From contig JAUICN010000001.1 of the NCBI GenBank assembly GCA_030427835.1, positions 145,929-209,928 of the forward strand: a stretch of 64,000 nt of DNA. Direction: 5' to 3'. The position numbers and the translations under genes are program-made. Shown piece by piece: positions 1-64,000 of the stretch; position 1 is the stretch's first letter, and every line of letters starts with the position of its first letter. The notes beneath the pieces are model-generated. The model had not been told where the DNA came from, made no database searches, and saw only the letters and a list, made by a program, of their open reading frames with translations. This DNA comes from Polyangia bacterium. GTDB taxonomy: Bacteria; Myxococcota_A; Polyangia; Polyangiales; JAUICN01.

Positions 1-416
1 TGGCTCTTGGCAAGCAGATGTTTGAAACGGGGCTGGCCGCCTACCTGGGCGAAGGCTTTGTGGAGCTCACGGGTGTGCGGGATCTTTGGCCACTGACGTT
101 TGCGGTGATCTTTTTCACCATCTTCTTTACGGAGACCTGTTCCAACACCGCCACCTCCAACATGTTGGCCCCGATTGTGGTTGGGGTCGCCACCACACTT
201 GGGGTCTCGCCGATCCCCCCTGTGATTGGCATGGCCCTGGCGGCCAGCTGCGCGTTCATGTTGCCCATCGCCACGGGGCCCAACGCGATTGTGTTCGGAA
301 CCGGCCTGGTGGACAGCCGCCAAATGATGCGCATTGGCCTTGTGCTGAATCTGGTGTGCGGGGTGGCTATTTTCATTGCCATGCGACTGCTGTCGCCACT
401 GTACGGCTGGGCCTGA
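1..416 (+). CDS. SLC13/DASS-family anion symporter, C-terminal part
   Basis: This is the 3' end of a gene that begins before the window; the reading frame is open from the first bases (codons in phase with base 3). The product is an inner-membrane transporter of the divalent anion:sodium symporter (SLC13/DASS) family, which imports dicarboxylates, sulfate or similar anions. The visible part has four hydrophobic segments and two family signatures: SNTATSNMLAPI, matching the second SNT substrate/sodium motif, and ATGPNAIVFGTG near the last helices. The end at LLSPLYGWA is a normal C-terminus. Substrate cannot be told from this fragment. No gene follows for about 130 bases. Confidence 0.85.
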   Translation, partial: ALGKQMFETGLAAYLGEGFVELTGVRDLWPLTFAVIFFTIFFTETCSNTATSNMLAPIVVGVATTLGVSPIPPVIGMALAASCAFMLPIATGPNAIVFGTGLVDSRQMMRIGLVLNLVCGVAIFIAMRLLSPLYGWA

Positions 417-547
417 TCCGCCTGTAGTCTCATTTTTTACTCATATTTGATCCTGGCCTGCATGTTGCATGTTTTCGCCGTTAGGTTCCTGGCGCAGCGC
501 AGCACCTGTCGCCTGGGCCCGTATTTCGTTCATTTGTGGAGGATGTT

Positions 548-1960
548 TTGCGAACACTTCGATTGGCTTGGGTTGGGTGCGGTGTTTTTCTGTGCGTGTG
601 GTTCTGGGGTGGGTGCCTGGCGGCCAACGGTGACAACGGCACGCCTGGTACGAAGGGTAGCCAAGCCCTGGGCCGTTACATCGCCATCGGCCCGCGTGCG
701 CCCACACGGTTGACCAACTGCACCGGGCGTAAGGAGAGCCAATCAGAACCACCTGTTGTGTACTGTGACGGTTGGGTCTCGCACCCGGGCAGCGGCATCC
801 GTCACAAGGTTCCTGTGTGGGACCTCGACGCGTCTGCGCTGGAAGGGTCCATGTCCTTGGGAGACGTTGCTTGGGATCTGTCGTCAGTGATTTACCGGCC
901 TGCCCTTCCCTCTTCCGATATGGAAACCATGGTTGCTAAACAGTCTCCCACCCAGGAGCCACCACTAGCCCCAGTACTTCGGGGTGGGCTCATGCACACC
1001 CTGGCAGCCCTGTCCCACCGTAGCGCCGGTACCCCTCGCGAACGTAAACGGTACGTGGGAGCGGCGGCCCTTGGCCCGATGGCGTACGAGGGGAAGATTC
1101 TCGGTTGGACGGTTCCCAGCGTCATACTCAGCGCCCGACCCATGGCCCTAGCGACCACTTCGAGGGCTCAAAACGACCAATTGGCTAGCTCATCCACACT
1201 TGTTCGCACGGTTCCTCGACCCCCGCCGTTGAAACCAGGGTATCGTGGCTTGGGGTGGATGGCTGTGCTGGGGACCCTGGCAGAGGCAGTGTCCCACCAG
1301 ATTCAGGTTGCCGATGGGTTGGATTGGTTTGCCTGGCCCGTGGAGCACCTGGATGACGGATCCATCCGTGTCGGCCAACCCCGTGCTGAGCTTCTAAGAA
1401 AGGATATCGAGCAACAGGCGGAGATGTGGGAATGGGAGGAGCTCGATCCTCTTAAGGCTTCCGCGTTGACCCATGAGCACATCGTGAAGGAGACCTACAG
1501 GGATCAGTTTCCGGTTCTCGACATGGAAGGTGATGACTACTTCGCCCTACGGCAGACCCTGGTGTCGGGTGGGCATATCCCTCCCCTGGTTCCCGCGCTC
1601 CCTCCTGGAAATTTCTGTGCCGCCATCTACCAGGGGCCCCACGCCCTGTGTCAGGCGGCGGAGCACCCGGCGTTTGCCGACTTGCTAGCGGCCAGAGAAG
1701 GTTGGGGGTGGATTTTGGGAGGCAATAGCGCCGGAGATGTGCGGTGCCCGGTGGTTCTTGTGTACCGGCATGGTCAAGAGATGGGATCGTTCTTCTTCCA
1801 CGGGGGTGTACTTCCCACCCCACAGAGTGGCATTGTTTTTCGAATCTCGAGTCTCCTGACCAACCAGATCGGGGGTAACCAACGCATTGCGTACGAGAGT
1901 AAAGTTCAGGAAAGAATGAATGCGGTGGGTTGCGAGCTGTTTCAGTTCGTACTCCAGTAG
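548..1960 (+). CDS. Secreted lipoprotein of unknown function (paralog 1 of two)
   Basis: No known domain is recognised. The N-terminus is hydrophobic and ends in WGGC, so it is probably a lipoprotein. I place the start at TTG 548 because GGAGG lies 5 bases upstream; an in-frame GTG at 536 lacks such a site. The protein (about 470 residues) is a paralog of the product of 6063-7535. Both have an early Y-C-x-G-W motif, a middle hydrophobic segment (LGWMAVLGTLAEAV here), and a C-terminal region with CPV, an aromatic/Gly strand and a late GC (VGCELF here, MGCSGI there). It is convergent with two pseudo-trypsin genes, just as its paralog is convergent with four, which hints at a functional pairing (inference). 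Confidence 0.7.
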   Translation: MRTLRLAWVGCGVFLCVWFWGGCLAANGDNGTPGTKGSQALGRYIAIGPRAPTRLTNCTGRKESQSEPPVVYCDGWVSHPGSGIRHKVPVWDLDASALEGSMSLGDVAWDLSSVIYRPALPSSDMETMVAKQSPTQEPPLAPVLRGGLMHTLAALSHRSAGTPRERKRYVGAAALGPMAYEGKILGWTVPSVILSARPMALATTSRAQNDQLASSSTLVRTVPRPPPLKPGYRGLGWMAVLGTLAEAVSHQIQVADGLDWFAWPVEHLDDGSIRVGQPRAELLRKDIEQQAEMWEWEELDPLKASALTHEHIVKETYRDQFPVLDMEGDDYFALRQTLVSGGHIPPLVPALPPGNFCAAIYQGPHALCQAAEHPAFADLLAAREGWGWILGGNSAGDVRCPVVLVYRHGQEMGSFFFHGGVLPTPQSGIVFRISSLLTNQIGGNQRIAYESKVQERMNAVGCELFQFVLQ

Positions 1961-2011
1961 AACCCATGTGTACCGGGCGGGGCTCGCCCCGAACCCACAA
2001 CTTGAGGGAGG

Positions 2012-3760
2012 CTATTGCCCCCCTGGGGGTTGTAGGGTGAGCAGGGCTTGGTAGAGGGTGATTTCGTCGTCGGTGTATTCATCATCGAGCTGGAAGTGGT
2101 GTCTCAGGCGGGGGGCCAGACGCTTCGCTGCAATGTCGTAGGTAGGGGACTGGCAGGCGCAATCGATTCTGCTTTCGTCTTCGGTTTCATCGCAGGTGGG
2201 TAGTTCGTCTGGGCACCTCACAGACGGGCGGGGGCCGCTTTGAACGTGGACACCCACGGGTTGGCCTGCCCCCTGCCCGATCACCACGTCCAGGTAACCC
2301 ATGACCTGTTGTTGTGTTTCAACGTCCTCGAAACGTACGCTTACCTGCTGAATGTCTACGCGGCCTTTCGTTGTACTTTGGCAATGGCCAGGGGTGGAAC
2401 TCAGGTACGCATCTCGTCCGAACAATGATCGGTGGAGCGTACCTTGGGCCTGTGGCCTCACATCGTTGGGGGCACGGGATGAGGGGCAGCGGTCTGCAAT
2501 CAGATCCCCAGACGCGGTGGACGCAAACTCTGGAGCGGCCTCGGATACGCAGTCGAGAAACTCACGGTTGGCCCCTACCGTGGCGAGGGCTCCACGGGTG
2601 AGGGTGGCTCGCTGGCCGGTAGCCACCCCCAACAGCTGGTTGCCCAGAAGGGCGCCTCCACCCTCATCGCCTGGCCGCACTTCGGCGCCTACGCCAGCGA
2701 CCTCCCAATGGCCGGCAAGATGTGCACGCACATCGTAGGGTCTCCAGTGTTGAGCGAAACCCGTATTGGGTTTTCCGTATCCAAAAATCTGTAGCTTTGA
2801 CCTCACGTCGTCGGGATCGGGCATGGTGTTGGCAATCCGCGCTCGTGTTCCCCGTGGGATGGCAATAGAGTCTTTGGAAAGAAGTACCGCCATGTCATGG
2901 GTGGCTAGGATCGTTTTGTTGGGAGCCCACCAACCCCAGAAGGACTTGTTGACCAGGGTCAGGTGAATGGAGACCGTTCCTGTGGTCTCCAGGCGCCCGA
3001 CACCGATTCGAAGTTGGGAGGGGTTGGACCCCGACATCCATTTCTTGATACAGCTTGCTGCTGTCACCGCCACCGTGGGAAATCCTGCCACCGGTAGATC
3101 CACCAGTGTGGCGGCGCAGGCCAAGCGATGGAGGTTTCCCTGTTCTGAAAGTACATGCAGCCGGGGTGCGGTCGAAGGTGCCATACCCGCCCCCCAATCC
3201 CGGGACTGCCCAGCGCGGAGGCGCCCGGATATTTTGACTGACAGGTAATCTACCGCTTTGTCCTCCCGATCTTCTTTCGGCCTTATCACTCGCTTGAGTT
3301 TCGTGGCTAAACTGCTCTGTGCATCACTTTGCCCCATCCATTGCTCAGATTCACAGGTTGCCGGTGGATACAATGCCTGTCTCGTGCCTTCCGTGATCAA
3401 GTAGCGTTTGGTTTTGAGACTGTAGTGCATGGCAATCCCTGGGAAAATGTCATCCAGGCCTTCCCCTTCCGGATCCAACGCGTTGTTGCCGTCTCCGGAT
3501 AGGTTCACCAGCACCGTGGCCGAACGTATGAGGCCCAACGCGCTGCAAGGCCCAGTGTAAATCGAGGCCCTCAGATAGGCCGGGTCCACAATCATCTCAC
3601 CCACACGAATTGCGCTGAGCCCTAGGTCACCGAGGTCCTTGACGCCGGGTGGTTGGGTATGATGCGGAGCGCACGCGCAGAGTATGAACAGCCCGGCAAG
3701 ACCTGCCTTGGGACCTCTGGCTCGGTGCTGGACCAAAAAGGCCTTGTGTTGGGTTTTCAT
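2012..3760 (-). CDS. Trypsin-fold pseudoprotease lipoprotein A
   Basis: A 582-residue secreted protein with a lipoprotein signal (ILCAC, Cys30). An uncharacterised N-terminal region (to about 200) precedes a trypsin-like core. Its parts are CAATL with a second Cys in TAASC237 (the Cys42-Cys58 pair), HDMAVLL, GYG near 328 and GDEGGGALL near 364. The His57 position is Ser236 and the Ser195 position is Glu366, while Asp289 is kept. With these residues it should not be a serine protease. The C-terminus has a CP-x5-C...CAC cysteine module (516-536) and an acidic helical tail. The start was chosen at ATG 3760 because it overlaps the stop of the upstream gene by four bases (ATGA), indicating translational coupling with 3757-5679. 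Confidence 0.85.
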   Translation of the reverse strand: MKTQHKAFLVQHRARGPKAGLAGLFILCACAPHHTQPPGVKDLGDLGLSAIRVGEMIVDPAYLRASIYTGPCSALGLIRSATVLVNLSGDGNNALDPEGEGLDDIFPGIAMHYSLKTKRYLITEGTRQALYPPATCESEQWMGQSDAQSSLATKLKRVIRPKEDREDKAVDYLSVKISGRLRAGQSRDWGAGMAPSTAPRLHVLSEQGNLHRLACAATLVDLPVAGFPTVAVTAASCIKKWMSGSNPSQLRIGVGRLETTGTVSIHLTLVNKSFWGWWAPNKTILATHDMAVLLSKDSIAIPRGTRARIANTMPDPDDVRSKLQIFGYGKPNTGFAQHWRPYDVRAHLAGHWEVAGVGAEVRPGDEGGGALLGNQLLGVATGQRATLTRGALATVGANREFLDCVSEAAPEFASTASGDLIADRCPSSRAPNDVRPQAQGTLHRSLFGRDAYLSSTPGHCQSTTKGRVDIQQVSVRFEDVETQQQVMGYLDVVIGQGAGQPVGVHVQSGPRPSVRCPDELPTCDETEDESRIDCACQSPTYDIAAKRLAPRLRHHFQLDDEYTDDEITLYQALLTLQPPGGQ

Positions 3761-5679
3761 GGGCGGTTCCCTAGGGAGTTTTTCATGGTTTTCAGGAGGC
3801 TGTAGAAGTCGGTTTCGTCGTTGTCGAAGTCTTGGTGGGCGGCGTTGAGGTAGTTGCGAAAGCGGGGAACGGCGTGGCGGAGGGCCTGCTCGTAGTCGCG
3901 GGTGTGGCAGGCGCATTCGGTGCCGGTGACTGCAGCCACTTCTTCGCACCGGGGTAGCTCATGGGGGCACGGGTTGTGAAACACGTGGCCATCGCCAATG
4001 AATACCCCGTAGTAGGGTTCCTGGTGATTGACTTGCGCCCCTGGGCCCGTGGACAGGTACTGTGCCTCGATGGTGAGCGGAAAGTCGCGTATGAACTGGG
4101 GCAACTCGTCTGACAGTGCGCTGACCACCAGTTGGCGGGTGTTGTACACCTTGTCCCCTGCAAAACCCCTACAGCGGCCGGATTCCTCGCGGATGGCGAG
4201 CGTTCTTCCAAACGCTTCCATCAACCTCGTGCCCTCGGTGAAGGGGCCCGTAGGCAAATCCGTTTGGTCGGGGCAATGGTCTGCCAAAACCTCAAAGCCG
4301 CGACTCCCGAAATCGGTCCAGGTGCTGAAGTCGTTGCTCTGAACACACCCTAGAAAGTCGTGATTCATGCTCAGGGGCGCTGCGATGCTGTGTTCGTGAA
4401 CCTCTTGCTCGCTCACCACCGCCACGGGGACCTTCCGTTGAATTACCGCACCGCCCCCACACCCTGTGCAGCCCGCAGCGGGCGTGCCGTAGTAGTTCCA
4501 CAGAAACCTGGGAGGTTCCTCCAACGCCACGACGGATCGGGGTGTCCAGGTTTGGGGAAACCCGGTCTGGGGCCGCCCATAGGTGATGATGGATAGGTTC
4601 GAAGCGTGCGCCGCTGGGCCGGGTGTTGGGCTGGGTGCTGGGTTCGCAACGGCCCGGGATTGGGTCAGAAGTGTGTCCGCCAGGGGCAACCGTGGAACAG
4701 GCATGTTCTTCGTGGAAAGTAGAATGGCCACATCGTGGGGGCGCAATCGATCCTTCGCCTGGGAACGGTACGAGTTCTCCCAGTATTGGCGGTGAGGGAT
4801 CACCACATGCACGGGGATGGTGGTCGCTGCGTCGACCACTCCGTGACCCAAGCGAAGCGGTCGAACATGCTCGGTACGGGAAATGATATCGGAAATGGAT
4901 CCCTCTGGCTTGATGCAGCTCGCCGAAGTGAGTGCAACCATGGGGTACCCGTTTACCTCCAAGTCCACAGGAACGGCGGCGCAAACAAAGCGGCCCAAAT
5001 CCCCGGATTCTTCCAGAATGTACAGGGGCGCATGGGAGCTTCGTGCTTCATGCACCTGGGGCCACCAGTAGCTGTCCTGAACGAGCCGATTCATGACCTG
5101 GGCCACAAATCTTTGTACCCGTTCGGCAACGGTTGCTGGAGCCGGAGGGAGTTCCAGGAGCCTGCGCACGGTATGGACCCACTGCGCTGCCTGGTTCACC
5201 ACCTCCGCGTGGGCTTGCTTGAAGGACATGCCGAACGGGGTGCACACAGGTGGCGGCAGGACCGCAAAGGGCTCTAGGGACGTGGTGACGAGAAACTGTT
5301 GGGTGTAGACACTGTAGTGCAAGCCCAGGGACGAGTCGGCGTTGCTCCAATCGTTTTCTTCGACCGGTCCTGTGGTTCCTGTCTCAAGCCAGGGTGGTTC
5401 GGAAAACTCAGGGTCATCATGGTCCGATGGAAGCTCGGCATCCATCTCGAACATGAGGGTGCGTATCAGGCCATGTTCTGGGCAGTTCTGGAAGTAGCCC
5501 GACGCGCGTAGGCGGGAAGCCACCACCTCCATGTCATCGTCAAGCTCCAGGCGTGGTATTTCCAGGTCACCTAGGCTGGGCTCGTGGTGGCTGGCCTTGG
5601 TGACCGAGGGTAGAGGGGAGCAGGCCAGGAAGACCGCGCACGCGAGTACAGCCATGGGGCACAGAACTCCGGAACCCAT
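3757..5679 (-). CDS. Trypsin-fold pseudoprotease lipoprotein B
   Basis: A 640-residue paralog of the neighbouring product, first gene of a two-gene operon. The signal ends in FLAC (Cys20 from the chosen ATG at 5679); an ATG at 5655 would leave a very short signal and the open frame extends to 5874. The trypsin-like core runs from about 230 to 470: CAAVP and TSASC255, HDVAILL, TYG, then CTGCGGGAV. The His position is Ser254, Asp316 is retained, and the Ser195 position is Cys407 with the preceding Asp changed to Gly. A Cys nucleophile without a His partner is not expected to be active. The C-terminal cysteine module (CP-x5-C...CAC) is present, followed by a tail like that of protein A. Between core and signal is an N-terminal region shared loosely by all six paralogs. 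Confidence 0.85.
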   Translation of the reverse strand: MGSGVLCPMAVLACAVFLACSPLPSVTKASHHEPSLGDLEIPRLELDDDMEVVASRLRASGYFQNCPEHGLIRTLMFEMDAELPSDHDDPEFSEPPWLETGTTGPVEENDWSNADSSLGLHYSVYTQQFLVTTSLEPFAVLPPPVCTPFGMSFKQAHAEVVNQAAQWVHTVRRLLELPPAPATVAERVQRFVAQVMNRLVQDSYWWPQVHEARSSHAPLYILEESGDLGRFVCAAVPVDLEVNGYPMVALTSASCIKPEGSISDIISRTEHVRPLRLGHGVVDAATTIPVHVVIPHRQYWENSYRSQAKDRLRPHDVAILLSTKNMPVPRLPLADTLLTQSRAVANPAPSPTPGPAAHASNLSIITYGRPQTGFPQTWTPRSVVALEEPPRFLWNYYGTPAAGCTGCGGGAVIQRKVPVAVVSEQEVHEHSIAAPLSMNHDFLGCVQSNDFSTWTDFGSRGFEVLADHCPDQTDLPTGPFTEGTRLMEAFGRTLAIREESGRCRGFAGDKVYNTRQLVVSALSDELPQFIRDFPLTIEAQYLSTGPGAQVNHQEPYYGVFIGDGHVFHNPCPHELPRCEEVAAVTGTECACHTRDYEQALRHAVPRFRNYLNAAHQDFDNDETDFYSLLKTMKNSLGNRP

Positions 5680-6062
5680 ACAAACAGGCCCACCGTTCTC
5701 TATTGGGCCCGTTCCGGAGGCTTGGATCGCCCACACCTTGAGCTTTGGAACGGGAGGGTTCGAGCTGCAGCGGGCCCTATTTGGGCTAAAAGAACACGGT
5801 GCCACATGGGGACGTAGGCAAGGCCTGTTCCGCCGTGAATCGATCGCTGATTTCGACCCGGACATCGGTCGCAACGGACAGGAACCGCACTCAGACGGTC
5901 ACCGTGGTGGCCATGGCGTTTTACAAACAAACCGGAGTTGTCCGGGTGTTTCATGTGGCGGCGCAACCACGAAACGAGGCCTAGAAACCTGTACTCCGTT
6001 TCACATTTTCAACTATTCGTCCGGTTTTTATCCTGGAATACTATTTGCTTGGTTTCTTTTCT
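5680..6062. promoter_or_regulatory. Divergent intergenic region between pseudoprotease B and lipoprotein X2
   Basis: This 383-base stretch separates the minus-strand two-gene operon from the plus-strand lipoprotein gene, so it must carry both promoters. A TACTAT hexamer at 6039-6044 could be a -10 box for the plus-strand gene, but no good -35 box stands at the right distance. Open frames here look like shadows. No RNA gene or clear operator is visible. Confidence 0.4.
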
Positions 6063-7535
6063 ATGGCCCCTGACGTTCAATCCCCTTCGACCCGCTCACC
6101 CATTTTCGACCCCCCGAATGCCGCACGCACACGCCTTCACCTGATTTCCTGTCTGGTCACAGCGCTATCTATCAGTGCAATCAATGCCTGTGCCGCGGTG
6201 GAGAATCCTCCCATTGGCTCAAAGGCCACTGCCACTCCTGAAGGAGAGCCCTACCTTCTGTTGACATCACGGAAGGTGCTCAACTTGGGTTATTGTGAGG
6301 CGGGCCCCTTGCCGGCTAGGGGTCACAGCCAATGGATAGAACAACAACTGGGCAGGGCGCCTCTACCCAATGGGGTGTATTGCTCAGGGTGGAACCCGAA
6401 CCCACAGTCCCCAGGCTACATTCCTATTCGCGTGCGCAACCTGGTGACTCCACCTGATGACAGTGACGATGGCGGAACCCGCCGCGGCCGCATGGCCAAC
6501 GTCACCTATGCCGCTTCGCCATGGAACGACTGGCTTGGGATCGGGCACCTTGAAGAAGCCGTTGAAAAGGCACAAGTGGGGAAACCCCTGCCAGAGGGCG
6601 TAGCGGACGCCATGGTTCGGTTAAGCACGACCCAACGGGGTACGTTGCGCGCCAAGGAACTGGTAGGTGCGAGATTCCCCCAGGTCTACGAAGCGATTGC
6701 CCTCGGGAAGCCCCGCTTTGACGGAACCTTTTGGAGCGTTCCCGGTGTCATGGTCGTGTCGCTGTCAGGGCCGATGCTGCAAGCCGGACCTGAAACCGTG
6801 CAAGCAAGGCAAGGAACACTGGTCGCCACGGGCCCGGGCGGCGCTCGGGTGATGCCCCATCGTATGTCTATGGGTCGGGGCGTCTCGGGTGGAATGGCAT
6901 TGATGCTCGTCGAAGGACTCCGGGTACTCAGTGATGTCATCAACCACTCGAAGGAGGCCGCATGGGACCTGTCGGTGGTCCAGCCCCTGGCGGACGGGAG
7001 CGTCGAGATTCTCAACGGTGCTTCCTTCAAAACCCTGGAAGACGTACGAGCCGCCACCGACGCCATCTGGAACGGAGACTACACATTCACCGAGAAGAAA
7101 GGGCCGATGATGCGGGTTGTGAAATCACCGAAAACGGAGACGGGTACTGGTAGGCCCAGTGGGTTCGATCCACCCGACTACGAGGACATGGACTATTGCC
7201 AGGTGACCCACCCGGGCACCCACATAAACTGTATTGGCGACTACGACGCGATTCTCAACGACGATCTTTTTCTGGGGACGTACTTGCTTGCGTCTGACGC
7301 TTCGGCTGTTACGTGTCCTGTCACTGTGGGCTACCGGAAGGGATCTGCCACTGGAACGATTTCGTTTGGGGGCGGCCACATTACAAGCCCTGACATTGCT
7401 CAGGTGTTCGACAGGGGCCCGTTCTTTTCTCCCAGCGGTCAGCCCATGCAATCCCATGCCAAGGAAGTTTCGGTGAATGCCTTTTTGCAATCCATGGGCT
7501 GTTCTGGAATCGAATACGTCACGATCACAAACTAG
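6063..7535 (+). CDS. Secreted lipoprotein of unknown function (paralog 2 of two)
   Basis: A 490-residue protein with no recognised domain. The N-terminus has an Arg-containing n-region, a hydrophobic stretch and INAC, so lipidation is likely. ATG 6063 is preferred to TTG 6045, although neither has a strong ribosome-binding site. It shares with 548-1960 the Y-C-x-G-W motif (VYCSGW), a middle segment, a C-x4-G...C pair before residue 400, and a final domain with CPVTVGYRKG and FGGGHI. Overall identity looks low but the order of motifs is the same. It ends 25 bases from the stop of the convergent four-gene pseudoprotease run. Secreted, probably facing the periplasm or cell surface; its role is unknown. 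Confidence 0.7.
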   Translation: MAPDVQSPSTRSPIFDPPNAARTRLHLISCLVTALSISAINACAAVENPPIGSKATATPEGEPYLLLTSRKVLNLGYCEAGPLPARGHSQWIEQQLGRAPLPNGVYCSGWNPNPQSPGYIPIRVRNLVTPPDDSDDGGTRRGRMANVTYAASPWNDWLGIGHLEEAVEKAQVGKPLPEGVADAMVRLSTTQRGTLRAKELVGARFPQVYEAIALGKPRFDGTFWSVPGVMVVSLSGPMLQAGPETVQARQGTLVATGPGGARVMPHRMSMGRGVSGGMALMLVEGLRVLSDVINHSKEAAWDLSVVQPLADGSVEILNGASFKTLEDVRAATDAIWNGDYTFTEKKGPMMRVVKSPKTETGTGRPSGFDPPDYEDMDYCQVTHPGTHINCIGDYDAILNDDLFLGTYLLASDASAVTCPVTVGYRKGSATGTISFGGGHITSPDIAQVFDRGPFFSPSGQPMQSHAKEVSVNAFLQSMGCSGIEYVTITN

Positions 7536-7560
7536 TGGGCCGATTGAACTGGCGGCCTAG

Positions 7561-9480
7561 CTACCAGCTTTTTCCGACGCGTATGGCTTGCAGGGTTTGG
7601 GTGAATTGTTGGGCTTCTAGGGGGGTGACTTCGGGGAGTTCTAGGGCGCGCTTGGTGAGGCGGAGGACGTGTTGCAGGGCCGCCTCCTTGGTTTTCCATT
7701 GGCAGTCGCAGGTATCCAGAAGCTCTGGGGTGGCGTTCTCGCAGGAGCCAAAGGTACTGGGGCACTTGCGGGCATCGTTGGGGCCCGCGAGCTGGACGGA
7801 GAAGATATCCTGAACCACCTGTGGGCCCAGCTTCGGTGCGGGTACCTCCTGGGCGACCACGGTGATTTCGAGATTCCTCACCCCGCCTTGGGGGTTTGCT
7901 GCCATGCCCTGGTCCTTTTTTTGAAAGTACAGGGGGAGTTCCAAGACCCCAGGGAACTTGCCGTTCTCGGCCGGCCCACAGGCGCTTGACTGCCAGGGTT
8001 CGACAATGATGCGGTAGCCCCACAGATCCATTTCCCGGGCGCCCAGGGCAATGAGGCTATCCCCTCCCCTAAGACCTCGATCGTTGGATTGGGATGTGTC
8101 GTTGCAACTGGCTGAATCGACCTTCATGGAACCATCTGTGGGGACCTCTCCCGCAGCAAGCGCAAGGGCGCAATTGATAAAACCTCGGTGTTCCAGCATG
8201 GATTCGATGAAGATGTGCTCGTTTTTTTCACCCCAGGTTCCGTTGACCACCCCCCAAATCACTTTGGTGCCGTTGTCCCCACATGCGCTGAGAAGACCGC
8301 CACCGCCGTCGCCCATGGCATGGAAACCCGATCCAAACGATAGGCTCCAATAGTGGTCCCGGCTACTTTCCATGTTCTGTTCGATCCACTCCTGTCGGTG
8401 CGTCGATACTGCTACCAGTTCACCCGCAGGCGCGAGAGAAGGATTTCCGGTTCGAGGAAGGCCGTATCCCACGGTAAAAAGCTTCTTGTCCGGTGCGGAT
8501 AGTACTTGGTGGGATGCCGGAAGTGCAGCCACCGCGCCGGACAGGGTGCCTCGACTAAACAGGAGGGCAATGTCGTTGGGAGCGGTGGCCTCGAACTGGT
8601 ATCCGGGAAAACCCGCCACGACCGACTGGGTTACATCGTGCGGATAACGGCTGTGAACCACTGCGAGCTCCACCGGAAGGACCTGCTGCGTGTTGAATAC
8701 GCCCGTGCCAAGCCCGAGGGATCGGTGTTTCCTGACACAGGAGGCACTGGTGATGGCCACGGTATTCCAGGCGCCTTCTGGGCTGCCCGGAACCCGTATG
8801 GGAGTGGCCGCGCAGGAGAGCCGCCGGTGCCCCGCGTGGAGGGTCGAAATGTACGCGTGGGGCACACCCGATGTTGCGTTCTCTGTACCGGGAGATGACA
8901 CAGGACTTCGAACAACCCCGGGGAAATCTCCCTGCTCAAGCTTTGTGAAGAGACTTTTCACCCGACTCTCAATACCTGTGAAGTGGCCGTCTTCAACGTA
9001 CAAATTGTTGTGGGCAAGGAACTCCAACGCCCACCTGGCGGCATGCAGATGGGCTTTCTCCTGAGCCTCGATCCGGGACATCGATAGATCACCACAGGCC
9101 AGGGGTTCGTGTTGGGGGGGGGACCCGACGGCCTCCTTGACCAGGTAGGCACTGGAGTCTGCACTGCGGTACACGACAAGGGACTCACGCCCGCCGATTT
9201 TCAGAAGCACGTTGGGGTCGTCCAGATGGTGGTTCACTTCATCTGGAAATAGGCCAAGGGTCACGCTCCAGATGCGGCCGTACCCTGGGCAATCCTGCTC
9301 AAGACCAGAGACCCAGGGCCCCGCGCCTGCAAACCTCCAGCCCACTCCCAGGGGGAGTGGGGCAAACAGGGGCACGCTGCTTTGCGGTGCTTTGGCATGC
9401 CCCTGGGGACGGGCTGTACACGCTGCACCCAACACCCACAGCAAAGGCACTATCGCAAACAGGAATCGTAGTGGAAACAT
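7561..9480 (-). CDS. Trypsin-fold pseudoprotease lipoprotein C
   Basis: A 639-residue member of the six-gene family and last gene of the second run. ATG 9480 gives a fitting lipoprotein signal (VLGAAC, Cys21); a GTG at 9510 is in frame but would add ten residues ahead of it. Core: CAATP with TSASC248, NDIALLF, GYG near 338 and GDGGGGLL. The His position is Ser247, Asp303 is kept, and the Ser195 position is Gly392. The active site is therefore lost, while the fold markers remain. The cysteine module reads CPSTFGSC...CDC, followed by a helical tail. It lies 33 bases after the preceding gene, so it is probably co-transcribed with it. Confidence 0.85.
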   Translation of the reverse strand: MFPLRFLFAIVPLLWVLGAACTARPQGHAKAPQSSVPLFAPLPLGVGWRFAGAGPWVSGLEQDCPGYGRIWSVTLGLFPDEVNHHLDDPNVLLKIGGRESLVVYRSADSSAYLVKEAVGSPPQHEPLACGDLSMSRIEAQEKAHLHAARWALEFLAHNNLYVEDGHFTGIESRVKSLFTKLEQGDFPGVVRSPVSSPGTENATSGVPHAYISTLHAGHRRLSCAATPIRVPGSPEGAWNTVAITSASCVRKHRSLGLGTGVFNTQQVLPVELAVVHSRYPHDVTQSVVAGFPGYQFEATAPNDIALLFSRGTLSGAVAALPASHQVLSAPDKKLFTVGYGLPRTGNPSLAPAGELVAVSTHRQEWIEQNMESSRDHYWSLSFGSGFHAMGDGGGGLLSACGDNGTKVIWGVVNGTWGEKNEHIFIESMLEHRGFINCALALAAGEVPTDGSMKVDSASCNDTSQSNDRGLRGGDSLIALGAREMDLWGYRIIVEPWQSSACGPAENGKFPGVLELPLYFQKKDQGMAANPQGGVRNLEITVVAQEVPAPKLGPQVVQDIFSVQLAGPNDARKCPSTFGSCENATPELLDTCDCQWKTKEAALQHVLRLTKRALELPEVTPLEAQQFTQTLQAIRVGKSW

Positions 9481-9513
9481 TGATTTTGGGGAAGGATGGG
9501 AGGCGCGCACGAT

Positions 9514-11373
9514 CTAGTCTTTCTTGTTTTCTAAGTCTTTGCGCAGGATGGCCTGGGAAAGTAGCTCGACGCCTGCGTCGTGGATGGGAGCAACGCCCAC
9601 GTGGAGTTGAACCAGGTGTGCTGCGTGGCGCGCCGCCTCTCCCAGGCTCTCCCAACGAACACTGCAGTTCGGCGCACGCTCCGGGGGTTCTTTGCAGGCA
9701 CCCAGGGAGGAGGGGCATTGGAGAGGCTCCATGGGATCCACGGTTTGGACCGATGCATACAGGGGGCCGTAGCTGTACAGGGTCGTGAGGTACTCCACGC
9801 CCACCGCAAACTGCCCCACGGGCAGACGGTGACCCACCTGCCCTTTTTTGTACACGCTGATCCGCCTCTGGGGGATGTGGGAAGAGGGCACCCCGTTGTT
9901 CAAGCACTGGGCCACTTCCCAACCCTCCACCACCACCTCGTGATCCCAGAGATCCAGTTTCCGCGCAGACAGTGCAGTGGGGGCACTGCCCAGAAACAGC
10001 CTGCGATCCTGTTGGGCATCGTCGCAGTGGGCGCGGTCCACCCAGGTGGCTCCAGGAGCGATACCATTGGGAGCGTTCTCTGCTTTTGACTGTTGCAGGG
10101 CACAACGGAGAAATGCATGGTGTTCCAACACGGGCGTCAGGTAGATCAACGTGTCAGATGCCGGGGGCACGCCACTGACCACGGCCCAGAGCACGTTGTC
10201 ATCACTGATGACTCCCCCACCGTCATCCCCTTTTGAAAGGGGTGCACGCACATGGGTGTACCAACCCCCGCGGGTACCAGGGTCTGTTGCCGACATACGC
10301 TCGCCATAGGCACTGATTTCTGCGGGTTGCCAAAGGTGAGCGGCACCGGTCCTCGGGCTCCCATAGCCCACACCAAACAGATTGGTTTCAGGTGCCTTCA
10401 CCACATCGTAGGCGGGCGGCATCTTGGCCCATAATCCTGGGAGGGGCTTGTCCGAAAATACCATGGCGATGTTGTCAAAGTTGTGCGTCTCAATCGCAAT
10501 CTGACTTATCTTGGGTGGCCTGTAGTTGGCATGGGCAACGGCCAACCGGAGGGGCACCATGTTGGATGCGTCAAAATCACCCGTGCCTAGGTAGTAGGTG
10601 TGGCCCCGTTTCAGGCAGGAATCGGCAGTGACCGCGGCTACGCCGGTGGACTCCTGGGCACTCTCCCACCCGTGGGTTTGGATGGGAGTTGCGGCACAAA
10701 CCAGGTGCACGTGATCACCTTCCTGTTCCGCGAGATATCCGTGGGGGACCTGTTCTCCAATGGTACCGGTGCGCAGGCGCCCGGGTGCGTTGAGGAATCC
10801 GGACTGCATCCGTGCGACGAGTTGGGTCAGCGAGTCGTAGAGCCGATCGCCGTCAAGTGTGGCCTGGACCATGCGATGGCGATTCCATGTCTCGACCAGG
10901 TCCAACAGTCGGTCGAGCAGTATGCTCGGAAGTCCCTGGGCAGGAAGTTGGAAGGAACGGCAACCCGGTGTGGGTCGCCGCCCCCTTCCAGTATGCATCT
11001 CAAATGCAAACCTATGGGTTCGCCTACTGTAGTGCAGGACCACGTGCCCGGCATCATGCAGGGAGGCTACGGTCCAGGGGTCGTCCATGTAGTAATACGC
11101 ACTTGGATGGATCGCACCGAGGTGTACCGACAGGATATGGGGGTGCTCTGGGCATTCATTTAGGAAACCAGAAACCCAGGGACCCAGGGCTCCCAACACC
11201 CAATCCTCGCTGAGTTCCATCGGTTCCATGAGGTAACTTCGGGAATGTGTGGACTTGCCCCGTTTTCCGAACTCACCGTCGGGCGCGCACGACAGCGCAG
11301 CTAACCCAGCCACCATGGCGGCCAGAGGCAACAGGTAGGCCACAACAATGGGCGAGCGCGATTCCATGGTCAT
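9514..11373 (-). CDS. Trypsin-fold pseudoprotease lipoprotein D
   Basis: A 619-residue paralog. The start at ATG 11373 overlaps the stop of the upstream gene by four bases (ATGA); a second ATG at 11367 follows in frame. The signal ends in ALSC (Cys29). Core: CAATP with TADSC253, DNIAMVF, GYG and GDDGGGVIS. The His position is Ser252, the Asp102 position is Asn301 and the Ser195 position is Asp384, so all three catalytic residues are gone. A conserved GPWVSG segment before residue 70 is shared with protein C, suggesting that C and D are the closest pair. The terminal cysteine module is CPSSLGAC...NC but lacks the final CxC seen in the others. Confidence 0.85.
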   Translation of the reverse strand: MTMESRSPIVVAYLLPLAAMVAGLAALSCAPDGEFGKRGKSTHSRSYLMEPMELSEDWVLGALGPWVSGFLNECPEHPHILSVHLGAIHPSAYYYMDDPWTVASLHDAGHVVLHYSRRTHRFAFEMHTGRGRRPTPGCRSFQLPAQGLPSILLDRLLDLVETWNRHRMVQATLDGDRLYDSLTQLVARMQSGFLNAPGRLRTGTIGEQVPHGYLAEQEGDHVHLVCAATPIQTHGWESAQESTGVAAVTADSCLKRGHTYYLGTGDFDASNMVPLRLAVAHANYRPPKISQIAIETHNFDNIAMVFSDKPLPGLWAKMPPAYDVVKAPETNLFGVGYGSPRTGAAHLWQPAEISAYGERMSATDPGTRGGWYTHVRAPLSKGDDGGGVISDDNVLWAVVSGVPPASDTLIYLTPVLEHHAFLRCALQQSKAENAPNGIAPGATWVDRAHCDDAQQDRRLFLGSAPTALSARKLDLWDHEVVVEGWEVAQCLNNGVPSSHIPQRRISVYKKGQVGHRLPVGQFAVGVEYLTTLYSYGPLYASVQTVDPMEPLQCPSSLGACKEPPERAPNCSVRWESLGEAARHAAHLVQLHVGVAPIHDAGVELLSQAILRKDLENKKD

Positions 11374-13205
11374 TGGGAAAGCGCCATTGCAAGATGTTCG
11401 TAAAGAACGACGGCATCGTTGTCGTATGCACTGGTGGTGGCTCCATACCCCCCGCGAACTTGAGCCACAACCACAGTGGCCGCGTCCTCTGGTGTGAATA
11501 CTTTGCACGCACACAGGTGACCCGGAAAGTTCATATCGCAGGAACCCATTTGCTGGGGGCACTGTATCTGTGACTTCTCTGTTTCAACGACATGGATCCC
11601 GTACACGGTTTCGTGTTCGACAGGGATCGACGCGAGGTACGCCCCTTCCCTATCAAAGTTACTGCTGCGCTTGACTAGAATGCGGTGACTTTTACCCGTG
11701 TCACTATCGACAATGGAAAACCATAGGTGATCTACTGGATAAAATGGCCCGTAGGGACCGGCCGAATCGGGGGAACATACGGCCGACTCCACGCCGAACG
11801 AATGGAACTCGTATCCAAAAACCAGGATTTCTTCCGCAGTGTCGTCATAGGGAGCAGGCCCACCACCTTGGGGGCAGGAACTCGTGAGCAATTGATAGTT
11901 CGGAGAGGCTGGATCGATGCGATCGTGATCACGGGGAGCACGGTGATACACGGCGGCCTCTGCAGCACACCGGAAAAAATCAGCGTGGGTGCCCACGGGT
12001 ATCACAGACACCCCCTCGAGATGACCTTCATCGTCGAAGGCACTGTCGTTCACCACTCCAAATAGTGTCCCATCTGAGATGAATCCACCGCCCGTGTCCG
12101 CTGTCTCAGTGCGTATTTCGGGCCCGTGAATCGTCCACAGGGGACCCGCCCCGGATCCCACACGTGTGCCCTGGCCGTTCCACACCCGAGGCAAACCCAA
12201 CTCGGGTCGACCATAGCCAAATACTTGACCGTTGCTTGATGGGATCTTACCCCGGCGCGCCAGTCGATATGTGGCTCCGGTTTCGTGCCGTTGGGAAAAC
12301 AGCACCGCGAGCCCGTAGTTTCTTCCAAAAAAGGAATCGTAGTTGCGGTGCACGACTGCAAGCTCCACCGGGATGACATTCTTTGAGTTCACGGGACCGC
12401 GACCCACAAGCAAGGGCAAATCGTTTCTTAGCTCCCCGGTGACGTCCAAGTAGTTGAGGCAATCCGCGTGGGCGACCCAGGCGGACCCGTGGTTTGACAG
12501 GGGCAGATGAACCGGAGTCGCGGCGCACACCAATCGCAACAGATCCCCATGTTGCTGCATTACATAGGCGAAGTCCGATTCGATTTTCGCGGGAGCGGTG
12601 TCCGTGGGCGGATACCGATACTGCACAAAGGCTTCATAGACACTTCGCGAGAACGCCTTGATCTTGTCTCGATCCTTTTGGTTCGGCGGGAAGACCCTTA
12701 GCAAGTCATAGACTTCTGTGACTGCGGCAAGCAACTCGCCATGGAACTCGTAGAGTGACTCCCGCGCCGTTTTCTGAAACACCGTGCATTGCTCAGGGGG
12801 TGTGGCGGCTTTCCCGCCATTGCTCTTGGTTGCTTCGAACCGCATCGTGTCCTGGTTCCAATGCAGTCCCACCACGGGCTCCAATTCGTGCCACGGAACC
12901 ACAAGCTCAGAATTCATGGGTTCATAGATGTTGATGAAGATATTGAGAGAGCTGATACGCCCGCCGCCTTCGCAGGGAGCCGCGTAGCCACTTAGGAAGG
13001 TCCTCGCATTGTCGAGCACAACACCGTGCTGGAGTTCCACGGGTGCGACGTCGAGGTCACTGGATTTTCGCTGCGTGTCGCCCGCCCCCAGCGGTGTGCA
13101 GGCCCCTAGGAGGGAGGTCATGATCGCCACGCTGCGGGGACAACAAACTCGTGTCGCCTTACCTAGAAAGGTCCGTGGGCATCTTTTTTTCACCCAGTCC
13201 TCCAT
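11370..13205 (-). CDS. Trypsin-fold pseudoprotease lipoprotein E
   Basis: A 611-residue paralog. The ATG at 13205 abuts the TAG stop of the upstream gene (TAGATG), consistent with termination-reinitiation. A basic n-region leads to LLGAC (Cys36). Core: CAATP with HADC249, YGLAVLF, GYG near 330 and ADTGGGFIS. The His57 position is Asp248, the Asp102 position is Gly298 and the Ser195 position is Thr371. Although a His sits two residues earlier (His246), its register is wrong for catalysis. The cysteine module is CPQQMGSC...CAC. The core is conserved well enough to align by eye, so a structural or binding role is more likely than decay (inference). Confidence 0.85.
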   Translation of the reverse strand: MEDWVKKRCPRTFLGKATRVCCPRSVAIMTSLLGACTPLGAGDTQRKSSDLDVAPVELQHGVVLDNARTFLSGYAAPCEGGGRISSLNIFINIYEPMNSELVVPWHELEPVVGLHWNQDTMRFEATKSNGGKAATPPEQCTVFQKTARESLYEFHGELLAAVTEVYDLLRVFPPNQKDRDKIKAFSRSVYEAFVQYRYPPTDTAPAKIESDFAYVMQQHGDLLRLVCAATPVHLPLSNHGSAWVAHADCLNYLDVTGELRNDLPLLVGRGPVNSKNVIPVELAVVHRNYDSFFGRNYGLAVLFSQRHETGATYRLARRGKIPSSNGQVFGYGRPELGLPRVWNGQGTRVGSGAGPLWTIHGPEIRTETADTGGGFISDGTLFGVVNDSAFDDEGHLEGVSVIPVGTHADFFRCAAEAAVYHRAPRDHDRIDPASPNYQLLTSSCPQGGGPAPYDDTAEEILVFGYEFHSFGVESAVCSPDSAGPYGPFYPVDHLWFSIVDSDTGKSHRILVKRSSNFDREGAYLASIPVEHETVYGIHVVETEKSQIQCPQQMGSCDMNFPGHLCACKVFTPEDAATVVVAQVRGGYGATTSAYDNDAVVLYEHLAMALSQ

Positions 13206-15098
13206 CTAGCTGTCCACTAGGGCGCGTCGGAGGTTTTCGAGATCGTTGTGCGTGGGGTTTTCCACGCCAAGGTCAAATTGAATACGGTGCACCGCATTGT
13301 TGATGAGGTTTGTGGCCCCGTCTTGTCTGCATTTGCAGGTAAGATCGATGGGGACACCAGGTTGTTCTGGGTGGCATTCACACGCTCCAAAGGTGGAGGG
13401 GCACGCCATTTCGTGGGGCGCCACAACCGGCCCTACCATGCCGACCACGACAGGGGCCCCCGGCTCCTCACCCGTGGCCATGTTGCTCTCCACCGTGAGC
13501 GACCAACTCAACCGCAGACGTGTCTCACTGGACTGTTCCACTTCGTAGATGTTCCGCCGTTTGATGTGCCGGGTGGTATTGGCATCGACCCAACAGTGCC
13601 CCGGCTCCCAATTGGTTACCTCGAGCACATGCTCCCCAAAACCCAGAAGGGAATGATCATCCGGTTGTCCCTTGGGTTCATGGCCACAGGACTCAAAGTC
13701 ACTTACCCGTTTGGCGCCCTGGTTGGCAGGGGTGTTTAACGCCCTCTTGAAAGCGCACTCCAGAAACTCACGATTGGCACGAACCGTGGCAGCTTTCACG
13801 GAGGGCCTGCCGTTTTTCCCCCGGTAGCCCACCAGGGTTCCCCAATAGGTGCTTGGCTTTCCGTCCTTTCCCGGTTCGACGACTCCGCCACCCAGGTCGT
13901 GGACCCCCATCGGGGCATCCGGCCTGGGAAAGGTCCAGTAGCTTGCTCCCTCGGAGGTGGTTTCGCCCGATACCCGGTAGGCACGGGGTTGCCACTGGTA
14001 TGGGTTCACCGTCAAATAGTTGAGGTTTCTCTCCACAATGCTGTAGCCCACGGCCATCAGGGTGTGACCGTAGGGCTGCAGCCATCGATCCCTGGGCAGA
14101 CGCGCCCCGGGCTGGGTGCGGCCGTTGCTTGCGGCTGTCTTGGTTCCAAACAGGACCGCCAAGTGATGGCCGGGATTGCTTTCGCCACCAGACCCAAGCT
14201 TCCTGCTCATCGCATGCCCCACCACCAGGCCCACCCGCGCCATGTGACGGGGGTCCACCCTTCCGGTTCCCACGTAGATGTCAGCCCCCCCCACGCAGTC
14301 ACTGGAGGTCACCACCACCAGATTCCACCCTTTCACCGGGGGCACCACATCCAGGGCGGTGGCCGAGCAGCGGAGGAAGGCCACATCACCTGCATCCCAG
14401 AACACGTATGCCGCCGATGGTTCGCTGTTCAGGGCCAATGAACGCCCCTGGGGCCCCGCGGGGGTCTTGTTGATCTGGGGCAGGGCAGCCTTGACGTAGT
14501 CATCGATTTGGTGGAGGAGCCCCTTCGGATGATCGCTCTTGCCACTGGCCTCACGTAAGCCCGCCATGATGTGGTCGGCAGCCGATTCCACTACCTCGGC
14601 CTCGGATTTCACAAAGAGATCTTCACAGTTCCCGGATGGAAACTCCTCCCACGTGTTGTCCGCCAACAACACCGCGTACCGGTTGTTTGCGCTGTGGTGA
14701 ACACCCACTCGCTGGTGATCTGGCCAACGGGGAGGTTCGTCGGTGCCGAGTATTTCGAAATACAGGGATCGAACGGGAGAATCACCCGAGCAATACCGAA
14801 TGACAGACATCTCCGGATGCCTTGCGGAGAGGAACCACCCGTGCCCCAAATCAAGATCGGGCAACCCCGTCGCGCGCTTGGCGTGTTCTGACGGGCGAAC
14901 ATTGCCGGGGGCGCACCCCCCCGAAAACAACGCAAACCACCCAAACGATACCAACAACAACAGCATGGCAACACCACCGACGGGCTTGCATTTACGGGCC
15001 TTGGGACCCGCCAAGGGGGCCGATGGGGTGTGGAATACAACGTACACGGGGTTTGTGAACCCCACAGCAAGGTCTGTTCCTGGCCAAAACTCTCCCAA
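13206..15098 (-). CDS. Trypsin-fold pseudoprotease lipoprotein F
   Basis: A 630-residue paralog and first gene of the four-gene run. The start is uncertain: TTG 15098 opens the frame, GTG 15047 is another choice, and the lipoprotein signal (FSGGC, Cys62) lies well inside. Core: CSATA with TSSDC268, HHLAVLF, GYS in place of GYG, and VHDLGGGVV. The His57 position is Asp267, the Asp102 position is His312 and the Ser195 position is Leu402. This is the most degenerate active site of the six. The cysteine module is expanded (CPSTFGACECHP...CKC). Upstream lies a 226-base gap that should contain the operon promoter; nothing specific was recognised in it. Confidence 0.8.
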   Translation of the reverse strand: MGEFWPGTDLAVGFTNPVYVVFHTPSAPLAGPKARKCKPVGGVAMLLLLVSFGWFALFSGGCAPGNVRPSEHAKRATGLPDLDLGHGWFLSARHPEMSVIRYCSGDSPVRSLYFEILGTDEPPRWPDHQRVGVHHSANNRYAVLLADNTWEEFPSGNCEDLFVKSEAEVVESAADHIMAGLREASGKSDHPKGLLHQIDDYVKAALPQINKTPAGPQGRSLALNSEPSAAYVFWDAGDVAFLRCSATALDVVPPVKGWNLVVVTSSDCVGGADIYVGTGRVDPRHMARVGLVVGHAMSRKLGSGGESNPGHHLAVLFGTKTAASNGRTQPGARLPRDRWLQPYGHTLMAVGYSIVERNLNYLTVNPYQWQPRAYRVSGETTSEGASYWTFPRPDAPMGVHDLGGGVVEPGKDGKPSTYWGTLVGYRGKNGRPSVKAATVRANREFLECAFKRALNTPANQGAKRVSDFESCGHEPKGQPDDHSLLGFGEHVLEVTNWEPGHCWVDANTTRHIKRRNIYEVEQSSETRLRLSWSLTVESNMATGEEPGAPVVVGMVGPVVAPHEMACPSTFGACECHPEQPGVPIDLTCKCRQDGATNLINNAVHRIQFDLGVENPTHNDLENLRRALVDS

Positions 15099-15324
15099 TT
15101 CAGGTGATTTTCCAGGTCAGCGGAATTCAAGCAAACCGACTAGCCGGCTACTGCACCAGGCAGGCTAGACCGCGTCGGCATTTATCTGATCGACCCTCGG
15201 CACCCTGCAAAACCACCATGACCCTCCAGTCTCCTTACCAATACTCGGCATTGCCTCGTCAACTGTCACGCCCTGGAGGTTCCGCTGGGCACCGATCTTT
15301 CACTCATCTAAATCCCGACGCGGT

Positions 15325-18048
15325 CTAGTGAGCAGGTTCCACCTGGGTTCCGGGAGCAGGAAGGGGTGTTGGTGGGCGCGCGTTTCGGAGCCCCTGCTCC
15401 ATGGTGCTGGCCCGCTGGTTCGCGCGCTCCAGGTCCCGGCGGAGGTCCGTGGCGGATGAGTTCAGGCTAGCGATCTGGGCATAGGCACGGGCGGTTTCCT
15501 GGTGCGCAAGCGCCAACTCATCCTGCTTTCGGGCGAGCTCGTTCTGTTGTTGAGCCAAGGTGCGTTGCTGATCTGACGACGTGCGCTGCTGATCCGCCAG
15601 TTGTTGTTGGAGCCGGGCCGCCTGACGTTGGAGTACGGCCATGCGCTGTTCCAACTCCACTACCTGGGACTGTTGCCGGGCCAGCTTGTCCCCCAGTTGT
15701 AGATTCCGGGCCTCACTGGCTTGCCATTGGGTTTCAAGGTCCGTTGTGCGGGCCTGGGCCTGTACCAGTTCCTGGGCGGTATCGTCGGCACGTTTTCGGG
15801 TTTGGTTCAATTGCTGTTCCGTGTGTGCCAGGGCCTCTTCCCGGGCAGCCACGGTTTGCTGTGCCTCATTCAACTCTGCGCTTCTTTGCCGAAGATCCCC
15901 CGCCAGGCGTTCGCTGTGAGCGTTGGCCGTTTCCAGTTCGCTTGTGAGTTCCCCTGTACGTCGTCGTTCGGTGGCAAGGCTGGATTGGGAAACCGCAAAG
16001 CTCGCCTCCGCCTCACCCAGCTTGTGGGCCAAGTCCATGCGCGTCAGGCGGCTTTGCTGGTAGCGATCTTCGATGCGCGCCACATCCTGCTCCAGGGCCA
16101 TGCGCCGCTGGCTTTCCGCACTGAACTCGGCCCGCGCCTGCTCGGCCTGGAGCCGTTGAAACTCGGTCTGGTTGGCCATCACAAAAACCACTGCGGCAAA
16201 TACGGCGCCCAGGGCAAGCGTGGTTGGGGCGAGCCATCGAACAAGGCGCGCCCTCTTCGCCCGCTGCTCCTCGGGGCGGGTAAGCAAGGTTAACTCCTTT
16301 GCAAACTCCTCCGCCGTGGGCCGCTCTTTTGGGTCCAGGCTCATCCAGCGATCAAACGCGGAACGGAGGAAACGTAAATCCTTGGTGCGGGGATGCTCAG
16401 GAACCACACTTGCGCGGGCGGCCACGAAGCTTTCCACCGCACCGGCCTGAACCTCCTCTTGGGTCTCTGGATCCAGGGCATTGCGCAGGGCCAGGGCCAG
16501 GGAGAATACATCCGCCTTGGCGCCCACGGGGGGCTTTACCTGCGCATTGGCAAACTGGGCTGCCACTTCGGGCGCAAAGTAGGTTGGGGTACCGGCGACC
16601 ACCATTTCCGCTTCCTTGGCGGCCACTCCAAGATCGAGCAGCACGGGCAACAGGCCCTCTTCGGTGTCCCCACCAAAGCCTTCCAGCTTGGTGAGCAGAA
16701 TGTTGTCCGGCTTGATGTCCTGGTGCCGAATCCCCACCGCGTGCATGGTGGCCAGGGCGTAGGCGAGTTTTTCAAAGATGGGCCGGGCTTCCGCGCGGGA
16801 CAGGGCACCCCGCTTGAGGCGCGCACCCAGGGTTTCGCCGTCGTACCAGGGCATGACGAACCACAGGCGCCCCTCATGCCAACCGTGGTCCTTGAACTGA
16901 ACCACCGAGGGATGAAAGACTGAGGCAATAAGCCGCAACTCCCGCAATGCCGCATCCCGTGCCTGTTGGGAATAGGAGGGCTGGTGCAATAGTTTTAGGG
17001 CCACCACATGGTTGGGCACGTGGGTGTCTACCGCCCGGTACACGTCCGCAAAGGATCCGGATCCCGCCCGGCCTAGCACACGAAAACGGTTTCCGATGGT
17101 GGTGCCTTCGCACAGGGGGGCGTGGGTATCTGTGGCCCCAGGCTTGCTCTCCTCCTGGACCGACTCAAGCGCAAAGGCATCGAGCAATGCACTTCCAAGC
17201 CCACGCCTCTGATCGCCCTTGATCCCCTTGGATAGGGTCCTCAACGGTTCGACGGTGGGTGAACTTTCCGGGCGCTGCCCTGCTGTCTTGGGATCACCCA
17301 ACAGCTGTTCACCGAGCAGGAGCTGTGCATGGGACAGGGCGGTCTCGAGATGCTCCCGAACATCCCGCTCATTGCGCTCCACCACAAAGGCCACTTCTTC
17401 CAGGGTGAGTTCCCGGGCGTAACAAAGCTCCAGGAGTTCGGATTCCAGGGGCTGCAGTTCCTTTCGCAACCGGGCGAGGGCCTCGTTGTAGGCAGGATCG
17501 TGGAAGCTTCGAACCGGTAGGCCCAGGGTACTGTCCGCCCACTGCAGAGGCTGCCCCTGCTTTTGGGCCATTCGCCGGGCCATTTGAAATAGGCGTGCGC
17601 GGATCCCCGGGGCCTGAACCAACTGTTCCGCACCCTGCGCGGCCACCATGGCCTGGACTTCTGTGAGGGCCTGCTTTGCGTCCTCGAGATCTCCTAAACG
17701 AAAGGTCAGGTATTGGCGCAGGCCCTCGGCGTAATGGCTCAGGGCCCGAACGCGGACCACGTCCACGACGGTTCCCAACACGCCCGAAGAAGAGGTGCCC
17801 GTGGAAGATGGATCCTGCGAAGATGGATCCCGTGGAGAAAGGCCCGCGCGCGCCGCAATGGACTCCGCGGCGGCGGCAAACATGGGTCGCGTGCCCTTTT
17901 TCTGGCGGTCGGGTGAGGTGGAAGCCAAACCCAGGGAGTCTTGAATGGAAGCCATGGGGTCGAAGCAATCCCCGAGAAGGTCAGGGTTTACCTGTTTTCC
18001 CTGGGGCTGAATCCCCCTGGATTCTTCCAAAGGCGGCAAAAGGTCCAT
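15325..18048 (-). CDS. Ser/Thr protein kinase with ECF-sigma-like N-terminus, TM helix and coiled coil
   Basis: A 907-residue protein. Residues about 106-165 resemble ECF sigma region 2 (YAEGLRQYLTFRLGDLEDA, then a LFQMARRMA linker). Residues 190-245 resemble region 4 (LQPLESELLELCYARELTLE and a helix-turn-helix). A eukaryotic-type kinase domain spans 319-585: GRAGSGSFADVY loop, VALKLL lysine, RHQDIKPDN catalytic loop (HQD, not HRD), DLG in place of DFG, and YFAPE. One membrane helix follows (about 605-625), then a long Gln/Arg-rich coiled coil to a Pro-rich end. ATG 18048 is chosen because a TTG at 18150 would lie within a terminator. The catalytic Lys and Asp are present, so it is probably active. 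The sigma-like part may have become a regulatory or DNA-binding module. Confidence 0.85.
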   Translation of the reverse strand: MDLLPPLEESRGIQPQGKQVNPDLLGDCFDPMASIQDSLGLASTSPDRQKKGTRPMFAAAAESIAARAGLSPRDPSSQDPSSTGTSSSGVLGTVVDVVRVRALSHYAEGLRQYLTFRLGDLEDAKQALTEVQAMVAAQGAEQLVQAPGIRARLFQMARRMAQKQGQPLQWADSTLGLPVRSFHDPAYNEALARLRKELQPLESELLELCYARELTLEEVAFVVERNERDVREHLETALSHAQLLLGEQLLGDPKTAGQRPESSPTVEPLRTLSKGIKGDQRRGLGSALLDAFALESVQEESKPGATDTHAPLCEGTTIGNRFRVLGRAGSGSFADVYRAVDTHVPNHVVALKLLHQPSYSQQARDAALRELRLIASVFHPSVVQFKDHGWHEGRLWFVMPWYDGETLGARLKRGALSRAEARPIFEKLAYALATMHAVGIRHQDIKPDNILLTKLEGFGGDTEEGLLPVLLDLGVAAKEAEMVVAGTPTYFAPEVAAQFANAQVKPPVGAKADVFSLALALRNALDPETQEEVQAGAVESFVAARASVVPEHPRTKDLRFLRSAFDRWMSLDPKERPTAEEFAKELTLLTRPEEQRAKRARLVRWLAPTTLALGAVFAAVVFVMANQTEFQRLQAEQARAEFSAESQRRMALEQDVARIEDRYQQSRLTRMDLAHKLGEAEASFAVSQSSLATERRRTGELTSELETANAHSERLAGDLRQRSAELNEAQQTVAAREEALAHTEQQLNQTRKRADDTAQELVQAQARTTDLETQWQASEARNLQLGDKLARQQSQVVELEQRMAVLQRQAARLQQQLADQQRTSSDQQRTLAQQQNELARKQDELALAHQETARAYAQIASLNSSATDLRRDLERANQRASTMEQGLRNARPPTPLPAPGTQVEPAH

Positions 18049-18148
18049 GGAACCAAGGTCACATGGGCACCGCAAAGGATCAAAAAACCGGGGCGGACCT
18101 GCGCACGTGTTCACCCCCAGAACGACGATGCCCCGCTTTCGTTTCTTC

Positions 18149-18188
18149 AAAAAAAAGGTCAGAACCCATCAAGGTTCTGACCTTTTTT
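18149..18188 (-). terminator. Rho-independent terminator, bidirectional form
   Basis: A perfect 10-base stem (18157-18166 with 18173-18182) closes a 6-base loop and is flanked by an A-run on one side and a T-run on the other. It sits 22 bases after the stop of the minus-strand gene at 18211-18888 and should end its transcript before the kinase gene. Confidence 0.85.
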
Positions 18189-18210
18189 CACAGCGTTTGC
18201 CGTTCCCGCT

Positions 18211-18888
18211 CTACATGTAGATGCGGAACCCTAGGATGGCATTGGTGATGAGGCTCACGTTGCTCTGAAACGTGTTGAACGCCACCCCAAGATCGCCACC
18301 ATCAGGCGCGACCACACCGAACTGGGCGCCGATGCCACCGGTGAAGCTCAGATTCGGAAACCCAAGGGCGGTCATGAAGAACTCACCCGCGATCATGCCG
18401 CTGAGGAACATGTTGAAGCTGGCGCCGCCGGGGCCCACGTCGTCAAGGCCGAATCCAAGGCCGCCACGTCCGTAGAGCACCATGTTCTGCCATACCCCGA
18501 TGGCGTACAGCAGGGCACCTTCCACGTTGAAGTTCCAGGAGGTTTCGGGCTCGGTTCCAAGACCAAGGCCCACACCCGCGTCAAAACCGAGGGTCTCGTT
18601 GAACCATTGGCGGATTCCCAGGGGAGCCGTGCCGTTGAAGTAACCGATACCGGTACGGCCGATCACGTCTGCAAAGGCGGTGCCTTCCACACCCTGGCTT
18701 TCGGTGGGATCGGTGAGTTGGGTGTTGATTTCCGCGTTGAGAACCGCGTCGGCGTTGGAGGTGGTGGTGTCGTTGACCACATCCAGGGTGGGCTCTGGAT
18801 CCTGGGCAGCCGCCCCATGGGCTGTGCCGATCCCTGCGAGCAGAAGAGTGGATGCGACCACGTGAGTTGCAACAATGCGAGCGTTCAT
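18211..18888 (-). CDS. Predicted outer-membrane beta-barrel-like protein
   Basis: A 225-residue exported protein. The signal peptide has a hydrophobic core and an AHG-A / AQD cleavage area around residues 25-29. The mature part is rich in Gly and aromatic residues in alternating strands (for example GVGLGLG, YGRGGLGFG, FTGGIGAQFG) and ends in Phe-Arg-Ile-Tyr-Met, as expected for a small outer-membrane barrel. A Shine-Dalgarno-like AAGGAA lies about 7 bases before the ATG at 18888. A strong terminator follows the gene, so it is probably monocistronic. The exact family is not recognised. Confidence 0.65.
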   Translation of the reverse strand: MNARIVATHVVASTLLLAGIGTAHGAAAQDPEPTLDVVNDTTTSNADAVLNAEINTQLTDPTESQGVEGTAFADVIGRTGIGYFNGTAPLGIRQWFNETLGFDAGVGLGLGTEPETSWNFNVEGALLYAIGVWQNMVLYGRGGLGFGLDDVGPGGASFNMFLSGMIAGEFFMTALGFPNLSFTGGIGAQFGVVAPDGGDLGVAFNTFQSNVSLITNAILGFRIYM

Positions 18889-19029
18889 TTGTTTTCCTTC
18901 CTAATATTGCACTTTGCCCCAGCCAGCACAGTGGCGCTTTGCGGGTACAAAATTGCATTCCCCTGATTGAATTGTGAGGTCTTTACCCCTGGCTGGCGTT
19001 CGGTCAAACAGCCGGGATATCACCCGCCC

Positions 19030-19566
19030 CTAGCGGGGTAGGGCTTGGACGGGGCGCCGACGAAGAACTTCAAATCGAAGGGCTGAATTTTCTCCCGCCC
19101 GGGACTCCACCTGCTCCCATTGGCTTGCATCAAACTGTGGGAAAAAAGTGTCTCCATCCACCTGTTCGTCCACCCATGTGAGGTGCAACTCCGTGGCCTG
19201 GGGCAGGGCCTGGGTGTAGATTGTGCCGCCACCCAGAACGAAGGGAAGGGAATCCTTTTTCCAGGCGAGTTCAAGGCCAGACTGTAGATCGGTCACCACG
19301 TCCATGCCGGGTTCAAAATCAATATGGGAGAGATCAAAACTCGGATCCCGCGTCAGCACCACGTGGTGCCGACCCGCAAGGGGCTTGCCCAGGGACTCGT
19401 AGGTCTTGCGGCCCATGATGACGGTGTGACCACGGGTGGTCCGTTTGAAGTGCTTCAAATCCTCAGGATAGTGCCAGGGCAAATCCCCATCCCTGCCAAT
19501 GCAACGATTGCGCGAGAGGGCCGCGATCATTGCAAGGGGGCGCGGTTCTTGGTCGGGGGATTCCAT
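19030..19566 (-). CDS. folA: Dihydrofolate reductase
   Basis: A 178-residue cytoplasmic enzyme that reduces dihydrofolate to tetrahydrofolate with NADPH. Typical motifs are seen in order: AMIAALSRNRCIG, DLPWHYPEDLKHFK (with the catalytic acidic residue after the Trp loop), TVIMGRKTYES, the PLAGR segment, and VLGGGTIYTQAL with the GG pair of the cofactor site. Length is normal. It lies 39 bases behind thyA on the same strand, the usual pairing because thymidylate synthase generates the dihydrofolate that this enzyme recycles. A few extra residues precede the conserved strand, so the true start could be internal. Confidence 0.95.
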   Translation of the reverse strand: MESPDQEPRPLAMIAALSRNRCIGRDGDLPWHYPEDLKHFKRTTRGHTVIMGRKTYESLGKPLAGRHHVVLTRDPSFDLSHIDFEPGMDVVTDLQSGLELAWKKDSLPFVLGGGTIYTQALPQATELHLTWVDEQVDGDTFFPQFDASQWEQVESRAGENSALRFEVLRRRPVQALPR

Positions 19567-19605
19567 TGGAGTACGGGCTGGTATGGGGTGGAGCAGGGAG
19601 GGCGC

Positions 19606-20448
19606 TTAGACAGCGACAGGTGCTCTGATGGCGGGATGGGGATGGTAGTGGGTTAGGGTGAAGTCTTCGTAGGTGAATCCAAAGAGGTCCGTGACCTGGG
19701 GATTGAGGGTCATGGTCGGGGGATCTTTCGGTGCACGGCTACATTGGAGTGTCGCTTGCTCCACGTGGTTGCTGTAGAGGTGCACGTCCCCAAAGGTATG
19801 CACGAACTCCCCCGGGTTGAGCCCTGTGACCTGGGCCACCATGAGGGTCAGCAAGGAGTAACTTGCAATGTTAAAGGGAACACCGAGGAAGACATCCGCG
19901 CTGCGTTGGTACAACTGGCAGCTCAGTTCCCCATCCTGCACATGAAACTGGAACAAGGTGTGACAGGGAGGTAAGGCCACCTGGTCCGCCTCTGCCGGGT
20001 TCCAGCCGGTGACCAGCAATCGGCGGCTGTTCGGATTGCGACGGATCTCCTCCACCAAACGGCTCAGTTGGTCCACCCCATCGTTCCGATAGTTACCAGA
20101 GGCATCGGTGGTGGCTCCAAAGTTGCGCCACTGGTGACCGTACACGGGGCCAAGGTCTCCCTCGCTTCTACCAAACCGGGCGGTCTGTTCCGGGGTGGCC
20201 CACTCGTCCCAGATGGACACCCCCGCCTCCCGGAGGGAATGCACGTGTGTCTCCCCGCGGATAAACCACAGCAGTTCGTGAATGATGGAACGGAGGTGCA
20301 CCTTTTTCGTGGTGAGTAGGGGAAAGCCCTGGCGCAGGTCGAAGCGGAGCTGCCGACCGAACAGGCCACGGGTGCCTGTACCTGTACGATCCTCCCTGGG
20401 TTTCCCGACATCGAGAAGTTCCTGCAGCAAATCGAGATAGGCACGCAC
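19606..20448 (-). CDS. thyA: Thymidylate synthase
   Basis: Converts dUMP to dTMP using methylenetetrahydrofolate. Conserved blocks: [12 protein letters not shown] (phosphate-binding Arg), [30 protein letters not shown], the catalytic [30 protein letters not shown], and the end [10 protein letters not shown]. The open frame reaches 21138, but homology begins at GTG 20448 ([12 protein letters not shown] matches the family's N-terminus) and anything upstream would run into the divergent SDR gene. The result is 280 residues, close to the E. coli enzyme of 264. It is followed by folA. Confidence 0.95.
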
Positions 20449-20625
20449 GGGGGGTCGGTAGCAGGGACCCGTGATTGGAGCAACGGCCCTGCCACCTGGC
20501 TTGCCACCCCAACGAAGTTCGCCCAACCCAGGGGGCGGCCGCTCCACCCACGCGAGGCGGCGCTCCTCTCCCAACCTGGTGGTTTTGACTTGCCGGGTTC
20601 CGTGGGTCGCGCGAAGTTTGGGACC

Positions 20626-21420
20626 ATGCAACTCCAAGATCTCAAAATCATTGTGACCGGCGGCGCCCAGGGCATGGGAGCCTATTTTGTAAAGCAACTT
20701 GCCCAGGCGGGGGCACAGGTGGCTGTGGGTGATGTGTTGAAGGAGCCCCTGGATGCCCTTTCCCAGGATACGGCAAGCCTTGCGGGCGGTGTGTTTGTAC
20801 GCACGGTGGATGTGTCTGACCCTGGGCAGTGCGAGTCTTTTGTGGACTGGGCTGCCGATCGGATGGGTGGCCTCAACGGGCTCATCAACAACGCCGGGAT
20901 TCTGCGCGATGGATTGCTCGTCAAGAAGGATCGGGAAACGGGCAAGGTTGTCAAGCTTTCCAACGAACAGTGGCAGAAGGTGATCGACGTGAACCTTACC
21001 GGTGCCACGTTCATGGTGAGAGATGCGGTGGCAAAGATGGTGGAACTGGGCGCTTCCCGAGGAGCCCCAGGGGCGGCATCCACGGCCGGCGTAGTGGTCA
21101 ACATGTCCTCCATTGCGCGCCACGGGAACCGTGGGCAAACCAACTACGTTTCCGCAAAATCAGCGCTGGCTGCCAACACGGTGACCTGGTCCAGAGAGTT
21201 TGCGAAGTTTGGGGTACGCGTGGGAGCTGTTGCGCCTGGAATGATCGAAACCCCCATGACCGCAGGCATGAATCAGAAGGCCAGGGATGCCCTGGTGAAC
21301 CTTGTTCCTGTGGGGCGTGTGGGCGTTCCTGAGGACATCTGGCTTGCGGTAAAGTTTGTGATTGAGTGCGACTACTTCAACGGGCGTACCATCGATGTGG
21401 ATGGGGGCCTGAACCTTTGA
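20626..21420 (+). CDS. SDR-family NAD(P)-dependent oxidoreductase
   Basis: A 264-residue short-chain dehydrogenase. The Rossmann motif TGGAQGMG is near the N-terminus, then NNAG in the middle, a Ser in the [11 protein letters not shown] segment, and the catalytic YVSAK pair. The C-terminal DVDGG block is the usual end of FabG-like SDRs. ATG 20626 is used because it directly precedes the first beta strand; an earlier start at 20590 would overlap upstream sequence without homology. The substrate is unknown. Its stop overlaps the probable start of speA (TTGA), so the two are likely one transcript, although no common pathway is obvious. Confidence 0.9.
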
Positions 21421-23417
21421 GCAATGCCTCCGATTCCGATTGTATTTCCCAAAATACAGACACCTATCGGGTTGGGGGCTGGGGGCGCCCCTACTTTTCC
21501 ATCAACCCTGAGGGGCACCTGGAGGTGCACCCCAACCCCAATGGGGATTGTAGGGTGGATCTCTACCAACTGAGCCAGCAACTGGAGGCACGGGGGCTGT
21601 CTCTTCCGGTGCTGGTGCGGTTTCCCGATATTCTGGATCACCGCATCTCAAGGATTAACGGCGCCTTTGCCAAGGCCATCGAGGAGTACAAATATGGAGG
21701 CCGTTACCAGGGGGTGTTCCCCGTAAAGGTGAACCAGCAACGGCACCTGGTGGAAGAGGTGGTGGAATACGGACGAGCGTGGGGGCATGGGTTGGAGGCG
21801 GGATCCAAGCCGGAGTTGCTGATCGCGCTATCGTTGATGCACGACACGGATGGCCTTGTCATTTGCAACGGCTACAAGGACCTGAGCTACGTGGAAACGG
21901 CCCTCTTGGGCCAGCGTATTCAACATACCGTTATCGTCGTGTTGGAAAGGGTCGAGGAGCTGGATCTCGTGTTCGAGGCCTCCAAGCGATTGGGGATTCG
22001 CCCCGTGCTGGGTGTGCGGGCGAAGCTTTCCTCCAAGGGGATTGGCCCCTGGGAGGACTCGGCGGGGGATCGCGCGAAATTTGGGCTGAGCGCAGCCGAA
22101 ATCGTTCTGGTGGTAGATCGATTGAAGGAACAGGGCATGTTGTCGTGCCTTCAACTGGTGCATTTTCATATCGGCAGCCAGGTCTCTAACATTTCAACCT
22201 TCAAGAATGCGCTGCGGGAGGCCACGCGCTTCTATGTGGAGCTCTTCAACATGGGCGCACCGATGAAGTATATGGATGTGGGAGGGGGATTGGCGGTGGA
22301 CTACGACGGGTCCCGCACCGACTTTCATGCCTCCAAAAACTACGACACTCAGGAATACGCCTATGATGTGGTGGCCGCGATTCAGGAGGCCTGCGACCGG
22401 GCCAAGATTCCACCGGCCACAATCGTCAGTGAAAGCGGGCGGGCAACCGTGGCCCACCAATCGGTGTTGGTGTTTGACGTGTTGGGGAGCAACCAGATCG
22501 ACTACGCGCTGCCCAATGCACCAGAAGAGGATGCTCACAGCGTGATTCAGGAACTCTACGAGACCTGGTCACAGGTTACGGGAGCGAATATTCAGGAATC
22601 CTGGCACGACGCCACCCAGGCCCGAGAAGAGGCCCAAAGCCTGTTTAAGTTTGGCTACCTAAGCCTTCGTGAGCGGGCGCGTGTGGATCGCCTGTTTTGG
22701 CACTGTGCCAATCGTATTGCCGAGGCGGGTCGTACCGCCGCACTCGATCGCCCTGGCGAGCCTGGGCGTGACCCGAACTTTGTTCCAGAGGAAATGGAAG
22801 ATATCGAAAAGGTCCGTAGCGCGGTGTACTACAGCAACTTCTCCGTGTTTCGATCCGCACCGGATACCTGGGCCATCGACCAGCTCTTTCCTATCATGCC
22901 CATTCATCGGTTGAACGAAATCCCAACCAAACGGGCACGACTTGCGGACCTTACCTGCGACAGCGACGGGATCATCGACCACTTCATCGACAAGGATGAC
23001 GTCAAGGATTCCCTGGAGGTTCACGCGCTCAAACAGGGCGAGCGCTACATGATGGGGATGTTTCTGGTGGGCGCCTACCAGGAAATTCTTGGTGATCTTC
23101 ACAATCTGTTTGGAGATACCCATGCGGTCCATGTGCGGGTGGGACCACGGCGCCGTTCCAATGGAGCTTCGGAGCCCCCAGAATCCCAAACCTCCAACGG
23201 ATCGGAGTTGGGCTACCACGTGGAGCATGTGGTGAAGGGAGACCGCACCGACGAAGTGTTGAGCTACGTACAGTACGACGCTGAGGCCATGGTGGAGCGG
23301 GTGCGGCACCGCGCCGAGGATGCGTTCGAACAGGGAAACCTTACCTTGGAACATATGGGAAAGCTGATGGAGCACTTTGAGAAAAGCCTCCGCGCCTATA
23401 CCTACTTATCTGTGTAG
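21417..23417 (+). CDS. speA: Biosynthetic arginine decarboxylase
   Basis: Makes agmatine from arginine, the first step of a polyamine route. It is a PLP enzyme of the fold III (alanine racemase-like) group. Seen: GVFPVKVNQQ with the PLP lysine (after YQ), an EAGSKPEL block, HFHIGSQ, the MKYMDVGGGLAVDYDGS glycine loop, and SESGRA. Late in the protein the active-site block CDSDG occurs. The product is about 666 residues, the usual size. The likely start is TTG 21417, overlapping the SDR stop by three bases; the frame runs further upstream but within the SDR gene. A stretch of about 20 residues near 23160-23200 (Ser/Pro/Glu-rich) looks like a lineage insertion. Confidence 0.93.
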   Translation: MSNASDSDCISQNTDTYRVGGWGRPYFSINPEGHLEVHPNPNGDCRVDLYQLSQQLEARGLSLPVLVRFPDILDHRISRINGAFAKAIEEYKYGGRYQGVFPVKVNQQRHLVEEVVEYGRAWGHGLEAGSKPELLIALSLMHDTDGLVICNGYKDLSYVETALLGQRIQHTVIVVLERVEELDLVFEASKRLGIRPVLGVRAKLSSKGIGPWEDSAGDRAKFGLSAAEIVLVVDRLKEQGMLSCLQLVHFHIGSQVSNISTFKNALREATRFYVELFNMGAPMKYMDVGGGLAVDYDGSRTDFHASKNYDTQEYAYDVVAAIQEACDRAKIPPATIVSESGRATVAHQSVLVFDVLGSNQIDYALPNAPEEDAHSVIQELYETWSQVTGANIQESWHDATQAREEAQSLFKFGYLSLRERARVDRLFWHCANRIAEAGRTAALDRPGEPGRDPNFVPEEMEDIEKVRSAVYYSNFSVFRSAPDTWAIDQLFPIMPIHRLNEIPTKRARLADLTCDSDGIIDHFIDKDDVKDSLEVHALKQGERYMMGMFLVGAYQEILGDLHNLFGDTHAVHVRVGPRRRSNGASEPPESQTSNGSELGYHVEHVVKGDRTDEVLSYVQYDAEAMVERVRHRAEDAFEQGNLTLEHMGKLMEHFEKSLRAYTYLSV

Positions 23418-23460
23418 ATCCCCCTGGGCCTCTAAACCCCGCCACGGTGTTGAAACAGCT

Positions 23461-25542
23461 CTAGGGAGCGAGCAAATGGGTGTCGAGAAAGAGCACCGTG
23501 AGCTGGAGGTACAGATCCTTGAGTTCTTGGTTCCGCGTACCGGCGCCCACTTCACGGGCTTGGATCCACCATACTTCCGTATTCATACGAACCACGTGTT
23601 CCAACCGGGAGATTTCTTCCATGGGGGTACGGAGGTCCTGCCCATAGGCCATCCAAAGGGGAGCAGTGATTCTATCGGCAGAAGCCAAGGGCGAAAGCTG
23701 TTGTAGAAACCGGGTGTTCTCTGTGACCCGTTCGTCTCCAAACTCCTGCCGAGCAAAACTGCGCTGGTACCAGGGTGTTTGCTCCAGGTAGGTGGAGATC
23801 TTCAAGGGTGCGGAGACCACCAGCCCACAGCGAACCCGGTCGGGCAGCTGAGCCATGGTGGAAAGGGTGAGGAAGCCCCCGTAACCTGCCCCGTAGAGCG
23901 CAACACGGTTGGGGTCCAATCCAGGCTGCTCGGCAATCCACGCCAGCACCTGGCCCACGTCCCGCACCGCATCGGGGCGCTTGTTTTGGTCGTCCAGGGC
24001 TTCGAACTCCGCGCCAAACCCGGAAGATCCCCGAACGTTGGGCGCAAGGACCGCCACGCCTCGCCTTCGGCGTAGGAACTCGGTCAGGGGTGTGCGCACG
24101 GGGCGCGATTGGGCGGCGGGCCCCCCGTGGAGGTACACCAGCACCGGAGCCCGTGTATGGCTTGCAAGGGGTGGGTACAGCCATGCCTGGAGTTCACGTT
24201 GGTCATGGGTGGGAATGGCCACCGATCGCACGGCCGGCAGGGCCGGTGTCTGGGGGCCTCCGTATTCTGATTGTGTCCATGGTACCCAGCGCTTTTGTGT
24301 GGATCGCAGTGGTTGCAGTGTAAGGACATGGGCGTCGTGGGATCGCGCGGCATCGCTGAAGGTTGCTGCAAGGCGTGCGCCCGTGGACGAAAGTCGCAAA
24401 TGTTTCAGAACGCCGTTGCTGGGCGCTTGGGCCACGGTCCTGGACACCATGGTGCGCCGATCCAGACGCATCAGGTGACTGACACCGCCCGCGTTGATGG
24501 AGAACACCACTTCCTTTCCGTGGTCGGATACCGCTAGGGCTTCCACATCCCCGTCCAACGCGGTGGGGATTGCGGTGTGTTGAATTTCCGGCTCGTCGAG
24601 AACCAACCGATGGAGCCCCCAGTGGTCTGAGTGGGCCCGGGCCACCAGGAACACCTCCTGGGCGTTGCTTCCAAAATGGGCACCCGCGGCCTGGGCAGCC
24701 AATGGATGATCGAGGGCCTCGTGGGTACCTGAAGCACGATCGTAGAGATACAGGGCACCTTGGTGAAGGGAGCGGGACTGGGCCAGAAGCACATGGGTAC
24801 CCTCTGGCGAGAAGTCCAACGCTCTCCAATGCCCTTGCAGCTGGAGGCTAGGATCCATGTGGCTTGGCAACGTCTGGCCTTCCAGATAGGAAAGGTCCAC
24901 GACGTACAAATCAAAGTCACTGCCCCTCCGGGCGTTGCCGGTGAACGCGATATGACGACTTTTCACATGAATCGCCGGCATGGTGTAGGAGCCACGCCCA
25001 TCGGTCACCTGTAGGGGTGTACCGCCATCGATGGGCTGGAGGTACAACTGATTTTCCCCCTCCCCTTGCGGATCCTGGCGAAACAGAACCGGAAAGGGTT
25101 CGTTGGGATTGCCAATCCAGCGGGCGTCCTGCACGGGCTCGTATCCGAAGGTCAGCTGCCGACGGGCGCCAAGGGGCCGTTGCACCCAATGCAGTTGGGG
25201 AGACTGTCCCAGTTCGGTGCGCACAAGAAGTGCCGAGCCGTCAGGGCTGATATCGAGAACCTCGGCCTCCCGCGACAGGAGGAAAGGGGCCAACTCGTCC
25301 ACCAACCGCTGGGGGACTTCCGGCACACCCTTGAGTTCCAGGGGAGATCGATCCCCGGGAACTAGGTTTTTAAAGTTCTCCAGGACCTCCTGCACGGTTT
25401 CCTGCTCCTTTGCGGCCTGGATCGATTCCTGGCGGGAGGGTGTGGGTGAATACTCTTCACTCACGATGGCCGGTTGGGCGCCCCCACAACCGAGCCACAG
25501 CCCTAGAGCGGCAGGGGCAAGCCAACGCGGTAGAACGTGCAT
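23461..25542 (-). CDS. S9 (prolyl oligopeptidase)-like lipoprotein with degenerate active site
   Basis: A 693-residue protein. The N-terminal signal ends in GLWLGC, so it is probably a lipoprotein. A beta-propeller-like half (repeated Asp/Gly-rich strands to about 430) precedes an alpha/beta-hydrolase domain: VYLHGGPAAQ oxyanion segment, NVRGSSGFG, LDPNRVALYGAGYGGF, and TAPLWMAYGQDLRTP. In active S9 enzymes the elbow is G-x-S-Y-G-G; here it is GAGYGG, with Gly at the Ser position. The terminal D/E-G-H-G block is replaced by VGAGT, with no His. The Asp of QDLRTP is present. It is therefore probably not a peptidase. It is convergent with speA. Confidence 0.85.
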   Translation of the reverse strand: MHVLPRWLAPAALGLWLGCGGAQPAIVSEEYSPTPSRQESIQAAKEQETVQEVLENFKNLVPGDRSPLELKGVPEVPQRLVDELAPFLLSREAEVLDISPDGSALLVRTELGQSPQLHWVQRPLGARRQLTFGYEPVQDARWIGNPNEPFPVLFRQDPQGEGENQLYLQPIDGGTPLQVTDGRGSYTMPAIHVKSRHIAFTGNARRGSDFDLYVVDLSYLEGQTLPSHMDPSLQLQGHWRALDFSPEGTHVLLAQSRSLHQGALYLYDRASGTHEALDHPLAAQAAGAHFGSNAQEVFLVARAHSDHWGLHRLVLDEPEIQHTAIPTALDGDVEALAVSDHGKEVVFSINAGGVSHLMRLDRRTMVSRTVAQAPSNGVLKHLRLSSTGARLAATFSDAARSHDAHVLTLQPLRSTQKRWVPWTQSEYGGPQTPALPAVRSVAIPTHDQRELQAWLYPPLASHTRAPVLVYLHGGPAAQSRPVRTPLTEFLRRRRGVAVLAPNVRGSSGFGAEFEALDDQNKRPDAVRDVGQVLAWIAEQPGLDPNRVALYGAGYGGFLTLSTMAQLPDRVRCGLVVSAPLKISTYLEQTPWYQRSFARQEFGDERVTENTRFLQQLSPLASADRITAPLWMAYGQDLRTPMEEISRLEHVVRMNTEVWWIQAREVGAGTRNQELKDLYLQLTVLFLDTHLLAP

Positions 25543-25616
25543 GCCTGCAATGTAGCAGGCTACCCTGGGATGGCGCGAGCAGGGTCAGACTACAAACCCA
25601 CCGGGGGGAAGCGGCC

Positions 25617-26882
25617 TCAGGACAACAGCGGGGGATTGGAACGCCGCCGCGCGCTGAGCCGGCCCGGTCGGTTTGATCTGGATCCGTTGGAGCCAGATCG
25701 ATTGAACCCAGATCGATTGGAGCCGGCATTGGCCACGAATCCATTTGGGTCAAAACCATGGACTCCAGTCCTGTTTGCGCTCGTTTCACTGGCCTGTTTC
25801 CGGGCCAGCGGAAGAAGTTGCCCAGGCCCTCTGGCAACGACTTGGGTTTCCTTGGCAATGCCGCGGTTTTTCCCCATGGTTCGCAGGGCATACCGGCGTT
25901 CCGCGTAGTCCTGATCACCCTTCCAAAGGAGGTTGGCACGATACTCCAGTACCGGGCTCACCACCCTGGCGACCCAGGGAAGAATCTTGGAAAACTCGGG
26001 ACGATCGGAGACGGCATAGGTCACCTCCACGATTGCGGTTTCACCTGGCCCCATAGGAGTGGCATGGGTGCACACCATGGAACCTGCACCCTCCCCTTGT
26101 ACAATGGTCATGACGACCGTTCTTGGGTCTGAGCAATGGAACGTGGCGTCTACCTCGACGACCAACGGGCCCAACACACGAAACGCGGCACGTACGGCGA
26201 TGCTTTCCTCGGTTCGATCAAGAAGCGTGACCCTGGCGGGCCTTTGTGGCTGGTTTGCGGCGGAGTGCCAGGGGTCGAGCCGGTTTGCGATCACATCCTG
26301 GGGGTCGCACTTGACCACCTTTCGCAACACGCCAGGGATGAAGTGATCCGGTTGGGGCACCGCAAGGGGATGTTGGGTAAGGCGTTCATCCAGGCCCGTG
26401 ATCGTGGGGGGCAACTGCACCCAACAGAGGACACCGTCGTCACAGGTATTGTAGGGCTGCCAGGCACCGCGCCCCTTGGCGCCCAGCTCCAGGCCATGCC
26501 ACGGGCACACCAGGACGTCCCTGCTCTGCCCCGTGCCCTGTTGACTTTTCTTTCGTACGGAAGCGCAACTCAGGTCGGCTCCGAGATGGGGGCAGGCGGC
26601 AGGCGCAACACACACGTGGCCTTCCGCACGCCATGCCACCAGCTCCTGCCCATGGATTACGAACTTGCGGGGAGCCTGGATACGGGCGCTGGCGTCCAAC
26701 ACAAACCACCCACCACCGGGTTTTCTTAGGCCATGATTTAGGGCCCCGTGAACCCACGTCGGATCCGCCTGCACCCACGGGGGTTCACCGTGGGCCAGGT
26801 GAGTCGGCCGTTGCGCCAGGGGCTTGCTGATATTCCGGAAGATGGGAAAGGATCGCTCCCCGATTTGGATTTTCCACGGCAT
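25617..26882 (-). CDS. Rieske 2Fe-2S domain protein (DUF5914-like)
   Basis: A 421-residue protein. The Rieske ligands are clear: CPHLGA (CxH) and CPWHG (CxxH), separated by an insertion with a basic SVRKKSQQ stretch. The second half resembles the DUF5914 region found in Rieske proteins near carotenoid genes (family assignment from memory; the catalytic mononuclear iron ligands were not identified). The next gene on the same strand is a CrtC-like hydratase, so a joint role in carotenoid or isoprenoid modification is inferred. The C-terminal tail is low-complexity (pentapeptides such as SGFNR). The start is ATG 26882. Confidence 0.8.
   Translation of the reverse strand: MPWKIQIGERSFPIFRNISKPLAQRPTHLAHGEPPWVQADPTWVHGALNHGLRKPGGGWFVLDASARIQAPRKFVIHGQELVAWRAEGHVCVAPAACPHLGADLSCASVRKKSQQGTGQSRDVLVCPWHGLELGAKGRGAWQPYNTCDDGVLCWVQLPPTITGLDERLTQHPLAVPQPDHFIPGVLRKVVKCDPQDVIANRLDPWHSAANQPQRPARVTLLDRTEESIAVRAAFRVLGPLVVEVDATFHCSDPRTVVMTIVQGEGAGSMVCTHATPMGPGETAIVEVTYAVSDRPEFSKILPWVARVVSPVLEYRANLLWKGDQDYAERRYALRTMGKNRGIAKETQVVARGPGQLLPLARKQASETSANRTGVHGFDPNGFVANAGSNRSGFNRSGSNGSRSNRPGRLSARRRSNPPLLS
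25681..25725. repeat. Three 15-bp tandem repeats in the Rieske gene 3' end
   Basis: Three units (25681-25695, 25696-25710, 25711-25725) share the pattern GATC-x2-TTG-x2-CC-x. In the encoded protein they give a repeated G-S/F-N-R/G-S pentapeptide. The unit length is a multiple of three, so changes in copy number keep the frame. Confidence 0.75.
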
Positions 26883-26946
26883 GGTCTTGGCTCCTGGCTC
26901 CCGATTCTTGAAACCCTACCTAAATCTCTTTGCTAGGTTCTGCAAC

Positions 26947-26964
26947 AGGGCCCTTCTGGGCCCT
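26947..26964 (-). terminator. Hairpin after the CrtC-like gene
   Basis: Perfect 7-base arms (AGGGCCC and GGGCCCT) with a 4-base loop lie 16 bases beyond the stop of the minus-strand gene at 26980. There is no T-run after it, so it may be a weak or Rho-assisted terminator or only a processing hairpin. Confidence 0.35.
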
Positions 26965-26979
26965 TGGAAAGCACGGTGA

Positions 26980-28068
26980 TTAAAATCCAGTGCGAACAAA
27001 GAGGCGTGATAGCCCCCGGTCGATCCGTTGGGGCCTCACGAACTCCACCATGCTCTGGGATCGAAGGGTCAAGGTACGTTGATGGTAGACTACCTCCGCA
27101 AAGGAACGCAGGGCACAGGGGCTATCGTCCACAGGTGCGGCCACGTGAATATCCAAGGCTCCATGCGGACCACGAAAGGACAGGTGTTGCCACCAGGGCA
27201 TGCCATAGCGGCCTAGGCGCGTACGGTTCCGTCCCACCACCAGGGGGTGATGTACGAGCGTTTCGTGCTCGGTGATCCATAGGACACGGTGCAGGGGGGG
27301 TTGGGACCGGTCTTCTGACCAGGCCAGAAAGTACACCAGTTCGGCACCCTCAAAGGGTGCGTGCCCCCAGATCCAGTGCCGAATGCCCAGCTCAGAAAAG
27401 GGCGCCGGCGATCCCTGGTGATCCAAGTAGGCCCGCCCGATCCACGGGTGGTTGCCACGTTCACAGTGTTCCGCGACAGTCGCTGTGGTCGGCTTGATTA
27501 GGGGCGACCAACGATGATGCAGAGCGTGGCGTTCTGGGAGCGAAGAGATCAAAGGAGGCGGGGGAATGGTGCTACCCCTTGGCGCGTGCGTGGAACGCAG
27601 GGATGCTTGCATTTCAACGGAGAGTCGGTGGTGGGCGTGGGTACCTGGATCCTGCAGGCACAGATCTGCGTTCAAATGAAACCCTTCGTCTGACGTGGGG
27701 GAGACCACAATGGTGCTCGACCCGAACGCCCAACGATGGGGAGAGGTGTCTCCGGGCCCCCTGGGGTAGTCCCACTGACATTCCCGGGGTAGGTATTCCT
27801 GCAGGGTGCGGAAGGTGGGTTTACGGTTTCTGTGGATCACAACTTTCAAACTCGGCCGGAGGCTGGGTGGAGGCGGATCGTGATCACGGCAGCTCGTAAG
27901 ATACCCTGGGAGAAAGGGCAGTCCGTAGGACCACATCAGCACAAGGCTGTTGCCGCCCTCTCCCAAGACATCCAAGCGCCACCAGAGAAAAGCACCCCGT
28001 TTTTCTACCCACAGCTGGGGCAACCCCAGCCGTGGTGGGGTCAGAGTGATCATTTCAGGAACCTGCAT
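26980..28068 (-). CDS. Carotenoid 1,2-hydratase (CrtC)-like protein
   Basis: A 362-residue protein. The N-terminal FLWWRLDVLGEGGNSLVL followed by FLPGY matches the opening of CrtC/hydroxyneurosporene synthase, a lipocalin-like enzyme that adds water to the end double bond of acyclic carotenoids. A second family block is GRAYLDHQGSPAPF followed by IRHWIWGHA. These suggest the AttH/CrtC fold. Other carotenoid genes (crtI, crtB, crtE) are absent from the window. It precedes the Rieske gene on the same strand, 97 bases away. A true carotenoid substrate is inferred, not shown; CrtC-like AttH proteins act on other hydrophobic compounds too. Confidence 0.72.
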   Translation of the reverse strand: MQVPEMITLTPPRLGLPQLWVEKRGAFLWWRLDVLGEGGNSLVLMWSYGLPFLPGYLTSCRDHDPPPPSLRPSLKVVIHRNRKPTFRTLQEYLPRECQWDYPRGPGDTSPHRWAFGSSTIVVSPTSDEGFHLNADLCLQDPGTHAHHRLSVEMQASLRSTHAPRGSTIPPPPLISSLPERHALHHRWSPLIKPTTATVAEHCERGNHPWIGRAYLDHQGSPAPFSELGIRHWIWGHAPFEGAELVYFLAWSEDRSQPPLHRVLWITEHETLVHHPLVVGRNRTRLGRYGMPWWQHLSFRGPHGALDIHVAAPVDDSPCALRSFAEVVYHQRTLTLRSQSMVEFVRPQRIDRGLSRLFVRTGF

Positions 28069-28125
28069 GGCCGCTGCGTAGATCTAGGTACGGGCGCCTT
28101 GGACATCAAGTGGTAAAAGGTTTGC

Positions 28126-28551
28126 ATGGCATTTGTGAACGAAATCAAGGTTCGGTTCAACGAAGTGGACGATGCGCGGGTGGTTTATTACCCGCAGTTC
28201 TTCGACTATTTTCACCGAACCTTCGAGGATTTCATGGACACCCATGGGCCCGGTTTTCACGAGATGATGCGCAGCCACCATGTGGGATGGCCGTCCGTCC
28301 ATGCGGAGGCTGACTACCGCACTCCGTTGCTGTTTGGCAGCAGGCTTTCGCTCGAGATGTCACTTGCACGCCTGGGCAACCGTTCTGTGACGCTCGGCTA
28401 CCGCGGAACGCTTGCGGGCTCAGACCTTCTCGTTGTGGAAGGTAAAGTCATCGCCGCCTGCATCGATCTGGCGACCGGCCAGGGCCAATCCATACCCAAA
28501 GCCTACCGGGATCTTTTTGAACATCACCTTGGGACCTCTCTCGACGGCTAA
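28126..28551 (+). CDS. Acyl-CoA thioesterase, hotdog fold (4HBT/YbgC type)
   Basis: A 141-residue protein. The N-terminal IKVRFNEVDDARVVYYPQFFDYF is the 4-hydroxybenzoyl-CoA thioesterase motif, where D/E-x-x-x-V-Y-Y-x-x-F-x-x-Y surrounds the active-site residue. The protein has the single hotdog length. It likely hydrolyses a small acyl-CoA in the cytoplasm. It is divergent from the CrtC-like gene (57 bases between starts), so a shared promoter region is possible. The substrate is not predictable. Start ATG 28126 directly precedes the first conserved strand. Confidence 0.88.
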   Translation: MAFVNEIKVRFNEVDDARVVYYPQFFDYFHRTFEDFMDTHGPGFHEMMRSHHVGWPSVHAEADYRTPLLFGSRLSLEMSLARLGNRSVTLGYRGTLAGSDLLVVEGKVIAACIDLATGQGQSIPKAYRDLFEHHLGTSLDG

Positions 28552-28784
28552 ACGTGATCTGGAACCTTACAATCACCCATGTCTGAGGCTGTTCAAATAC
28601 GTTTTGAGGAACATTTGATGTTCCATCTGGCGTATGGAGCGCTCCGTGTTCCATTGGACGAGGGCCCATGGATGCTTTTTCCCGATACCGTTGGTTGGCA
28701 CAAAATATGCTGTTCTACCTCGCATGCCTTGTAGCTTCGCTGAAGCGAGCTCGGTGAAGGCACGGGGAGAAACCGTAAATACCT

Positions 28785-30107
28785 ATGCCACACGACATCA
28801 ACCCACACAACCTAGCCCGTACTCTGATGGCCCTCGCCCTCGGCATGCTGCCTTTCAACGGTGCTTGCCAGCCTACCATGGCAACTCCAAACGGCGCGAA
28901 GTCGGTTGCGGCAAACCGTACACCTCAGCTTGCTCTTTGGCGTGTGTCTGGGAGCCGCTCTTCGACCCAAACCCCTTTTCCTGTGCTCCATTCCGCACCC
29001 GTAATTCGCATCGGGAAAAATGTCGCGTTGGCTTGGGCGCCAGTTGAAGATCTTAGTGACTCGTGCGGAGACTCGTACGTCCAGCATAGGTTCTCTTCCG
29101 CATGGAAGCTCGGTAAGCAAGAAGGAGCCGTCACCGTGTTGGCTAGCGAACGTTGCCCGGATGACTTGCACAACGATATGGCGCCAAACGACTCGTTCTA
29201 CCGGGTTACCGCTCTGGATACCCCCGTTGCCCGTACCAACGGCCACATCAACGGTAACTGGAATACATACCCCGAAAAATCGTGCACCGGTGACCACGGG
29301 AAAGTAGTTGCGTCAGTTCGTATCGGAATGGTGAGCACGGCCATGCTTGATCTCCTCAACGATCACTTGGGTAGCGGCGTTGAACCCGACTATTCACACG
29401 ACGTCATGGAACTGCTCGGAAGTGGCGGAGAGAAAAACTCTTCGGGTGTACGAATACTTTTTTTCGAACCTGGAGATGGTGATGGCGACTGTGGTCTCTC
29501 GTCTGTGGCCATCGCCGACGTACGCGATCCCGCTTTGGATCCCAACTTGCTTTTTCCTGAGGCCATCTATCAATCTGTCTCGAGGGACGGCAACCCGATG
29601 CGAGCAACCACAACGCAAAGCCCACAGATCACGACTATGGAAGCCTTGATGGAAAAAAAGGATCTCCGTAGGGAGAGTATCTCTGGAGAGGCGCTGGCGC
29701 TGGTGGATGTGCAATCGACCTCCTTAGGGTGGTTGCTAGGTCCTACTCGCACGGTTCAGGGCGTGGCAGTGCTTCGTCGAAATAGGGACTCACCATTTGT
29801 GCCTGATCTGGCATCTGCAACGGCAACACCCGCACTAAGCATTCCTCTTCCAAAGGAGTTCTTCCAAGGGATCTATGCTGCGCAACAGTGCGCCTTGAAT
29901 GTGGAATCACATATTTCCAGATTCAACCAGCGACTCCGCTCAACCCGTACCTCTGCCCCTGAGCTAGAGAACGATCTCCGTGGCCGTGTCGCGGCTTGGA
30001 CCGAGTGCACATTGGACGGCATCCAGTTTTCCGAATCCACCGTCTTGTCTTCGAAATTCCTCGAGGTGTGGGCCCGCCGAGAGACGCCGGCAGGTTCCAA
30101 GGACTAG
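28785..30107 (+). CDS. Secreted lipoprotein of unknown function (GAKS-type N-terminus)
   Basis: A 440-residue protein with no recognised domain. The signal ends in FNGAC (Cys28), and the mature N-terminus (CQPTMAT...GAKS) closely matches that of the next gene, though the rest of the two proteins differs. GGGGAG lies about 14 bases before the ATG. The body has a mixed alpha/beta pattern, with several Cys residues and an Asp/Gly-rich loop (EPGDGDGDCG) near residue 230. A 233-base gap precedes it, holding the promoter but nothing I could name. It is not obviously in an operon with the thioesterase gene. Confidence 0.65.
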   Translation: MPHDINPHNLARTLMALALGMLPFNGACQPTMATPNGAKSVAANRTPQLALWRVSGSRSSTQTPFPVLHSAPVIRIGKNVALAWAPVEDLSDSCGDSYVQHRFSSAWKLGKQEGAVTVLASERCPDDLHNDMAPNDSFYRVTALDTPVARTNGHINGNWNTYPEKSCTGDHGKVVASVRIGMVSTAMLDLLNDHLGSGVEPDYSHDVMELLGSGGEKNSSGVRILFFEPGDGDGDCGLSSVAIADVRDPALDPNLLFPEAIYQSVSRDGNPMRATTTQSPQITTMEALMEKKDLRRESISGEALALVDVQSTSLGWLLGPTRTVQGVAVLRRNRDSPFVPDLASATATPALSIPLPKEFFQGIYAAQQCALNVESHISRFNQRLRSTRTSAPELENDLRGRVAAWTECTLDGIQFSESTVLSSKFLEVWARRETPAGSKD

Positions 30108-30324
30108 GCGAGGTCGCGTAGGGGAGCCGGGACTGGAGCATTTTGTGTTCTCAGAATGGAACGTGGAGCGCTCTATGCTCCGTAGGGGCCCCTCTTAGGT
30201 CGAACTATTCGGGTGGATCTTCCTTGGCACGGGGTGTGCAGTCGCTATTCGTGAAAGCACCTCAAGGATTCTGTTCTGTCGGTTGTGGGTGCGGGTGTAT
30301 TGCTTCTTACAGGAAATGACAACA

Positions 30325-31602
30325 ATGAAACCTAGTCCCCTATTTTCTCGGTCTGCGTTTGTTTTCACCCTCGTTGCGCTAACCCCACTCACAGCCTGCC
30401 AACCATCCATGGCTACCTCGACCGGGGCCAAGTCTAGCTACGAAGATAAACTTCGACGGGGGTACTTCCGGGTGTGTGAAGCGTTGAATCACGAAACCAA
30501 AAGGCCGATCATGGAGGCAGCCCTCCTGGAAATTCTGAGGAGCTCGGCCGCCAAAGAAATCTATGCGGCGCCCGATGCTCTCATCGATATCGGGGTGATT
30601 CCGCCCACACACAATGCCAACGGCCATGAAAACTACGGCAGGTCCTACAACCCCAACGTAGTTGCACGCGTCGGGGTGGATCCCAATGCCAATATTGGAT
30701 CCAACTTTCTCGGGACCAAAGCGACCATAACTGGCAATGAAGCTGAAGTTCGTATGGCCTGGGTCACAGTCGGTTCCAACCAAGGTCTTGAACACATCCC
30801 GTGGCAAGCAGTGTGGACCATGTCGAAGGATCAGAATAACTGGAACATCGAAAATTTTCGGTACGAATTTAGGGACCTCGGCATGTACACAGGTGTTCTC
30901 AAAGAGAACACCTCCACCGCAATTCAAGACAACCCCATCTACCGGGGGACGGCCGCGGTGGGTCGTGCAAGGCAGGAGCACCTTACGTGCGAGCAGATCA
31001 AAGCCGCACGGGATTGGATGGACTATCGAGGGGAAGGCAAACGAGGCCTTTTTGATGCCAGTTTTGTGGAGTGGAGAGATCTATTGGCAAAGGTGGAGGA
31101 TCGTCTCCATGGCCGCCTTTCCTTATACAACCCAACAAAACACAACGATGACCGTGGCCCAGTGTCTGCCAACGGCGCAAAGCAGATACTTCAAAAACGC
31201 ATGAGATCCCAGGGTTTTGCGGCTGACATCACCTGTGAGGAAACTCTCGGAACTCCAAACCCTACTTGGGCAAAACACTACAACGAAGCGTACAAGAAAA
31301 ACTCCTACTACGCGCCCCTATCTTCGGTACCGCAACTGACCTGTTCGGGTAGATCCACCGTAGGAGGAGTTCCGGTGCCTGAGGTTGCGGTGTACCACGG
31401 AACCTTCGGTGGGGAATCGTCGTGGATGCTTACCTACACAGCTCTGGGAGTTCCCTCGAATAACGATACGCTTAGGCCGGACTCCACACGTACCTTCCCG
31501 AGAATGGACGTGATGCTCCAAGCAGCAGGTCTGTCATCTGCGGATTGGTGGGTGATTACCGCCCAGGATGCGGCCTTGATTCTAGGAGAGTTCTTGAACT
31601 AG
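30325..31602 (+). CDS. Secreted lipoprotein of unknown function (GAKS-type N-terminus)
   Basis: A 425-residue protein; no domain recognised. ATG 30325 has AGGAAA about 8 bases upstream and gives a standard lipoprotein signal ending in LTAC. The mature N-terminus (CQPSMAT...GAKS) matches the preceding gene's. The middle has an Asn/Gly-rich section (near residues 95-130) and an amphipathic helix region; the C-terminus contains a TYTALG strand and ends in EFLN. It is separated from the preceding lipoprotein by 217 bases, so it probably has its own promoter. Its stop is 37 bases from the convergent glutamate dehydrogenase gene. Confidence 0.65.
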   Translation: MKPSPLFSRSAFVFTLVALTPLTACQPSMATSTGAKSSYEDKLRRGYFRVCEALNHETKRPIMEAALLEILRSSAAKEIYAAPDALIDIGVIPPTHNANGHENYGRSYNPNVVARVGVDPNANIGSNFLGTKATITGNEAEVRMAWVTVGSNQGLEHIPWQAVWTMSKDQNNWNIENFRYEFRDLGMYTGVLKENTSTAIQDNPIYRGTAAVGRARQEHLTCEQIKAARDWMDYRGEGKRGLFDASFVEWRDLLAKVEDRLHGRLSLYNPTKHNDDRGPVSANGAKQILQKRMRSQGFAADITCEETLGTPNPTWAKHYNEAYKKNSYYAPLSSVPQLTCSGRSTVGGVPVPEVAVYHGTFGGESSWMLTYTALGVPSNNDTLRPDSTRTFPRMDVMLQAAGLSSADWWVITAQDAALILGEFLN

Positions 31603-31639
31603 TTCCCCGCGGCGACATCACACACTGATGGACGCAGCC

Positions 31640-34525
31640 CTAGGCGCGGGCGAGGGTGCTTAGGAGTTGGGTGCGGGTGGCTTCGGGGTTGGGGGGGTGA
31701 TCGGTTTTGGTGGTGAGCAGTTCTGCTTCCATGTAGCGCATGGCGATGTTCGCCAGGTCTTCGTCCGCCGCCTCGCCGAAAAAGCGAATGCCCTCGCGGT
31801 ACACCATGCGGGTGGCCATGGAGGAGGCCACCATGCTGCGTAGGTATGCGGGAGGCAGTGCTTCCAGGGATTGTTCGGCGCCGTACTCCATGAGCACGGC
31901 GGGAAGATGATCCTTGAGGCAGCGGTGGGCAAAGGCCTTCCAGCTGTCGTCCTTTTGGAACTTCGCCTCCAACGCGTCGGTGACGCTCAGAATGCATTCA
32001 CTCATTCGGATGCTGAGCTCCGGCAGCGTGAGTTTCGGAAAGAAGTGCCGCTCAATAAACAGCTGACGTGCCTCTAGGCTCGCCACGTTTCGCAGCCGTT
32101 CCAATACTTCTCGAACCAGACGAGGCTTTACTTCGTCCCACACGTCTTCGGGAAGGATCATGTTGGCCGCCACCTCGTAGCTGCTGCAGATGACGCCGCA
32201 CTTGTTGGCGGAGCTGTCTTTGACTACCAGTACGCCTTCCTGGGAAAGGGATTTACGGGCTCCTGCGGTCACGAACAGGTTGGCACCTTCCACAATCACT
32301 TTGCTGGAGGCATGGCCCCGATCTGAGAGGTAGCTGCCCCAGTTGTGGTCATGGAGGGTTTGGGGTCGACCCCCGGCGGGCACAAAGGCGTCCGCCACCA
32401 CACGCTGGTAGAGGGTGTTGCGCAGGCGGCGACCCTCTTCCGTGTCCACGGTGTGCAAGGAACCCTTGGCACCGAGTTTTTCACGGGGGAACTCTGCGAT
32501 CGCCTTTTCTGCGTCGACCAACTCAAGTAGCGCTGCGGTGTCCAAACCATCTGGATCCTCCGCACATCCGCTGCCGTCCGCAATGCCCACCCAGCGGGCA
32601 TGATTTCCGTATTCGCGATCCAGAATACGGATGAGGTTCCCTGCCACGTCACCGTCTGGGCCGCCGGTCATCTTGAGGGTGAACGTATCCTTGGTGGGCT
32701 CAATACCCACCTGGCGAAGCGCCTCTGCCAGAAACACCACGACACCTTCACTGGTCACGCCAAACTCCTTGTGGTTGATGCCGGAACTGGGCTTGGAGCT
32801 CATGAGGGCGCGTGCCAGGGGGTAACCTCGGTGCCCAGCACGCTCCACGATCCAGTCGATGAGCTCTGGGGTGATCTGCTCATCGGGACCGAGGAACAGG
32901 TATTCGTCCACCCCACGGGCTTTCGCTTGTTCGGAAGTAAGTACGTCCAGCAGGCCATCCACAAAGGATTTTACGGAAAGCTCTCGGGACTCCCGTGGCT
33001 CCACCAGCACCACGGCCTTGGACCCTCCTTCAGGGAGGTCCTTGTTCTTGAGCTGCTGGGCAAACGCCAGGTCGTACACCTCGTCGAAATGAAACAGGGA
33101 TTCCTGGGCAAACTCCTCAAAGGAGCGGGGGTGCACCACACGCACGCCTCCGCGGGAGATGTCCCGAAAGCGAACATGGAATGCGTTGAAACCACGGCCG
33201 TGTACGAAATAGACGCCGAAGGGTGTTTCTTTGTTTTCGCGCGCGAAGAACTGTGGATCGAGGCGGTACGCCAACCCGTAACGGTTGGGATGGTGAATGT
33301 TGCAATAAAGGGTAGCTTCGGCCGCTTTTGCAAGGAGGCGCAGGAACCGCCTGCCAAACGGGTCGGTGGTCTCCGCATCGATGGTGGCGCGAAGATCCTT
33401 GTATTGGGCGGCCAAAACACCGGCCTCGGGGGGGGTAGCGCCCCCTACGGAATCGAGCAGTGTTTTCGCAAGTTGGCGGCAAAACCCTTGGTGGGTGCGC
33501 ACCATATGAAGCACACGTTCCCTGGAGTAGGCGTACCGGTTTTCTGCACCCACCCGGGCTTGGACGAGACAGGCGAGCCCCATGACGAGCTCCGCCTCCG
33601 AGAGCGACCAATCCTCAATGGCGTAAAAAAGATCCAGGGCCCGGCTGTCGGCCCATCGCAGCCGACGGAGCTCCCGACCCATGTTGGGCACATCCACTTG
33701 ATCCTTTTTGAAGACAATGCCCACCACGGCCACGACCTCTTCACCGGAGTCGAATACGTCCAGGTACGCGCGGTGGATGTCGATATGCCGTTTCCCAAAG
33801 TGGTCCACCACGCGCTCAAAGAGAATACGCGGCCGTGGAACGCGGTAGGCCATGCGGGCCCGTACCCAACCCCCAGGTTCCTCCGAAAGCTCCACATGGA
33901 TGTCGTCTGACACCCGAGCTTGGTTGTAGAGGGCAAAGTTACGGAGAACTCGTTCGGCGGGCACGCTCACCGCATATTCACGCGGCGCGTGGCTTAGGTG
34001 CTTTTTGAACTGTTCCAAACCCGCAGGATCCAACTTCGCTGCGGCGTGATCTGAACAGGACTCCACGGCGGCCTGGTAACGTTCGGGGCGAATTAGGACC
34101 GGCGCGTCCACGTCGCGAAAACGAAACACGTCCACCACCAGATCGCCGTCCTGGGAGGTGTGGACCTTGGCCGAGGCGAGCGGACGCTCCTTGGGCAGTT
34201 GTTGCAGCAACCGTGAGAGGGTGCCTGGCTTGCTTTCCTCATGGATGAAGGTCCAGGAAGCACCGCCACCGTCCTTCAGGGTAAAGCGGAGTGGTTGACC
34301 CGCAGCACGGGCGGCCACAATGGCGCCCAGGTGTTTGCGTTGGGTGGAGGGATGGGTGTCCTGCAGGTAGGTGGCCGGCATGTTGGCGTAGAACCAGGGC
34401 ACGGTCTCCTCCGCGGTGGCCCGAAAACGCTCGGTCAATTCTTCAGTGACGGATTCATCCACCACCGGGCTTTCCGGGGCCGGGTTGTGGGTAGAGAGAT
34501 CAGAGCCTGAATCGTTGTGGGCCAT
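31640..34525 (-). CDS. NAD-type large glutamate dehydrogenase
   Basis: A 961-residue protein of the large glutamate dehydrogenase class, oxidatively deaminating glutamate to 2-oxoglutarate. The dehydrogenase core lies in the C-terminal half: DLPEGGSKAVVLV, a SSKPSSGINHKEFGVTSEGV block, MTGGPDGDVAGN (nucleotide-binding GxxGxVxxN-like) and VIVEGANLFVT. The N-terminal half is the regulatory-type extension of these enzymes. The size is nearer the roughly 115-kDa class than the 180-kDa class. ATG 34525 precedes a Ser/Asp-rich start. It is monocistronic as far as can be seen, with the stress-protein gene following upstream on the same strand 63 bases away. Confidence 0.9.
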   Translation of the reverse strand: MAHNDSGSDLSTHNPAPESPVVDESVTEELTERFRATAEETVPWFYANMPATYLQDTHPSTQRKHLGAIVAARAAGQPLRFTLKDGGGASWTFIHEESKPGTLSRLLQQLPKERPLASAKVHTSQDGDLVVDVFRFRDVDAPVLIRPERYQAAVESCSDHAAAKLDPAGLEQFKKHLSHAPREYAVSVPAERVLRNFALYNQARVSDDIHVELSEEPGGWVRARMAYRVPRPRILFERVVDHFGKRHIDIHRAYLDVFDSGEEVVAVVGIVFKKDQVDVPNMGRELRRLRWADSRALDLFYAIEDWSLSEAELVMGLACLVQARVGAENRYAYSRERVLHMVRTHQGFCRQLAKTLLDSVGGATPPEAGVLAAQYKDLRATIDAETTDPFGRRFLRLLAKAAEATLYCNIHHPNRYGLAYRLDPQFFARENKETPFGVYFVHGRGFNAFHVRFRDISRGGVRVVHPRSFEEFAQESLFHFDEVYDLAFAQQLKNKDLPEGGSKAVVLVEPRESRELSVKSFVDGLLDVLTSEQAKARGVDEYLFLGPDEQITPELIDWIVERAGHRGYPLARALMSSKPSSGINHKEFGVTSEGVVVFLAEALRQVGIEPTKDTFTLKMTGGPDGDVAGNLIRILDREYGNHARWVGIADGSGCAEDPDGLDTAALLELVDAEKAIAEFPREKLGAKGSLHTVDTEEGRRLRNTLYQRVVADAFVPAGGRPQTLHDHNWGSYLSDRGHASSKVIVEGANLFVTAGARKSLSQEGVLVVKDSSANKCGVICSSYEVAANMILPEDVWDEVKPRLVREVLERLRNVASLEARQLFIERHFFPKLTLPELSIRMSECILSVTDALEAKFQKDDSWKAFAHRCLKDHLPAVLMEYGAEQSLEALPPAYLRSMVASSMATRMVYREGIRFFGEAADEDLANIAMRYMEAELLTTKTDHPPNPEATRTQLLSTLARA

Positions 34526-34588
34526 TTGGGCCGGCGCTCTACTACGGTCCTGGGTAAGAAGCCAGCGGGCGAGGCCGCTGATAGTAGA

Positions 34589-35047
34589 CTAACGGGCCAC
34601 CAGCACCGAGCAGGGCGCCTGACGAGCAATACGCTCAGCCACGCTGCCGATAAGAATACGGCTTAGACCGGTACGCCCCTGGGCGCCCACCACCACAAGG
34701 TCTACTCCGTGATCCCGGGCATAGTCGCAGAGAGCCTCTACCGCATTGCTGTGCTCTAGGGCAACCACGTCCACCGATTCCACGGTGGCCAACTCGGTTT
34801 GTCTGAGTTGTTCCAACTGCTTGGCGGCATTTGCGCGAAGCTCCCGGGCAATCGTCTCCTCCACATTTCGCAGGGATGCGAGCACTCCCATCGGGGAGGC
34901 CCCAAGGGGGTCAAATGCGTGGATCAGCGTCACCCGGGGCTGTGCATCTCCGTGGGTATCTCCCACGATTTGCGCGGTGCGTTGAAGCGCAATTTTTGAT
35001 GCGTCCGACAGGTCAGTGGCTACAAGGATGTGGGATGTGTGGGCCAT
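34589..35047 (-). CDS. Universal stress protein, UspA family
   Basis: A 152-residue cytoplasmic protein with the UspA alpha/beta fold: ILVATDLSDAS at the N-terminus, LIHAFDPLG, and the C-terminal VVVGAQGRTGLSRILIGSVAERI, which is the ATP-binding G-x2-G-x9-G-S/T pattern. ATG 35047 is preferred over the in-frame TTG at 35068. Typical role: survival under stress. It is upstream of the glutamate dehydrogenase gene and downstream of the FMN reductase, all on one strand, so it belongs to a loose stress/redox group. Confidence 0.9.
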   Translation of the reverse strand: MAHTSHILVATDLSDASKIALQRTAQIVGDTHGDAQPRVTLIHAFDPLGASPMGVLASLRNVEETIARELRANAAKQLEQLRQTELATVESVDVVALEHSNAVEALCDYARDHGVDLVVVGAQGRTGLSRILIGSVAERIARQAPCSVLVAR

Positions 35048-35133
35048 GGTTGGTTCTGGCCCCCACAAACGATCGCTGTCAATGGGAATAAAACGGTTTA
35101 GTGATTACCCCGGGCCTATGGCGGCTTTCGGGT

Positions 35134-35685
35134 CTATTGCAATTTCTCAATCCACAGGGTGAAGGCACCCACAAATTTTTCTAAGTGTCGCCGAGTGGAG
35201 TCATCGGTGAGTTTGCCGTTTTCATTCCATTTGGTGTGGGCTTGCCCCACAAGGAACTCGGGAAATGGCATGGGTACGGCCACCATACCTGCCAGAATTT
35301 GGCGAAGATGGGCCTGGGCACGGGACGAACCCACGGGACTCGGGGAAGCGCCCAAAATCCCGACTGGTTTGTGTGCAAACACGGACTTGTAAGCCGGGCG
35401 TGACACCCAATCGAGGGCATTTTTCAGGGGGCCGCTCACGCTGTAGTTGTATTCGGGGCTGGCTACAATCACCCCGCGGGCCTGCCGAACCTGGTCTCGC
35501 AACCGCTGAACCGTGGAGGGTGGGGTATCCCCATCCAGGTCGGGGTTGTAGAGGGGAAGAGTTCCGATATTCCCAAACTCCACGCTCCAACCATCGCCAA
35601 GCAAGCTTGCTGCAGCTTGGAGCAAACGGGTGTTGGTGGAACCGGCGCGGAGGCTTCCGGAGATGGCAAGAATCGTGTGGGTCAT
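35134..35685 (-). CDS. NAD(P)H-dependent FMN reductase-like flavoprotein
   Basis: A 183-residue flavodoxin-like reductase. The SGSLRAGSTNTRL loop near the N-terminus binds the FMN phosphate, and SPEYNYSVSGPLKNALDW is the second hallmark of this family. Electron acceptor unknown (chromate, quinones and azo dyes are used by relatives). It lies next to the pirin gene (30 bases upstream) on the same strand and is probably co-transcribed with pirin and DoxX as an oxidative-stress set. Confidence 0.93.
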   Translation of the reverse strand: MTHTILAISGSLRAGSTNTRLLQAAASLLGDGWSVEFGNIGTLPLYNPDLDGDTPPSTVQRLRDQVRQARGVIVASPEYNYSVSGPLKNALDWVSRPAYKSVFAHKPVGILGASPSPVGSSRAQAHLRQILAGMVAVPMPFPEFLVGQAHTKWNENGKLTDDSTRRHLEKFVGAFTLWIEKLQ

Positions 35686-35714
35686 GGGTTTTCCTAGAAG
35701 AGTACTACTGGATT

Positions 35715-36431
35715 TTACGGAAGATCAAACCACAGAACCTCTGCGGTGGATCTGGTGGTCAGGGCGGCGCCTAGGAGCTCCATGGGTTCTTCGAGCGCGG
35801 CGGCATCCCCCGCGTTCAGTTCCGTGGATACCCCGCCCGCGGAAAGCTCTGCATTACCCTGGGCCACATGTAGCCAGGCTGCCCTTGGGCCATTCACCTT
35901 GAGGGGAAGCGTGCTTCCTGATGACAATTTGGTGGCGTGGATTCTGGCGTCCTGTCTGATGAGAGCAACGTTGTCGCTTGGGTCTCCTGAGGCCAAAAGA
36001 GCCCACCGATTCTCAAGCGCCCCGCTGGGCAAACGCCGTTGTTGGTAGTTGGGAGGTCCGTTGACCACGTTGGGTTGGATCCAAATCTGCAACAGATGTG
36101 TGGGTTCATCCCCCGATGGATTGAACTCGCTGTGGGTTACACCCGATCCTGCACTCATGACTTGCACGTCGCCTGGCCGAATGATGGAACCGTTTCCCAT
36201 GGAATCTTTGTGCTCTAGGGCCCCGGACATGACGTAGGTCATAATTTCCATGTTGTTGTGGGGGTGGGTGCCAAACCCCTGCCCTGGCCCAACCGTATCC
36301 TCGTTGATGACCCGAAGCGCGCGGAAACCCATGTGTTTCGGGTCATGGTAGGAAGCGAAGGAAAAAGTATGGAAGGTGTTGAGCCAGCCATGATTTACAT
36401 GGCCACGCTCCTGGGCTTTTCGAATACGCAT
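35715..36431 (-). CDS. Pirin-family protein
   Basis: A 238-residue bicupin. The first cupin has the metal ligands in FGTHPHNNMEIMTYV (His-x-His...Glu) and a second His in VTHSEFNPSG, with the GDVQVMSAGSG loop typical of YhhW-type pirins that show quercetin 2,3-dioxygenase activity. The second half is more divergent, as usual. It is 14 bases beyond the DoxX stop on the same strand and 30 bases before the FMN reductase start. Function in bacteria is usually redox sensing or stress related. Confidence 0.93.
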   Translation of the reverse strand: MRIRKAQERGHVNHGWLNTFHTFSFASYHDPKHMGFRALRVINEDTVGPGQGFGTHPHNNMEIMTYVMSGALEHKDSMGNGSIIRPGDVQVMSAGSGVTHSEFNPSGDEPTHLLQIWIQPNVVNGPPNYQQRRLPSGALENRWALLASGDPSDNVALIRQDARIHATKLSSGSTLPLKVNGPRAAWLHVAQGNAELSAGGVSTELNAGDAAALEEPMELLGAALTTRSTAEVLWFDLP

Positions 36432-36445
36432 AGGCTGACCGCGCG

Positions 36446-36844
36446 TTAGCTTGTCTTCTTGCTGGGCTTCACAAGGGGGCCGAAGACCGCCTTGTTCTGA
36501 ACCGCTAGATAAATGCCCGCTGCTGTCAGTACGAGCGGCATGGCGATCCCTTCGACCCCCGGGGCGAGCACCAGGTGAAACGCAAGAATGTTCACCATGA
36601 CCGGAGCCAATAGGACCAACCCGAGGGGCAGGAAACGGCCCGACAGAATGAGTAATGCGGCAACCACTTCGGTGCCCTTAATGAGTGGGAACATGTAACC
36701 GGTGCCTGCGAGCGCGCCGAGAAACGCGCCCGCCTGTTCTGGCATGGGCGGCATGGGCATGAAATGCAGAAAGCCGTTCAAACCAAAGATCAGGAATACT
36801 CCTCCAAGGATGAAACGGGCGACGAGTACGGGTAGGTTCTTCAT
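36446..36844 (-). CDS. DoxX-family membrane protein
   Basis: A 132-residue inner-membrane protein with four hydrophobic segments. The N-terminal VARFILGGVFLIFGLNGFLHF is the family signature, followed by KGTEVVAALLIL. DoxX-like proteins are often linked to thiosulfate oxidation or redox stress. First gene of the DoxX-pirin-FMN reductase group, so its promoter should lie in the 169 bases before it (36845-37013), where I see no distinctive element. Confidence 0.85.
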   Translation of the reverse strand: MKNLPVLVARFILGGVFLIFGLNGFLHFMPMPPMPEQAGAFLGALAGTGYMFPLIKGTEVVAALLILSGRFLPLGLVLLAPVMVNILAFHLVLAPGVEGIAMPLVLTAAGIYLAVQNKAVFGPLVKPSKKTS

Positions 36845-37013
36845 GGATGTTCTCGATTCGTTGTGGACCTCAAGTCCGAGGACATGGGCCAGGAATTATA
36901 TCTAAGCAGCAGTGTGGTCATTCCTACCCCCCGAGGCAATCAGACGAAGCGGATGGGATCCGTCCAGGCCGGTGTAGCACGGTCAACCCATAGGCAGGAT
37001 CCCCCTAAATCAA

Positions 37014-38798
37014 CTAGGAATATTCGTCGCTAGGGGGGGCGATGGCTTCGGGAACCGCTGAAATCCTGGGCTTGGGAGCATTGTCCGCACCCACCATGAG
37101 ATAGGCGTCCTCCACGCGGAGGGTCATGTGGGATTCCCCGATGCGATCCACAAAGCCCGACCGCACCATCACGTCTCGCACGGGGCCCTTGGCGGAGGCT
37201 ATCCACAGCTGGATGCCACGTTGTTGGTAGTCGTCCACGATAGTGCTCAGTGCGGCCTCCGCCGAGGAGTCCAGGTAGTTGATGCCACTGGCATCGAGAA
37301 TGACGTCATGCAGCGGTGAGGCACTCTTGGCTTCCAGCTCGCGTAGGGTGTCCCGTAGGAAGGTGACGTTGCCAAAGTAGAGCTGCGCATCGATGCGAAC
37401 GATGAGTACTCCTTCGACCGTGCGCGTGGGCGAAAACCGGTGAATGTTCCGGTAGACGGGGAGGTCTGGCAGGCGGCCAAGAACCGCGGTGTGGGGCTGG
37501 CTTGTGCGAAATAGGAAGGCTGCCAGGGAAACCCCTACCCCCACGAGCAGCCCCCATTGAATGCCCAGTGCCAGGGTGGCCAGGGCTGTGATGCTGGCCA
37601 CTAGAAAATCCTCCCGGTCCATGCGCCAGAGGCGCTTGAAGGAATCTACGTCCACCAGGGAAAGCACCGAACGGGCAATGATGGCAGCAAGCGTGGCCCT
37701 AGGTAGGGCCTGAAACAGGGGAGTCAAAAAGAGAAGCGTGGCGCCCACCATGACCATTGCAGAGACGTTGGCCCACTGACTTCGGGCCCCAGACTGCACT
37801 ACCACCGCGGTGCGGCTGAAGCCGGAGGTTACCGCAAACCCGGAGGTGACCCCGGACACCACATTGGCCGCACCCAGGGCAAAGAGTTCTCGATTGGGAT
37901 GGATATCATGGGGGGTGGTGCGCGCGTGAAAGCTGGCCACGGACAGGGCTTCCATGTACCCCACAAAGGCCAGCACCACGGCAGGAGGCAAAAGCAACGC
38001 CCATTGCTTGAAATCCAGGGTGGGCAAACGAATTGGCGGCAGTCCCCTTGGAACGTCCCCCACCAGTGCGACTCCAGCGTCGCCTGCGCCCGCAAGGCTA
38101 GAAATCACAATGGACAGGACCACGACCAGCATCGCTGCCGGAAACTTGGGCCACCAGGCGCGGCAGATGCTCAGCAACACAAAGGTACCTGCACCGAAAC
38201 CAAAGGTTGCAACGTGGGTTCCCGGTAGGGCGCGGATCAACCTTGGTAGGGATTCGTGTAGATCCACACTTCGGGGCAGGTCTAGGCCGAACATTGATGC
38301 ACTCTGGCTGACAACGATCACCACGGCTGCCGCTGCGGTGAAACCTGTGATCACGGGTCGGGAGAGGAAGTTGGCCAAAAACCCCAGGCGCACCACGCCA
38401 AGCACCACCTGGATGAGGCCTGCAAGCACCGCCAGCAGCATGGCGGCCGCCATGTATTCTTCACTGCCCAGGGCAAACAATCCCTGGGCGGAAAGGGCCG
38501 TCAGTGCCGAGGCCACCATGATGGAGTCCACGGAAACGGGGCCCACCGAGGAGAACCGGGAAGAGCCGATGACCGCATAGGCCGCCAGGGGTAAAAACGA
38601 GGCATAGAGCCCCATGACCGGGGGTAGCCCGGCGAGCACTGCATAACCCATGCCCTGGGGAACGATGACCGCGACTGCTGTGATGCCCGCCAGGAGGTCC
38701 TGCATGGCCTTGGATCGGGCCTTTGGCTTCCCGGGGCGGGGCGGTTTCTCGGGGGAACCGGGGTTATCTTGAGGTGGGGGGGGTGAGTTTCCTTGCAT
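37014..38798 (-). CDS. SulP-family anion transporter with STAS domain
   Basis: A 594-residue inner-membrane protein for sulfate, bicarbonate or related anions. The SulP motif is seen in AVAVIVPQGMGYAVLAGLPPVMGLYAS, and about ten hydrophobic segments follow. A cytoplasmic STAS domain occupies the last 120 residues (VEGVLIVRIDAQLYFGN, then LDASGINYLDSSAEAAL). ATG 38798 is chosen over GTG 38837 because the latter would collide with the divergent rpmG start at 38840. The N-terminal tail is Pro-rich and cytoplasmic. No carbonic anhydrase or sulfur gene adjoins it. Confidence 0.92.
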   Translation of the reverse strand: MQGNSPPPPQDNPGSPEKPPRPGKPKARSKAMQDLLAGITAVAVIVPQGMGYAVLAGLPPVMGLYASFLPLAAYAVIGSSRFSSVGPVSVDSIMVASALTALSAQGLFALGSEEYMAAAMLLAVLAGLIQVVLGVVRLGFLANFLSRPVITGFTAAAAVVIVVSQSASMFGLDLPRSVDLHESLPRLIRALPGTHVATFGFGAGTFVLLSICRAWWPKFPAAMLVVVLSIVISSLAGAGDAGVALVGDVPRGLPPIRLPTLDFKQWALLLPPAVVLAFVGYMEALSVASFHARTTPHDIHPNRELFALGAANVVSGVTSGFAVTSGFSRTAVVVQSGARSQWANVSAMVMVGATLLFLTPLFQALPRATLAAIIARSVLSLVDVDSFKRLWRMDREDFLVASITALATLALGIQWGLLVGVGVSLAAFLFRTSQPHTAVLGRLPDLPVYRNIHRFSPTRTVEGVLIVRIDAQLYFGNVTFLRDTLRELEAKSASPLHDVILDASGINYLDSSAEAALSTIVDDYQQRGIQLWIASAKGPVRDVMVRSGFVDRIGESHMTLRVEDAYLMVGADNAPKPRISAVPEAIAPPSDEYS

Positions 38799-38839
38799 GG
38801 GACCAGAATTAAGCTCAGTGTTGGCGGCTCGAGGCACTT

Positions 38840-39007
38840 ATGCGCGACCTTATCCGACTCATCTCCTCCGCCGGTACCGGCTACACGTATTACACGTCTA
38901 AGAACAAACGAACCAAGCCCGAAAAGCTGAAGTTAAAGAAATACGACCCCGTTGTCCGCAAACATGTCGAGTTTGTGGAAGCGAAGATGCCAAACCCTAA
39001 GGGTTAG
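38840..39007 (+). CDS. rpmG: 50S ribosomal protein L33
   Basis: A 55-codon gene that is easily missed because of its size. The translation contains the L33 core: [20 protein letters not shown] and [17 protein letters not shown], closely matching the E. coli protein. It has no Cys pairs, so it is the zinc-independent (C-minus) form. A GAGG site lies 5 bases before the ATG. It is divergent from sulP with almost no intergenic space. It is not beside rpmB or secE, its usual neighbours in some groups. Confidence 0.95.
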
Positions 39008-39084
39008 GGCTTCAAGAGCGGGGTATTGGCGGACAGAGGCGTAGGGGAGCCGCTTGCTGACAGCTCTGGACGTTGCCTGTGGAG

Positions 39085-39113
39085 GGGGTCAAGCCCTCTA
39101 AGGGCCTGACCCC
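39085..39113. repeat. Strong imperfect hairpin downstream of rpmG
   Basis: Arms of 11 paired bases (GGGGTCA-GCCC with GGGC-TGACCCC) are interrupted by one mismatch and close a 5-base loop. No T-run follows on either strand. It lies 77 bases after rpmG and 28 bases before the next start, so it could stop or stabilise the rpmG transcript or shape the leader of the following gene. Confidence 0.5.
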
Positions 39114-39141
39114 TGAAGATAAACTTGGTAGTATGCTCGCC

Positions 39142-39666
39142 ATGAAGCATCTGCTGTTGTTTACGTGCGCTTTTCTGACTGGGTGTGGCTTGGTGCATTT
39201 TGATGTCACCGAGGACATCGAGGAGCAGCGCATTGAGGGAGACCCCATTGCGGCCATGCTGGCGTCGTTTTTGGATGAGCCTGTGGCCATTTCCCTCAAT
39301 GTGGAGGAGGAAGTGGGCGCCCGGGATGGTGGGGTGGCCAAGGAGGTGAGCCTGCGTCAGTTGGTTTTTCGGATTACCGATACCGCAGTGGGAACCGGGG
39401 ATTTGGACAACTTCGACTTTCTGGAATCCTTGCAGGTCTATGTGGAGAGCACGGCGGAGGGAAGCACGCTACCGAGAGTACTGGTGGCAGAGATGCCCAC
39501 AATCCCCGATGGGCTCGTGGAGCTGGATTTGGATGTAGTCGATGGAGTGGACCTTCTTCCCTACCTGGAAGGCGGCGCGCGAATTGCGACCGATGCAGTA
39601 GGAGCCCCCCCCGCTGATGACGTGACGTTTGACGGCCAAGCTGAACTCCGAATCGTTCTGCTGTAG
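39142..39666 (+). CDS. Small secreted lipoprotein of unknown function
   Basis: A 174-residue protein. ATG 39142 gives a compact signal MKHLLLFTCAFLTGC with a good lipobox (LTGC); an ATG three codons earlier and a farther upstream start are also in frame. The mature part is strongly acidic and beta-strand-like, with repeated short blocks ending in Asp/Glu and a final LRIVLL. No domain recognised. The 232 bases after it contain no gene that I can support. Confidence 0.65.
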   Translation: MKHLLLFTCAFLTGCGLVHFDVTEDIEEQRIEGDPIAAMLASFLDEPVAISLNVEEEVGARDGGVAKEVSLRQLVFRITDTAVGTGDLDNFDFLESLQVYVESTAEGSTLPRVLVAEMPTIPDGLVELDLDVVDGVDLLPYLEGGARIATDAVGAPPADDVTFDGQAELRIVLL

Positions 39667-39898
39667 TGGTGAGGTACGCAAGTGTTGCACCTGGTGTGAC
39701 ATGACGTGGCGGACTCAAAACAGGCTGACAACGCCTCAAGTTCCTAACCGATTGGGTCGAATAGGGAGAAGTGGGCACCCCCATTGTGGGGAGTATTCCC
39801 GCACCTGTTCGCGGTCGTGTCCATGAACGGGGATTTCCCAAACCCTGGGGATGTGCGTTAATGGGTAGGTTGGATGCATACATTGAAAGTGGAGTGTA

Positions 39899-40819
39899 AT
39901 GGGGCACTTACAAGTCATCTCTGGGGGGAACATAGCCATGGTGGAAAGGCGAAGCCACGCGCTGGTACAGCCTGAGGAGGTGGTGGGATCGGTGGATTCC
40001 CTGCCGCGATTGCCAGAAGTTCTGGTTCGGCTGTACGACGTTGCCCAGGACCCTGCGACCACCGGTAAGACGGTGGCGGATATTGTTCACGTGGATCCAG
40101 GCCTCACCGCCAATCTACTTCGAAGCGCAAACGTGGCCGCCTACGGTGTGGCACAACGGGTGACCAGCGTGGAACATGCGGTGGCGTTTCTTGGGCTCAA
40201 GCGTGTGTTCCAGTTGGCCTTGACCGCGGGCTTGTCCTCTGTGGTCCCGCCACATCTCAACGGTTATGGCATCGGCGCCATTGACTACGCCATGCATTCG
40301 GTGACCGTGGGTGTACTTGCGGACCGGCTGGCAAAGGCGCTTGGCCTTCAGTTTCAGGACAGTGTATTCACTGCTGGACTCCTGCACGACATTGGAAAGC
40401 TTGCGGTGAGTACGTTTCTAGAAGAGTACGGAAACGCAGTCCGGGCACACATGCGGTTGCGAGGGATTCTTTTTGTGGAGGCTGAAAAAGATGTTCTGGG
40501 TACCGACCACACCGAAGTGGGTGCCATGATGGCCGAACGTTGGGGGCTGCCACCCGCGATTGTGTGGGCTGCCCAATGGCACCACCACCCGGAACGGGCT
40601 CCCAAAACAGTCGATGCGCAGTTTGTGGGTGTGGTCCATGCGGCCAACAAACTTGCCTACCACGTCCGTGATGACATGGACGACGATGAACTTCAGGAGC
40701 TTGTCAACAAGGCGGCCTGGTCCCAAATTCAATTGACCTTGGACAACGCCAAGGACGCTCTTCGTGGTACTCCGGGTGAGGTCAAAGCACTTGCCCATGC
40801 CCTCCACGCAGCTGCCTAG
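39899..40819 (+). CDS. HDOD-domain protein
   Basis: A 306-residue protein of the HDOD type, related to HD-domain phosphohydrolases and usually a signalling scaffold. Visible features: SLPRLPEVLVRLYDVA at the start of the domain, VDPGLTANLLRSANVAAYG, a VTSVEHAVAFLGLKRV block, and FTAGLLHDIGKLAV, which keeps the HD pair. A later WHHHPE segment and DQ-type helix follow. Start ATG 39899 has GGAG close upstream, though ATG 39938 with GGGGGG 7 bases ahead is a reasonable alternative. The gene stands alone. Confidence 0.9.
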   Translation: MGHLQVISGGNIAMVERRSHALVQPEEVVGSVDSLPRLPEVLVRLYDVAQDPATTGKTVADIVHVDPGLTANLLRSANVAAYGVAQRVTSVEHAVAFLGLKRVFQLALTAGLSSVVPPHLNGYGIGAIDYAMHSVTVGVLADRLAKALGLQFQDSVFTAGLLHDIGKLAVSTFLEEYGNAVRAHMRLRGILFVEAEKDVLGTDHTEVGAMMAERWGLPPAIVWAAQWHHHPERAPKTVDAQFVGVVHAANKLAYHVRDDMDDDELQELVNKAAWSQIQLTLDNAKDALRGTPGEVKALAHALHAAA

Positions 40820-40861
40820 GGGGCGTGGCGTTTGAACGTGCCCGGTGCGGGTGGATTCGGT

Positions 40862-41479
40862 CTAATTGTTTGCTGCTGACGGACGCGGTTCTTCCACCAG
40901 TTCTTTTAGATTGTGTAGGCCTTCCGCAAACATGGGTCCCGCTGTGGAATCCATGAGCAGGGCTACGTAACGGGCGATGGGGTTGGCGCCCACCTTTCCT
41001 TCCATGGTCCAGGTGACCTGAGTGTGTTGAGGCTCCTGGCCAGGCCCATAGGCAATCTTTGCCTCGCACTCCCACCCGTCCTCAAAGTAGAGGTCGTATT
41101 TCACTCCAGTTTGGGGCTCGCTTTGGGTGAAGACCAGGTAGCCGTTGCCGCTTTTTCCGGTCCAGGACTGGGAGGCTCCCGGCCCTTTCGTTGTGTCCCC
41201 AGGTATGATTTTCAGGGTGGGGTCGGATTTCTTAAACGGGGTCCATTGCGCCCATTGGTTTAGATCACCGATGTAGCGGTGAATGTTTTGGGGTGGCGCT
41301 TGGATTTCCAGGGTTCGGGTCACCACGTACTGCGAGGGAAGAATCCACCCAACGACCGCCACAAGTAAAGCCCACACCACCAGGGATACCGCAGCGACCC
41401 AAAGCCATCGGGTCGCCCTGCGCCCGGGGGAACCTGTCACCGTGGGACCACGTGACGGTTTGTTGTCTACCTGGCTCAT
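40862..41479 (-). CDS. SRPBCC (polyketide cyclase-like) membrane-anchored protein
   Basis: A 205-residue protein with one N-terminal membrane helix (WLWVAAVSLVVWALLVAVV) and a START-like fold outside. The sequence VTRTLEIQAPPQNIHRYIGDLNQWAQWTPF is the typical opening of polyketide-cyclase/dehydrase SRPBCC proteins, and a C-terminal helix (FAEGLHNLKELVEE) closes the cavity. It may bind a lipid or other hydrophobic ligand. Convergent with the HDOD gene and divergent from the HIT gene, 68 bases away. Confidence 0.88.
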   Translation of the reverse strand: MSQVDNKPSRGPTVTGSPGRRATRWLWVAAVSLVVWALLVAVVGWILPSQYVVTRTLEIQAPPQNIHRYIGDLNQWAQWTPFKKSDPTLKIIPGDTTKGPGASQSWTGKSGNGYLVFTQSEPQTGVKYDLYFEDGWECEAKIAYGPGQEPQHTQVTWTMEGKVGANPIARYVALLMDSTAGPMFAEGLHNLKELVEEPRPSAANN

Positions 41480-41547
41480 GGGATCGCTGTACGTTTTCCC
41501 ATTTAACGCACCTTGTCAACGGGTGGCGAACCCTGTAGGGCTAATCC

Positions 41548-41964
41548 ATGGCCGACACGGTATTCAGCAAGATTATTCGGGGAGAGATCCCGTGCCACCG
41601 GGTGTACGAGGACGATCACGTGTTGTCTTTTTTGGACATTCAGCCGCTGAGCCCCGGGCATACCCTTGTGATTCCCAAGGAGCAGGCCGCCACCCTGGAT
41701 TCCCTGTCCGACGACGGGGCCGCCGCCATCGGGCGCGTGCTTCCCAGGATCTGCCGGGCCGTGCAGGCTGCCACGGGGATACGTGAGTACAACGTTCTAC
41801 AAAACAATGGTGCCGGGGCCCATCAGGCCGTGTTTCATGTGCATTTTCATGTCATTCCCAAGCCCAACCCAGAGCAGGGCCTGGGCATTGAGTGGCTTCC
41901 CTTGCCCTCTGTGGGTAACAGCGAAGCACTTGCCGCGGCGATGCGCAGGGCACTGGAATCCTAG
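41548..41964 (+). CDS. HIT-family nucleotide hydrolase
   Basis: A 138-residue cytoplasmic protein of the histidine triad family (HinT/Hit-like), which cleaves nucleoside phosphoramidates or dinucleotides. The N-terminal TVFSKIIRGEIPCHRVYED and HTLVIPKEQ segments precede the catalytic HVHFHVIP triad. Length and ends are normal. Stop lies four bases before the stop of the convergent histidine kinase gene. Confidence 0.95.
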   Translation: MADTVFSKIIRGEIPCHRVYEDDHVLSFLDIQPLSPGHTLVIPKEQAATLDSLSDDGAAAIGRVLPRICRAVQAATGIREYNVLQNNGAGAHQAVFHVHFHVIPKPNPEQGLGIEWLPLPSVGNSEALAAAMRRALES

Positions 41965-41968
41965 ATCG

Positions 41969-43321
41969 CTAGCTGGCAATGGCCGCAGGGCGCCAACTGC
42001 TGCGTACGTCCGCGATGACTTTTTCTTCTCGGCTTCGAATGGGCTTTTCAAGCGTGAAATGAAACACCGTGCCCTCCCCCGGAGTGGATTCCACCCAAAT
42101 GCGCCCGCCGTGCCGTTCGACGGCCTTTTTACAGACCGCGAGCCCAATGCCTGTTCCTGGGTATTCGGCAGAGGTGTGTAGCCTCCCGAACACTTGAAAG
42201 ACCCGCTCAGCATACTTGGGATCGAAACCGATTCCGTTGTCTTCCACGGTGAACTTCCAACACTCGTTCAGTTCTTCCATTTTTATCTGAACATTGCAGC
42301 CCTCGGGACCTCGAAACTTGATCGCGTTGCCAATCAGATTTCGAAATACTTGGGCGAGCAGCACGGGATCTGCGTCCAGGGGTTGCAACCCGTTCCATGT
42401 GATTTGTGCCTGGGTTTCGTTAATCGATGCGTCAAAATCGCGAAGCACTTCGCCCAATAGAATGGAAGGTTGCACCTGGGTTCGGTTGCACCCGTTTGCG
42501 CCCACCCGGCTGTAGGAGAGTAGATCCTGTATCAGTCGGCGCATGCGCGCCGCACCGTCCTTGATAAACTGCCCATGTTGTTGTGCCTGGGCCGAAGCGT
42601 CTTGACCTACCTCTTCCAGAAGAAGTTGCGCGTAACTTGAAAGGGTTCGTAGGGGTGCCTGAAGATCGTGGGAAACGATGTATGCAAACTGCTGAAGCTC
42701 CTTGTTGGAGAGTTTCAACGCTTCTACACTTTCCGTGAGATCGGACTCCAGTGCCCTGCGGTGAAGCTCACCCTCCAACCAGTGGGCCATCAGGCGTAGG
42801 GCGTCCAGATCGATTTCTCGGAACTGCCTTTCCATGGGCCGTGTGCTGGAAAAATTGAGAGTCCCGTAGAGTTGTTCCTGGGTGCGGATGGGGATCCCCA
42901 CATAGGCCTCAAGCCCGAAACCTTTGTATGCAGGATGGCTTTTGTGGGAAGACTCCCCCATGTGTTCAATGACCAATGGACCTTGGGCAGATACCGTAAG
43001 ATCACAATAGGTTTCCCGAAGGCCAAAGGCGTCATCGTCACTCAGCGGCACGTCGTCTGGAGCCACGCAATACACCACACTGTAGTGTTCGCCCTCAATG
43101 CGGGACAGTATTCCGATGTCCATCTGGAACCGCTCAAGCCCCAGTTGAATCAACTCTTTCGCTTGCCGCTGAAGTCCGCCCTCAAAGTTCGAAGTGATGT
43201 CGTACAACCGACGGATCAGTTGTTCGCTTTCCGTGATGTGTGAGTCTACTCGCCCCCCCAAAGAACCCCCCGTTTCATTGGCTATGGTGTCACACCACGA
43301 ATTGGGGACGCAACGTTTCAA
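41969..43321 (-). CDS. GAF-domain sensor histidine kinase
   Basis: A protein of up to 450 residues. A GAF domain (about 35-190) leads to a HisKA helix with the phospho-acceptor in IVSHDLQAPLRTLSSY, then HATPase blocks FRNLIGNAIKF (N box), VEDNGIGFD (G1) and GTGIGLAVCKK (G2). The kinase half resembles cyanobacterial phytochrome kinases, but no bilin-binding Cys or PHY domain is obvious. The start is uncertain: TTG 43321 opens the frame, and TTG 43261 has a GGGGGG 3-4 bases ahead. It follows the response regulator on the same strand. Confidence 0.9.
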   Translation of the reverse strand: MKRCVPNSWCDTIANETGGSLGGRVDSHITESEQLIRRLYDITSNFEGGLQRQAKELIQLGLERFQMDIGILSRIEGEHYSVVYCVAPDDVPLSDDDAFGLRETYCDLTVSAQGPLVIEHMGESSHKSHPAYKGFGLEAYVGIPIRTQEQLYGTLNFSSTRPMERQFREIDLDALRLMAHWLEGELHRRALESDLTESVEALKLSNKELQQFAYIVSHDLQAPLRTLSSYAQLLLEEVGQDASAQAQQHGQFIKDGAARMRRLIQDLLSYSRVGANGCNRTQVQPSILLGEVLRDFDASINETQAQITWNGLQPLDADPVLLAQVFRNLIGNAIKFRGPEGCNVQIKMEELNECWKFTVEDNGIGFDPKYAERVFQVFGRLHTSAEYPGTGIGLAVCKKAVERHGGRIWVESTPGEGTVFHFTLEKPIRSREEKVIADVRSSWRPAAIAS

Positions 43322-43411
43322 CCGTCTTTGTTTGAGGTTAGATTACGCAAAAATTGTCAGGGCATGATCGCCATGGCATAGGGTCCAATCCAAGGGGATT
43401 CGCCCTAGCCA

Positions 43412-43879
43412 CTAAGGACGAATGCTGTTTGGGAGCTGCGCGACGGTTAGCCAGAATCTCTTCATGGATCGCACCACTTCGGTAAACTCCTCAAGGGTTC
43501 CCGGTTTGGTGATGACGCAGTTGGCGTGCAGCTGGTAGCTTTCGCGAATGTCCTTTTCAGAAGCCGAGGTGGTAAACACCACCACCGGGATGGTGCGCAG
43601 TTCTGGATCTTCACCCACCTCCTTGAGAACTTCGAGACCATTCTTTTTTGGCATGTTGAGATCCAGCACCATCAAATCCGGCCGAGGTGCCATCATGAAC
43701 TTCTCCTGTTTTCGCAGGAACTGAAGCGCCTCTTCTCCGTTCTGGGCGTGATGGAGCCGAATGTGCTCCCGGTCGCGCTCAAGCGCCCCCTCCATTAGCA
43801 GTACGTCACCCTCGTCGTCTTCCACGAGGAGTACTTCCACTTTTCGATTCATGACAGGGCATTGGGTTACGCTGCTCAT
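43412..43879 (-). CDS. Response regulator receiver protein, Rcp1-like
   Basis: A 155-residue single-domain response regulator. VEVLLVEDDEGD carries the acidic pair, LMVLDLNMPKKNG the phospho-accepting Asp, VVFTTSASEKD the Thr/Ser, and CVITKPGTLEEF the Lys. The MNRK start at 43852 is possible, but ATG 43879 has a very good AGGAGAG site and is preferred. It is of the small phytochrome-partner type with no output domain. It lies between two kinases, so it probably receives phosphate from one or both. Confidence 0.93.
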   Translation of the reverse strand: MSSVTQCPVMNRKVEVLLVEDDEGDVLLMEGALERDREHIRLHHAQNGEEALQFLRKQEKFMMAPRPDLMVLDLNMPKKNGLEVLKEVGEDPELRTIPVVVFTTSASEKDIRESYQLHANCVITKPGTLEEFTEVVRSMKRFWLTVAQLPNSIRP

Positions 43880-43914
43880 CTCTTCTCTCCTGTTGGCTCA
43901 GGCTATCACAGGTC

Positions 43915-46125
43915 TCATTTTACGAGGCCAGCAATGCACGGTAGGGTGAAATAGAAAGTGGATCCGGTGCCCTGCTGGGATTCTACCCAGACACGGCCCC
44001 CAGTTCGCTCAATTACGAGTTTACAGATGGCGAGGCCGATCCCAGTCCCTTCATATTCGCCCTTTCCGTGAAGACGTTGAAAGAGCTCAAAGATGCGGTC
44101 CTGGTACTGGGGCGCGATGCCAATGCCGTTGTCCTCCACGCTCAAACGCCAGAACTGGCCTTCCCGGGCGGCTCCCAGGTGAACCGTCGGAGTTTCCTGA
44201 CTCTTGTATTTAAGGGCGTTTCCAATGAGGTTCTGAAAGACCTGAACCAGTTGTCGGTGTGAAAACCGAACCATGGGCAACTCGTCCTGGGTAATGATTG
44301 CACCTGTTTCCTCGATCACCGCCTGGAGGTTTCGCTTCGCCTCATTGAGGGCATCCTGACCGTTGACTGCTGCCAGGGGCTCCTCGTCCTGCTCCATTCG
44401 CGAGTACATCAACAGGTCACGAATTAGAGCTCGCATTCGTGCGGCGCCGTCTACCGCAAACTCGATGTACTTTTTCCCCTCGGCATCCACCTTGTCCTGA
44501 TATTTCATCTGGAGCAGCTGGCAGAAGGAAGAGATCGTGCGCAGGGGCTCCTGCAGATCGTGGGATGCAAGGTTTACGAACTGCTTGAGGCGCGTATTGC
44601 TGGTTTCGAGAAGCATGTTGGCTTCTCGAAGTGCTTTTTCGGACCGCTTGCGTTCGGTGATGTCCCGGACCAAACAGATCACTTCGTCGTCGCCACTTCG
44701 AACAATGCGCGCCTCGAATTCCAGGTCCCTACCTTCCAGGTGAGCGCCGTATTCGTAGGCCACCATGGCACCGCCATCCAGTACGCTCCTTACGCTTTCC
44801 ATCGCTTTTTCTTGGAGCCATTCGGGCACTGGAAGCTCTGATAGGCGCTTTCCTACAGCCTCGTCTCGCGCGGCGAACAGTGGGATGCCGTGCCCCTCCT
44901 TGAGGTCGAGAATGGTGCCCTGCCTGTCCATGCGCATCACCATATCGGGCAGTGCATTGGCGATGGCCTCTGCCCTTTGGCGGTTAACTTCGATGGCCTT
45001 TTCGGCGGCCACCCGATCGGAAACGTCTCGGATGAGACCCAGGTACCCCAACACCACATTCGACGGTGTGCGGATGGTTGCACCTACGGTGTCGGCAGGG
45101 AACGCCTGACCATCCTTTCGACGGTACTGTACCCGGTACGTATGTGCCTTTCCAGACAGGGAGGGGTTGTGCCCGCCGTGACCCTGCTCCACGTAGTCCT
45201 CGTGGCTCGCATAAAGTGTTTCTGTGGTTTGCCCAATGAGTTCTTCCGGGGAATAACCAAAAATATCGGTAACAGCTGCGTTTGCTAGGGCAATACGCCT
45301 GTCAGGGCCGGCAATCACTGTGGCATCGGGGACCGCGTTGAAGAACGCCTCCAACAATACCCGTTGACGTTCCAACTCCTGCTGGGCCCGAACCCGTTCT
45401 GAAATGTCCGTCAACACATAGTGGTAGCGAAAAGACTCCCCGCGGGTGTTTCGCTCCGCCCTTGCGGAAACAAGCACGTCGATAAGGCCACCGTCCTTCT
45501 TCCTCAGCCGGCATGGAATTTCTTCACATACGCCGTCCTTGTTGAGTTGAGCATCGACGATATCGATGGTGTCGCGGCATCCGGACGCAAAGAGTTCCCG
45601 AAAATGGGCGCCCACCACTTCGTCCCGACGGTACCCGGTGGTGGCAAGCCAACGGTTGCTAACCGTTTCGACATTGCGCCTTCGATCCAGCGAGCAAAGA
45701 ATAACGGGGCTTTCCTCATAGAGGGACCGTAGTTCTTGCTCCCGTCGGTGGAGCTCTGCCAAACGATGGGTGAGATCTCGGCCGGCGCTGTAAATCAGCT
45801 TTGTCTCTCGCTCCACCCGGTGGGACCAGTCAAATACCTTAAAGCGGCCGTTGTCACTCCGGTAGCGATTGCGAAACTGCAAAACATCGCAACCGAGTTC
45901 CACCATGTCGCGATGTACTTTCCGGGTGGACTCCTGATCTTCGGCAGCCACAAGATCAATGAGATCCTGGTCGACAAGGCCTTCAGGTGTCTTGCCAAGA
46001 GCTCGGGCAAATGCACGGTTGGCCCAACGGATCTTGCCCTCAAAGTTTACGCAATAGAATGGATCAATGCTCTGCTCACAGAAGCGTTGGTATCCGTTGG
46101 CGGTAAACTCCTGGTAGGTCTCCAT
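43915..46125 (-). CDS. Multi-PAS sensor histidine kinase
   Basis: A 736-residue soluble kinase; no membrane helix or signal seen. Four PAS modules in series, each with a PAC-type tail (for example VLTDISERV, LIRDVSDRV, LVRDITERK), occupy residues 1 to about 490. Then a coiled linker, HisKA with the acceptor His in NLASHDLQEPLRTISS, and HATPase with QNLIGNALKYK, VEDNGIGIAPQ and GTGIGLAICK. Upstream of the Rcp1-like regulator (35 bases), so likely its main partner. Its kinase half is close to that of the downstream GAF kinase, suggesting shared ancestry. Confidence 0.93.
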   Translation of the reverse strand: METYQEFTANGYQRFCEQSIDPFYCVNFEGKIRWANRAFARALGKTPEGLVDQDLIDLVAAEDQESTRKVHRDMVELGCDVLQFRNRYRSDNGRFKVFDWSHRVERETKLIYSAGRDLTHRLAELHRREQELRSLYEESPVILCSLDRRRNVETVSNRWLATTGYRRDEVVGAHFRELFASGCRDTIDIVDAQLNKDGVCEEIPCRLRKKDGGLIDVLVSARAERNTRGESFRYHYVLTDISERVRAQQELERQRVLLEAFFNAVPDATVIAGPDRRIALANAAVTDIFGYSPEELIGQTTETLYASHEDYVEQGHGGHNPSLSGKAHTYRVQYRRKDGQAFPADTVGATIRTPSNVVLGYLGLIRDVSDRVAAEKAIEVNRQRAEAIANALPDMVMRMDRQGTILDLKEGHGIPLFAARDEAVGKRLSELPVPEWLQEKAMESVRSVLDGGAMVAYEYGAHLEGRDLEFEARIVRSGDDEVICLVRDITERKRSEKALREANMLLETSNTRLKQFVNLASHDLQEPLRTISSFCQLLQMKYQDKVDAEGKKYIEFAVDGAARMRALIRDLLMYSRMEQDEEPLAAVNGQDALNEAKRNLQAVIEETGAIITQDELPMVRFSHRQLVQVFQNLIGNALKYKSQETPTVHLGAAREGQFWRLSVEDNGIGIAPQYQDRIFELFQRLHGKGEYEGTGIGLAICKLVIERTGGRVWVESQQGTGSTFYFTLPCIAGLVK

Positions 46126-46279
46126 ATCCGGTTGACGAGCAGTATCGCACCAACTACCTCAATTCGTTCAACCTTCTGCGCTTGCGGAAGCAATTGTTTG
46201 GGACTTTTGTCCCCATTTGGTGGCAATGGCCGAGTGATGTTGCGCGCTGGAGGTAGGATGGTAGGGGAGTTTGCCTTTC

Positions 46280-47404
46280 ATGTTGTTTCATCTCCCCACT
46301 GCGTTGGGCCTGATCCGCGATGTGGCGCGGCCAGGCGTGTTTTCGATTCGTCGCGCGCTCTTTGTTCTCACCATGGTGAGCGCTGTCTGTGCCCTGCATT
46401 GGGTGGTGCGAATCTCAAGACTGCTGGATCGCATGTTCTTTTGGGGGGTGGGCAAGCAGCCCGTTGGGCAACCGGTCTACATCGTGGCAGCCGCACGTAG
46501 CGGAACCACGTTCCTGCACCGGCTGATGGCCATGGACACCCAGTTTTCCACCATGAAACTTGCGGACACGCTTGTACCCTCTTTGTTGATTCGTAGGGCA
46601 CTCGGGGCGTTGGGCGCCGTGGACCGTCGCATAGGTGCGCCCTTTGCTCGATGGGTGGGCGTGGCGGAGCGTCGATCCTTCTCGGGCTGGTCGGGGATCC
46701 ATGAAACCGGATTGAGTCGGAACGAGGAGGACGAGGGGCTGTGGGTGTTGATGTTGTTGTCGCCGGCCGTACTCATGATGCTTCCCCAGGCGACCCACGT
46801 GGAGCATGCCTGCTACCCGGACCGCTTGCCAGCACCTATCCGAAGTCGACTGGTTGGCTACTACCGCAGCTCCATTCAACGACAGCTGTACGGTACCCAA
46901 CAAACGCTGCTTGCGAAGAACGTGCTGATTCAAGGTCGATTGGGAATCGTGACCGAAGCGTGCCCGGATGTTCGCTACGTGCGGCTAGTGCGGCACCCGT
47001 ACCAGGCCATTCCTTCCATGTTGAGCCTGTTTACGGCACCCTGGCGCTTCCATTCTCCGGACGTGGCCTTGGACGGCCCGGAGGTGCTTCGATTGGCGGA
47101 GTTGGCCGTGGAGTACTACTTGAAACTCGAAGAACCGCTGCCCGGAACGACGCACGAACCTGTTGTGGTTCGCTACGATGAACTGATTTCAGACACGCGG
47201 GGCACGGTGCAACGCATCTACGCAGAACTGGGGCTGCCCATGTCCGATACCCTTGTTCGTGCCTTGGACGCGGAGCTTGCCAATCAAGGGGAGTACCGCA
47301 GCACCCACAAATACAACCTGAGCCAGTTTGGTCTGAGCGAGGACTGGATCTACCAGCGCATGGAACCGGTATTTAAACGCTATGGTTTTCCTAGAACTCC
47401 TTAG
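46280..47404 (+). CDS. PAPS-dependent sulfotransferase family protein
   Basis: A 374-residue protein. The N-terminal hydrophobic stretch (RALFVLTMVSAVCALHWVV) may anchor it to the membrane. VYIVAAARSGTTFLHRL is the 5'-phosphosulfate loop, and VRLVRHPYQAIPSML is the 3'-phosphate region; RYDELISD follows. The acceptor is unknown: lipid or carbohydrate sulfation is typical of the family. ATG 46280 has GGGGAG ten bases upstream; TTG 46271 is in frame but too close to that site. It is divergent from the multi-PAS kinase gene. Confidence 0.88.
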   Translation: MLFHLPTALGLIRDVARPGVFSIRRALFVLTMVSAVCALHWVVRISRLLDRMFFWGVGKQPVGQPVYIVAAARSGTTFLHRLMAMDTQFSTMKLADTLVPSLLIRRALGALGAVDRRIGAPFARWVGVAERRSFSGWSGIHETGLSRNEEDEGLWVLMLLSPAVLMMLPQATHVEHACYPDRLPAPIRSRLVGYYRSSIQRQLYGTQQTLLAKNVLIQGRLGIVTEACPDVRYVRLVRHPYQAIPSMLSLFTAPWRFHSPDVALDGPEVLRLAELAVEYYLKLEEPLPGTTHEPVVVRYDELISDTRGTVQRIYAELGLPMSDTLVRALDAELANQGEYRSTHKYNLSQFGLSEDWIYQRMEPVFKRYGFPRTP

Positions 47405-47412
47405 CTACATAC

Positions 47413-48975
47413 CTATTGAGAAGGGCACGCGGCTTTGACGAGATGGAACTGCCCCACCTTGCGGCCCACATTTTCAAGCGCCCTCTCTTGGCGCCATTCC
47501 AATGAAAACTGTGCCTCGAACCAACTGACGACAGGGAGCTTGGTCAAAAGGTTCCTCACGCCCTCGTAGGAAACCTGCCCGGTCTGCGGAACGCCTGACA
47601 CCACCTGGGTACATCCAAGATCAACTTTTACGAGAGTGCCCAATCGATCCAGGTCCTCCACAGAACCACCTGTGGTCCAATCCACGGCGCCCCGTAGAAT
47701 GCGTAACTCCCTAAGGCTGACTTGGTCTAGGGTGCTGGCAAGTTTGTTTCCGTCGCACACGCCGCTAGCACAACTGATGTACAACTTTTGAGCGCCAGTA
47801 TTGACGAGCAGCGTATTCAGGGCTGCCGCCGTTGTGTCGTCGAGGTGAAGGCCCAGAACCTCGACACGCTTTGCGGATAGACTTGCAGAAACCCTGGAAA
47901 CGATAGCAAGCGTTTCCCTGGAAAGGATAAGCCTATCCACTCGCAACTGATCGGGCAGCACGAGACCCCGAACGTTGTGCACCTGAAGCGTCTGCAGGAA
48001 CTCGGTCTGCGGCCTATCGAGATCGTAGGCGACCAGTGGAGAAAGGTCATAGACAACCTCGGGGTTGTTGAGATAGAGGTCGACCATGTCCATGGGACGC
48101 AGCGGTTGCATGTCCCGAAACACGGTGGGCGTGTGGAAGTAGGTGTTCTCCTTGTATCCGGGATGTGCGGGGCGAATCATGTTGAACGCCTTCTTTTTCA
48201 GCCGGGTCAGGTGAGGAGTGGACGTGGCCTCAAACAGGTTGTGGGAAACCCCGTGGAGTGAACCCACGTTGAAGTCGCTGTACTGATTTAGATCCGGGTG
48301 ATAGCTGAGTTGCAGCCTGCGGTGAAACGGGTCCGTGAGGAGGCGACTTGCAACCACGTTGTTAGTCCCACCCCACTCGTCGCAGGCATGGAGTGTTGTC
48401 CCCTCCACGAGGTATCGCTCGGTGGGAACCAGCAACGGGGGATCTGCTCGACGATCCACCACAAACCGAAGATGAAATCTGGGGTTGCTCACTCCCGAAA
48501 AACCTGCTTGGGAGAGCTCCACCGTGAAGACCGAACCGCCCCCAAAGCGAGTGGCCACGTTCCAGAAGATGGGATCCAGGGCACCGACCTTTTCGGGCCA
48601 TTGTTTTACAAGGTGGTTTCCAATCCCCACCACTGCGGCCGAGACACTCGGAGACAGCCTCCCGAGGACAGGCTTGATCTCTTCCACGGTGCGTTCAGTA
48701 AATACCGGAGCGAGCACGTCACCCAACTGCTCGGCGATACCGCGGTAGAGTGCGCCATTGAGTGGATCGCAGAAGGAATCCTGATTGTCCGCCCTTTTTT
48801 GCTGGGCCGTGGGGGGGCTATTCAAACAGCCAGCAAGTGGCCACAGTAGGATCGCACTTGCTACACAGAGGCGGCGATGAACGGTGGAAAACCTAGCTTT
48901 CCGGGGGTTTCCCGAAGCACGTGAAACAACTTCGTGCATGATGCGGCATCCAACTGCAATATCCGTGCTTTCCAT
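47413..48975 (-). CDS. Lipoprotein with leucine-rich-like C-terminal repeats
   Basis: A 520-residue protein, probably a lipoprotein (PLAGC near residue 50; the long n-region suggests the true start may be the ATG at 48939). The N-terminal domain has an LRFVVDRRADPPLLVP strand similar in style to segments in the pseudo-trypsin lipoproteins, but homology is not certain. From residue about 300 there are Leu-spaced strands (for example VEVLGLHLDDTTAAALNTLL, SLRELRILRG, LVKVDLG), as in leucine-rich repeats. No known function; binding at the surface or in the periplasm is inferred. Confidence 0.7.
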   Translation of the reverse strand: MESTDIAVGCRIMHEVVSRASGNPRKARFSTVHRRLCVASAILLWPLAGCLNSPPTAQQKRADNQDSFCDPLNGALYRGIAEQLGDVLAPVFTERTVEEIKPVLGRLSPSVSAAVVGIGNHLVKQWPEKVGALDPIFWNVATRFGGGSVFTVELSQAGFSGVSNPRFHLRFVVDRRADPPLLVPTERYLVEGTTLHACDEWGGTNNVVASRLLTDPFHRRLQLSYHPDLNQYSDFNVGSLHGVSHNLFEATSTPHLTRLKKKAFNMIRPAHPGYKENTYFHTPTVFRDMQPLRPMDMVDLYLNNPEVVYDLSPLVAYDLDRPQTEFLQTLQVHNVRGLVLPDQLRVDRLILSRETLAIVSRVSASLSAKRVEVLGLHLDDTTAAALNTLLVNTGAQKLYISCASGVCDGNKLASTLDQVSLRELRILRGAVDWTTGGSVEDLDRLGTLVKVDLGCTQVVSGVPQTGQVSYEGVRNLLTKLPVVSWFEAQFSLEWRQERALENVGRKVGQFHLVKAACPSQ

Positions 48976-49080
48976 GAAAGAGGGCTGCGTTGCCCGGACT
49001 AACCATACGGCGCTTCGGGATCTTTCTTCCCGGAACTATGCAGTTTTGGTTCTTTTCGTGGCGCGTTGCGCAAACAACAG

Positions 49081-49107
49081 GGGCGCTGTGGAAAGCCCAC
49101 AACGCCC
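49081..49107 (-). terminator. Hairpin terminator candidate after the 49158 gene
   Basis: A stem of 10 pairs with one bulged position per side (GGGCG-TGTGG with CCACA-CGCCC) lies about 50 bases past the stop of the minus-strand gene. On the minus strand a mixed T/G stretch follows, but no clean U-run, so termination is plausible rather than certain. Confidence 0.45.
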
Positions 49108-49157
49108 TTGATCACCATACCAAGTAGCCACCGCTAGCGAAGGCGGACGCCACTGCG

Positions 49158-50981
49158 TTAACGGAGGGCTACGCCGAAGTAGGCCACCATCTTTTCCTGC
49201 TTGGCGCTCTTAAACACGGCGGTGGGGTAGCCGTTGCGTTCGTCCCCGGCCAGTTCGAGAATGGCAGTGACGTAGGCGTTCTTTTTGATGCCTTCAGCTC
49301 GAGCTTCGGTGACGATGATGGGATCGGCGGACACTACGACCTCTCGGGTGCCGGTCTGGGTGCAGTTCTTGCGGTAGACAATGGTTCCATCCGCGGCAAT
49401 GCGGTGCACCTTGTTGGTTTCCACACAGTTGTAAATGGGCTCGGTGGTGGTTTCACGCTTGAAGGTCACGGTGACCATTCCGTTCGCTTTTGAGACGGAC
49501 TGTACCTTGCCCCAGGCCCGTGCCTGGCTGCCTCCGCCGTTGGCGTAGGGTGCGGACACCTCGTACAGACCGCCGCGATTCTGTGCCGTGTTGAAGGCGA
49601 GTTTGCCCTCAAAGGGGAAACGACCGTTTTCGTTTCTGGCGATGCGTACCGCTTCGTACATGGCGAGCACCGCGGCGGTACGTGGGCCACGCTGCAACGC
49701 GGAGTTCTCCAATACGTTGCCGATAGCGGCAGTGGCGAACTCGTTGTCGTGGAACTGCTCGCACATGTAGAGACCTGCCAGAAGCGCGTAGCCCACCGGG
49801 CTTGCGGCGATGGCCTCCACGTCTTCCTGGGTCTTGGGGTTTTGCGTGGCCGCAAAGGACTGCCAGGCGCCAGTGGCCATCTCGGAGCAGCCTTCCATGT
49901 CACGACGGCGCTGGGTCTGGAGCGCGTCTTCAATGGTGTACACCCGGTCCACGTGGGCACGGTGGGCGGTGTATTGCTCCACCCAGGTGTCATAGGCCTG
50001 TATTGGAACTTCGTTGATCATGGGCCCCAGTTCGGGAACACGTTGGGAGATCTGGGCGAAGGCGTTCTCGATGAGGCGCAGGTAGCCCTTGAGCGTGTAG
50101 TAAATCTCAATGGTCTTGGCCCAGTTCTCGTCGGAGATGCTGAACTCACCCGCCTTGGAGAAAAACTCTTCGTCGTTGAGTTTGTCCACATCCCTGCGGA
50201 AGAAGGCCCAATGGGCGAGCATGTCCTCGTTTCCAAGAACCGAGTCGATGTCGAGCTCCCCCTTCTCCAGGGTATCGTCGATGCCGCTGTAGTTGAGCCG
50301 AAACGCGTAGTACATGAGGGATACCCGCAGCAGTGGATCGAGTTCATGGTTTCGATCGGCCTGCCACATGGGGCGCGTGAGGAAGGAAACACGATCACCA
50401 CAGAAGAGGCCACGCAACACGTACTTGGTGTCTTTTTCAGCGGGGAGATCCAGGGATGAGTCCGCAAAAGGGCAAGCTGCCTCGTCGCTTCCGCCTCGTC
50501 CGCGGCTTGCACGGGACTTGCCCGCCTTGGCGGTCTGGGCACGCATGTACTCGTGCAGGCGAGCCCTCGGCATACCGTATTGGTTGACCAACATTTGCAG
50601 GCGGTTGGCGGTCCAGGCCTGCTGGTTGGGATCGTCGGGCCAGGTGCAGGAGAAGGCTGCCGCATCTCCGATGCGTTCGAGTTCACGCATCATGCGTTCG
50701 GCGTCTGTCACCTTACGGGCGCGGAACGGTTTAAAGGGGCGATTGCACCAGGTGGGGCGTTCAGGTGTGACGGTCCAGACCCCTGCCCTGGGCGCCACGC
50801 GGGCGCTCTCAAGGAAGGGTACGATCGTGGCCTCCTCCGCATCGCGTGTGGGCCCCGCTTCTCCAGAGTAGGTGTCTGGGCGGGTGTAGTCGGCCAGGGC
50901 CGGTGTAGCGACAGTTAGGGTCGCAGTAGCAAGAATTCCCGCGGTTTTTGCAATCGACTTACTGAACTTTTCTGATGTCAT
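49158..50981 (-). CDS. Exported protein of unrecognised family (tandem paralog 3)
   Basis: A 607-residue protein, third and most divergent member of a tandem family with 51197-53098 and 53419-55398. Unlike them it has an ordinary signal peptide (cut at ALA-D, about residue 31) rather than a lipobox. ATG 50981 has GGAGGG four bases upstream. Shared landmarks: PTWCNRPFKPFR near the N-terminus, SCTWPDDPNQQAWTA, a PVGYALLAGLYMCEQF block, RGPRTAA, CVETNKVHRI-x-ADGT, and the C-terminal end FGVALR. The N-terminal half is helical; the last 130 residues look beta-rich. Function unknown; a periplasmic or secreted structural or binding role is inferred. Confidence 0.75.
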   Translation of the reverse strand: MTSEKFSKSIAKTAGILATATLTVATPALADYTRPDTYSGEAGPTRDAEEATIVPFLESARVAPRAGVWTVTPERPTWCNRPFKPFRARKVTDAERMMRELERIGDAAAFSCTWPDDPNQQAWTANRLQMLVNQYGMPRARLHEYMRAQTAKAGKSRASRGRGGSDEAACPFADSSLDLPAEKDTKYVLRGLFCGDRVSFLTRPMWQADRNHELDPLLRVSLMYYAFRLNYSGIDDTLEKGELDIDSVLGNEDMLAHWAFFRRDVDKLNDEEFFSKAGEFSISDENWAKTIEIYYTLKGYLRLIENAFAQISQRVPELGPMINEVPIQAYDTWVEQYTAHRAHVDRVYTIEDALQTQRRRDMEGCSEMATGAWQSFAATQNPKTQEDVEAIAASPVGYALLAGLYMCEQFHDNEFATAAIGNVLENSALQRGPRTAAVLAMYEAVRIARNENGRFPFEGKLAFNTAQNRGGLYEVSAPYANGGGSQARAWGKVQSVSKANGMVTVTFKRETTTEPIYNCVETNKVHRIAADGTIVYRKNCTQTGTREVVVSADPIIVTEARAEGIKKNAYVTAILELAGDERNGYPTAVFKSAKQEKMVAYFGVALR

Positions 50982-51141
50982 TGTGCCCTCCAAGGCATCC
51001 TACGTGGCTTTGTTTGATTCTATTCAAACTTTTTCAGAAAAAGGCAAGGTACCGCTGGCCCCGTTCTAGGGAACGAGCCTCTCACAGGTGATCGGGCGAC
51101 TCAAAAATCTGATTGGCACGCCGTTGGGGTCAGGACCGCAC

Positions 51142-51178
51142 AAAAAAAGCCCCGATGCGCAGCACACCGGGGCTTTTT
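51142..51178 (-). terminator. Rho-independent terminator
   Basis: A GCCCCG / CGGGGC stem (51149-51154 with 51168-51173) with a 13-base loop, an A-run before it and a T-run after it. In the minus direction the T-run is seven long. It ends the transcript of the gene at 51197-53098. Confidence 0.85.
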
Positions 51179-51196
51179 CAGCGGAGGATCCGGCTC

Positions 51197-53098
51197 CTAG
51201 CGGGCGATGGGAACTCCGAAAGCCGCAAGTAGCCTGTCCTGACTTGGGTTCTGGAACACCTGCATCGAGTGGGCATAGTTCGGTGCTGTCTCATCCATGC
51301 GAGAGTCGCTGGTGGTAGCGTAGACGTACGCGCCCGGCCGGATTCCGGCGGCACGCACCGCCCGGATGTGGGCGGTGGGCGCCGTGACATCAATGGTTTC
51401 CATTCCGTTCTGTACGCAGTTCAATCGGTATCGAATGGTCCCGTCGGGGTTGATCCCGTCGATTCTGTTGGTTTCGGTGCAACGGAACTTGGGTACACGA
51501 ATGGTCTCGCGCTTGAACTCTACCACCTTGTAGTCACCGTCGTCGGTCACTCGCTTGACGGTTCCACCGTGGCCTTCCCACCAGCCGCCATCGCCGCTGT
51601 AGGCAACCCCCATGTCATAGACAGCTTGCGCCTGTCGGCTTGCGCCGAAGATAAGCTTGGGTGTGAGGGGAAACCGACGATTTGTTTTCCTCGCTATGCC
51701 GATGGCTCTTACCGAAGCCTGCTGGGCGGCCGTCCGTGGCCCACGCTGGAGGGCCGCTTTTCCAAGCAACCCGGCAATCTCTCCCGCCTGACCCTGCCCA
51801 TGAAACGTCTCGCAATGAAAAAGACCCGTCAACAGCACATAGCCGACGGGAGTGGCCGCAATTTCAAGTATATCTTCCTTACTCTTTGGATCATGGGTGG
51901 CTGCGTAGTTCTGCCATGCCTGGGATTGTTCCGTTTGGCAGTTGGCCAATGCCGCGGCATCACCCCGTTCTGCGAGAACTTCCATGGCGAGGGCTTGATC
52001 AAGCACATCCTTGTTGGCGGTATATTCTTCTACCCAGGATTGGTGTGCAGCGAGCGGGGCTGTATTGAACACGTCTTCCAATCCAGGCTGACCCTGCGCC
52101 ATTTCCGCAAAAGTGGTCTGAAGCAAAGCAATGTATTTTTTGACTTGGAAAAACTTCTCGATCGCTAGTCCCATGTGGATATCTTTCAGATCATATTGGG
52201 CAGCGTCGGAGAAAACGGATTCTTCGTTGAGGTCCTCGATGTCTTTTCTGAAGAATGCGTAGTGAGCCACGGCTTCCTGGTGACCAGTAATCCAAGAAAC
52301 GGGAACTTCACCTTTTTTGATACTCTCCTTTGCACTGGCACCGTTGATTTTTAGACCCAGGTACATGAGCCCAACCGCAACGGAGGGATTTAGTGTCGGA
52401 GTGCGGTCAGAGTTCCAAAGTGCAGTTTTGAAGTCGCCGATACGCTTGTTGCAGTAAACAGCGGCTTTGACGAGGTTACGAGCTTTCTCACTGGGGAGGT
52501 CCATCTGACTCACCTCAAAAGGGCATGTCTCCGTCTCCACGAAATCACCCCAGTTGAGCTTCGCACGCATGTAGTTGTGGATTTGCGCCTGGCTGATTCC
52601 CATGGTGTTTACCAGGGATTGTAGGGCGGCAGCCGTCCATTTCTGTTGATTTTCATTGTTGGGCCACGTGCAAGCGAAGCGGGCTACTTTGGAAAGATCA
52701 CCAAGAGCCGTCTTGAGACTACGCTCGTTTTCACCGTCTGACTCCCTGTAGGCTTTGAACTCCCGGTCACACCAGGTGGGAACCTGTGGCTGATAGGTCC
52801 ACGCCCCTCCGGACGGTGCCACCACAAGTTCTGCAGGGAGTTCAGGAATGTTGATGGGCGGCGCCATGGCCTCCGGTGCCACCGTCGAGGGGCCGCGGGC
52901 GGCCGCGCTGGAAGGTGCAGGAGAGCTGGAGTTGCCACCGGACGAGGGAAAGTTGCCCTTTGACGGCGCTTTGGACTTCGCGGAATCCGTGCCGCCAGGG
53001 ATGATCTTGTCGAGAATCGAACAACCACCGAGGCTTGCTGTCACGAACAGGACAGCGATCGCTGCCCCGAGGCTTCTTAGATACATAGGTGTGCGCAT
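51197..53098 (-). CDS. Secreted lipoprotein of unrecognised family (tandem paralog 2)
   Basis: A 633-residue lipoprotein. ATG 53098 is chosen because AAGGAAA lies about nine bases upstream and the signal ends in LGGC. A Ser/Pro/Gly-rich linker follows (residues 25-60). Then come PTWCDREFKAYR, ACTWPNNENQQKWTA, the INGASAKESIKKGE helix, VGYVLLTGLFHCETF, RGPRTAA, CTETNRIDGI-x-PDGT and the C-terminal FGVPIAR. It resembles 53419-55398 closely enough to align across most of its length. It is followed by a strong terminator and preceded by a region with an amidotransferase remnant on the other strand, evidence of a duplicated unit. Confidence 0.78.
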   Translation of the reverse strand: MRTPMYLRSLGAAIAVLFVTASLGGCSILDKIIPGGTDSAKSKAPSKGNFPSSGGNSSSPAPSSAAARGPSTVAPEAMAPPINIPELPAELVVAPSGGAWTYQPQVPTWCDREFKAYRESDGENERSLKTALGDLSKVARFACTWPNNENQQKWTAAALQSLVNTMGISQAQIHNYMRAKLNWGDFVETETCPFEVSQMDLPSEKARNLVKAAVYCNKRIGDFKTALWNSDRTPTLNPSVAVGLMYLGLKINGASAKESIKKGEVPVSWITGHQEAVAHYAFFRKDIEDLNEESVFSDAAQYDLKDIHMGLAIEKFFQVKKYIALLQTTFAEMAQGQPGLEDVFNTAPLAAHQSWVEEYTANKDVLDQALAMEVLAERGDAAALANCQTEQSQAWQNYAATHDPKSKEDILEIAATPVGYVLLTGLFHCETFHGQGQAGEIAGLLGKAALQRGPRTAAQQASVRAIGIARKTNRRFPLTPKLIFGASRQAQAVYDMGVAYSGDGGWWEGHGGTVKRVTDDGDYKVVEFKRETIRVPKFRCTETNRIDGINPDGTIRYRLNCVQNGMETIDVTAPTAHIRAVRAAGIRPGAYVYATTSDSRMDETAPNYAHSMQVFQNPSQDRLLAAFGVPIAR

Positions 53099-53256
53099 GA
53101 ACTTCGTTTCCTTTTCGTTGGGGGACCGGCAGGGCTGGTTGTAGCAGAGGAAAAGTGAATACTTATCGCATTGGTGTGAACGGGCGCTGCCGACTTTCAT
53201 CACACATTCGTTGTTGTTTCCCGGTGTGGAGCGGCAAATAGACACATTCGAACTCA

Positions 53257-53272
53257 ACGTCGTGTACGACGT
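53257..53272. repeat. Short inverted repeat upstream of the amidotransferase remnant
   Basis: Seven-base arms (ACGTCGT and ACGACGT) with a two-base gap. It lies in the divergent region upstream of paralog 2, about 160 bases before its ATG, and could be an operator or a chance palindrome. Confidence 0.3.
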
Positions 53273-53279
53273 GAGAGCC

Positions 53280-53418
53280 GTGGAGATCGAAGTACTACAG
53301 CATGCGACGTTTGAGGGCCCCGGCATGATTGCCGACTGGGCGAGGCGAAAAAGCCCGGATACGCGTTTTGCACCCGGCCTGTTCGTTGACGGCAGTTTCG
53401 CCCCTGACCGTCAAACGA
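53280..53418 (+). pseudogene. 5' remnant of a class I glutamine amidotransferase gene
   Basis: From a GTG at 53280 the frame reads V-E-I-E-V-L-Q-H-A-T-F-E-G-P-G-M-I-A-D-W-A, nearly the same as the first 21 residues of the intact gene at 55596-56240 (M-D-I-E-I-F-Q-H-V-A-F-E-G-P-G-M-I-A-D-W-A). After this the similarity fades over about 20 codons, and the frame runs into the 3' end of the convergent gene at 53419 without the Cys nucleophile domain. So it is a truncated copy. Its distance to the divergent lipoprotein start (182 bases) is like that of the intact copy (198 bases). Confidence 0.8.
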
Positions 53419-55398
53419 TCACCGGGCGATGGGTACACCGAAGACGGCTCTCAACTGACCTTGAGACTCGTCTTGGTAGACTTCCATGGGGTAGGCATGG
53501 TTGGGGCCGGTGGCACCGGGGGGGCGAACACTGGCGGTGCTGGCGATCACGAACGCGCCTGGACGGATCCCTGCAGCGCGGACCTTGAGAATGTGGGCTG
53601 TGGGAATGTTGACCTCCACTTCTCGAGTTCCTGTTTGAGTACAGTTCTCACGATATTTCAGGGTGCCGTCTGCGTTGATGCGGTCAATCTTGTTGGTCTC
53701 GGTGCATTGAAGAATGGGGATCTCCACGATCTCCTTGTTGAAGACAACCTCAAGGTGGTCGCCGTCTTCTCTTGTGCTTTTTACGGTGCCTGAGTTTCCG
53801 CCCCACCGGGGGCGGCTCCCGTAGTCCAGTTTGACCTTGTACACAGGCTGTTGTCGGTAGTCCATGCTGAACATGAACTGCGGGCTCAGCGGAAATCGCC
53901 TGTTCTCCTTTTTTGCGACCAGTACAGCGAGCGTCGAAGCATTTTGAGCAGCGGTTCGAGGGCCGCGCTGGATTGCGGACATACTCAACAGGCCATTCAC
54001 TTCGTGAACCACGTTTCCGTTGAAGTTCTCACAATGGAACAGGCTTGTGAGAAGGAGGTACCCGATGGGGCTTGCGGCCAGGGCAAGAACGTCGTCCTTG
54101 CTCGTGGGGTTTTGGGAAGCAGCGTAGTCTTGCCATGCCTTGGAACGTTCAATTTCACAACCCCGCAAAGCGGCAGCATCCCCACGCTCTACGAGGACTT
54201 CGGTTTGCAACGCTTGATCCAACATCTGCTTATTGTCTGAGTATACTTGGGCCCACTGCTGGTGGGCGGCGAGCGGCGCGTCGTTGATGGCGTTTCCAAT
54301 ACCCGGGTAACTGGCCTCAAGTGAGGTAAAGGCCTCCTTCAATAGCTCCGTGTAGCGTTTTACCTCGTAAAAATGCTCCAGGGCGAGCCCACGGTGGAGA
54401 TCATCTAGATCAAACGTGTTCGACTCTGCGAGGAAGCTGTCTTCATCCAAATGCTCGATGTCATATCGAAAGAACGCGTAGTGGGCCAAAAGCTCCTTGC
54501 GGGTGAGCAGCCAGGCGGGCTCCACCACACCTTTTTTTATTTTGGATTTCGCGCTTCCACCATTCACCTCAAGACCCAGGTACATGAGCCCCACCGCGAC
54601 GGACGGTTCGAGATCGGGTTTGCGGTCTGAGTTCCAAAGCGCCTCCTTGAAATCACCAATCCGTGCGTTGCAGTAGACGGCAGCGCGAACACGGGCCCTG
54701 GCTTGATCGCTTGGAACGTCCATGTCGTTTGCAGTGAATGGGCAGTTTTCGAGTTGAACAAAGTTTCCCCAGTTCAGTTTCGCTTGCATGTAGCTGGACA
54801 GCTGGGCTTGACCCATTCCTAGTTGGTTCACCACTTTTTGAAGGGCGGCCGCCGTCCATTGCTGCTGATTGGGATTGAGAGGCCATGTGCAGGCGAAGCG
54901 CGCAATCGCGCTCAAGTCATCTAGGGCACGGGTGAGGGTGTTGACGTTTTTTGCATCCGCTTCACGGTAGGGTTCAAACTCCGCGTTGCACCATGTGGGC
55001 GCATGGGCCTCCACGGTTCGCGCTCCCGCCCTCGCGGTCACCCGTTTGTTGTCAGGAAGCGGAGGTACGTTGACGGGTGGGGCTACCGGCCCGGGAACAA
55101 TATCTGCCACCGGCGGTCTCCCGGTCGGGTCCCCAAAGGATGTGTCAGCCCCAGAAGGATTAACGCTGTTGACGGGAGACTTGGACGTTGAAGCGCCCGT
55201 GGTGTCACCCCTAGGATTACTGGATTGCACGATCCCCGCGGATTTCGCCTTTTCCATGAGGGAGCAACCACCTGTGGGTGCAAGTACCAGCAAGGCCGCC
55301 ACGAGTGTGGTCGCGTGCATACGTGCTGCACTGCTGGGCAAAACAGCAGACCAAGGTGCGTGGATGAGAGAACTCATGTGGGTGCGTTGTACTTCCAT
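53419..55398 (-). CDS. Secreted lipoprotein of unrecognised family (tandem paralog 1)
   Basis: A 659-residue lipoprotein. ATG 55398 has AAAGGA eleven bases upstream; ATG 55377 and a third Met just before the hydrophobic core are also in frame. The signal ends in TGGC, then a Ser/Thr/Pro-rich linker. Shared landmarks with 51197: PTWCNAEFEPYR, ACTWPLNPNQQQWTA, VNGGSAKSKIKKG, IGYLLLTSLFHCENF, RGPRTAA, CTETNKIDRI-x-ADGT, and the end FGVPIAR. Cys spacing in the two is preserved, suggesting disulfides outside the cytoplasm. Function unknown. It is divergent from the amidotransferase gene. Confidence 0.78.
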   Translation of the reverse strand: MEVQRTHMSSLIHAPWSAVLPSSAARMHATTLVAALLVLAPTGGCSLMEKAKSAGIVQSSNPRGDTTGASTSKSPVNSVNPSGADTSFGDPTGRPPVADIVPGPVAPPVNVPPLPDNKRVTARAGARTVEAHAPTWCNAEFEPYREADAKNVNTLTRALDDLSAIARFACTWPLNPNQQQWTAAALQKVVNQLGMGQAQLSSYMQAKLNWGNFVQLENCPFTANDMDVPSDQARARVRAAVYCNARIGDFKEALWNSDRKPDLEPSVAVGLMYLGLEVNGGSAKSKIKKGVVEPAWLLTRKELLAHYAFFRYDIEHLDEDSFLAESNTFDLDDLHRGLALEHFYEVKRYTELLKEAFTSLEASYPGIGNAINDAPLAAHQQWAQVYSDNKQMLDQALQTEVLVERGDAAALRGCEIERSKAWQDYAASQNPTSKDDVLALAASPIGYLLLTSLFHCENFNGNVVHEVNGLLSMSAIQRGPRTAAQNASTLAVLVAKKENRRFPLSPQFMFSMDYRQQPVYKVKLDYGSRPRWGGNSGTVKSTREDGDHLEVVFNKEIVEIPILQCTETNKIDRINADGTLKYRENCTQTGTREVEVNIPTAHILKVRAAGIRPGAFVIASTASVRPPGATGPNHAYPMEVYQDESQGQLRAVFGVPIAR

Positions 55399-55595
55399 GA
55401 CGGTGTCGTCCTTTCGTGGGTCGGCGGCAGAGACGTTCTGCACCCCAACGGGGGGACCTACGCTACCGGCTTGATGGATGTTCCTCCACTTCATTTTTTC
55501 TTTTTTTTGCCGAAAAACATAGGCTGAACGGCCGATTTGCAATCTCCCAAAATACGGTTTTCCGACCGGTTTTGACCATGCTAGGTACGGGGCCC

Positions 55596-56240
55596 ATGGA
55601 CATCGAAATATTTCAACATGTGGCTTTCGAAGGTCCGGGCATGATCGCCGATTGGGCGCACATCAAGGGGCATGCCTTGCGCGTGCGAAGGATGGACCTC
55701 CGTGAAATACCGGAGGGTTCCGATGGGGTGATTGTTCTTGGGGGGCCCATGGGGGCGCAGGACACCGGAAATCATCCGTGGCTAGGGCGGGAGAGGGAGT
55801 TTATCCGCCAGGCAATAGACGCACACACACCTGTGTTGGGGATTTGCCTTGGGGCCCAACAGCTGGCGTTAACTTTGGGTGGCAAGGTGCGTTCCAATGA
55901 ATGCAACGAGAAGGGTTGGGCACCGGTTCAACGCACGGATGGGGAAAGTTCACATATGCTGGGCGGTCTGCCCCGGGAGTTCTCACCGTTTCATTGGCAC
56001 CAGGACAACGTCGTTGCTCCACCGGGCTCCGAGGTACTGGCAAAGAGCGACAGTTGTGCGGTTCAAGCCTTCCAACAGGGCACCGCACTTGGCCTACAGT
56101 TTCACTTGGAGGCAAGCGCCCGTTGGGTAGACACCATGTGCGAAGCCCTGGGAATACCGTCGTATCAGTTTGGGGAACCCGAAGATACGTTTCTCCTGAT
56201 GTGCGACGTGTTGGACCGGTGGGTCGGCACCGCGGTCTAG
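55596..56240 (+). CDS. Class I glutamine amidotransferase (GMP synthase-like)
   Basis: A 214-residue cytoplasmic protein. The nucleophile elbow is VLGICLGAQQLA, and the His/Glu pair appears in QFHLEAS. A VLGGPMGAQD block precedes them. Stand-alone amidotransferases of this type hydrolyse glutamine or gamma-glutamyl compounds, but the partner is unknown. ATG 55596 is chosen by homology with the duplicated remnant; ATG 55578 is in frame upstream. The stop overlaps the stop of the convergent Fur-family gene by four bases. Confidence 0.88.
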   Translation: MDIEIFQHVAFEGPGMIADWAHIKGHALRVRRMDLREIPEGSDGVIVLGGPMGAQDTGNHPWLGREREFIRQAIDAHTPVLGICLGAQQLALTLGGKVRSNECNEKGWAPVQRTDGESSHMLGGLPREFSPFHWHQDNVVAPPGSEVLAKSDSCAVQAFQQGTALGLQFHLEASARWVDTMCEALGIPSYQFGEPEDTFLLMCDVLDRWVGTAV

Positions 56241-56665
56241 ACGCAATCGTCACAAAGACCGTGGAGTTGGACTTGCACGGTGCCTCGGCGAATGGATTTG
56301 GGCCCGATGCGTTTTTTCGAAGGGGTGACGGTGACCTCCGGGGCGCATTCAACGGTGCCGCATTCGGTGCACACGAAGTGCGGGTGGGCACTTGCGTGGT
56401 CTGGGTCCTGGGCTTCGAAGTGCCAGGTAGAGCCGAGAGAAACCCGCTCAAGGAGGCCCGCTTCGGTGAGGTCCATGAGGTTCCGGTAGAGGGTGGCGCG
56501 ATCCCAGGTGCTGTGGGCAAGGGATTCGGTTACCTCAAGGTGGTTCAAGGGCCGATCCGTTTGGTTCAGCAACTCGAGGACTGCCACCCGGGAGGCGGTC
56601 ACCCGTAGGCCGGCACTCCGGATTCGATCCTTGAGTGCGCCAATCATGTTTGGGTTGGTTGCCAC
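56237..56665 (-). CDS. Fur-family metal-responsive repressor, possibly Zur
   Basis: A 142-residue regulator. The winged helix has LRVTASRVAVLELL and WDRATLYRNLMDL (recognition helix), followed by a HPHFVCTECG metal site and a final CDDC, giving the two-Cys-pair structural zinc site. A HASAHPHF segment supplies His ligands. The gene lies divergently from the TonB-receptor gene with a 112-base gap containing inverted repeats, so it probably represses that operon in response to metal. Zinc (Zur) is inferred from the His-rich neighbours rather than from specific residues; iron (Fur) cannot be ruled out. Confidence 0.9.
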   Translation of the reverse strand: MATNPNMIGALKDRIRSAGLRVTASRVAVLELLNQTDRPLNHLEVTESLAHSTWDRATLYRNLMDLTEAGLLERVSLGSTWHFEAQDPDHASAHPHFVCTECGTVECAPEVTVTPSKKRIGPKSIRRGTVQVQLHGLCDDCV

Positions 56666-56712
56666 GGGAAGGGAGTGTAGGCCTTGGATTCACAACTGCA
56701 ACATTCTTTGAC

Positions 56713-56745
56713 TTGCAATCTTGACTTTATTGCAACTTAGTTGCG
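56713..56745. promoter_or_regulatory. Candidate Fur/Zur operator with overlapping inverted repeats
   Basis: TTGCAAT (56713-56719) pairs with ATTGCAA (56729-56735), and TGCAAC (56731-56736) pairs with GTTGCG (56740-56745) across a three-base gap with one mismatch. A TTGACT (56721-56726) between the arms could be a -35 box, so binding would block it. The position is between the regulator and the receptor it probably controls. Confidence 0.55.
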
Positions 56746-56777
56746 TGAACTGTCATCTGCGCTAGGTACCGGCGCTC

Positions 56778-59468
56778 ATGGGTTTGAAATCCAACATACG
56801 TGTGCCCTGGATGGCTGGGGTGTTGGCGATCATGACCCCGGTGGGTTTGGGCTCCGCCCAGGAAGTTTCCGATGCTGTGGAGACTGCAAACCCACCACTG
56901 CAACCACCGCGGCTTTTGGAGTCGCCGCCCCCACGCTACCCGGAAGAACATGTTGGGGAGGGGTTGCATCCCACGGTGGTGTTGCAGGTGACGCTCAACC
57001 GCCTGGGCGGCGTGGAGGGGGCTGAGGTGGAGCATGGTGCAGAAGTGAGACACCAGGCGGACCCCGCATTTAACGAAGCGGCTGTTGCCGCCGTGCGCCG
57101 TTGGAAGTTTGCCCCGGCCACGCGGGATGGGGTAGCCATCGCCTCACGCATTCGGGTGGCGGTGCACTTTTCGCTCCCGGGTTTTGATCTGATCCCCACA
57201 CTGCCTGAAGTGCAGGGTACGGGGCAGCCCTGGGTTACTGAATCAAGCCATTTGCGCGATTCGTTGGAGATGGGTGAGCCGGCCCATGTACACACCGGGA
57301 AGGACGAGGGTCATCCCCATTGGTTGCACCACACCTTTGGTGCCCGTGCGCAGGTGGAGGCGGATGCGCTGCGTGAGCCACACCGTGCTGCGGGAGATGT
57401 GGTGGTGGGCAGGGAAGTGCTTGCAGCCGCCCCACGTCGGGAGGGCGCCGAGGTGTTGTCATCGGCACCGGGGGTGTTCATGGCGCGGGGTGAGGGGGAC
57501 GCGGTCGGGCACCGGATCATGTTGCGTGGGTTTGATGCGGAACATGGGCAGGATTTGGAACTCAAGGTGGGTGGGCTGCCTATCAACTTGCCGTCACACA
57601 TTCACGGCCAAGGGTACGCAGACTTGGGGCTGGTGATCGGCGAAGTGGTGGACGAACTTCAGGTGAAGGAGGGCGTGTACGACCCCATCCAGGGGGACTT
57701 CGCGGTGGCCGGTTCCGTGAATATGAAGCTAGGGGTGGCAGATCGCGGGCATGGATGGCGTTTGAAATCCGGGGTGGGCTCTTTTGGCGCGACGCGCCAG
57801 TTTGCCCTGTGGGCCCCGCCCGATGAGAGCGAGGAAACCTTTGGGGCCGTGCAGTACCAACGCACGGATGGATTTGGCCGTCGACGTCGTGGGCAATCGG
57901 CCAGTGGCATTGTGCAGGCTGGGTTTGGTGAGGGTGCCTGGCGGTACCGGTTGCTGGGCATGGTGTACGGAGCACGGGCTGACCTGGCAGGCGTGGTACG
58001 ACGGGATGATGTTGCGGCAGGGAGCGTGGGTTTCTACGATGCGTACGACTTTTCGACGGCGCAACAACAGAACGGCTCTACCAGCCGGGTGATGGCCGGG
58101 TTCATGGGCGAGTATCGGGGACCGGACGGCGATTCCGGTGACTTCGGCGTGTGGCTTTCACGGGATGACTTTCGACTACAGGAAAACTTCACGGGGTTTG
58201 TGCAACGGTCCCAAACCTTGGACGATGTGGCGGGACGTGGGGACCTGATTGAGCAGCTGAACGCCACCACTACTTTGGGGCTTTGGGGCCGCTACCAAAC
58301 CCTGGACTACCATCTGGACTCCTGGTTTGTGGGGGCCCTGGAGTTTGGGATGTCGGGTCGCATGGATGTGGTGGAGCAGGCCCAGAACCTGATCGACGCG
58401 ACCACGCGCAGCCAGACATGGGATCGGCGGGTGGATGCAGGGATCCGCGCGACCGACATTGGTTTCTGGACGGAGGCTGTGGTTTCCATCCATTCCCGGT
58501 TGGACGTGCGCGGAGGGTTGCGCGCGGATGCGCTGTCCTTTGCGGTGGAGGATCGACTCGGCAACTTTGTGCCAACCGTACGGCCGGATGACGCATTCAT
58601 TGAGGGGTTTCGAAGGAGTGCGGCAGGCCTGGCGTGGGGGCCACGGTTCAGTACGGCTTACCTATTGGGTGACGGGGTACGAATGATGGCGGCCTACGGG
58701 GAGGGCTACCGGTCGCCCCAGGCGCGAACGTTGGAGGATGGGGAGGATGCGCCGTTTACTAAGGTACGTTCGTCCGATGTGGGGTTGCGTTGGGAGCCTG
58801 AAAGGGCCTTCGGCCGGGACAAGGCGTTGGAACTGAACGCGAGTCTGTACTGGACGCATGTGTCAGACGACGTGGCATTTGAGGCTCGTGAGGGGCGGCT
58901 TGAACGGCTGGGGGCTTCGCGACGAATGGGAGCCACGTTGTTTGCGCGGGCGAACCCGTGGGAGGGCGTGGTGGGTGCCGTTTCTGTGACCTACGTGGAT
59001 GCGAGTTTGCTGGAGCCGCCACCGGCCACACCTGACAACCCAACGCCCGCGTTTGAGAAGGGGCAGAACCTGCCGTTGGTGCCGCCGTTGGTGGTGCGGG
59101 CGGATGTGGGTGCACATCAAACCCTTTGGAGCAAGCACCCTGGTGTCGGCCCCACAGATGGGGAAACACCTTTTGACGTCTTGGACGGGCATGTGGGTAC
59201 GGGGTTTTCGTTTCTTTCCTCGCGGCCCCTACCCTACGGTGCGTTTGCGGATCCTGTGTCGCTTCTTGATCTGTCTGCCGGGTTGGATTGGGGGCCGTTT
59301 CATTTGACGCTGGAAGTGTTCAATGTGCTGAACGCCCGGTACGCGGCGGTGGAATACAACTTTGCATCCAACTGGGATCCGAGCGCCGTGCCCACGCGCA
59401 CCCCGGCAAGGCACATTGCAGCAGGGGCGCCGAGAACGTGGATGGCTGTGTTGGAGGTGTCATTGTGA
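56778..59468 (+). CDS. TonB-dependent receptor with N-terminal TonB-like domain
   Basis: An 896-residue protein, probably outer-membrane. Signal peptide to about residue 27 (GLGSAQ), then a TonB C-terminal-like domain (PPPRYPEEHVGEGLHPTVVL to RRWKFAPATRDGVAI, residues 40-140). A His-rich linker (HVHTGKDEGHPHWLHH, 165-190) follows, then the plug (VVVGREVL, APGVFMARGEGD, RGFDAEHGQDLE) and a long barrel ending in MAVLEVSL. The order TonB domain, plug, barrel is unusual: TonB normally spans the periplasm as a separate protein. With the Fur-type repressor upstream and lipoproteins downstream, uptake of zinc or another metal complex is inferred. No exact ligand can be given. Confidence 0.85.
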   Translation: MGLKSNIRVPWMAGVLAIMTPVGLGSAQEVSDAVETANPPLQPPRLLESPPPRYPEEHVGEGLHPTVVLQVTLNRLGGVEGAEVEHGAEVRHQADPAFNEAAVAAVRRWKFAPATRDGVAIASRIRVAVHFSLPGFDLIPTLPEVQGTGQPWVTESSHLRDSLEMGEPAHVHTGKDEGHPHWLHHTFGARAQVEADALREPHRAAGDVVVGREVLAAAPRREGAEVLSSAPGVFMARGEGDAVGHRIMLRGFDAEHGQDLELKVGGLPINLPSHIHGQGYADLGLVIGEVVDELQVKEGVYDPIQGDFAVAGSVNMKLGVADRGHGWRLKSGVGSFGATRQFALWAPPDESEETFGAVQYQRTDGFGRRRRGQSASGIVQAGFGEGAWRYRLLGMVYGARADLAGVVRRDDVAAGSVGFYDAYDFSTAQQQNGSTSRVMAGFMGEYRGPDGDSGDFGVWLSRDDFRLQENFTGFVQRSQTLDDVAGRGDLIEQLNATTTLGLWGRYQTLDYHLDSWFVGALEFGMSGRMDVVEQAQNLIDATTRSQTWDRRVDAGIRATDIGFWTEAVVSIHSRLDVRGGLRADALSFAVEDRLGNFVPTVRPDDAFIEGFRRSAAGLAWGPRFSTAYLLGDGVRMMAAYGEGYRSPQARTLEDGEDAPFTKVRSSDVGLRWEPERAFGRDKALELNASLYWTHVSDDVAFEAREGRLERLGASRRMGATLFARANPWEGVVGAVSVTYVDASLLEPPPATPDNPTPAFEKGQNLPLVPPLVVRADVGAHQTLWSKHPGVGPTDGETPFDVLDGHVGTGFSFLSSRPLPYGAFADPVSLLDLSAGLDWGPFHLTLEVFNVLNARYAAVEYNFASNWDPSAVPTRTPARHIAAGAPRTWMAVLEVSL

Positions 59469-59485
59469 GTGTTTTCTCGGTAAAT

Positions 59486-59683
59486 CGAAGGAACTGCGGT
59501 CCGAGGGGCACGCCCGCCAGAAAAAGAGCCTCGCTACCGACTCGGCCTCAGACTGTCCTAACGGAAGCGATGCGCGACGCGCCGCTTCCCTGCTCTGAAA
59601 GGGTTTCCCTTCACGATCTTCAATGCTCTGAACGACATCGATTTTTCTTCTGGGCGCACCCCTCGGACCGCAGTTTTCGGTTT
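59486..59683. mobile_element. MITE-like element with terminal inverted repeats
   Basis: About 198 bases with perfect 17-base arms (59492-59508 and 59659-59675) extended imperfectly to about 35 bases. An inner seven-base stem (59563-59569 with 59583-59589) sits between. It fills most of the gap between the receptor gene and the next lipoprotein, encodes no supported protein, and resembles non-autonomous miniature elements. No target duplication was identified by eye, and no second copy was noticed in the window. Confidence 0.6.
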
Positions 59684-59719
59684 CCTTCAGTCTGGAAGGG
59701 AAGCTGGAGGTGCAGTGGT

Positions 59720-60571
59720 ATGTGGAGGTTCTTCTTGCTCGTGGTGGGGTTGGTGGGTTGTGTGAACGTGGGGGTGGAACGGGTGCAAGTGGACTTGGAG
59801 CTGCAGGGGACAGAATTTTCTGGAGCGGTGGAGGGTCGGAATGGGGCGCAGGTAACCGTGACCCGGGCGGAGGTGGCGTTTGGCCCATTGTACTTGTGTG
59901 CAGGGGCACAGGCGGGGGAGTTGTGTAAGTCGTCCCTGCTAGAGTGGCGCAATAGCCACGTGGTGGACGCGTTGAGCGACAGGGTTGTGGAGGCCGGTAG
60001 ACTCGTGGGCCGAACGGGCACGGCCCGCTCGTGGATGTTTGATTTTGGGATTACATCGTTGCTGACCCAAAAGGATGCGTTGTTGTCAGATGCGGCCAAA
60101 TCCCTGGGGGGAGTGTCTGCGGTATTGGAGGGCACCGCTGAGGTCGCAGGAGTCACGGTTCCCTTTTCCGCCGAAGTACGGGTGGAACAGTCGGCCAGCG
60201 CAGAGCAGGGCCTGCCCGTGGTACGCAAGAGCACAAACGATGTGTTTGAGCACGATGTGAAGGACAGGGATCGGTTGCAGGTTCAGTTCAATGCGTCCGC
60301 CTGGTTGACACAGGTGGACTTTGAAAGCCTGCTTCAGGACGGGACGTGTACGGCGGGTGGCGCGACACTTCTGTGCGATGAGCAGTTGGAACTGACGTGC
60401 GTGGGGGGCGTAGTGGATTCCCAACGGGACTGCACGGCCCTGGGGCTGTTTTGCCAGCGGGATGTGGGCTGTGTGGACCAGGTGGGTTTTGGGGAAGGAA
60501 GCCAGGGCTACGCGGCGGTACGTTCCGCCATGGAAGCTGGCACACGACCGGATTTTGTGTGGAACCCTTGA
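59720..60571 (+). CDS. Secreted lipoprotein of the metal-receptor locus
   Basis: A 283-residue lipoprotein. ATG 59720 has GGAGG about ten bases upstream and gives a short signal ending in LVGC; the frame is open from 59288 but upstream lies in the receptor gene and the MITE-like element. The mature part is beta-strand-rich with several Cys residues in the last 90 residues (four-pair pattern CTAGG...LLCDEQLELTC...DC...FCQRDVGC). No known domain. Thirteen bases before the next gene, so part of one transcript; the receptor gene may share it, but the inserted element intervenes. Confidence 0.7.
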   Translation: MWRFFLLVVGLVGCVNVGVERVQVDLELQGTEFSGAVEGRNGAQVTVTRAEVAFGPLYLCAGAQAGELCKSSLLEWRNSHVVDALSDRVVEAGRLVGRTGTARSWMFDFGITSLLTQKDALLSDAAKSLGGVSAVLEGTAEVAGVTVPFSAEVRVEQSASAEQGLPVVRKSTNDVFEHDVKDRDRLQVQFNASAWLTQVDFESLLQDGTCTAGGATLLCDEQLELTCVGGVVDSQRDCTALGLFCQRDVGCVDQVGFGEGSQGYAAVRSAMEAGTRPDFVWNP

Positions 60572-60584
60572 AAGGTATGGAACG

Positions 60585-61559
60585 ATGAAAAAGATAGTAC
60601 TGGGTGCGTTTGCCTTCGCTCTTGCGGGCTGTGGCGGGGATGGGTCCACTGGATCCTTGAGCGTGTTGTTGCAGGCGGAGGATACCATTTTGGATGGGCT
60701 GGATCCGGGAACCGATGCTTCGGATATCTCGGATGGATGGACTGTTCGCTGGAATAGGTACATCGTGGCCATTGGCGCGGTGGACGCTCACCTTGCGGAG
60801 GATGATCATGTGGAAGTGCATGGGGACGAGGTGTTTGTGGTGGACCTGGGGCAGGTGCCACAAAGCGGCTTGTCGTTTTGGTCCCTTCCGAACCTGGAGA
60901 CGGGACGGTGGAACATCTCCTACCAGACGCCCAAGGCTGTGATGGGCGAGGCGCAGCAACACGCGAGTGTGAGCGATTCAGATTTTACAACGATGGTTGC
61001 AAACGAGGCTACCTACCTTATTTCCTGGGTGATCTCGGACGACGCGGGACAGTCCTGCCCACCGCTTGGCGTGGCCACACCGGGAGGGGCGGTTACCAAT
61101 GGGCAACAGAACGGCCGAAGCGAACCCTGTTACGACAACCCCTCGATCGAAGGGACGTTTTTGGTGCAGGCCGCCACCACCTACGGGCCATGCAGTGTGG
61201 ATGGGGCATTGGGGGTGGGTGTTTCTGCGGGTGGGCAAACCGTGGCGCTGACGATTCATGGCGACCACCTGTTCTTCAATGGGTTTCCTGAGGGTGATGA
61301 GGGAGGCATTGTACGTGGGGCACAATGGCTTGCGGACAGCGACCTGAATCTGGATGGCACCGTGACCCAGGCGGAATTGGAGTCACTGACACCGTCTGAT
61401 CTTACGGCGATGGACGGGTTTCAACTGGGAGGTTCCCCCATCACGCCGCTTGAAGACCTGTGGGACTACGTTACCGCCCAGCTGAAAACCCAGGGGCACT
61501 TCCAGGGTGAGGGCGAATGCCCCGCAGACGGCGTAGAACACGACCACGACCACGAGTAG
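60585..61559 (+). CDS. Secreted lipoprotein with metal-binding-like tail and EF-hand-like loop
   Basis: A 324-residue lipoprotein: signal MKKIVLGAFAFALAGC, then a beta-rich domain. Near residue 255-270 is an EF-hand-type loop (DSDLNLDGTVTQAELE) with Asp/Asn spacing suited to calcium. The C-terminus ends in EHDHDHE, a likely metal-binding tail. His/Asp-rich pieces also occur near the N-terminus (AEDDHVEVHGDE). It is 13 bases behind the previous lipoprotein gene. In the context of a TonB receptor and a Fur/Zur-type regulator it may hand over or store metal at the cell surface (inference). Confidence 0.75.
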   Translation: MKKIVLGAFAFALAGCGGDGSTGSLSVLLQAEDTILDGLDPGTDASDISDGWTVRWNRYIVAIGAVDAHLAEDDHVEVHGDEVFVVDLGQVPQSGLSFWSLPNLETGRWNISYQTPKAVMGEAQQHASVSDSDFTTMVANEATYLISWVISDDAGQSCPPLGVATPGGAVTNGQQNGRSEPCYDNPSIEGTFLVQAATTYGPCSVDGALGVGVSAGGQTVALTIHGDHLFFNGFPEGDEGGIVRGAQWLADSDLNLDGTVTQAELESLTPSDLTAMDGFQLGGSPITPLEDLWDYVTAQLKTQGHFQGEGECPADGVEHDHDHE

Positions 61560-61569
61560 GTATTGAGAA

Positions 61570-61635
61570 GGCCCGCTCAGCAGGCCGGCTGGCTCGCTTC
61601 CAGGCCGCTGTTCTGCTGGGCCCATTGTTTTGTTG
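61570..61635 (+). terminator. Possible terminator after the metal locus
   Basis: Outer arms GGCCC-CAGCAG and CTGCTG-GGCC enclose an inner GGCC pair, and a T-rich stretch follows. It lies just past the stop of the last plus-strand lipoprotein gene. Confidence 0.4.
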
Positions 61636-61666
61636 TGTGAGTTCTCAGGAGATTGTTGACAGGTAA

Positions 61667-62077
61667 TGGGAGTCTGAAGAAATCCAACTGCCGGGAGGAA
61701 GCATCACCCTGACCCACGACGATGTAGAAGTCCGCCTGTCGCCTACGAATGGCTACCAAGCCACCTCCGATCGCGGCATGGTCGTTGTGCTCGACGCACA
61801 GCTTACGGATGCCCTCAGACGTGAAGGCTTCGCCCGGGAGCTCATCAACCGCATCCAGCACATCCGCAAAGACATAGACCTAGACTACGCAGCCCGAATC
61901 CAAGTCCCCCTACACACTAAAAGCCAAGAACCCCGCACCGCTATCGAAGAACACAACACCCACATCGCCGGAGAAACCCTCGCCATCGAGCTCAATCTAG
62001 TGGAAGCGTCACCTGGAAGCACTCGGCTAGACCTCGATGGTCATGTCATGGGCGTGACCCTCGAACCGAGATCGTAG
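61667..62077 (+). pseudogene. 3' remnant of isoleucyl-tRNA synthetase gene
   Basis: After a TAA in frame, the frame reads 136 codons matching the C-terminal DUF5915 region of IleS: SDRGMVVVLDAQLTDALR, then EGFARELINRIQHIRKDIDL and DYAARIQVPL. The Rossmann core with HIGH and KMSKS is absent, so this cannot be a working enzyme. Bases favour C over G on this strand, unlike the neighbouring genes, suggesting foreign or relocated DNA. It ends with its own TAG at 62075. A functional ileS must be elsewhere in the genome. Confidence 0.8.
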
Positions 62078-62111
62078 CAATCCGTACATGGATCGTGGCT
62101 CTGATTCGCAA

Positions 62112-63446
62112 TCATTGCGATGAGCGAAAGTAAACCACAACTTCACCCAGCTCCACATGAGAAGAGGTGGAAACCGCCGTGCTGATACTCCCAAATGCGT
62201 TCTCGATTTCGTCCTTCGTAGCCCAGTCTGATGAATCGTTACCCACAAAGGGATGAACGCGGACTTTTAAGTTTTTATGAAGGCGTTCTCCCGAAGCCTC
62301 AATGACACGCTCGAGTTCTGACACGAAAAACGACATGGATAGGATCCAATCGTAGCGTACAGGCACCATCACGATCATGTCGACGGCGGCGTAGGTTTCG
62401 ATCGCCGGTATTTCAAATACACAATGATCACAGCGGACCCTACCGTCGTCGTTGGGGGCAGGTGGTTCTTTCTTAAATTCAATACTCGACATGCTGCGGA
62501 TGGCGGAGCCGCCTTCCGGGGGTGGGCCGAAGAACAATTCCGGAACATCGAACTGAGCCTGCATGGGCTGCGTGTTGGTACCAAACGAGACAAACGCGTC
62601 GCTCGGGAGACTGGCTCTACCGTCCTTCGGTTCAACATAGCAAAGCTTACTCCTTGTGTTTCCGATCTTCACGAACAGCGTCGACGGGACCGTCTGATTC
62701 GAATACACCCCTTGGATCACCGACTGCGTAAAATTTGACGCGCCCCTAGTGCCACCAAGGTAAGTCAGAGTTGGGGTTTTGGGGTCGACAATGTCTGCCC
62801 ATTCCTTGGCCATAAACTCGATTCGCTTGGGGTAACCCAGCTCCCCTGCCATCTCGTATTCGGACAGATCGAGGTAGGTGATAGCCCCGTTCACATGCCG
62901 GCGACCCGTTTTGGCGAGTTTCTTTTTTGTGCATTCGTACACTGTCCCCTGATGCACGACCCGATGCTGTACGTCTTGATTCTGCATCGCGACAAACTCA
63001 AGGGTCATATCCCTTTCAGCCTGTCCCACAAGCATGGCGGTTATATCCATGGAAACGGTTCCGCTTGCTTCGTCCACGTTGGCGAAGCCATCGGCCCCTT
63101 GCCCGTAGTTTCGAGGAAAGCGAAGGTATGATTCAAGCCTGTTCTCTGTAAGGTATTGACGGGTAGCCGTGACAACCCCAAGTGCTCGAGCAGAACCAGC
63201 CGTCTGGTGGTCGATCATGCTATTCAGCGCGCTACGGAGCTGTTCAGAAGACAGAAAGTCCTTGGCGCAAAGAGGATAGTCCTTGATCCAGTCTGGTGTC
63301 GAAAGGATACCCTTGGCCCCGGAAGCCACCGCTCCCGGTGCGTCGCAGGCGCCCAACCCGGAGGCAGCCCCCATGGCAAACATCGTACACAGCCCAACCC
63401 GTGTCCATCGTACGAGAGCAGCTTGTCCATAGAGATATTGTTTCAT
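62112..63446 (-). CDS. Secreted lipoprotein of unknown function
   Basis: A 444-residue lipoprotein (signal ends GLGAC; mature N-terminus CDAPGAVASGAKG, reminiscent of the CQP...GAKS start seen in 28785-31602). ATG 63446 is preferred to TTG 63476. No domain is recognised. Features: a Cys pair CDHC near residue 345, a segment of Lys-rich KKKLAKTGRR, and a predicted beta-rich C-terminus. Convergent with the ileS remnant. Role unknown. Confidence 0.65.
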   Translation of the reverse strand: MKQYLYGQAALVRWTRVGLCTMFAMGAASGLGACDAPGAVASGAKGILSTPDWIKDYPLCAKDFLSSEQLRSALNSMIDHQTAGSARALGVVTATRQYLTENRLESYLRFPRNYGQGADGFANVDEASGTVSMDITAMLVGQAERDMTLEFVAMQNQDVQHRVVHQGTVYECTKKKLAKTGRRHVNGAITYLDLSEYEMAGELGYPKRIEFMAKEWADIVDPKTPTLTYLGGTRGASNFTQSVIQGVYSNQTVPSTLFVKIGNTRSKLCYVEPKDGRASLPSDAFVSFGTNTQPMQAQFDVPELFFGPPPEGGSAIRSMSSIEFKKEPPAPNDDGRVRCDHCVFEIPAIETYAAVDMIVMVPVRYDWILSMSFFVSELERVIEASGERLHKNLKVRVHPFVGNDSSDWATKDEIENAFGSISTAVSTSSHVELGEVVVYFRSSQ

Positions 63447-63866
63447 GGTGAACCAACGAAGCAATCTGCGTGCCAACCATACATTAAAAAAACACCTATG
63501 ATTTCAACTCACGTTCATCAGTGGAACACCAGATGCTCCAAGGAACGGAACCCAGAGCGCTCCGGGCTCTAGGCGTCGCACGCCATGGGCGCCTTCGATT
63601 TCCTCACCCGCACCCTGCCCACCTTCGCCTCCGGACAACCCACGCCCCTACTCCCACTCGGGGAAATGCAAGCACTCCAGCCGCGCTGAACCACCCTGCT
63701 GACCGCGTACCCACCACGTACGGTCGATTCGGAGATGGGGTACTGCAACCCCACCCCTGGACATGGGCAGCCTTGATGCGCCTCAATCAGGTTCAAAAAC
63801 ACCTAAAAAATGACCCCGACTCACAAACTGTCCGGTGGCCCAGTTTGTGCATTGGACTCTGTTAGG
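63447..63866. other. Gene-poor stretch with degenerate-looking coding sequence
   Basis: This 420-base region has no gene I can support. A short frame at 63585-63689 (34 codons, MGAFDFLTRTLPTFASG...) shows the same C-rich bias as the ileS remnant, so it may be leftover foreign coding sequence. The promoter of the minus-strand lipoprotein should lie near 63447-63520. Confidence 0.35.
63822..63849. promoter_or_regulatory. Perfect inverted repeat before the last gene
   Basis: Nine-base arms CACAAACTG and CAGTTTGTG with a ten-base loop, 17 bases before the ATG of the final gene. It may be an operator or a transcript hairpin. No T-run follows, so a terminator is less likely. Confidence 0.4.
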
Positions 63867-64000
63867 ATGTTTTCAATAGGTTTCTCACGGAAGTTCGTTG
63901 TCGGATGTGCGGTTTTGGTTACGGTTGCGGGTTGCGCGGCTCATGCCACGCCCCACCCTGTAGACAAGGCTTCCTCGGGTGATGTAGCCGCGCCAGCAGA
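63867..64000 (+). CDS. Secreted lipoprotein, 5' part only
   Basis: The window ends inside this gene. ATG 63867 starts a signal with a Ser/Arg/Lys n-region, a Val-rich core and VAGC, so the product is very likely a lipoprotein. GTTAGG just upstream may serve for ribosome binding. The mature part begins AAHATPHPVDKASSG; nothing further can be said. Confidence 0.6.
   Translation, partial: MFSIGFSRKFVVGCAVLVTVAGCAAHATPHPVDKASSGDVAAPA

Follow-up and report, generated by a model that had tools for sequence, protein, structure and literature searches.

Putatively inactive serine proteases have been found across prokaryotes, with 42 of 966 proteins from five families placed in this class by a survey of 91 genomes (PMC2605481), and the bacterial pseudoproteases that we found described in the open-access literature are single proteins or small sets. 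In the case of the scabies mite, 33 inactivated S1 protease paralogues (SMIPP-S) target the host complement (PMC4031079). Among bacteria, MamO of Magnetospirillum is a trypsin-fold pseudoprotease of the magnetosome; it is a metal-binding protein and activates the proteolysis that depends on MamE (PMC4794232). CspC and CspA of Clostridioides difficile are described as pseudoproteases that take part in signalling alongside an active paralog (PMC6636752, PMC12880746). Families of paralogous lipoproteins are also found in Myxococcota, as with the polymorphic lipoprotein toxins SitA of myxobacteria (PMC8546572).

Here, we describe a family of predicted lipoproteins with an S1-like domain, six of which are encoded in a 64,000-nucleotide stretch of DNA (the window) from a Polyangiales genome. 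The first-pass annotation of this stretch stated that no described system has such a make-up. This is too strong, as SMIPP-S and MamO are known, but a bacterial S1 pseudoprotease family of such size or architecture was not found in the open-access literature.

The six minus-strand open reading frames lie where they were first reported, at window positions 2012-15098, and encode predicted lipoproteins of ~580-640 aa (Table 1). Their paralogy is borne out by 21-30% identity to P0001 and by 24 invariant alignment columns, Cys, Gly and Trp being among the conserved residues. For four of the six genes, the likely start codon lies downstream of the start of the reading frame, beside the lipobox. The array had been called tandem, which is right for six genes but not for strict contiguity: a block of four (genes 6 to 3) and a block of two (genes 2 and 1) are separated by a plus-strand lipoprotein gene. 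Gene 6 is followed by gene 5 after 0 bases and gene 4 by gene 3 after 3 bases, while genes 5 and 4 overlap by an ATGA, as do genes 2 and 1; translation is therefore probably coupled across these junctions. A scan for sigma-70 promoters returned zero sites and was uninformative. The sole trace of gene conversion among the six is one 37-base match between P0001 and P0006, with no other recent event seen, and long DNA matches are limited to the two intact genes of contig C17.

Table 1. Coordinates of the features discussed (window positions, or contig:position in the host genome).
Feature	Position	Strand	Remarks
P0001, pseudo-S1 lipoprotein 1	2012..3760	-	57/102/195 = S/D/E; ORF 2012-3949; likely ATG at 3760, overlapping gene 2 stop (ATGA); S1-like domain 2531-3169
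P0002, pseudo-S1 lipoprotein 2	3757..5679	-	S/D/C; D194 lost too; ORF 3757-5874; likely start 5679; S1-like domain 4327-5034
P0003, pseudo-S1 lipoprotein 3	7561..9510	-	S/D/G; gene whose product was folded; N-domain 8866-9420; S1-like domain 8152-8865; C-domain 7561-8151
P0004, pseudo-S1 lipoprotein 4	9514..11373	-	S/N/D; ORF 9514-11562; ATG at 11373 overlaps gene 5 stop (ATGA); S1-like domain 10084-10749
P0005, pseudo-S1 lipoprotein 5	11370..13205	-	D/G/T; start adjoins gene 6 stop; S1-like domain 11949-12578
P0006, pseudo-S1 lipoprotein 6	13206..14966	-	D/H/L; ORF 13206-15098; S1-like domain 13737-14423
Lipoprotein flanking the array	536-1960	+	Lys signal example
Lipoprotein interrupting the array	6045-7535	+	Lys signal example
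Ser/Thr kinase-domain protein	15325-18150	-	PF00069 match at C15:162228-163007
Other Lys signal examples	28785-30107; 30283-31602; 62112-63476
Paralog-like tandem genes	49158-50993; 51197-53326; 53419-55542	-
Intact-triad family members	C18:220454; C17:83965; C17:82134		H/D/S
Dead members retaining His57	C1:12302; C1:13941
Dead member clustering with intact ones	C18:222428		tandem with C18:220454
Nineteenth, more distant protein	C15:232063-233568		His57 and Ser195 kept; without C-domain
Second lipoprotein family	C7:159957-161909; C30:253430-255307; C18:170170-171822		C-domain only in common; no recognisable S1
Short remnants	C25:32921-33472; C18:370265-370861		partial family sequence, near full-length members

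Several neighbours of the array can be mentioned in their own right. The two plus-strand lipoproteins that flank and interrupt it are distant relatives (27% over 111 residues) and have no Pfam or NCBIfam match. Directly upstream of the array, on its own strand, is encoded a Ser/Thr kinase-domain protein with a long C-terminal coiled-coil-like tail. Kinases also occur near loci of contigs C17, C18 and C30, and a functional link was rejected as evidence, because the host genome carries 33 kinases and such neighbours are likely to arise by chance. Elsewhere in the window, three tandem minus-strand genes appear paralog-like by eye, with motifs in common such as FACTWPxNxNQQxWTA, and look like another lineage expansion of exported proteins.

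A profile built from the six sequences recovers 12 more full-length members in the host genome (contigs C1, C2, C12, C17, C18 and C25), giving a family of 18 on seven contigs of this 3.3 Mb Polyangiales (Myxococcota) genome; a contig scan using P0003 as query had found no relative. All 18 frames are open, and all 18 members have one architecture, in which a lipobox is followed by an N-domain of ~160 aa, a chymotrypsin-fold domain and a Cys-rich C-domain, at a family identity of ~20-25% with invariant Cys columns. Completeness and contamination of the genome are given as 98.3% and 0%, and since the members are spread over many of its contigs, mis-binning is unlikely. The closest genomes examined belong to the same order as the host and to different families, and the nearest relatives of the arginine decarboxylase encoded in the window are found in Myxococcota and Sandaracinaceae MAGs, at 58-61%. 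The host can be inferred to belong to a Polyangiales family that is otherwise unsampled, and is a relative of predatory myxobacteria. Beyond the 18 members, the genome encodes a nineteenth, more distant protein, and a second lipoprotein family that has only the C-domain in common with the pseudoproteases, which suggests domain swapping. Two short remnants near full-length members can be taken as signs of gene birth and loss. The G005 relatives were rejected as family members, being ordinary intact trypsins of another architecture.

The relationship to peptidase family S1 was approached through fold and profile. An AlphaFold2 model of P0003, computed from an alignment of the six window sequences (pLDDT 65.6, pTM 0.65), bears out the trypsin fold proposed earlier: its residues 178-441 match S1 proteases of the PDB with a Foldseek E of 1.5e-8 and with a VIA-align Z of ~20.8 (213 residues aligned, 2.8 A). 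The chymotrypsin double beta-barrel is assigned to the other five window proteins through their paralogy with P0003. The S1 profile search that had been proposed gave a divided answer. Pfam and NCBIfam return no trypsin match for the window six, even at E 10, but the profile of all 18 members finds chymotrypsins, granzymes and kallikreins of solved structure, at a best E of 5.8e-10 and in a register that places TaasC over TAAHC and gDsGg over GDSGG; the S1 link of the window six is therefore made via profile and fold. Across the family, PF00089 matches three of the 18 members, one of the three genome places being a dead member. The fold landmarks listed in the first-pass annotation are mostly right, except that GYG is not universal (TYG in P0002, GYS in P0006) and that D194 is replaced by Gly in P0002. 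No IVGG-like motif was seen ahead of the S1 domain, the three intact members included; some bacterial S1 members do without a free IVGG-type N-terminus. Taken on profile and model, the family consists of predicted homologues of the chymotrypsin/trypsin family S1.

The catalytic columns can be read in the order P0003, P0001, P0002, P0004, P0005, P0006 and then the 12 others, as SSSSDDHHSSERHDGHQH for position 57, DDDNGHNNDHNDDNGDND for position 102 and GECDTLDERIVTSQRSRS for position 195. For the window six, the family alignment reproduces the residues given earlier: Ser in four and Asp in two at position 57; Asp in three and Asn, Gly and His in the others at position 102; Glu, Cys, Gly, Asp, Thr and Leu at position 195. 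The His57-Asp102-Ser195 triad is thus lost in all six window proteins and, over the family, in 15 of the 18 members, two of these dead members retaining His57; three members have an intact triad in the same columns (Table 1). The assignment of these columns to the catalytic positions follows from the intact paralogs that share them, from the alignment of the profile to solved and Polyangia S1 proteases and from the fold match of P0003. As a control, 25 S1 domains encoded by other Polyangia genomes were read at these positions of the model, and 24 of them show the full His/Asp/Ser triad; the sole exception, L172 from another Polyangiales genome, keeps His57 and Asp102 and has Glu at 195 (DGDEGSPV). 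Column 195 holds 11 residue types, among them Cys in P0002 and Thr in both P0005 and the C2 member. Of the 175 columns of the S1 region, it stands 164th by conservation, although its neighbours D194 and G196 are kept in 16 and 18 of the 18 members, respectively. Gly193, as read from the motifs, is kept in eight members and replaced in ten. The claim that the trypsin fold is kept while catalysis is lost is supported by the P0003 fold prediction, the profile alignments and the intact-triad paralogs, and appears to extend to 15 of the 18 members. On these grounds, the family fits the definition of a pseudoprotease, i.e., a protease fold predicted to be retained and catalytic residues lost.

The most conserved positions of the family are cysteines. 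A lipobox-like Cys ends the N-terminal hydrophobic stretch in all 18 members (invariant Cys at position 21 of P0003, counted from the downstream start), so that all 18 are predicted bacterial lipoproteins. In the same numbering, 14 members, none of them with an intact triad, carry both C437 and C459, and the other four carry neither. These four are the three intact members and one dead member, which is placed with them at 98/94 support in a tree whose deeper branches are weak and long. The C2 member has lost both C42 and C58. The N-domain, of ~160 residues, contains one conserved Cys pair, and the C-domain has conserved Cys too. Folded alone (pLDDT 73.9), the N-domain has no convincing match in the PDB (best Foldseek E 0.72, best VIA Z 3.6), and the confidence of the C-domain in the full P0003 model is low, about 50. 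Outside the host, neither domain was found in 318 Polyangia and 379 Myxococcota genomes save for one fragment of ~52 codons (E 4.7e-4). pN is lower than pS in all five pairs tested, dS being saturated between paralogs. The selection data say that the fold and the disulfides are kept, and leave relaxed and diversifying change at the old active site indistinguishable; the family being from one genome only, the variability at 195 could be relaxed instead of diversifying.

A separate observation concerns the lipoproteins of the host in general. Among 67 lipoprotein candidates, a set obtained by a rough filter that includes some false calls, Lys is enriched at +10, +11 and +12 after the lipobox Cys (12, 19 and 16%, the background being 3%), with Ser or Gly often coming next, as in GAKS, and this across unrelated families (examples in Table 1). 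It may be a lineage-specific sorting or processing signal, distinct from those of Myxococcus xanthus, namely Ala at +7 and Lys at +2 (PMC3222651).

Altogether, the destruction of the site in 15 of 18 copies suggests that the protease has been converted many times, most likely into binding proteins. We consider it more likely than not that these proteins are lineage-specific, exported and lipid-anchored pseudoproteases, whose dead S1 domain is maintained by selection as a non-catalytic binding or partner module. An ancestral exported S1 protease would have duplicated; in one branch, catalysis would have been lost and the disulfide C437-C459 gained, which would tie the C-domain to the S1 domain. 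The dead domain would still bind, be it peptides, partner proteins, inhibitors or surface molecules of prey and competitors, the paralogs would diverge in what they bind, and the pseudoproteases would be displayed from the outer membrane in co-produced sets, although they may alternatively face the periplasm. A bolder extension, which we put forward only tentatively, is that surface-displayed dead trypsins form a diversified array for recognition, built on a conserved scaffold whose former active-site position is among those that vary most freely. The candidate roles suggested at the outset (binding proteins, baits, inhibitors or decoys) agree with this evidence.

The main rival is that the dead members are regulatory pseudoenzymes, which would bind, activate, inhibit or chaperone the three intact paralogs or other proteases, by analogy with MamO and MamE or with CspC/CspA and CspB. 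Dead and intact members do have the same architecture and one of each forms a tandem pair on C18, and in magnetotactic bacteria, active/inactive pairs have evolved on three occasions within the MamE family (PMC4794232). However, dead and intact members occur together at only one of eight loci, the window six have no intact neighbour, 15 dead against three intact copies is far from one-to-one, and the extra Cys pair of 14 dead members is absent from the intact ones, so that we regard regulation as somewhat unlikely. It is less likely still that the displayed domains act as decoys or sinks, absorbing inhibitors, phages, toxins or immune factors aimed at active surface proteases of the host. Such a role would suit an inert protease domain that is present in many diversified copies, and it has a parallel in the SMIPP-S acting on complement, yet the loss of His57, Asp102 and often Gly193 alters the very site that inhibitors would read, and SMIPP-S themselves work via a part of their surface distinct from the former active site (PMC4031079).

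Two further readings appear very improbable. Plain decay, in which redundant protease copies have lost their function and drift, would account for the two short remnants and for the apparent lack of constraint at position 195, but is disfavoured by the 15 full-length open frames on seven contigs, by the invariant disulfide columns, the co-varying Cys pairs and the retention of D194 and G196, as well as by pN < pS and the probable translational coupling. No more credit can be given to another chemistry, i.e., non-classical catalysis or metal binding in some members: Cys or Thr at 195 and the Asp and His substitutions at 57 and 102 could be read in this way, and in MamO metal is bound, at another site on the surface (PMC4794232), but no replacement set is common to the paralogs, each of which differs, and His57 is absent from every paralog with Cys or Thr at 195.

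Fifteen dead and three intact paralogs of one architecture in one 3.3 Mb genome provide a direct series from enzyme to non-enzyme, in which the passage from protease fold to binding module becomes testable through the stepwise loss of the triad (His57 in two dead members), the gained inter-domain Cys pair and the free variation at residue 195. Should the family bind molecules of prey, phage or competitors, it would represent a new kind of recognition repertoire in Myxococcota.

Several known systems can be compared with the family. SitA differs in being made of toxins delivered by outer membrane exchange (PMC8546572), and no toxin/immunity pairing was seen at the pseudoprotease genes. The nearest profile matches outside the host genome, with E down to 1e-19, are secreted S1 proteases of Polyangia (e.g., L163-L191), which are matched over the S1 region only, without the N- and C-domains, and have an intact triad in 24 of 25 cases. 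CspC and CspA have a subtilisin fold (S8) instead of the chymotrypsin fold. MamO is a bacterial trypsin-fold protein whose triad has degenerated and which has a residue other than Gly at 193, as in ten of the 18 members here, and its chains are weakly matched by the family profile (5hm9, E 1.3e-3); it nevertheless belongs to the Deg/HtrA branch, has a surface di-histidine metal site and is not part of a large Cys-rich lipoprotein family. The closest parallel in make-up is offered by SMIPP-S, likewise multi-copy S1-fold paralogs in which the catalytic site is lost and the dead fold is retained as a binding module. SMIPP-S are gut proteins of a eukaryotic parasite and lack the N- and C-domains of the family described here; they are characterised by descent from mite S1 proteases and by complement inhibition, and are compared as an analogue only, arisen independently as far as can be told. 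The proposed array of dead trypsins would be comparable to that of the scabies mite, but in a bacterium, with a lipid anchor and with two new domains attached.

Follow-up and report, generated by a model that had tools for sequence, protein, structure and literature searches.

Sigma mimicry, kinase-regulated ECF sigma factors and ECF sigma factors with extensions are all known already, and the closest described systems are found among them. In PhyR, the sigma-like domain has the correct structure of an ECF sigma factor with degenerated promoter and core contacts, and it titrates NepR (PMC8103513, in the part available). PhyR has a receiver domain that is phosphorylated on aspartate by histidine kinases. 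In the ECF sigma factors regulated by Ser/Thr kinases (EcfP/PknT and EcfK/PknS; ECF43 and ECF59), the ECF fold goes together with a transmembrane Hanks kinase and an altered DAED motif; in EcfP/PknT and EcfK/PknS the sigma factor is a functional protein in its own right, which phosphorylation at the DAED position activates. In another set, comprising ECF41/SigJ, ECF42, ECF52, ECF57 and IutY, a sigma factor and a regulatory domain are fused, sometimes with membrane segments, and the sigma factor stays functional; a kinase extension is not described for them in the available part of PMC8999054. In the literature searched, of which coverage was incomplete so that the silence is weak evidence, no fusion of a sigma-like domain with a Ser/Thr kinase is described (the papers touching on the matter, each available in part, are PMC8999054, PMC13147305, PMC8103513, PMC11032199, PMC2877116 and PMC8567305).

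The stretch of DNA analysed here, hereafter the window, comprises 64,000 nucleotides of a Polyangia bacterium (contig JAUICN010000001.1, positions 145,929 to 209,928). On its minus strand, at 15325..18048, lies a gene for a protein of 907 aa in which a sigma-like domain and a Ser/Thr kinase are followed by a membrane helix and a coiled coil. Like PhyR (PMC8103513, in the part available), this protein has ECF-like sigma2 and sigma4 parts with degenerate contacts within a polypeptide presumably controlled by phosphorylation. Unlike PhyR, it has its own Ser/Thr kinase, membrane helix and coiled coil, and no Pfam match to a receiver domain was found in it at E up to 10. It shares the ECF fold, the transmembrane Hanks kinase and the altered DAED motif with the kinase-regulated ECF sigma factors, but in its family the two parts are fused at 37 of 37 loci, and there is no conserved Ser/Thr at the DAED position, unlike in ECF43 and ECF59. 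It resembles the extended ECF sigma factors in the fusion itself, whereas those keep a functional sigma (PMC8999054, in the part available). We class the window protein as neither a sigma factor nor a PhyR.

The architecture described in the earlier note, a sigma2/sigma4-like N-terminus before a Ser/Thr kinase, then a single membrane helix and an extended coiled coil, has been borne out. The reading frame gives 907 aa from an ATG at 18048 and 941 aa from an upstream in-frame TTG at 18150; either may be the start codon, as conservation begins only near residue 85-93. The sigma2-like part (residues 90-165; 17554..17781, minus strand) consists of three helices, delimited by the AF2 model, VIA superposition on ECF sigma factors and the alignment; it has DAKQ at the DAED position and an Arg, within IRARLF, for the region-2 Trp. 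The sigma4-like part (residues 181-252; 17293..17508, minus strand), delimited by a Sigma70_r4 match (E 0.003), AF2 and VIA, and column counts, has a helix-turn-helix with an acidic recognition helix and the pattern LELxxAREL...E.A, which is invariant in the family. The two motifs quoted in the earlier note correspond to residues 110-124 and 201-219. At the junction with the kinase is a conserved linker helix with an FAL motif (LLDAFALE, residues 278-295; 17164..17217, minus strand).

The Hanks-type kinase domain (residues 324-583; 16300..17079, minus strand) is identified by Pfam Pkinase (E 9e-30), by its motifs (VALK at 349, HQDIKPDN at 442, DLG at 472 and GTPTYFAPE at 486) and by Foldseek, in which Mycobacterium tuberculosis PknI is nearest (5m06, E 9e-13) and PknB is also among the matches. 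The catalytic Lys, the HRD Asp, the DFG Asp and APE are all present in the predicted kinase; the HRD Arg is replaced by Gln, and we take the resulting HQD to denote a non-RD kinase. A match to the NCBIfam family MAD6 (E 3e-30) was set aside, as it reflects kinase-domain likeness only and its score is far below the MAD6 cut-off. By hydropathy there is a single membrane helix (residues 606-624; 16177..16233, minus strand), flanked on its N-terminal side by basic residues. On this basic flank, and on our assumption that the positive-inside rule applies here, the sigma-like domain and the kinase would be cytoplasmic and the coiled coil periplasmic. The coiled coil (residues ~625-890; 15379..16176, minus strand) shows a strong hydrophobic periodicity of 3.5 residues (0.749; neighbouring periods give 0.05-0.20), zero Pro in the 235 residues tested, and SMC-like matches. 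The kinase fold, the catalytic motifs and the one membrane helix are common to the window protein and transmembrane Hanks kinases such as PknB and PknI; it differs from them in having a sigma-like domain in place of the kinase N-terminus and, on the outer side, a coiled coil in place of PASTA repeats.

How far is the N-terminal domain a sigma factor? With single sequences the answer is faint, and the Pfam comparison suggested in the earlier note gave weak results: Sigma70_r4 (E 0.0031; 17.5 bits, under the curated cut-off of 24.1) and r4_2 (E 0.064) both matched the window protein below threshold, and r2 gave no match. Among 14 family members compared with Pfam at E up to 10, r4_2 was matched by eight and r4 by seven, and r2 is absent among the 15 Pfam families listed for them. 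The match becomes significant when the family profile is used in place of a single sequence. A profile of 34 homologues of the domain (A2), aligned by hhalign with eight canonical ECF sigma factors from the window's own genome, gave Prob 90.1 and E 1.6e-6 over 147 collinear columns spanning regions 2 and 4, against Prob of at most 0.4 for one reversed profile and 30 column shuffles. Among PDB sequences, the profile of 14 members found the ECF sigma factor 6dxo (E 4e-4) and, end to end, M. tuberculosis SigL (E 0.01); with the 34-member profile both were weaker (E 0.0044 and 0.11). A2 also reached separate ECF sigma factors of relatives, up to E 1.8e-9, under the family's own scores, and the family aligns with ECF sigma factors without gaps in region 4.

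The predicted structure agrees. An AlphaFold2 model of residues 85-312 (mean pLDDT 83.7, pTM 0.81) contains both helical domains for which the earlier note had proposed to look, and hhalign, AF2 and VIA all place sigma2 and sigma4 in one chain with sigma3 absent. In VIA the top match is RpoE-NepR (5uxx, Z 13.3, with an rmsd of 3.3 across 152 aa), and the other top matches are SigW-RsiW (Z 12.3), CnrH-CnrY (12.1), PhyR-NepR (4qic, 11.8) and SigG1, PhyR superpositions ranging over Z 9.3-11.8; Z values of ~12-13 lie at the upper edge of the range attainable by unrelated helical folds. RNAP-bound sigma factors superimpose domain by domain, with an overall rmsd of ~27, and the packing of sigma2 against sigma4 is predicted to be closed, as in anti-sigma-bound sigma factors and PhyR. 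The linker helix is modelled with confidence (residues 278-291, block pLDDT ~94). For most PhyR entries without NepR, the VIA alignment stops where model residues 204-206 are paired with receiver-domain residues near 247-255; these alignment range ends give a hint, to be taken as a lead, that the linker helix may occupy the docking place of PhyR's receiver. A chance likeness between helical domains could be read into the sub-threshold Pfam matches and into the Foldseek result for the domain, whose best E is a weak 0.006. The profile comparison, however, exceeds its reversed and shuffled controls, the genome scan with the family profile arrives at true ECF sigma factors, region 4 aligns without gaps, and the Foldseek list consists almost wholly of sigma factors and PhyR, as do nearly all the top fold matches, so that we consider chance exceedingly improbable. 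Judged by these comparisons, the domain is a sigma factor by descent, and the claim of the earlier note stands that an N-terminus homologous to ECF sigma2 and sigma4 resides in the same polypeptide as a membrane Ser/Thr kinase (hhalign, AF2 and VIA).

Descent does not entail function. The region-2 Trp and Asn are promoter-contact residues of sigma factors. We compared 34 family members with 38 aligned ECF sigma factors from the same genome and its relatives; neither set consists of independent samples, and the controls leave out L080 (a non-sigma protein by sequence), the non-canonical ECF sigma factors L076, L079 and L081, and seven rows with weak ECF likeness (L111-L113, L115-L117 and L124). 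Among these excluded rows are some of the sequences closest to the family, which keep the region-2 Trp. This Trp is present in 37 of the 38 ECF sigma factors and in none of the members, and the following Asn in 31 and none, respectively. The region 2.2 Gln is found in 35/38 against 4/34, and the last acid of DAED in 38/38 against 7/34. Net charge is reversed both in the DAED stretch (-3.29 in ECF sigma factors, +1.59 in members) and in the recognition helix, where the ranges are disjoint (+4.24, from 3 to 7, against -1.18, from -4 to 2). DAED meets the beta' clamp of RNAP (PMC8103513, in the part available); in the members, this position is mostly occupied by His, Ala, Arg or Asp, and it has no conserved Ser/Thr. 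Some residual contact of region 4 with DNA or RNAP is conceivable, since one Arg of the recognition helix is retained in 22/34 members. As the residues contacting core RNAP and promoter are lost family-wide, the domain is very unlikely, by its sequence, to be a working sigma factor, and the earlier suggestion that promoter binding could be tied to membrane signalling is not supported, for the same reason.

The domain does not look like a relic, either. Thirty positions are conserved in at least 31 of the 34 members, and about two thirds of them are family-specific and not ECF-like; seven (G119, R158, L208, L214, E218, A220 and A237) are also the commonest ECF residue, some weakly. The family's own conserved positions include T93, Q112, P147, G148, R195, A211, R212 and F292-A293-L294. 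A211 and R212 occur in 0/38 ECF sigma factors, each of the linker residues F292, A293 and L294 is present in 33/34 members, and T93, which lies outside region 2.2, is the sole invariant Ser/Thr in the domain. Because of these new family-specific invariant residues, the domain is regarded as constrained, not decaying. The alternative offered in the earlier note, a vestigial protein-binding domain, therefore survives by half: protein binding fits better, but "vestigial" does not, the conserved positions being mostly family-specific. We hold with high confidence that a sigma fold and loss of sigma function are combined here.

A sequence search followed by a profile search in 38 genomes of the window's order gave 22 matches of at least 52 bits in 16 genomes, the next score being 39.8 bits, where separate ECF-like sigma factors start. 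Twenty of the matches lie in frames of at least 655 aa with kinase similarity; the remaining two are in frames of 197 and 467 aa, in which the match extends to the frame end. In a sample of 377 genomes of the phylum, with the best eight candidates per genome scored, the domain was found at E 1e-10 or better in at least 24, every one in the window's order. One peptide pattern run against 84,980 species genomes retrieved 37 relatives, assigned to Myxococcota, Myxococcales, Deltaproteobacteria, Polyangiaceae, Polyangia, Sandaracinaceae or Sandaracinus MAGs, two being labelled "uncultured bacterium". In all 37 retrieved loci (one cut at its 5' side, three at the 3' side), the domain and a kinase motif lie in a single frame, and computation on these sequences shows fusion to the kinase to be obligatory in the family. 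As a second copy in the window's own genome, the only other match (C27, E 1e-3) was rejected; its gene, judged by sequence and an aroA neighbour, presumably encodes a cytidylate kinase. The family members L007 / L067 and L064 have an insertion of ~11 residues in the sigma4-like helix-turn-helix, reminiscent of the one in kinase-associated ECF sigma factors. Thirteen further related kinases were found in relatives of the same order, six with a more diverged sigma-like domain and seven without one. Seven such membrane kinases, L088-L094, resemble the family in their kinase and coiled-coil tail but lack the sigma-like domain, and so provide natural controls for its role.

The separate ECF sigma factors closest to the family bear on its origin. 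Adjacency to kinases was tested twice, on loci of unequal length at contig ends. With 1.5 kb flanks, which miss kinase genes whose catalytic domain sits far from the shared border, no difference appeared (2/14 of the closest separate ECF sigma factors against 2/23 others, p 0.62). With flanks of ~5 kb, the comparison was between the 20 best profile matches outside the family (12 genomes) and 20 ECF sigma factors from eight of the same genomes: a kinase gene lay within 600 nt in 6/20 against 0/20 (p 0.020), and any kinase lay in the locus in 10/20 against 1/20 (p 0.003). In a tree built from 16/34 members, six paralogues, 8/10 extended ECF loci (the two lacking a near kinase were dropped) and 18/38 ECF sigma factors, the family and its paralogues (100/99) group with six of the eight kinase-associated ECF sigma factors against the other ECF sigma factors (99/94); this grouping is partly circular, the eight having been picked among the closest matches, and the tree is midpoint-rooted. 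The family probably arose when the two genes of an ECF-kinase pair fused, which is the simplest account of these sequence relationships though not a proven one. Among Myxococcota, the ECF-like sigma factors L148, L149, L150, L152, L154 and L155 adjoin very large kinase genes and form a candidate group of kinase-controlled ECF sigma factors; in several of them the region-4 helix-turn-helix contains an insertion, and no adjacent anti-sigma gene was seen in the parts of these loci examined.

Gene neighbourhoods do not suggest a partner. The genes around the window gene encode a dihydrofolate reductase, a thymidylate synthase and an outer-membrane-like protein, besides a tandem array of uncharacterised proteins, and no neighbour besides the gene itself is common to the window and the 37 family loci. 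At other loci the conserved neighbours are a Na/sulfate-type symporter and a 230-aa protein with no Pfam match, which do not point to a partner. An ECF profile detected no ECF gene beside the 13 related kinases, and the few conserved neighbours scanned gave no Pfam anti-sigma match. Two other features of the window may be recorded. Directly downstream of the kinase gene (2012-15098, minus strand) are six tandem genes for mutually related proteins of 611-705 aa (14/15 pairs at E <1e-3, 21-28% identity), with Pfam matches in 0/5 scanned and N-termini resembling lipoprotein signals by eye; they look like an expanding surface-protein family adjoining a membrane kinase. At 25617-26882 on the minus strand, a Rieske protein with DUF5914 lies beside an arginine decarboxylase gene and a prolyl oligopeptidase-like gene.

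What, then, does the domain do? The reading that we tentatively prefer, at somewhat below even confidence, is a membrane Ser/Thr kinase that has a former ECF sigma factor as its N-terminal domain, now serving as a sigma-mimic binding module. The periplasmic coiled coil would sense a signal or mediate clustering, which would change the state of the kinase; phosphorylation of the sigma-like domain, the linker or a bound partner would then let the sigma-like surface hold something else. By analogy with PhyR and NepR, the activated protein may titrate an anti-sigma factor and so free a separate ECF sigma factor. That the partner belongs to a sigma network, with an anti-sigma factor as first candidate because PhyR titrates NepR, is possible but rather doubtful. 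Unlikely in its entirety, though worth stating, is a one-protein partner switch, in which a transmembrane kinase with its own sigma mimic would respond to a periplasmic signal by titrating, at the membrane, an anti-sigma factor or else the RNAP beta flap; this would be a PhyR-like system outside alphaproteobacteria, with an independent origin in the fusion of an ECF-kinase pair. The main rival, a real possibility that we nevertheless doubt, is that the domain has no link left to sigma regulation and serves for docking or autoinhibition, by binding to the kinase domain or by recruiting substrates. It would account for the invariant T93, Q112, P147, G148, R195, A211 and R212 outside the ECF-like conserved set, for the conserved linker helix and FAL motif that connect domain and kinase, and for the scanned loci, in which neither an anti-sigma nor a sigma gene was seen as a neighbour. 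A mere docking patch, however, has no need of a whole two-domain ECF fold with packing like that of anti-sigma-bound sigma factors, and seven of the 13 related kinases in the order do without the domain.

Two further readings keep the domain in contact with the transcription machinery. A working ECF sigma factor at the membrane, activated in cis by phosphorylation (as in EcfP/PknT and ECF43) or by proteolytic release, has precedents in ECF sigma factors controlled by neighbouring kinases and in ECF sigma factors that are freed when their membrane extension is proteolysed (PMC8999054 and PMC8103513, in the parts available), and the enrichment of the closest separate ECF sigma factors beside kinase genes is in line with it. 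The absence of the region-2 Trp from 34/34 members, the acidic recognition helix and the location of T93 outside region 2.2 argue strongly against it, and EcfP-like activation in cis was set aside, as no Ser/Thr is conserved at the DAED position; we give this reading very little credence. A domain that binds the RNAP beta flap through its sigma4 surface, and so tethers RNAP or competes with sigma factors at the membrane, would fit the strongest conservation, which falls in the first two sigma4-like helices (LELxxARELSxxExA), presumably the side facing the beta flap in sigma factors. Most residues there, however, are not the ECF ones, as A211 and R212 illustrate, and we hold this reading, too, to be very improbable.

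Sigma mimicry has so far been detailed for PhyR, an aspartate-phosphorylated response regulator, and myxobacteria have hundreds of kinases, with outputs known for a minority. The members of the family are small and single-copy, so a hunt for the partner is practical. If the preferred reading, a sigma-mimic binding module on a membrane kinase, is true, sigma mimicry would have arisen more than once and could be coupled to a Hanks kinase directly.
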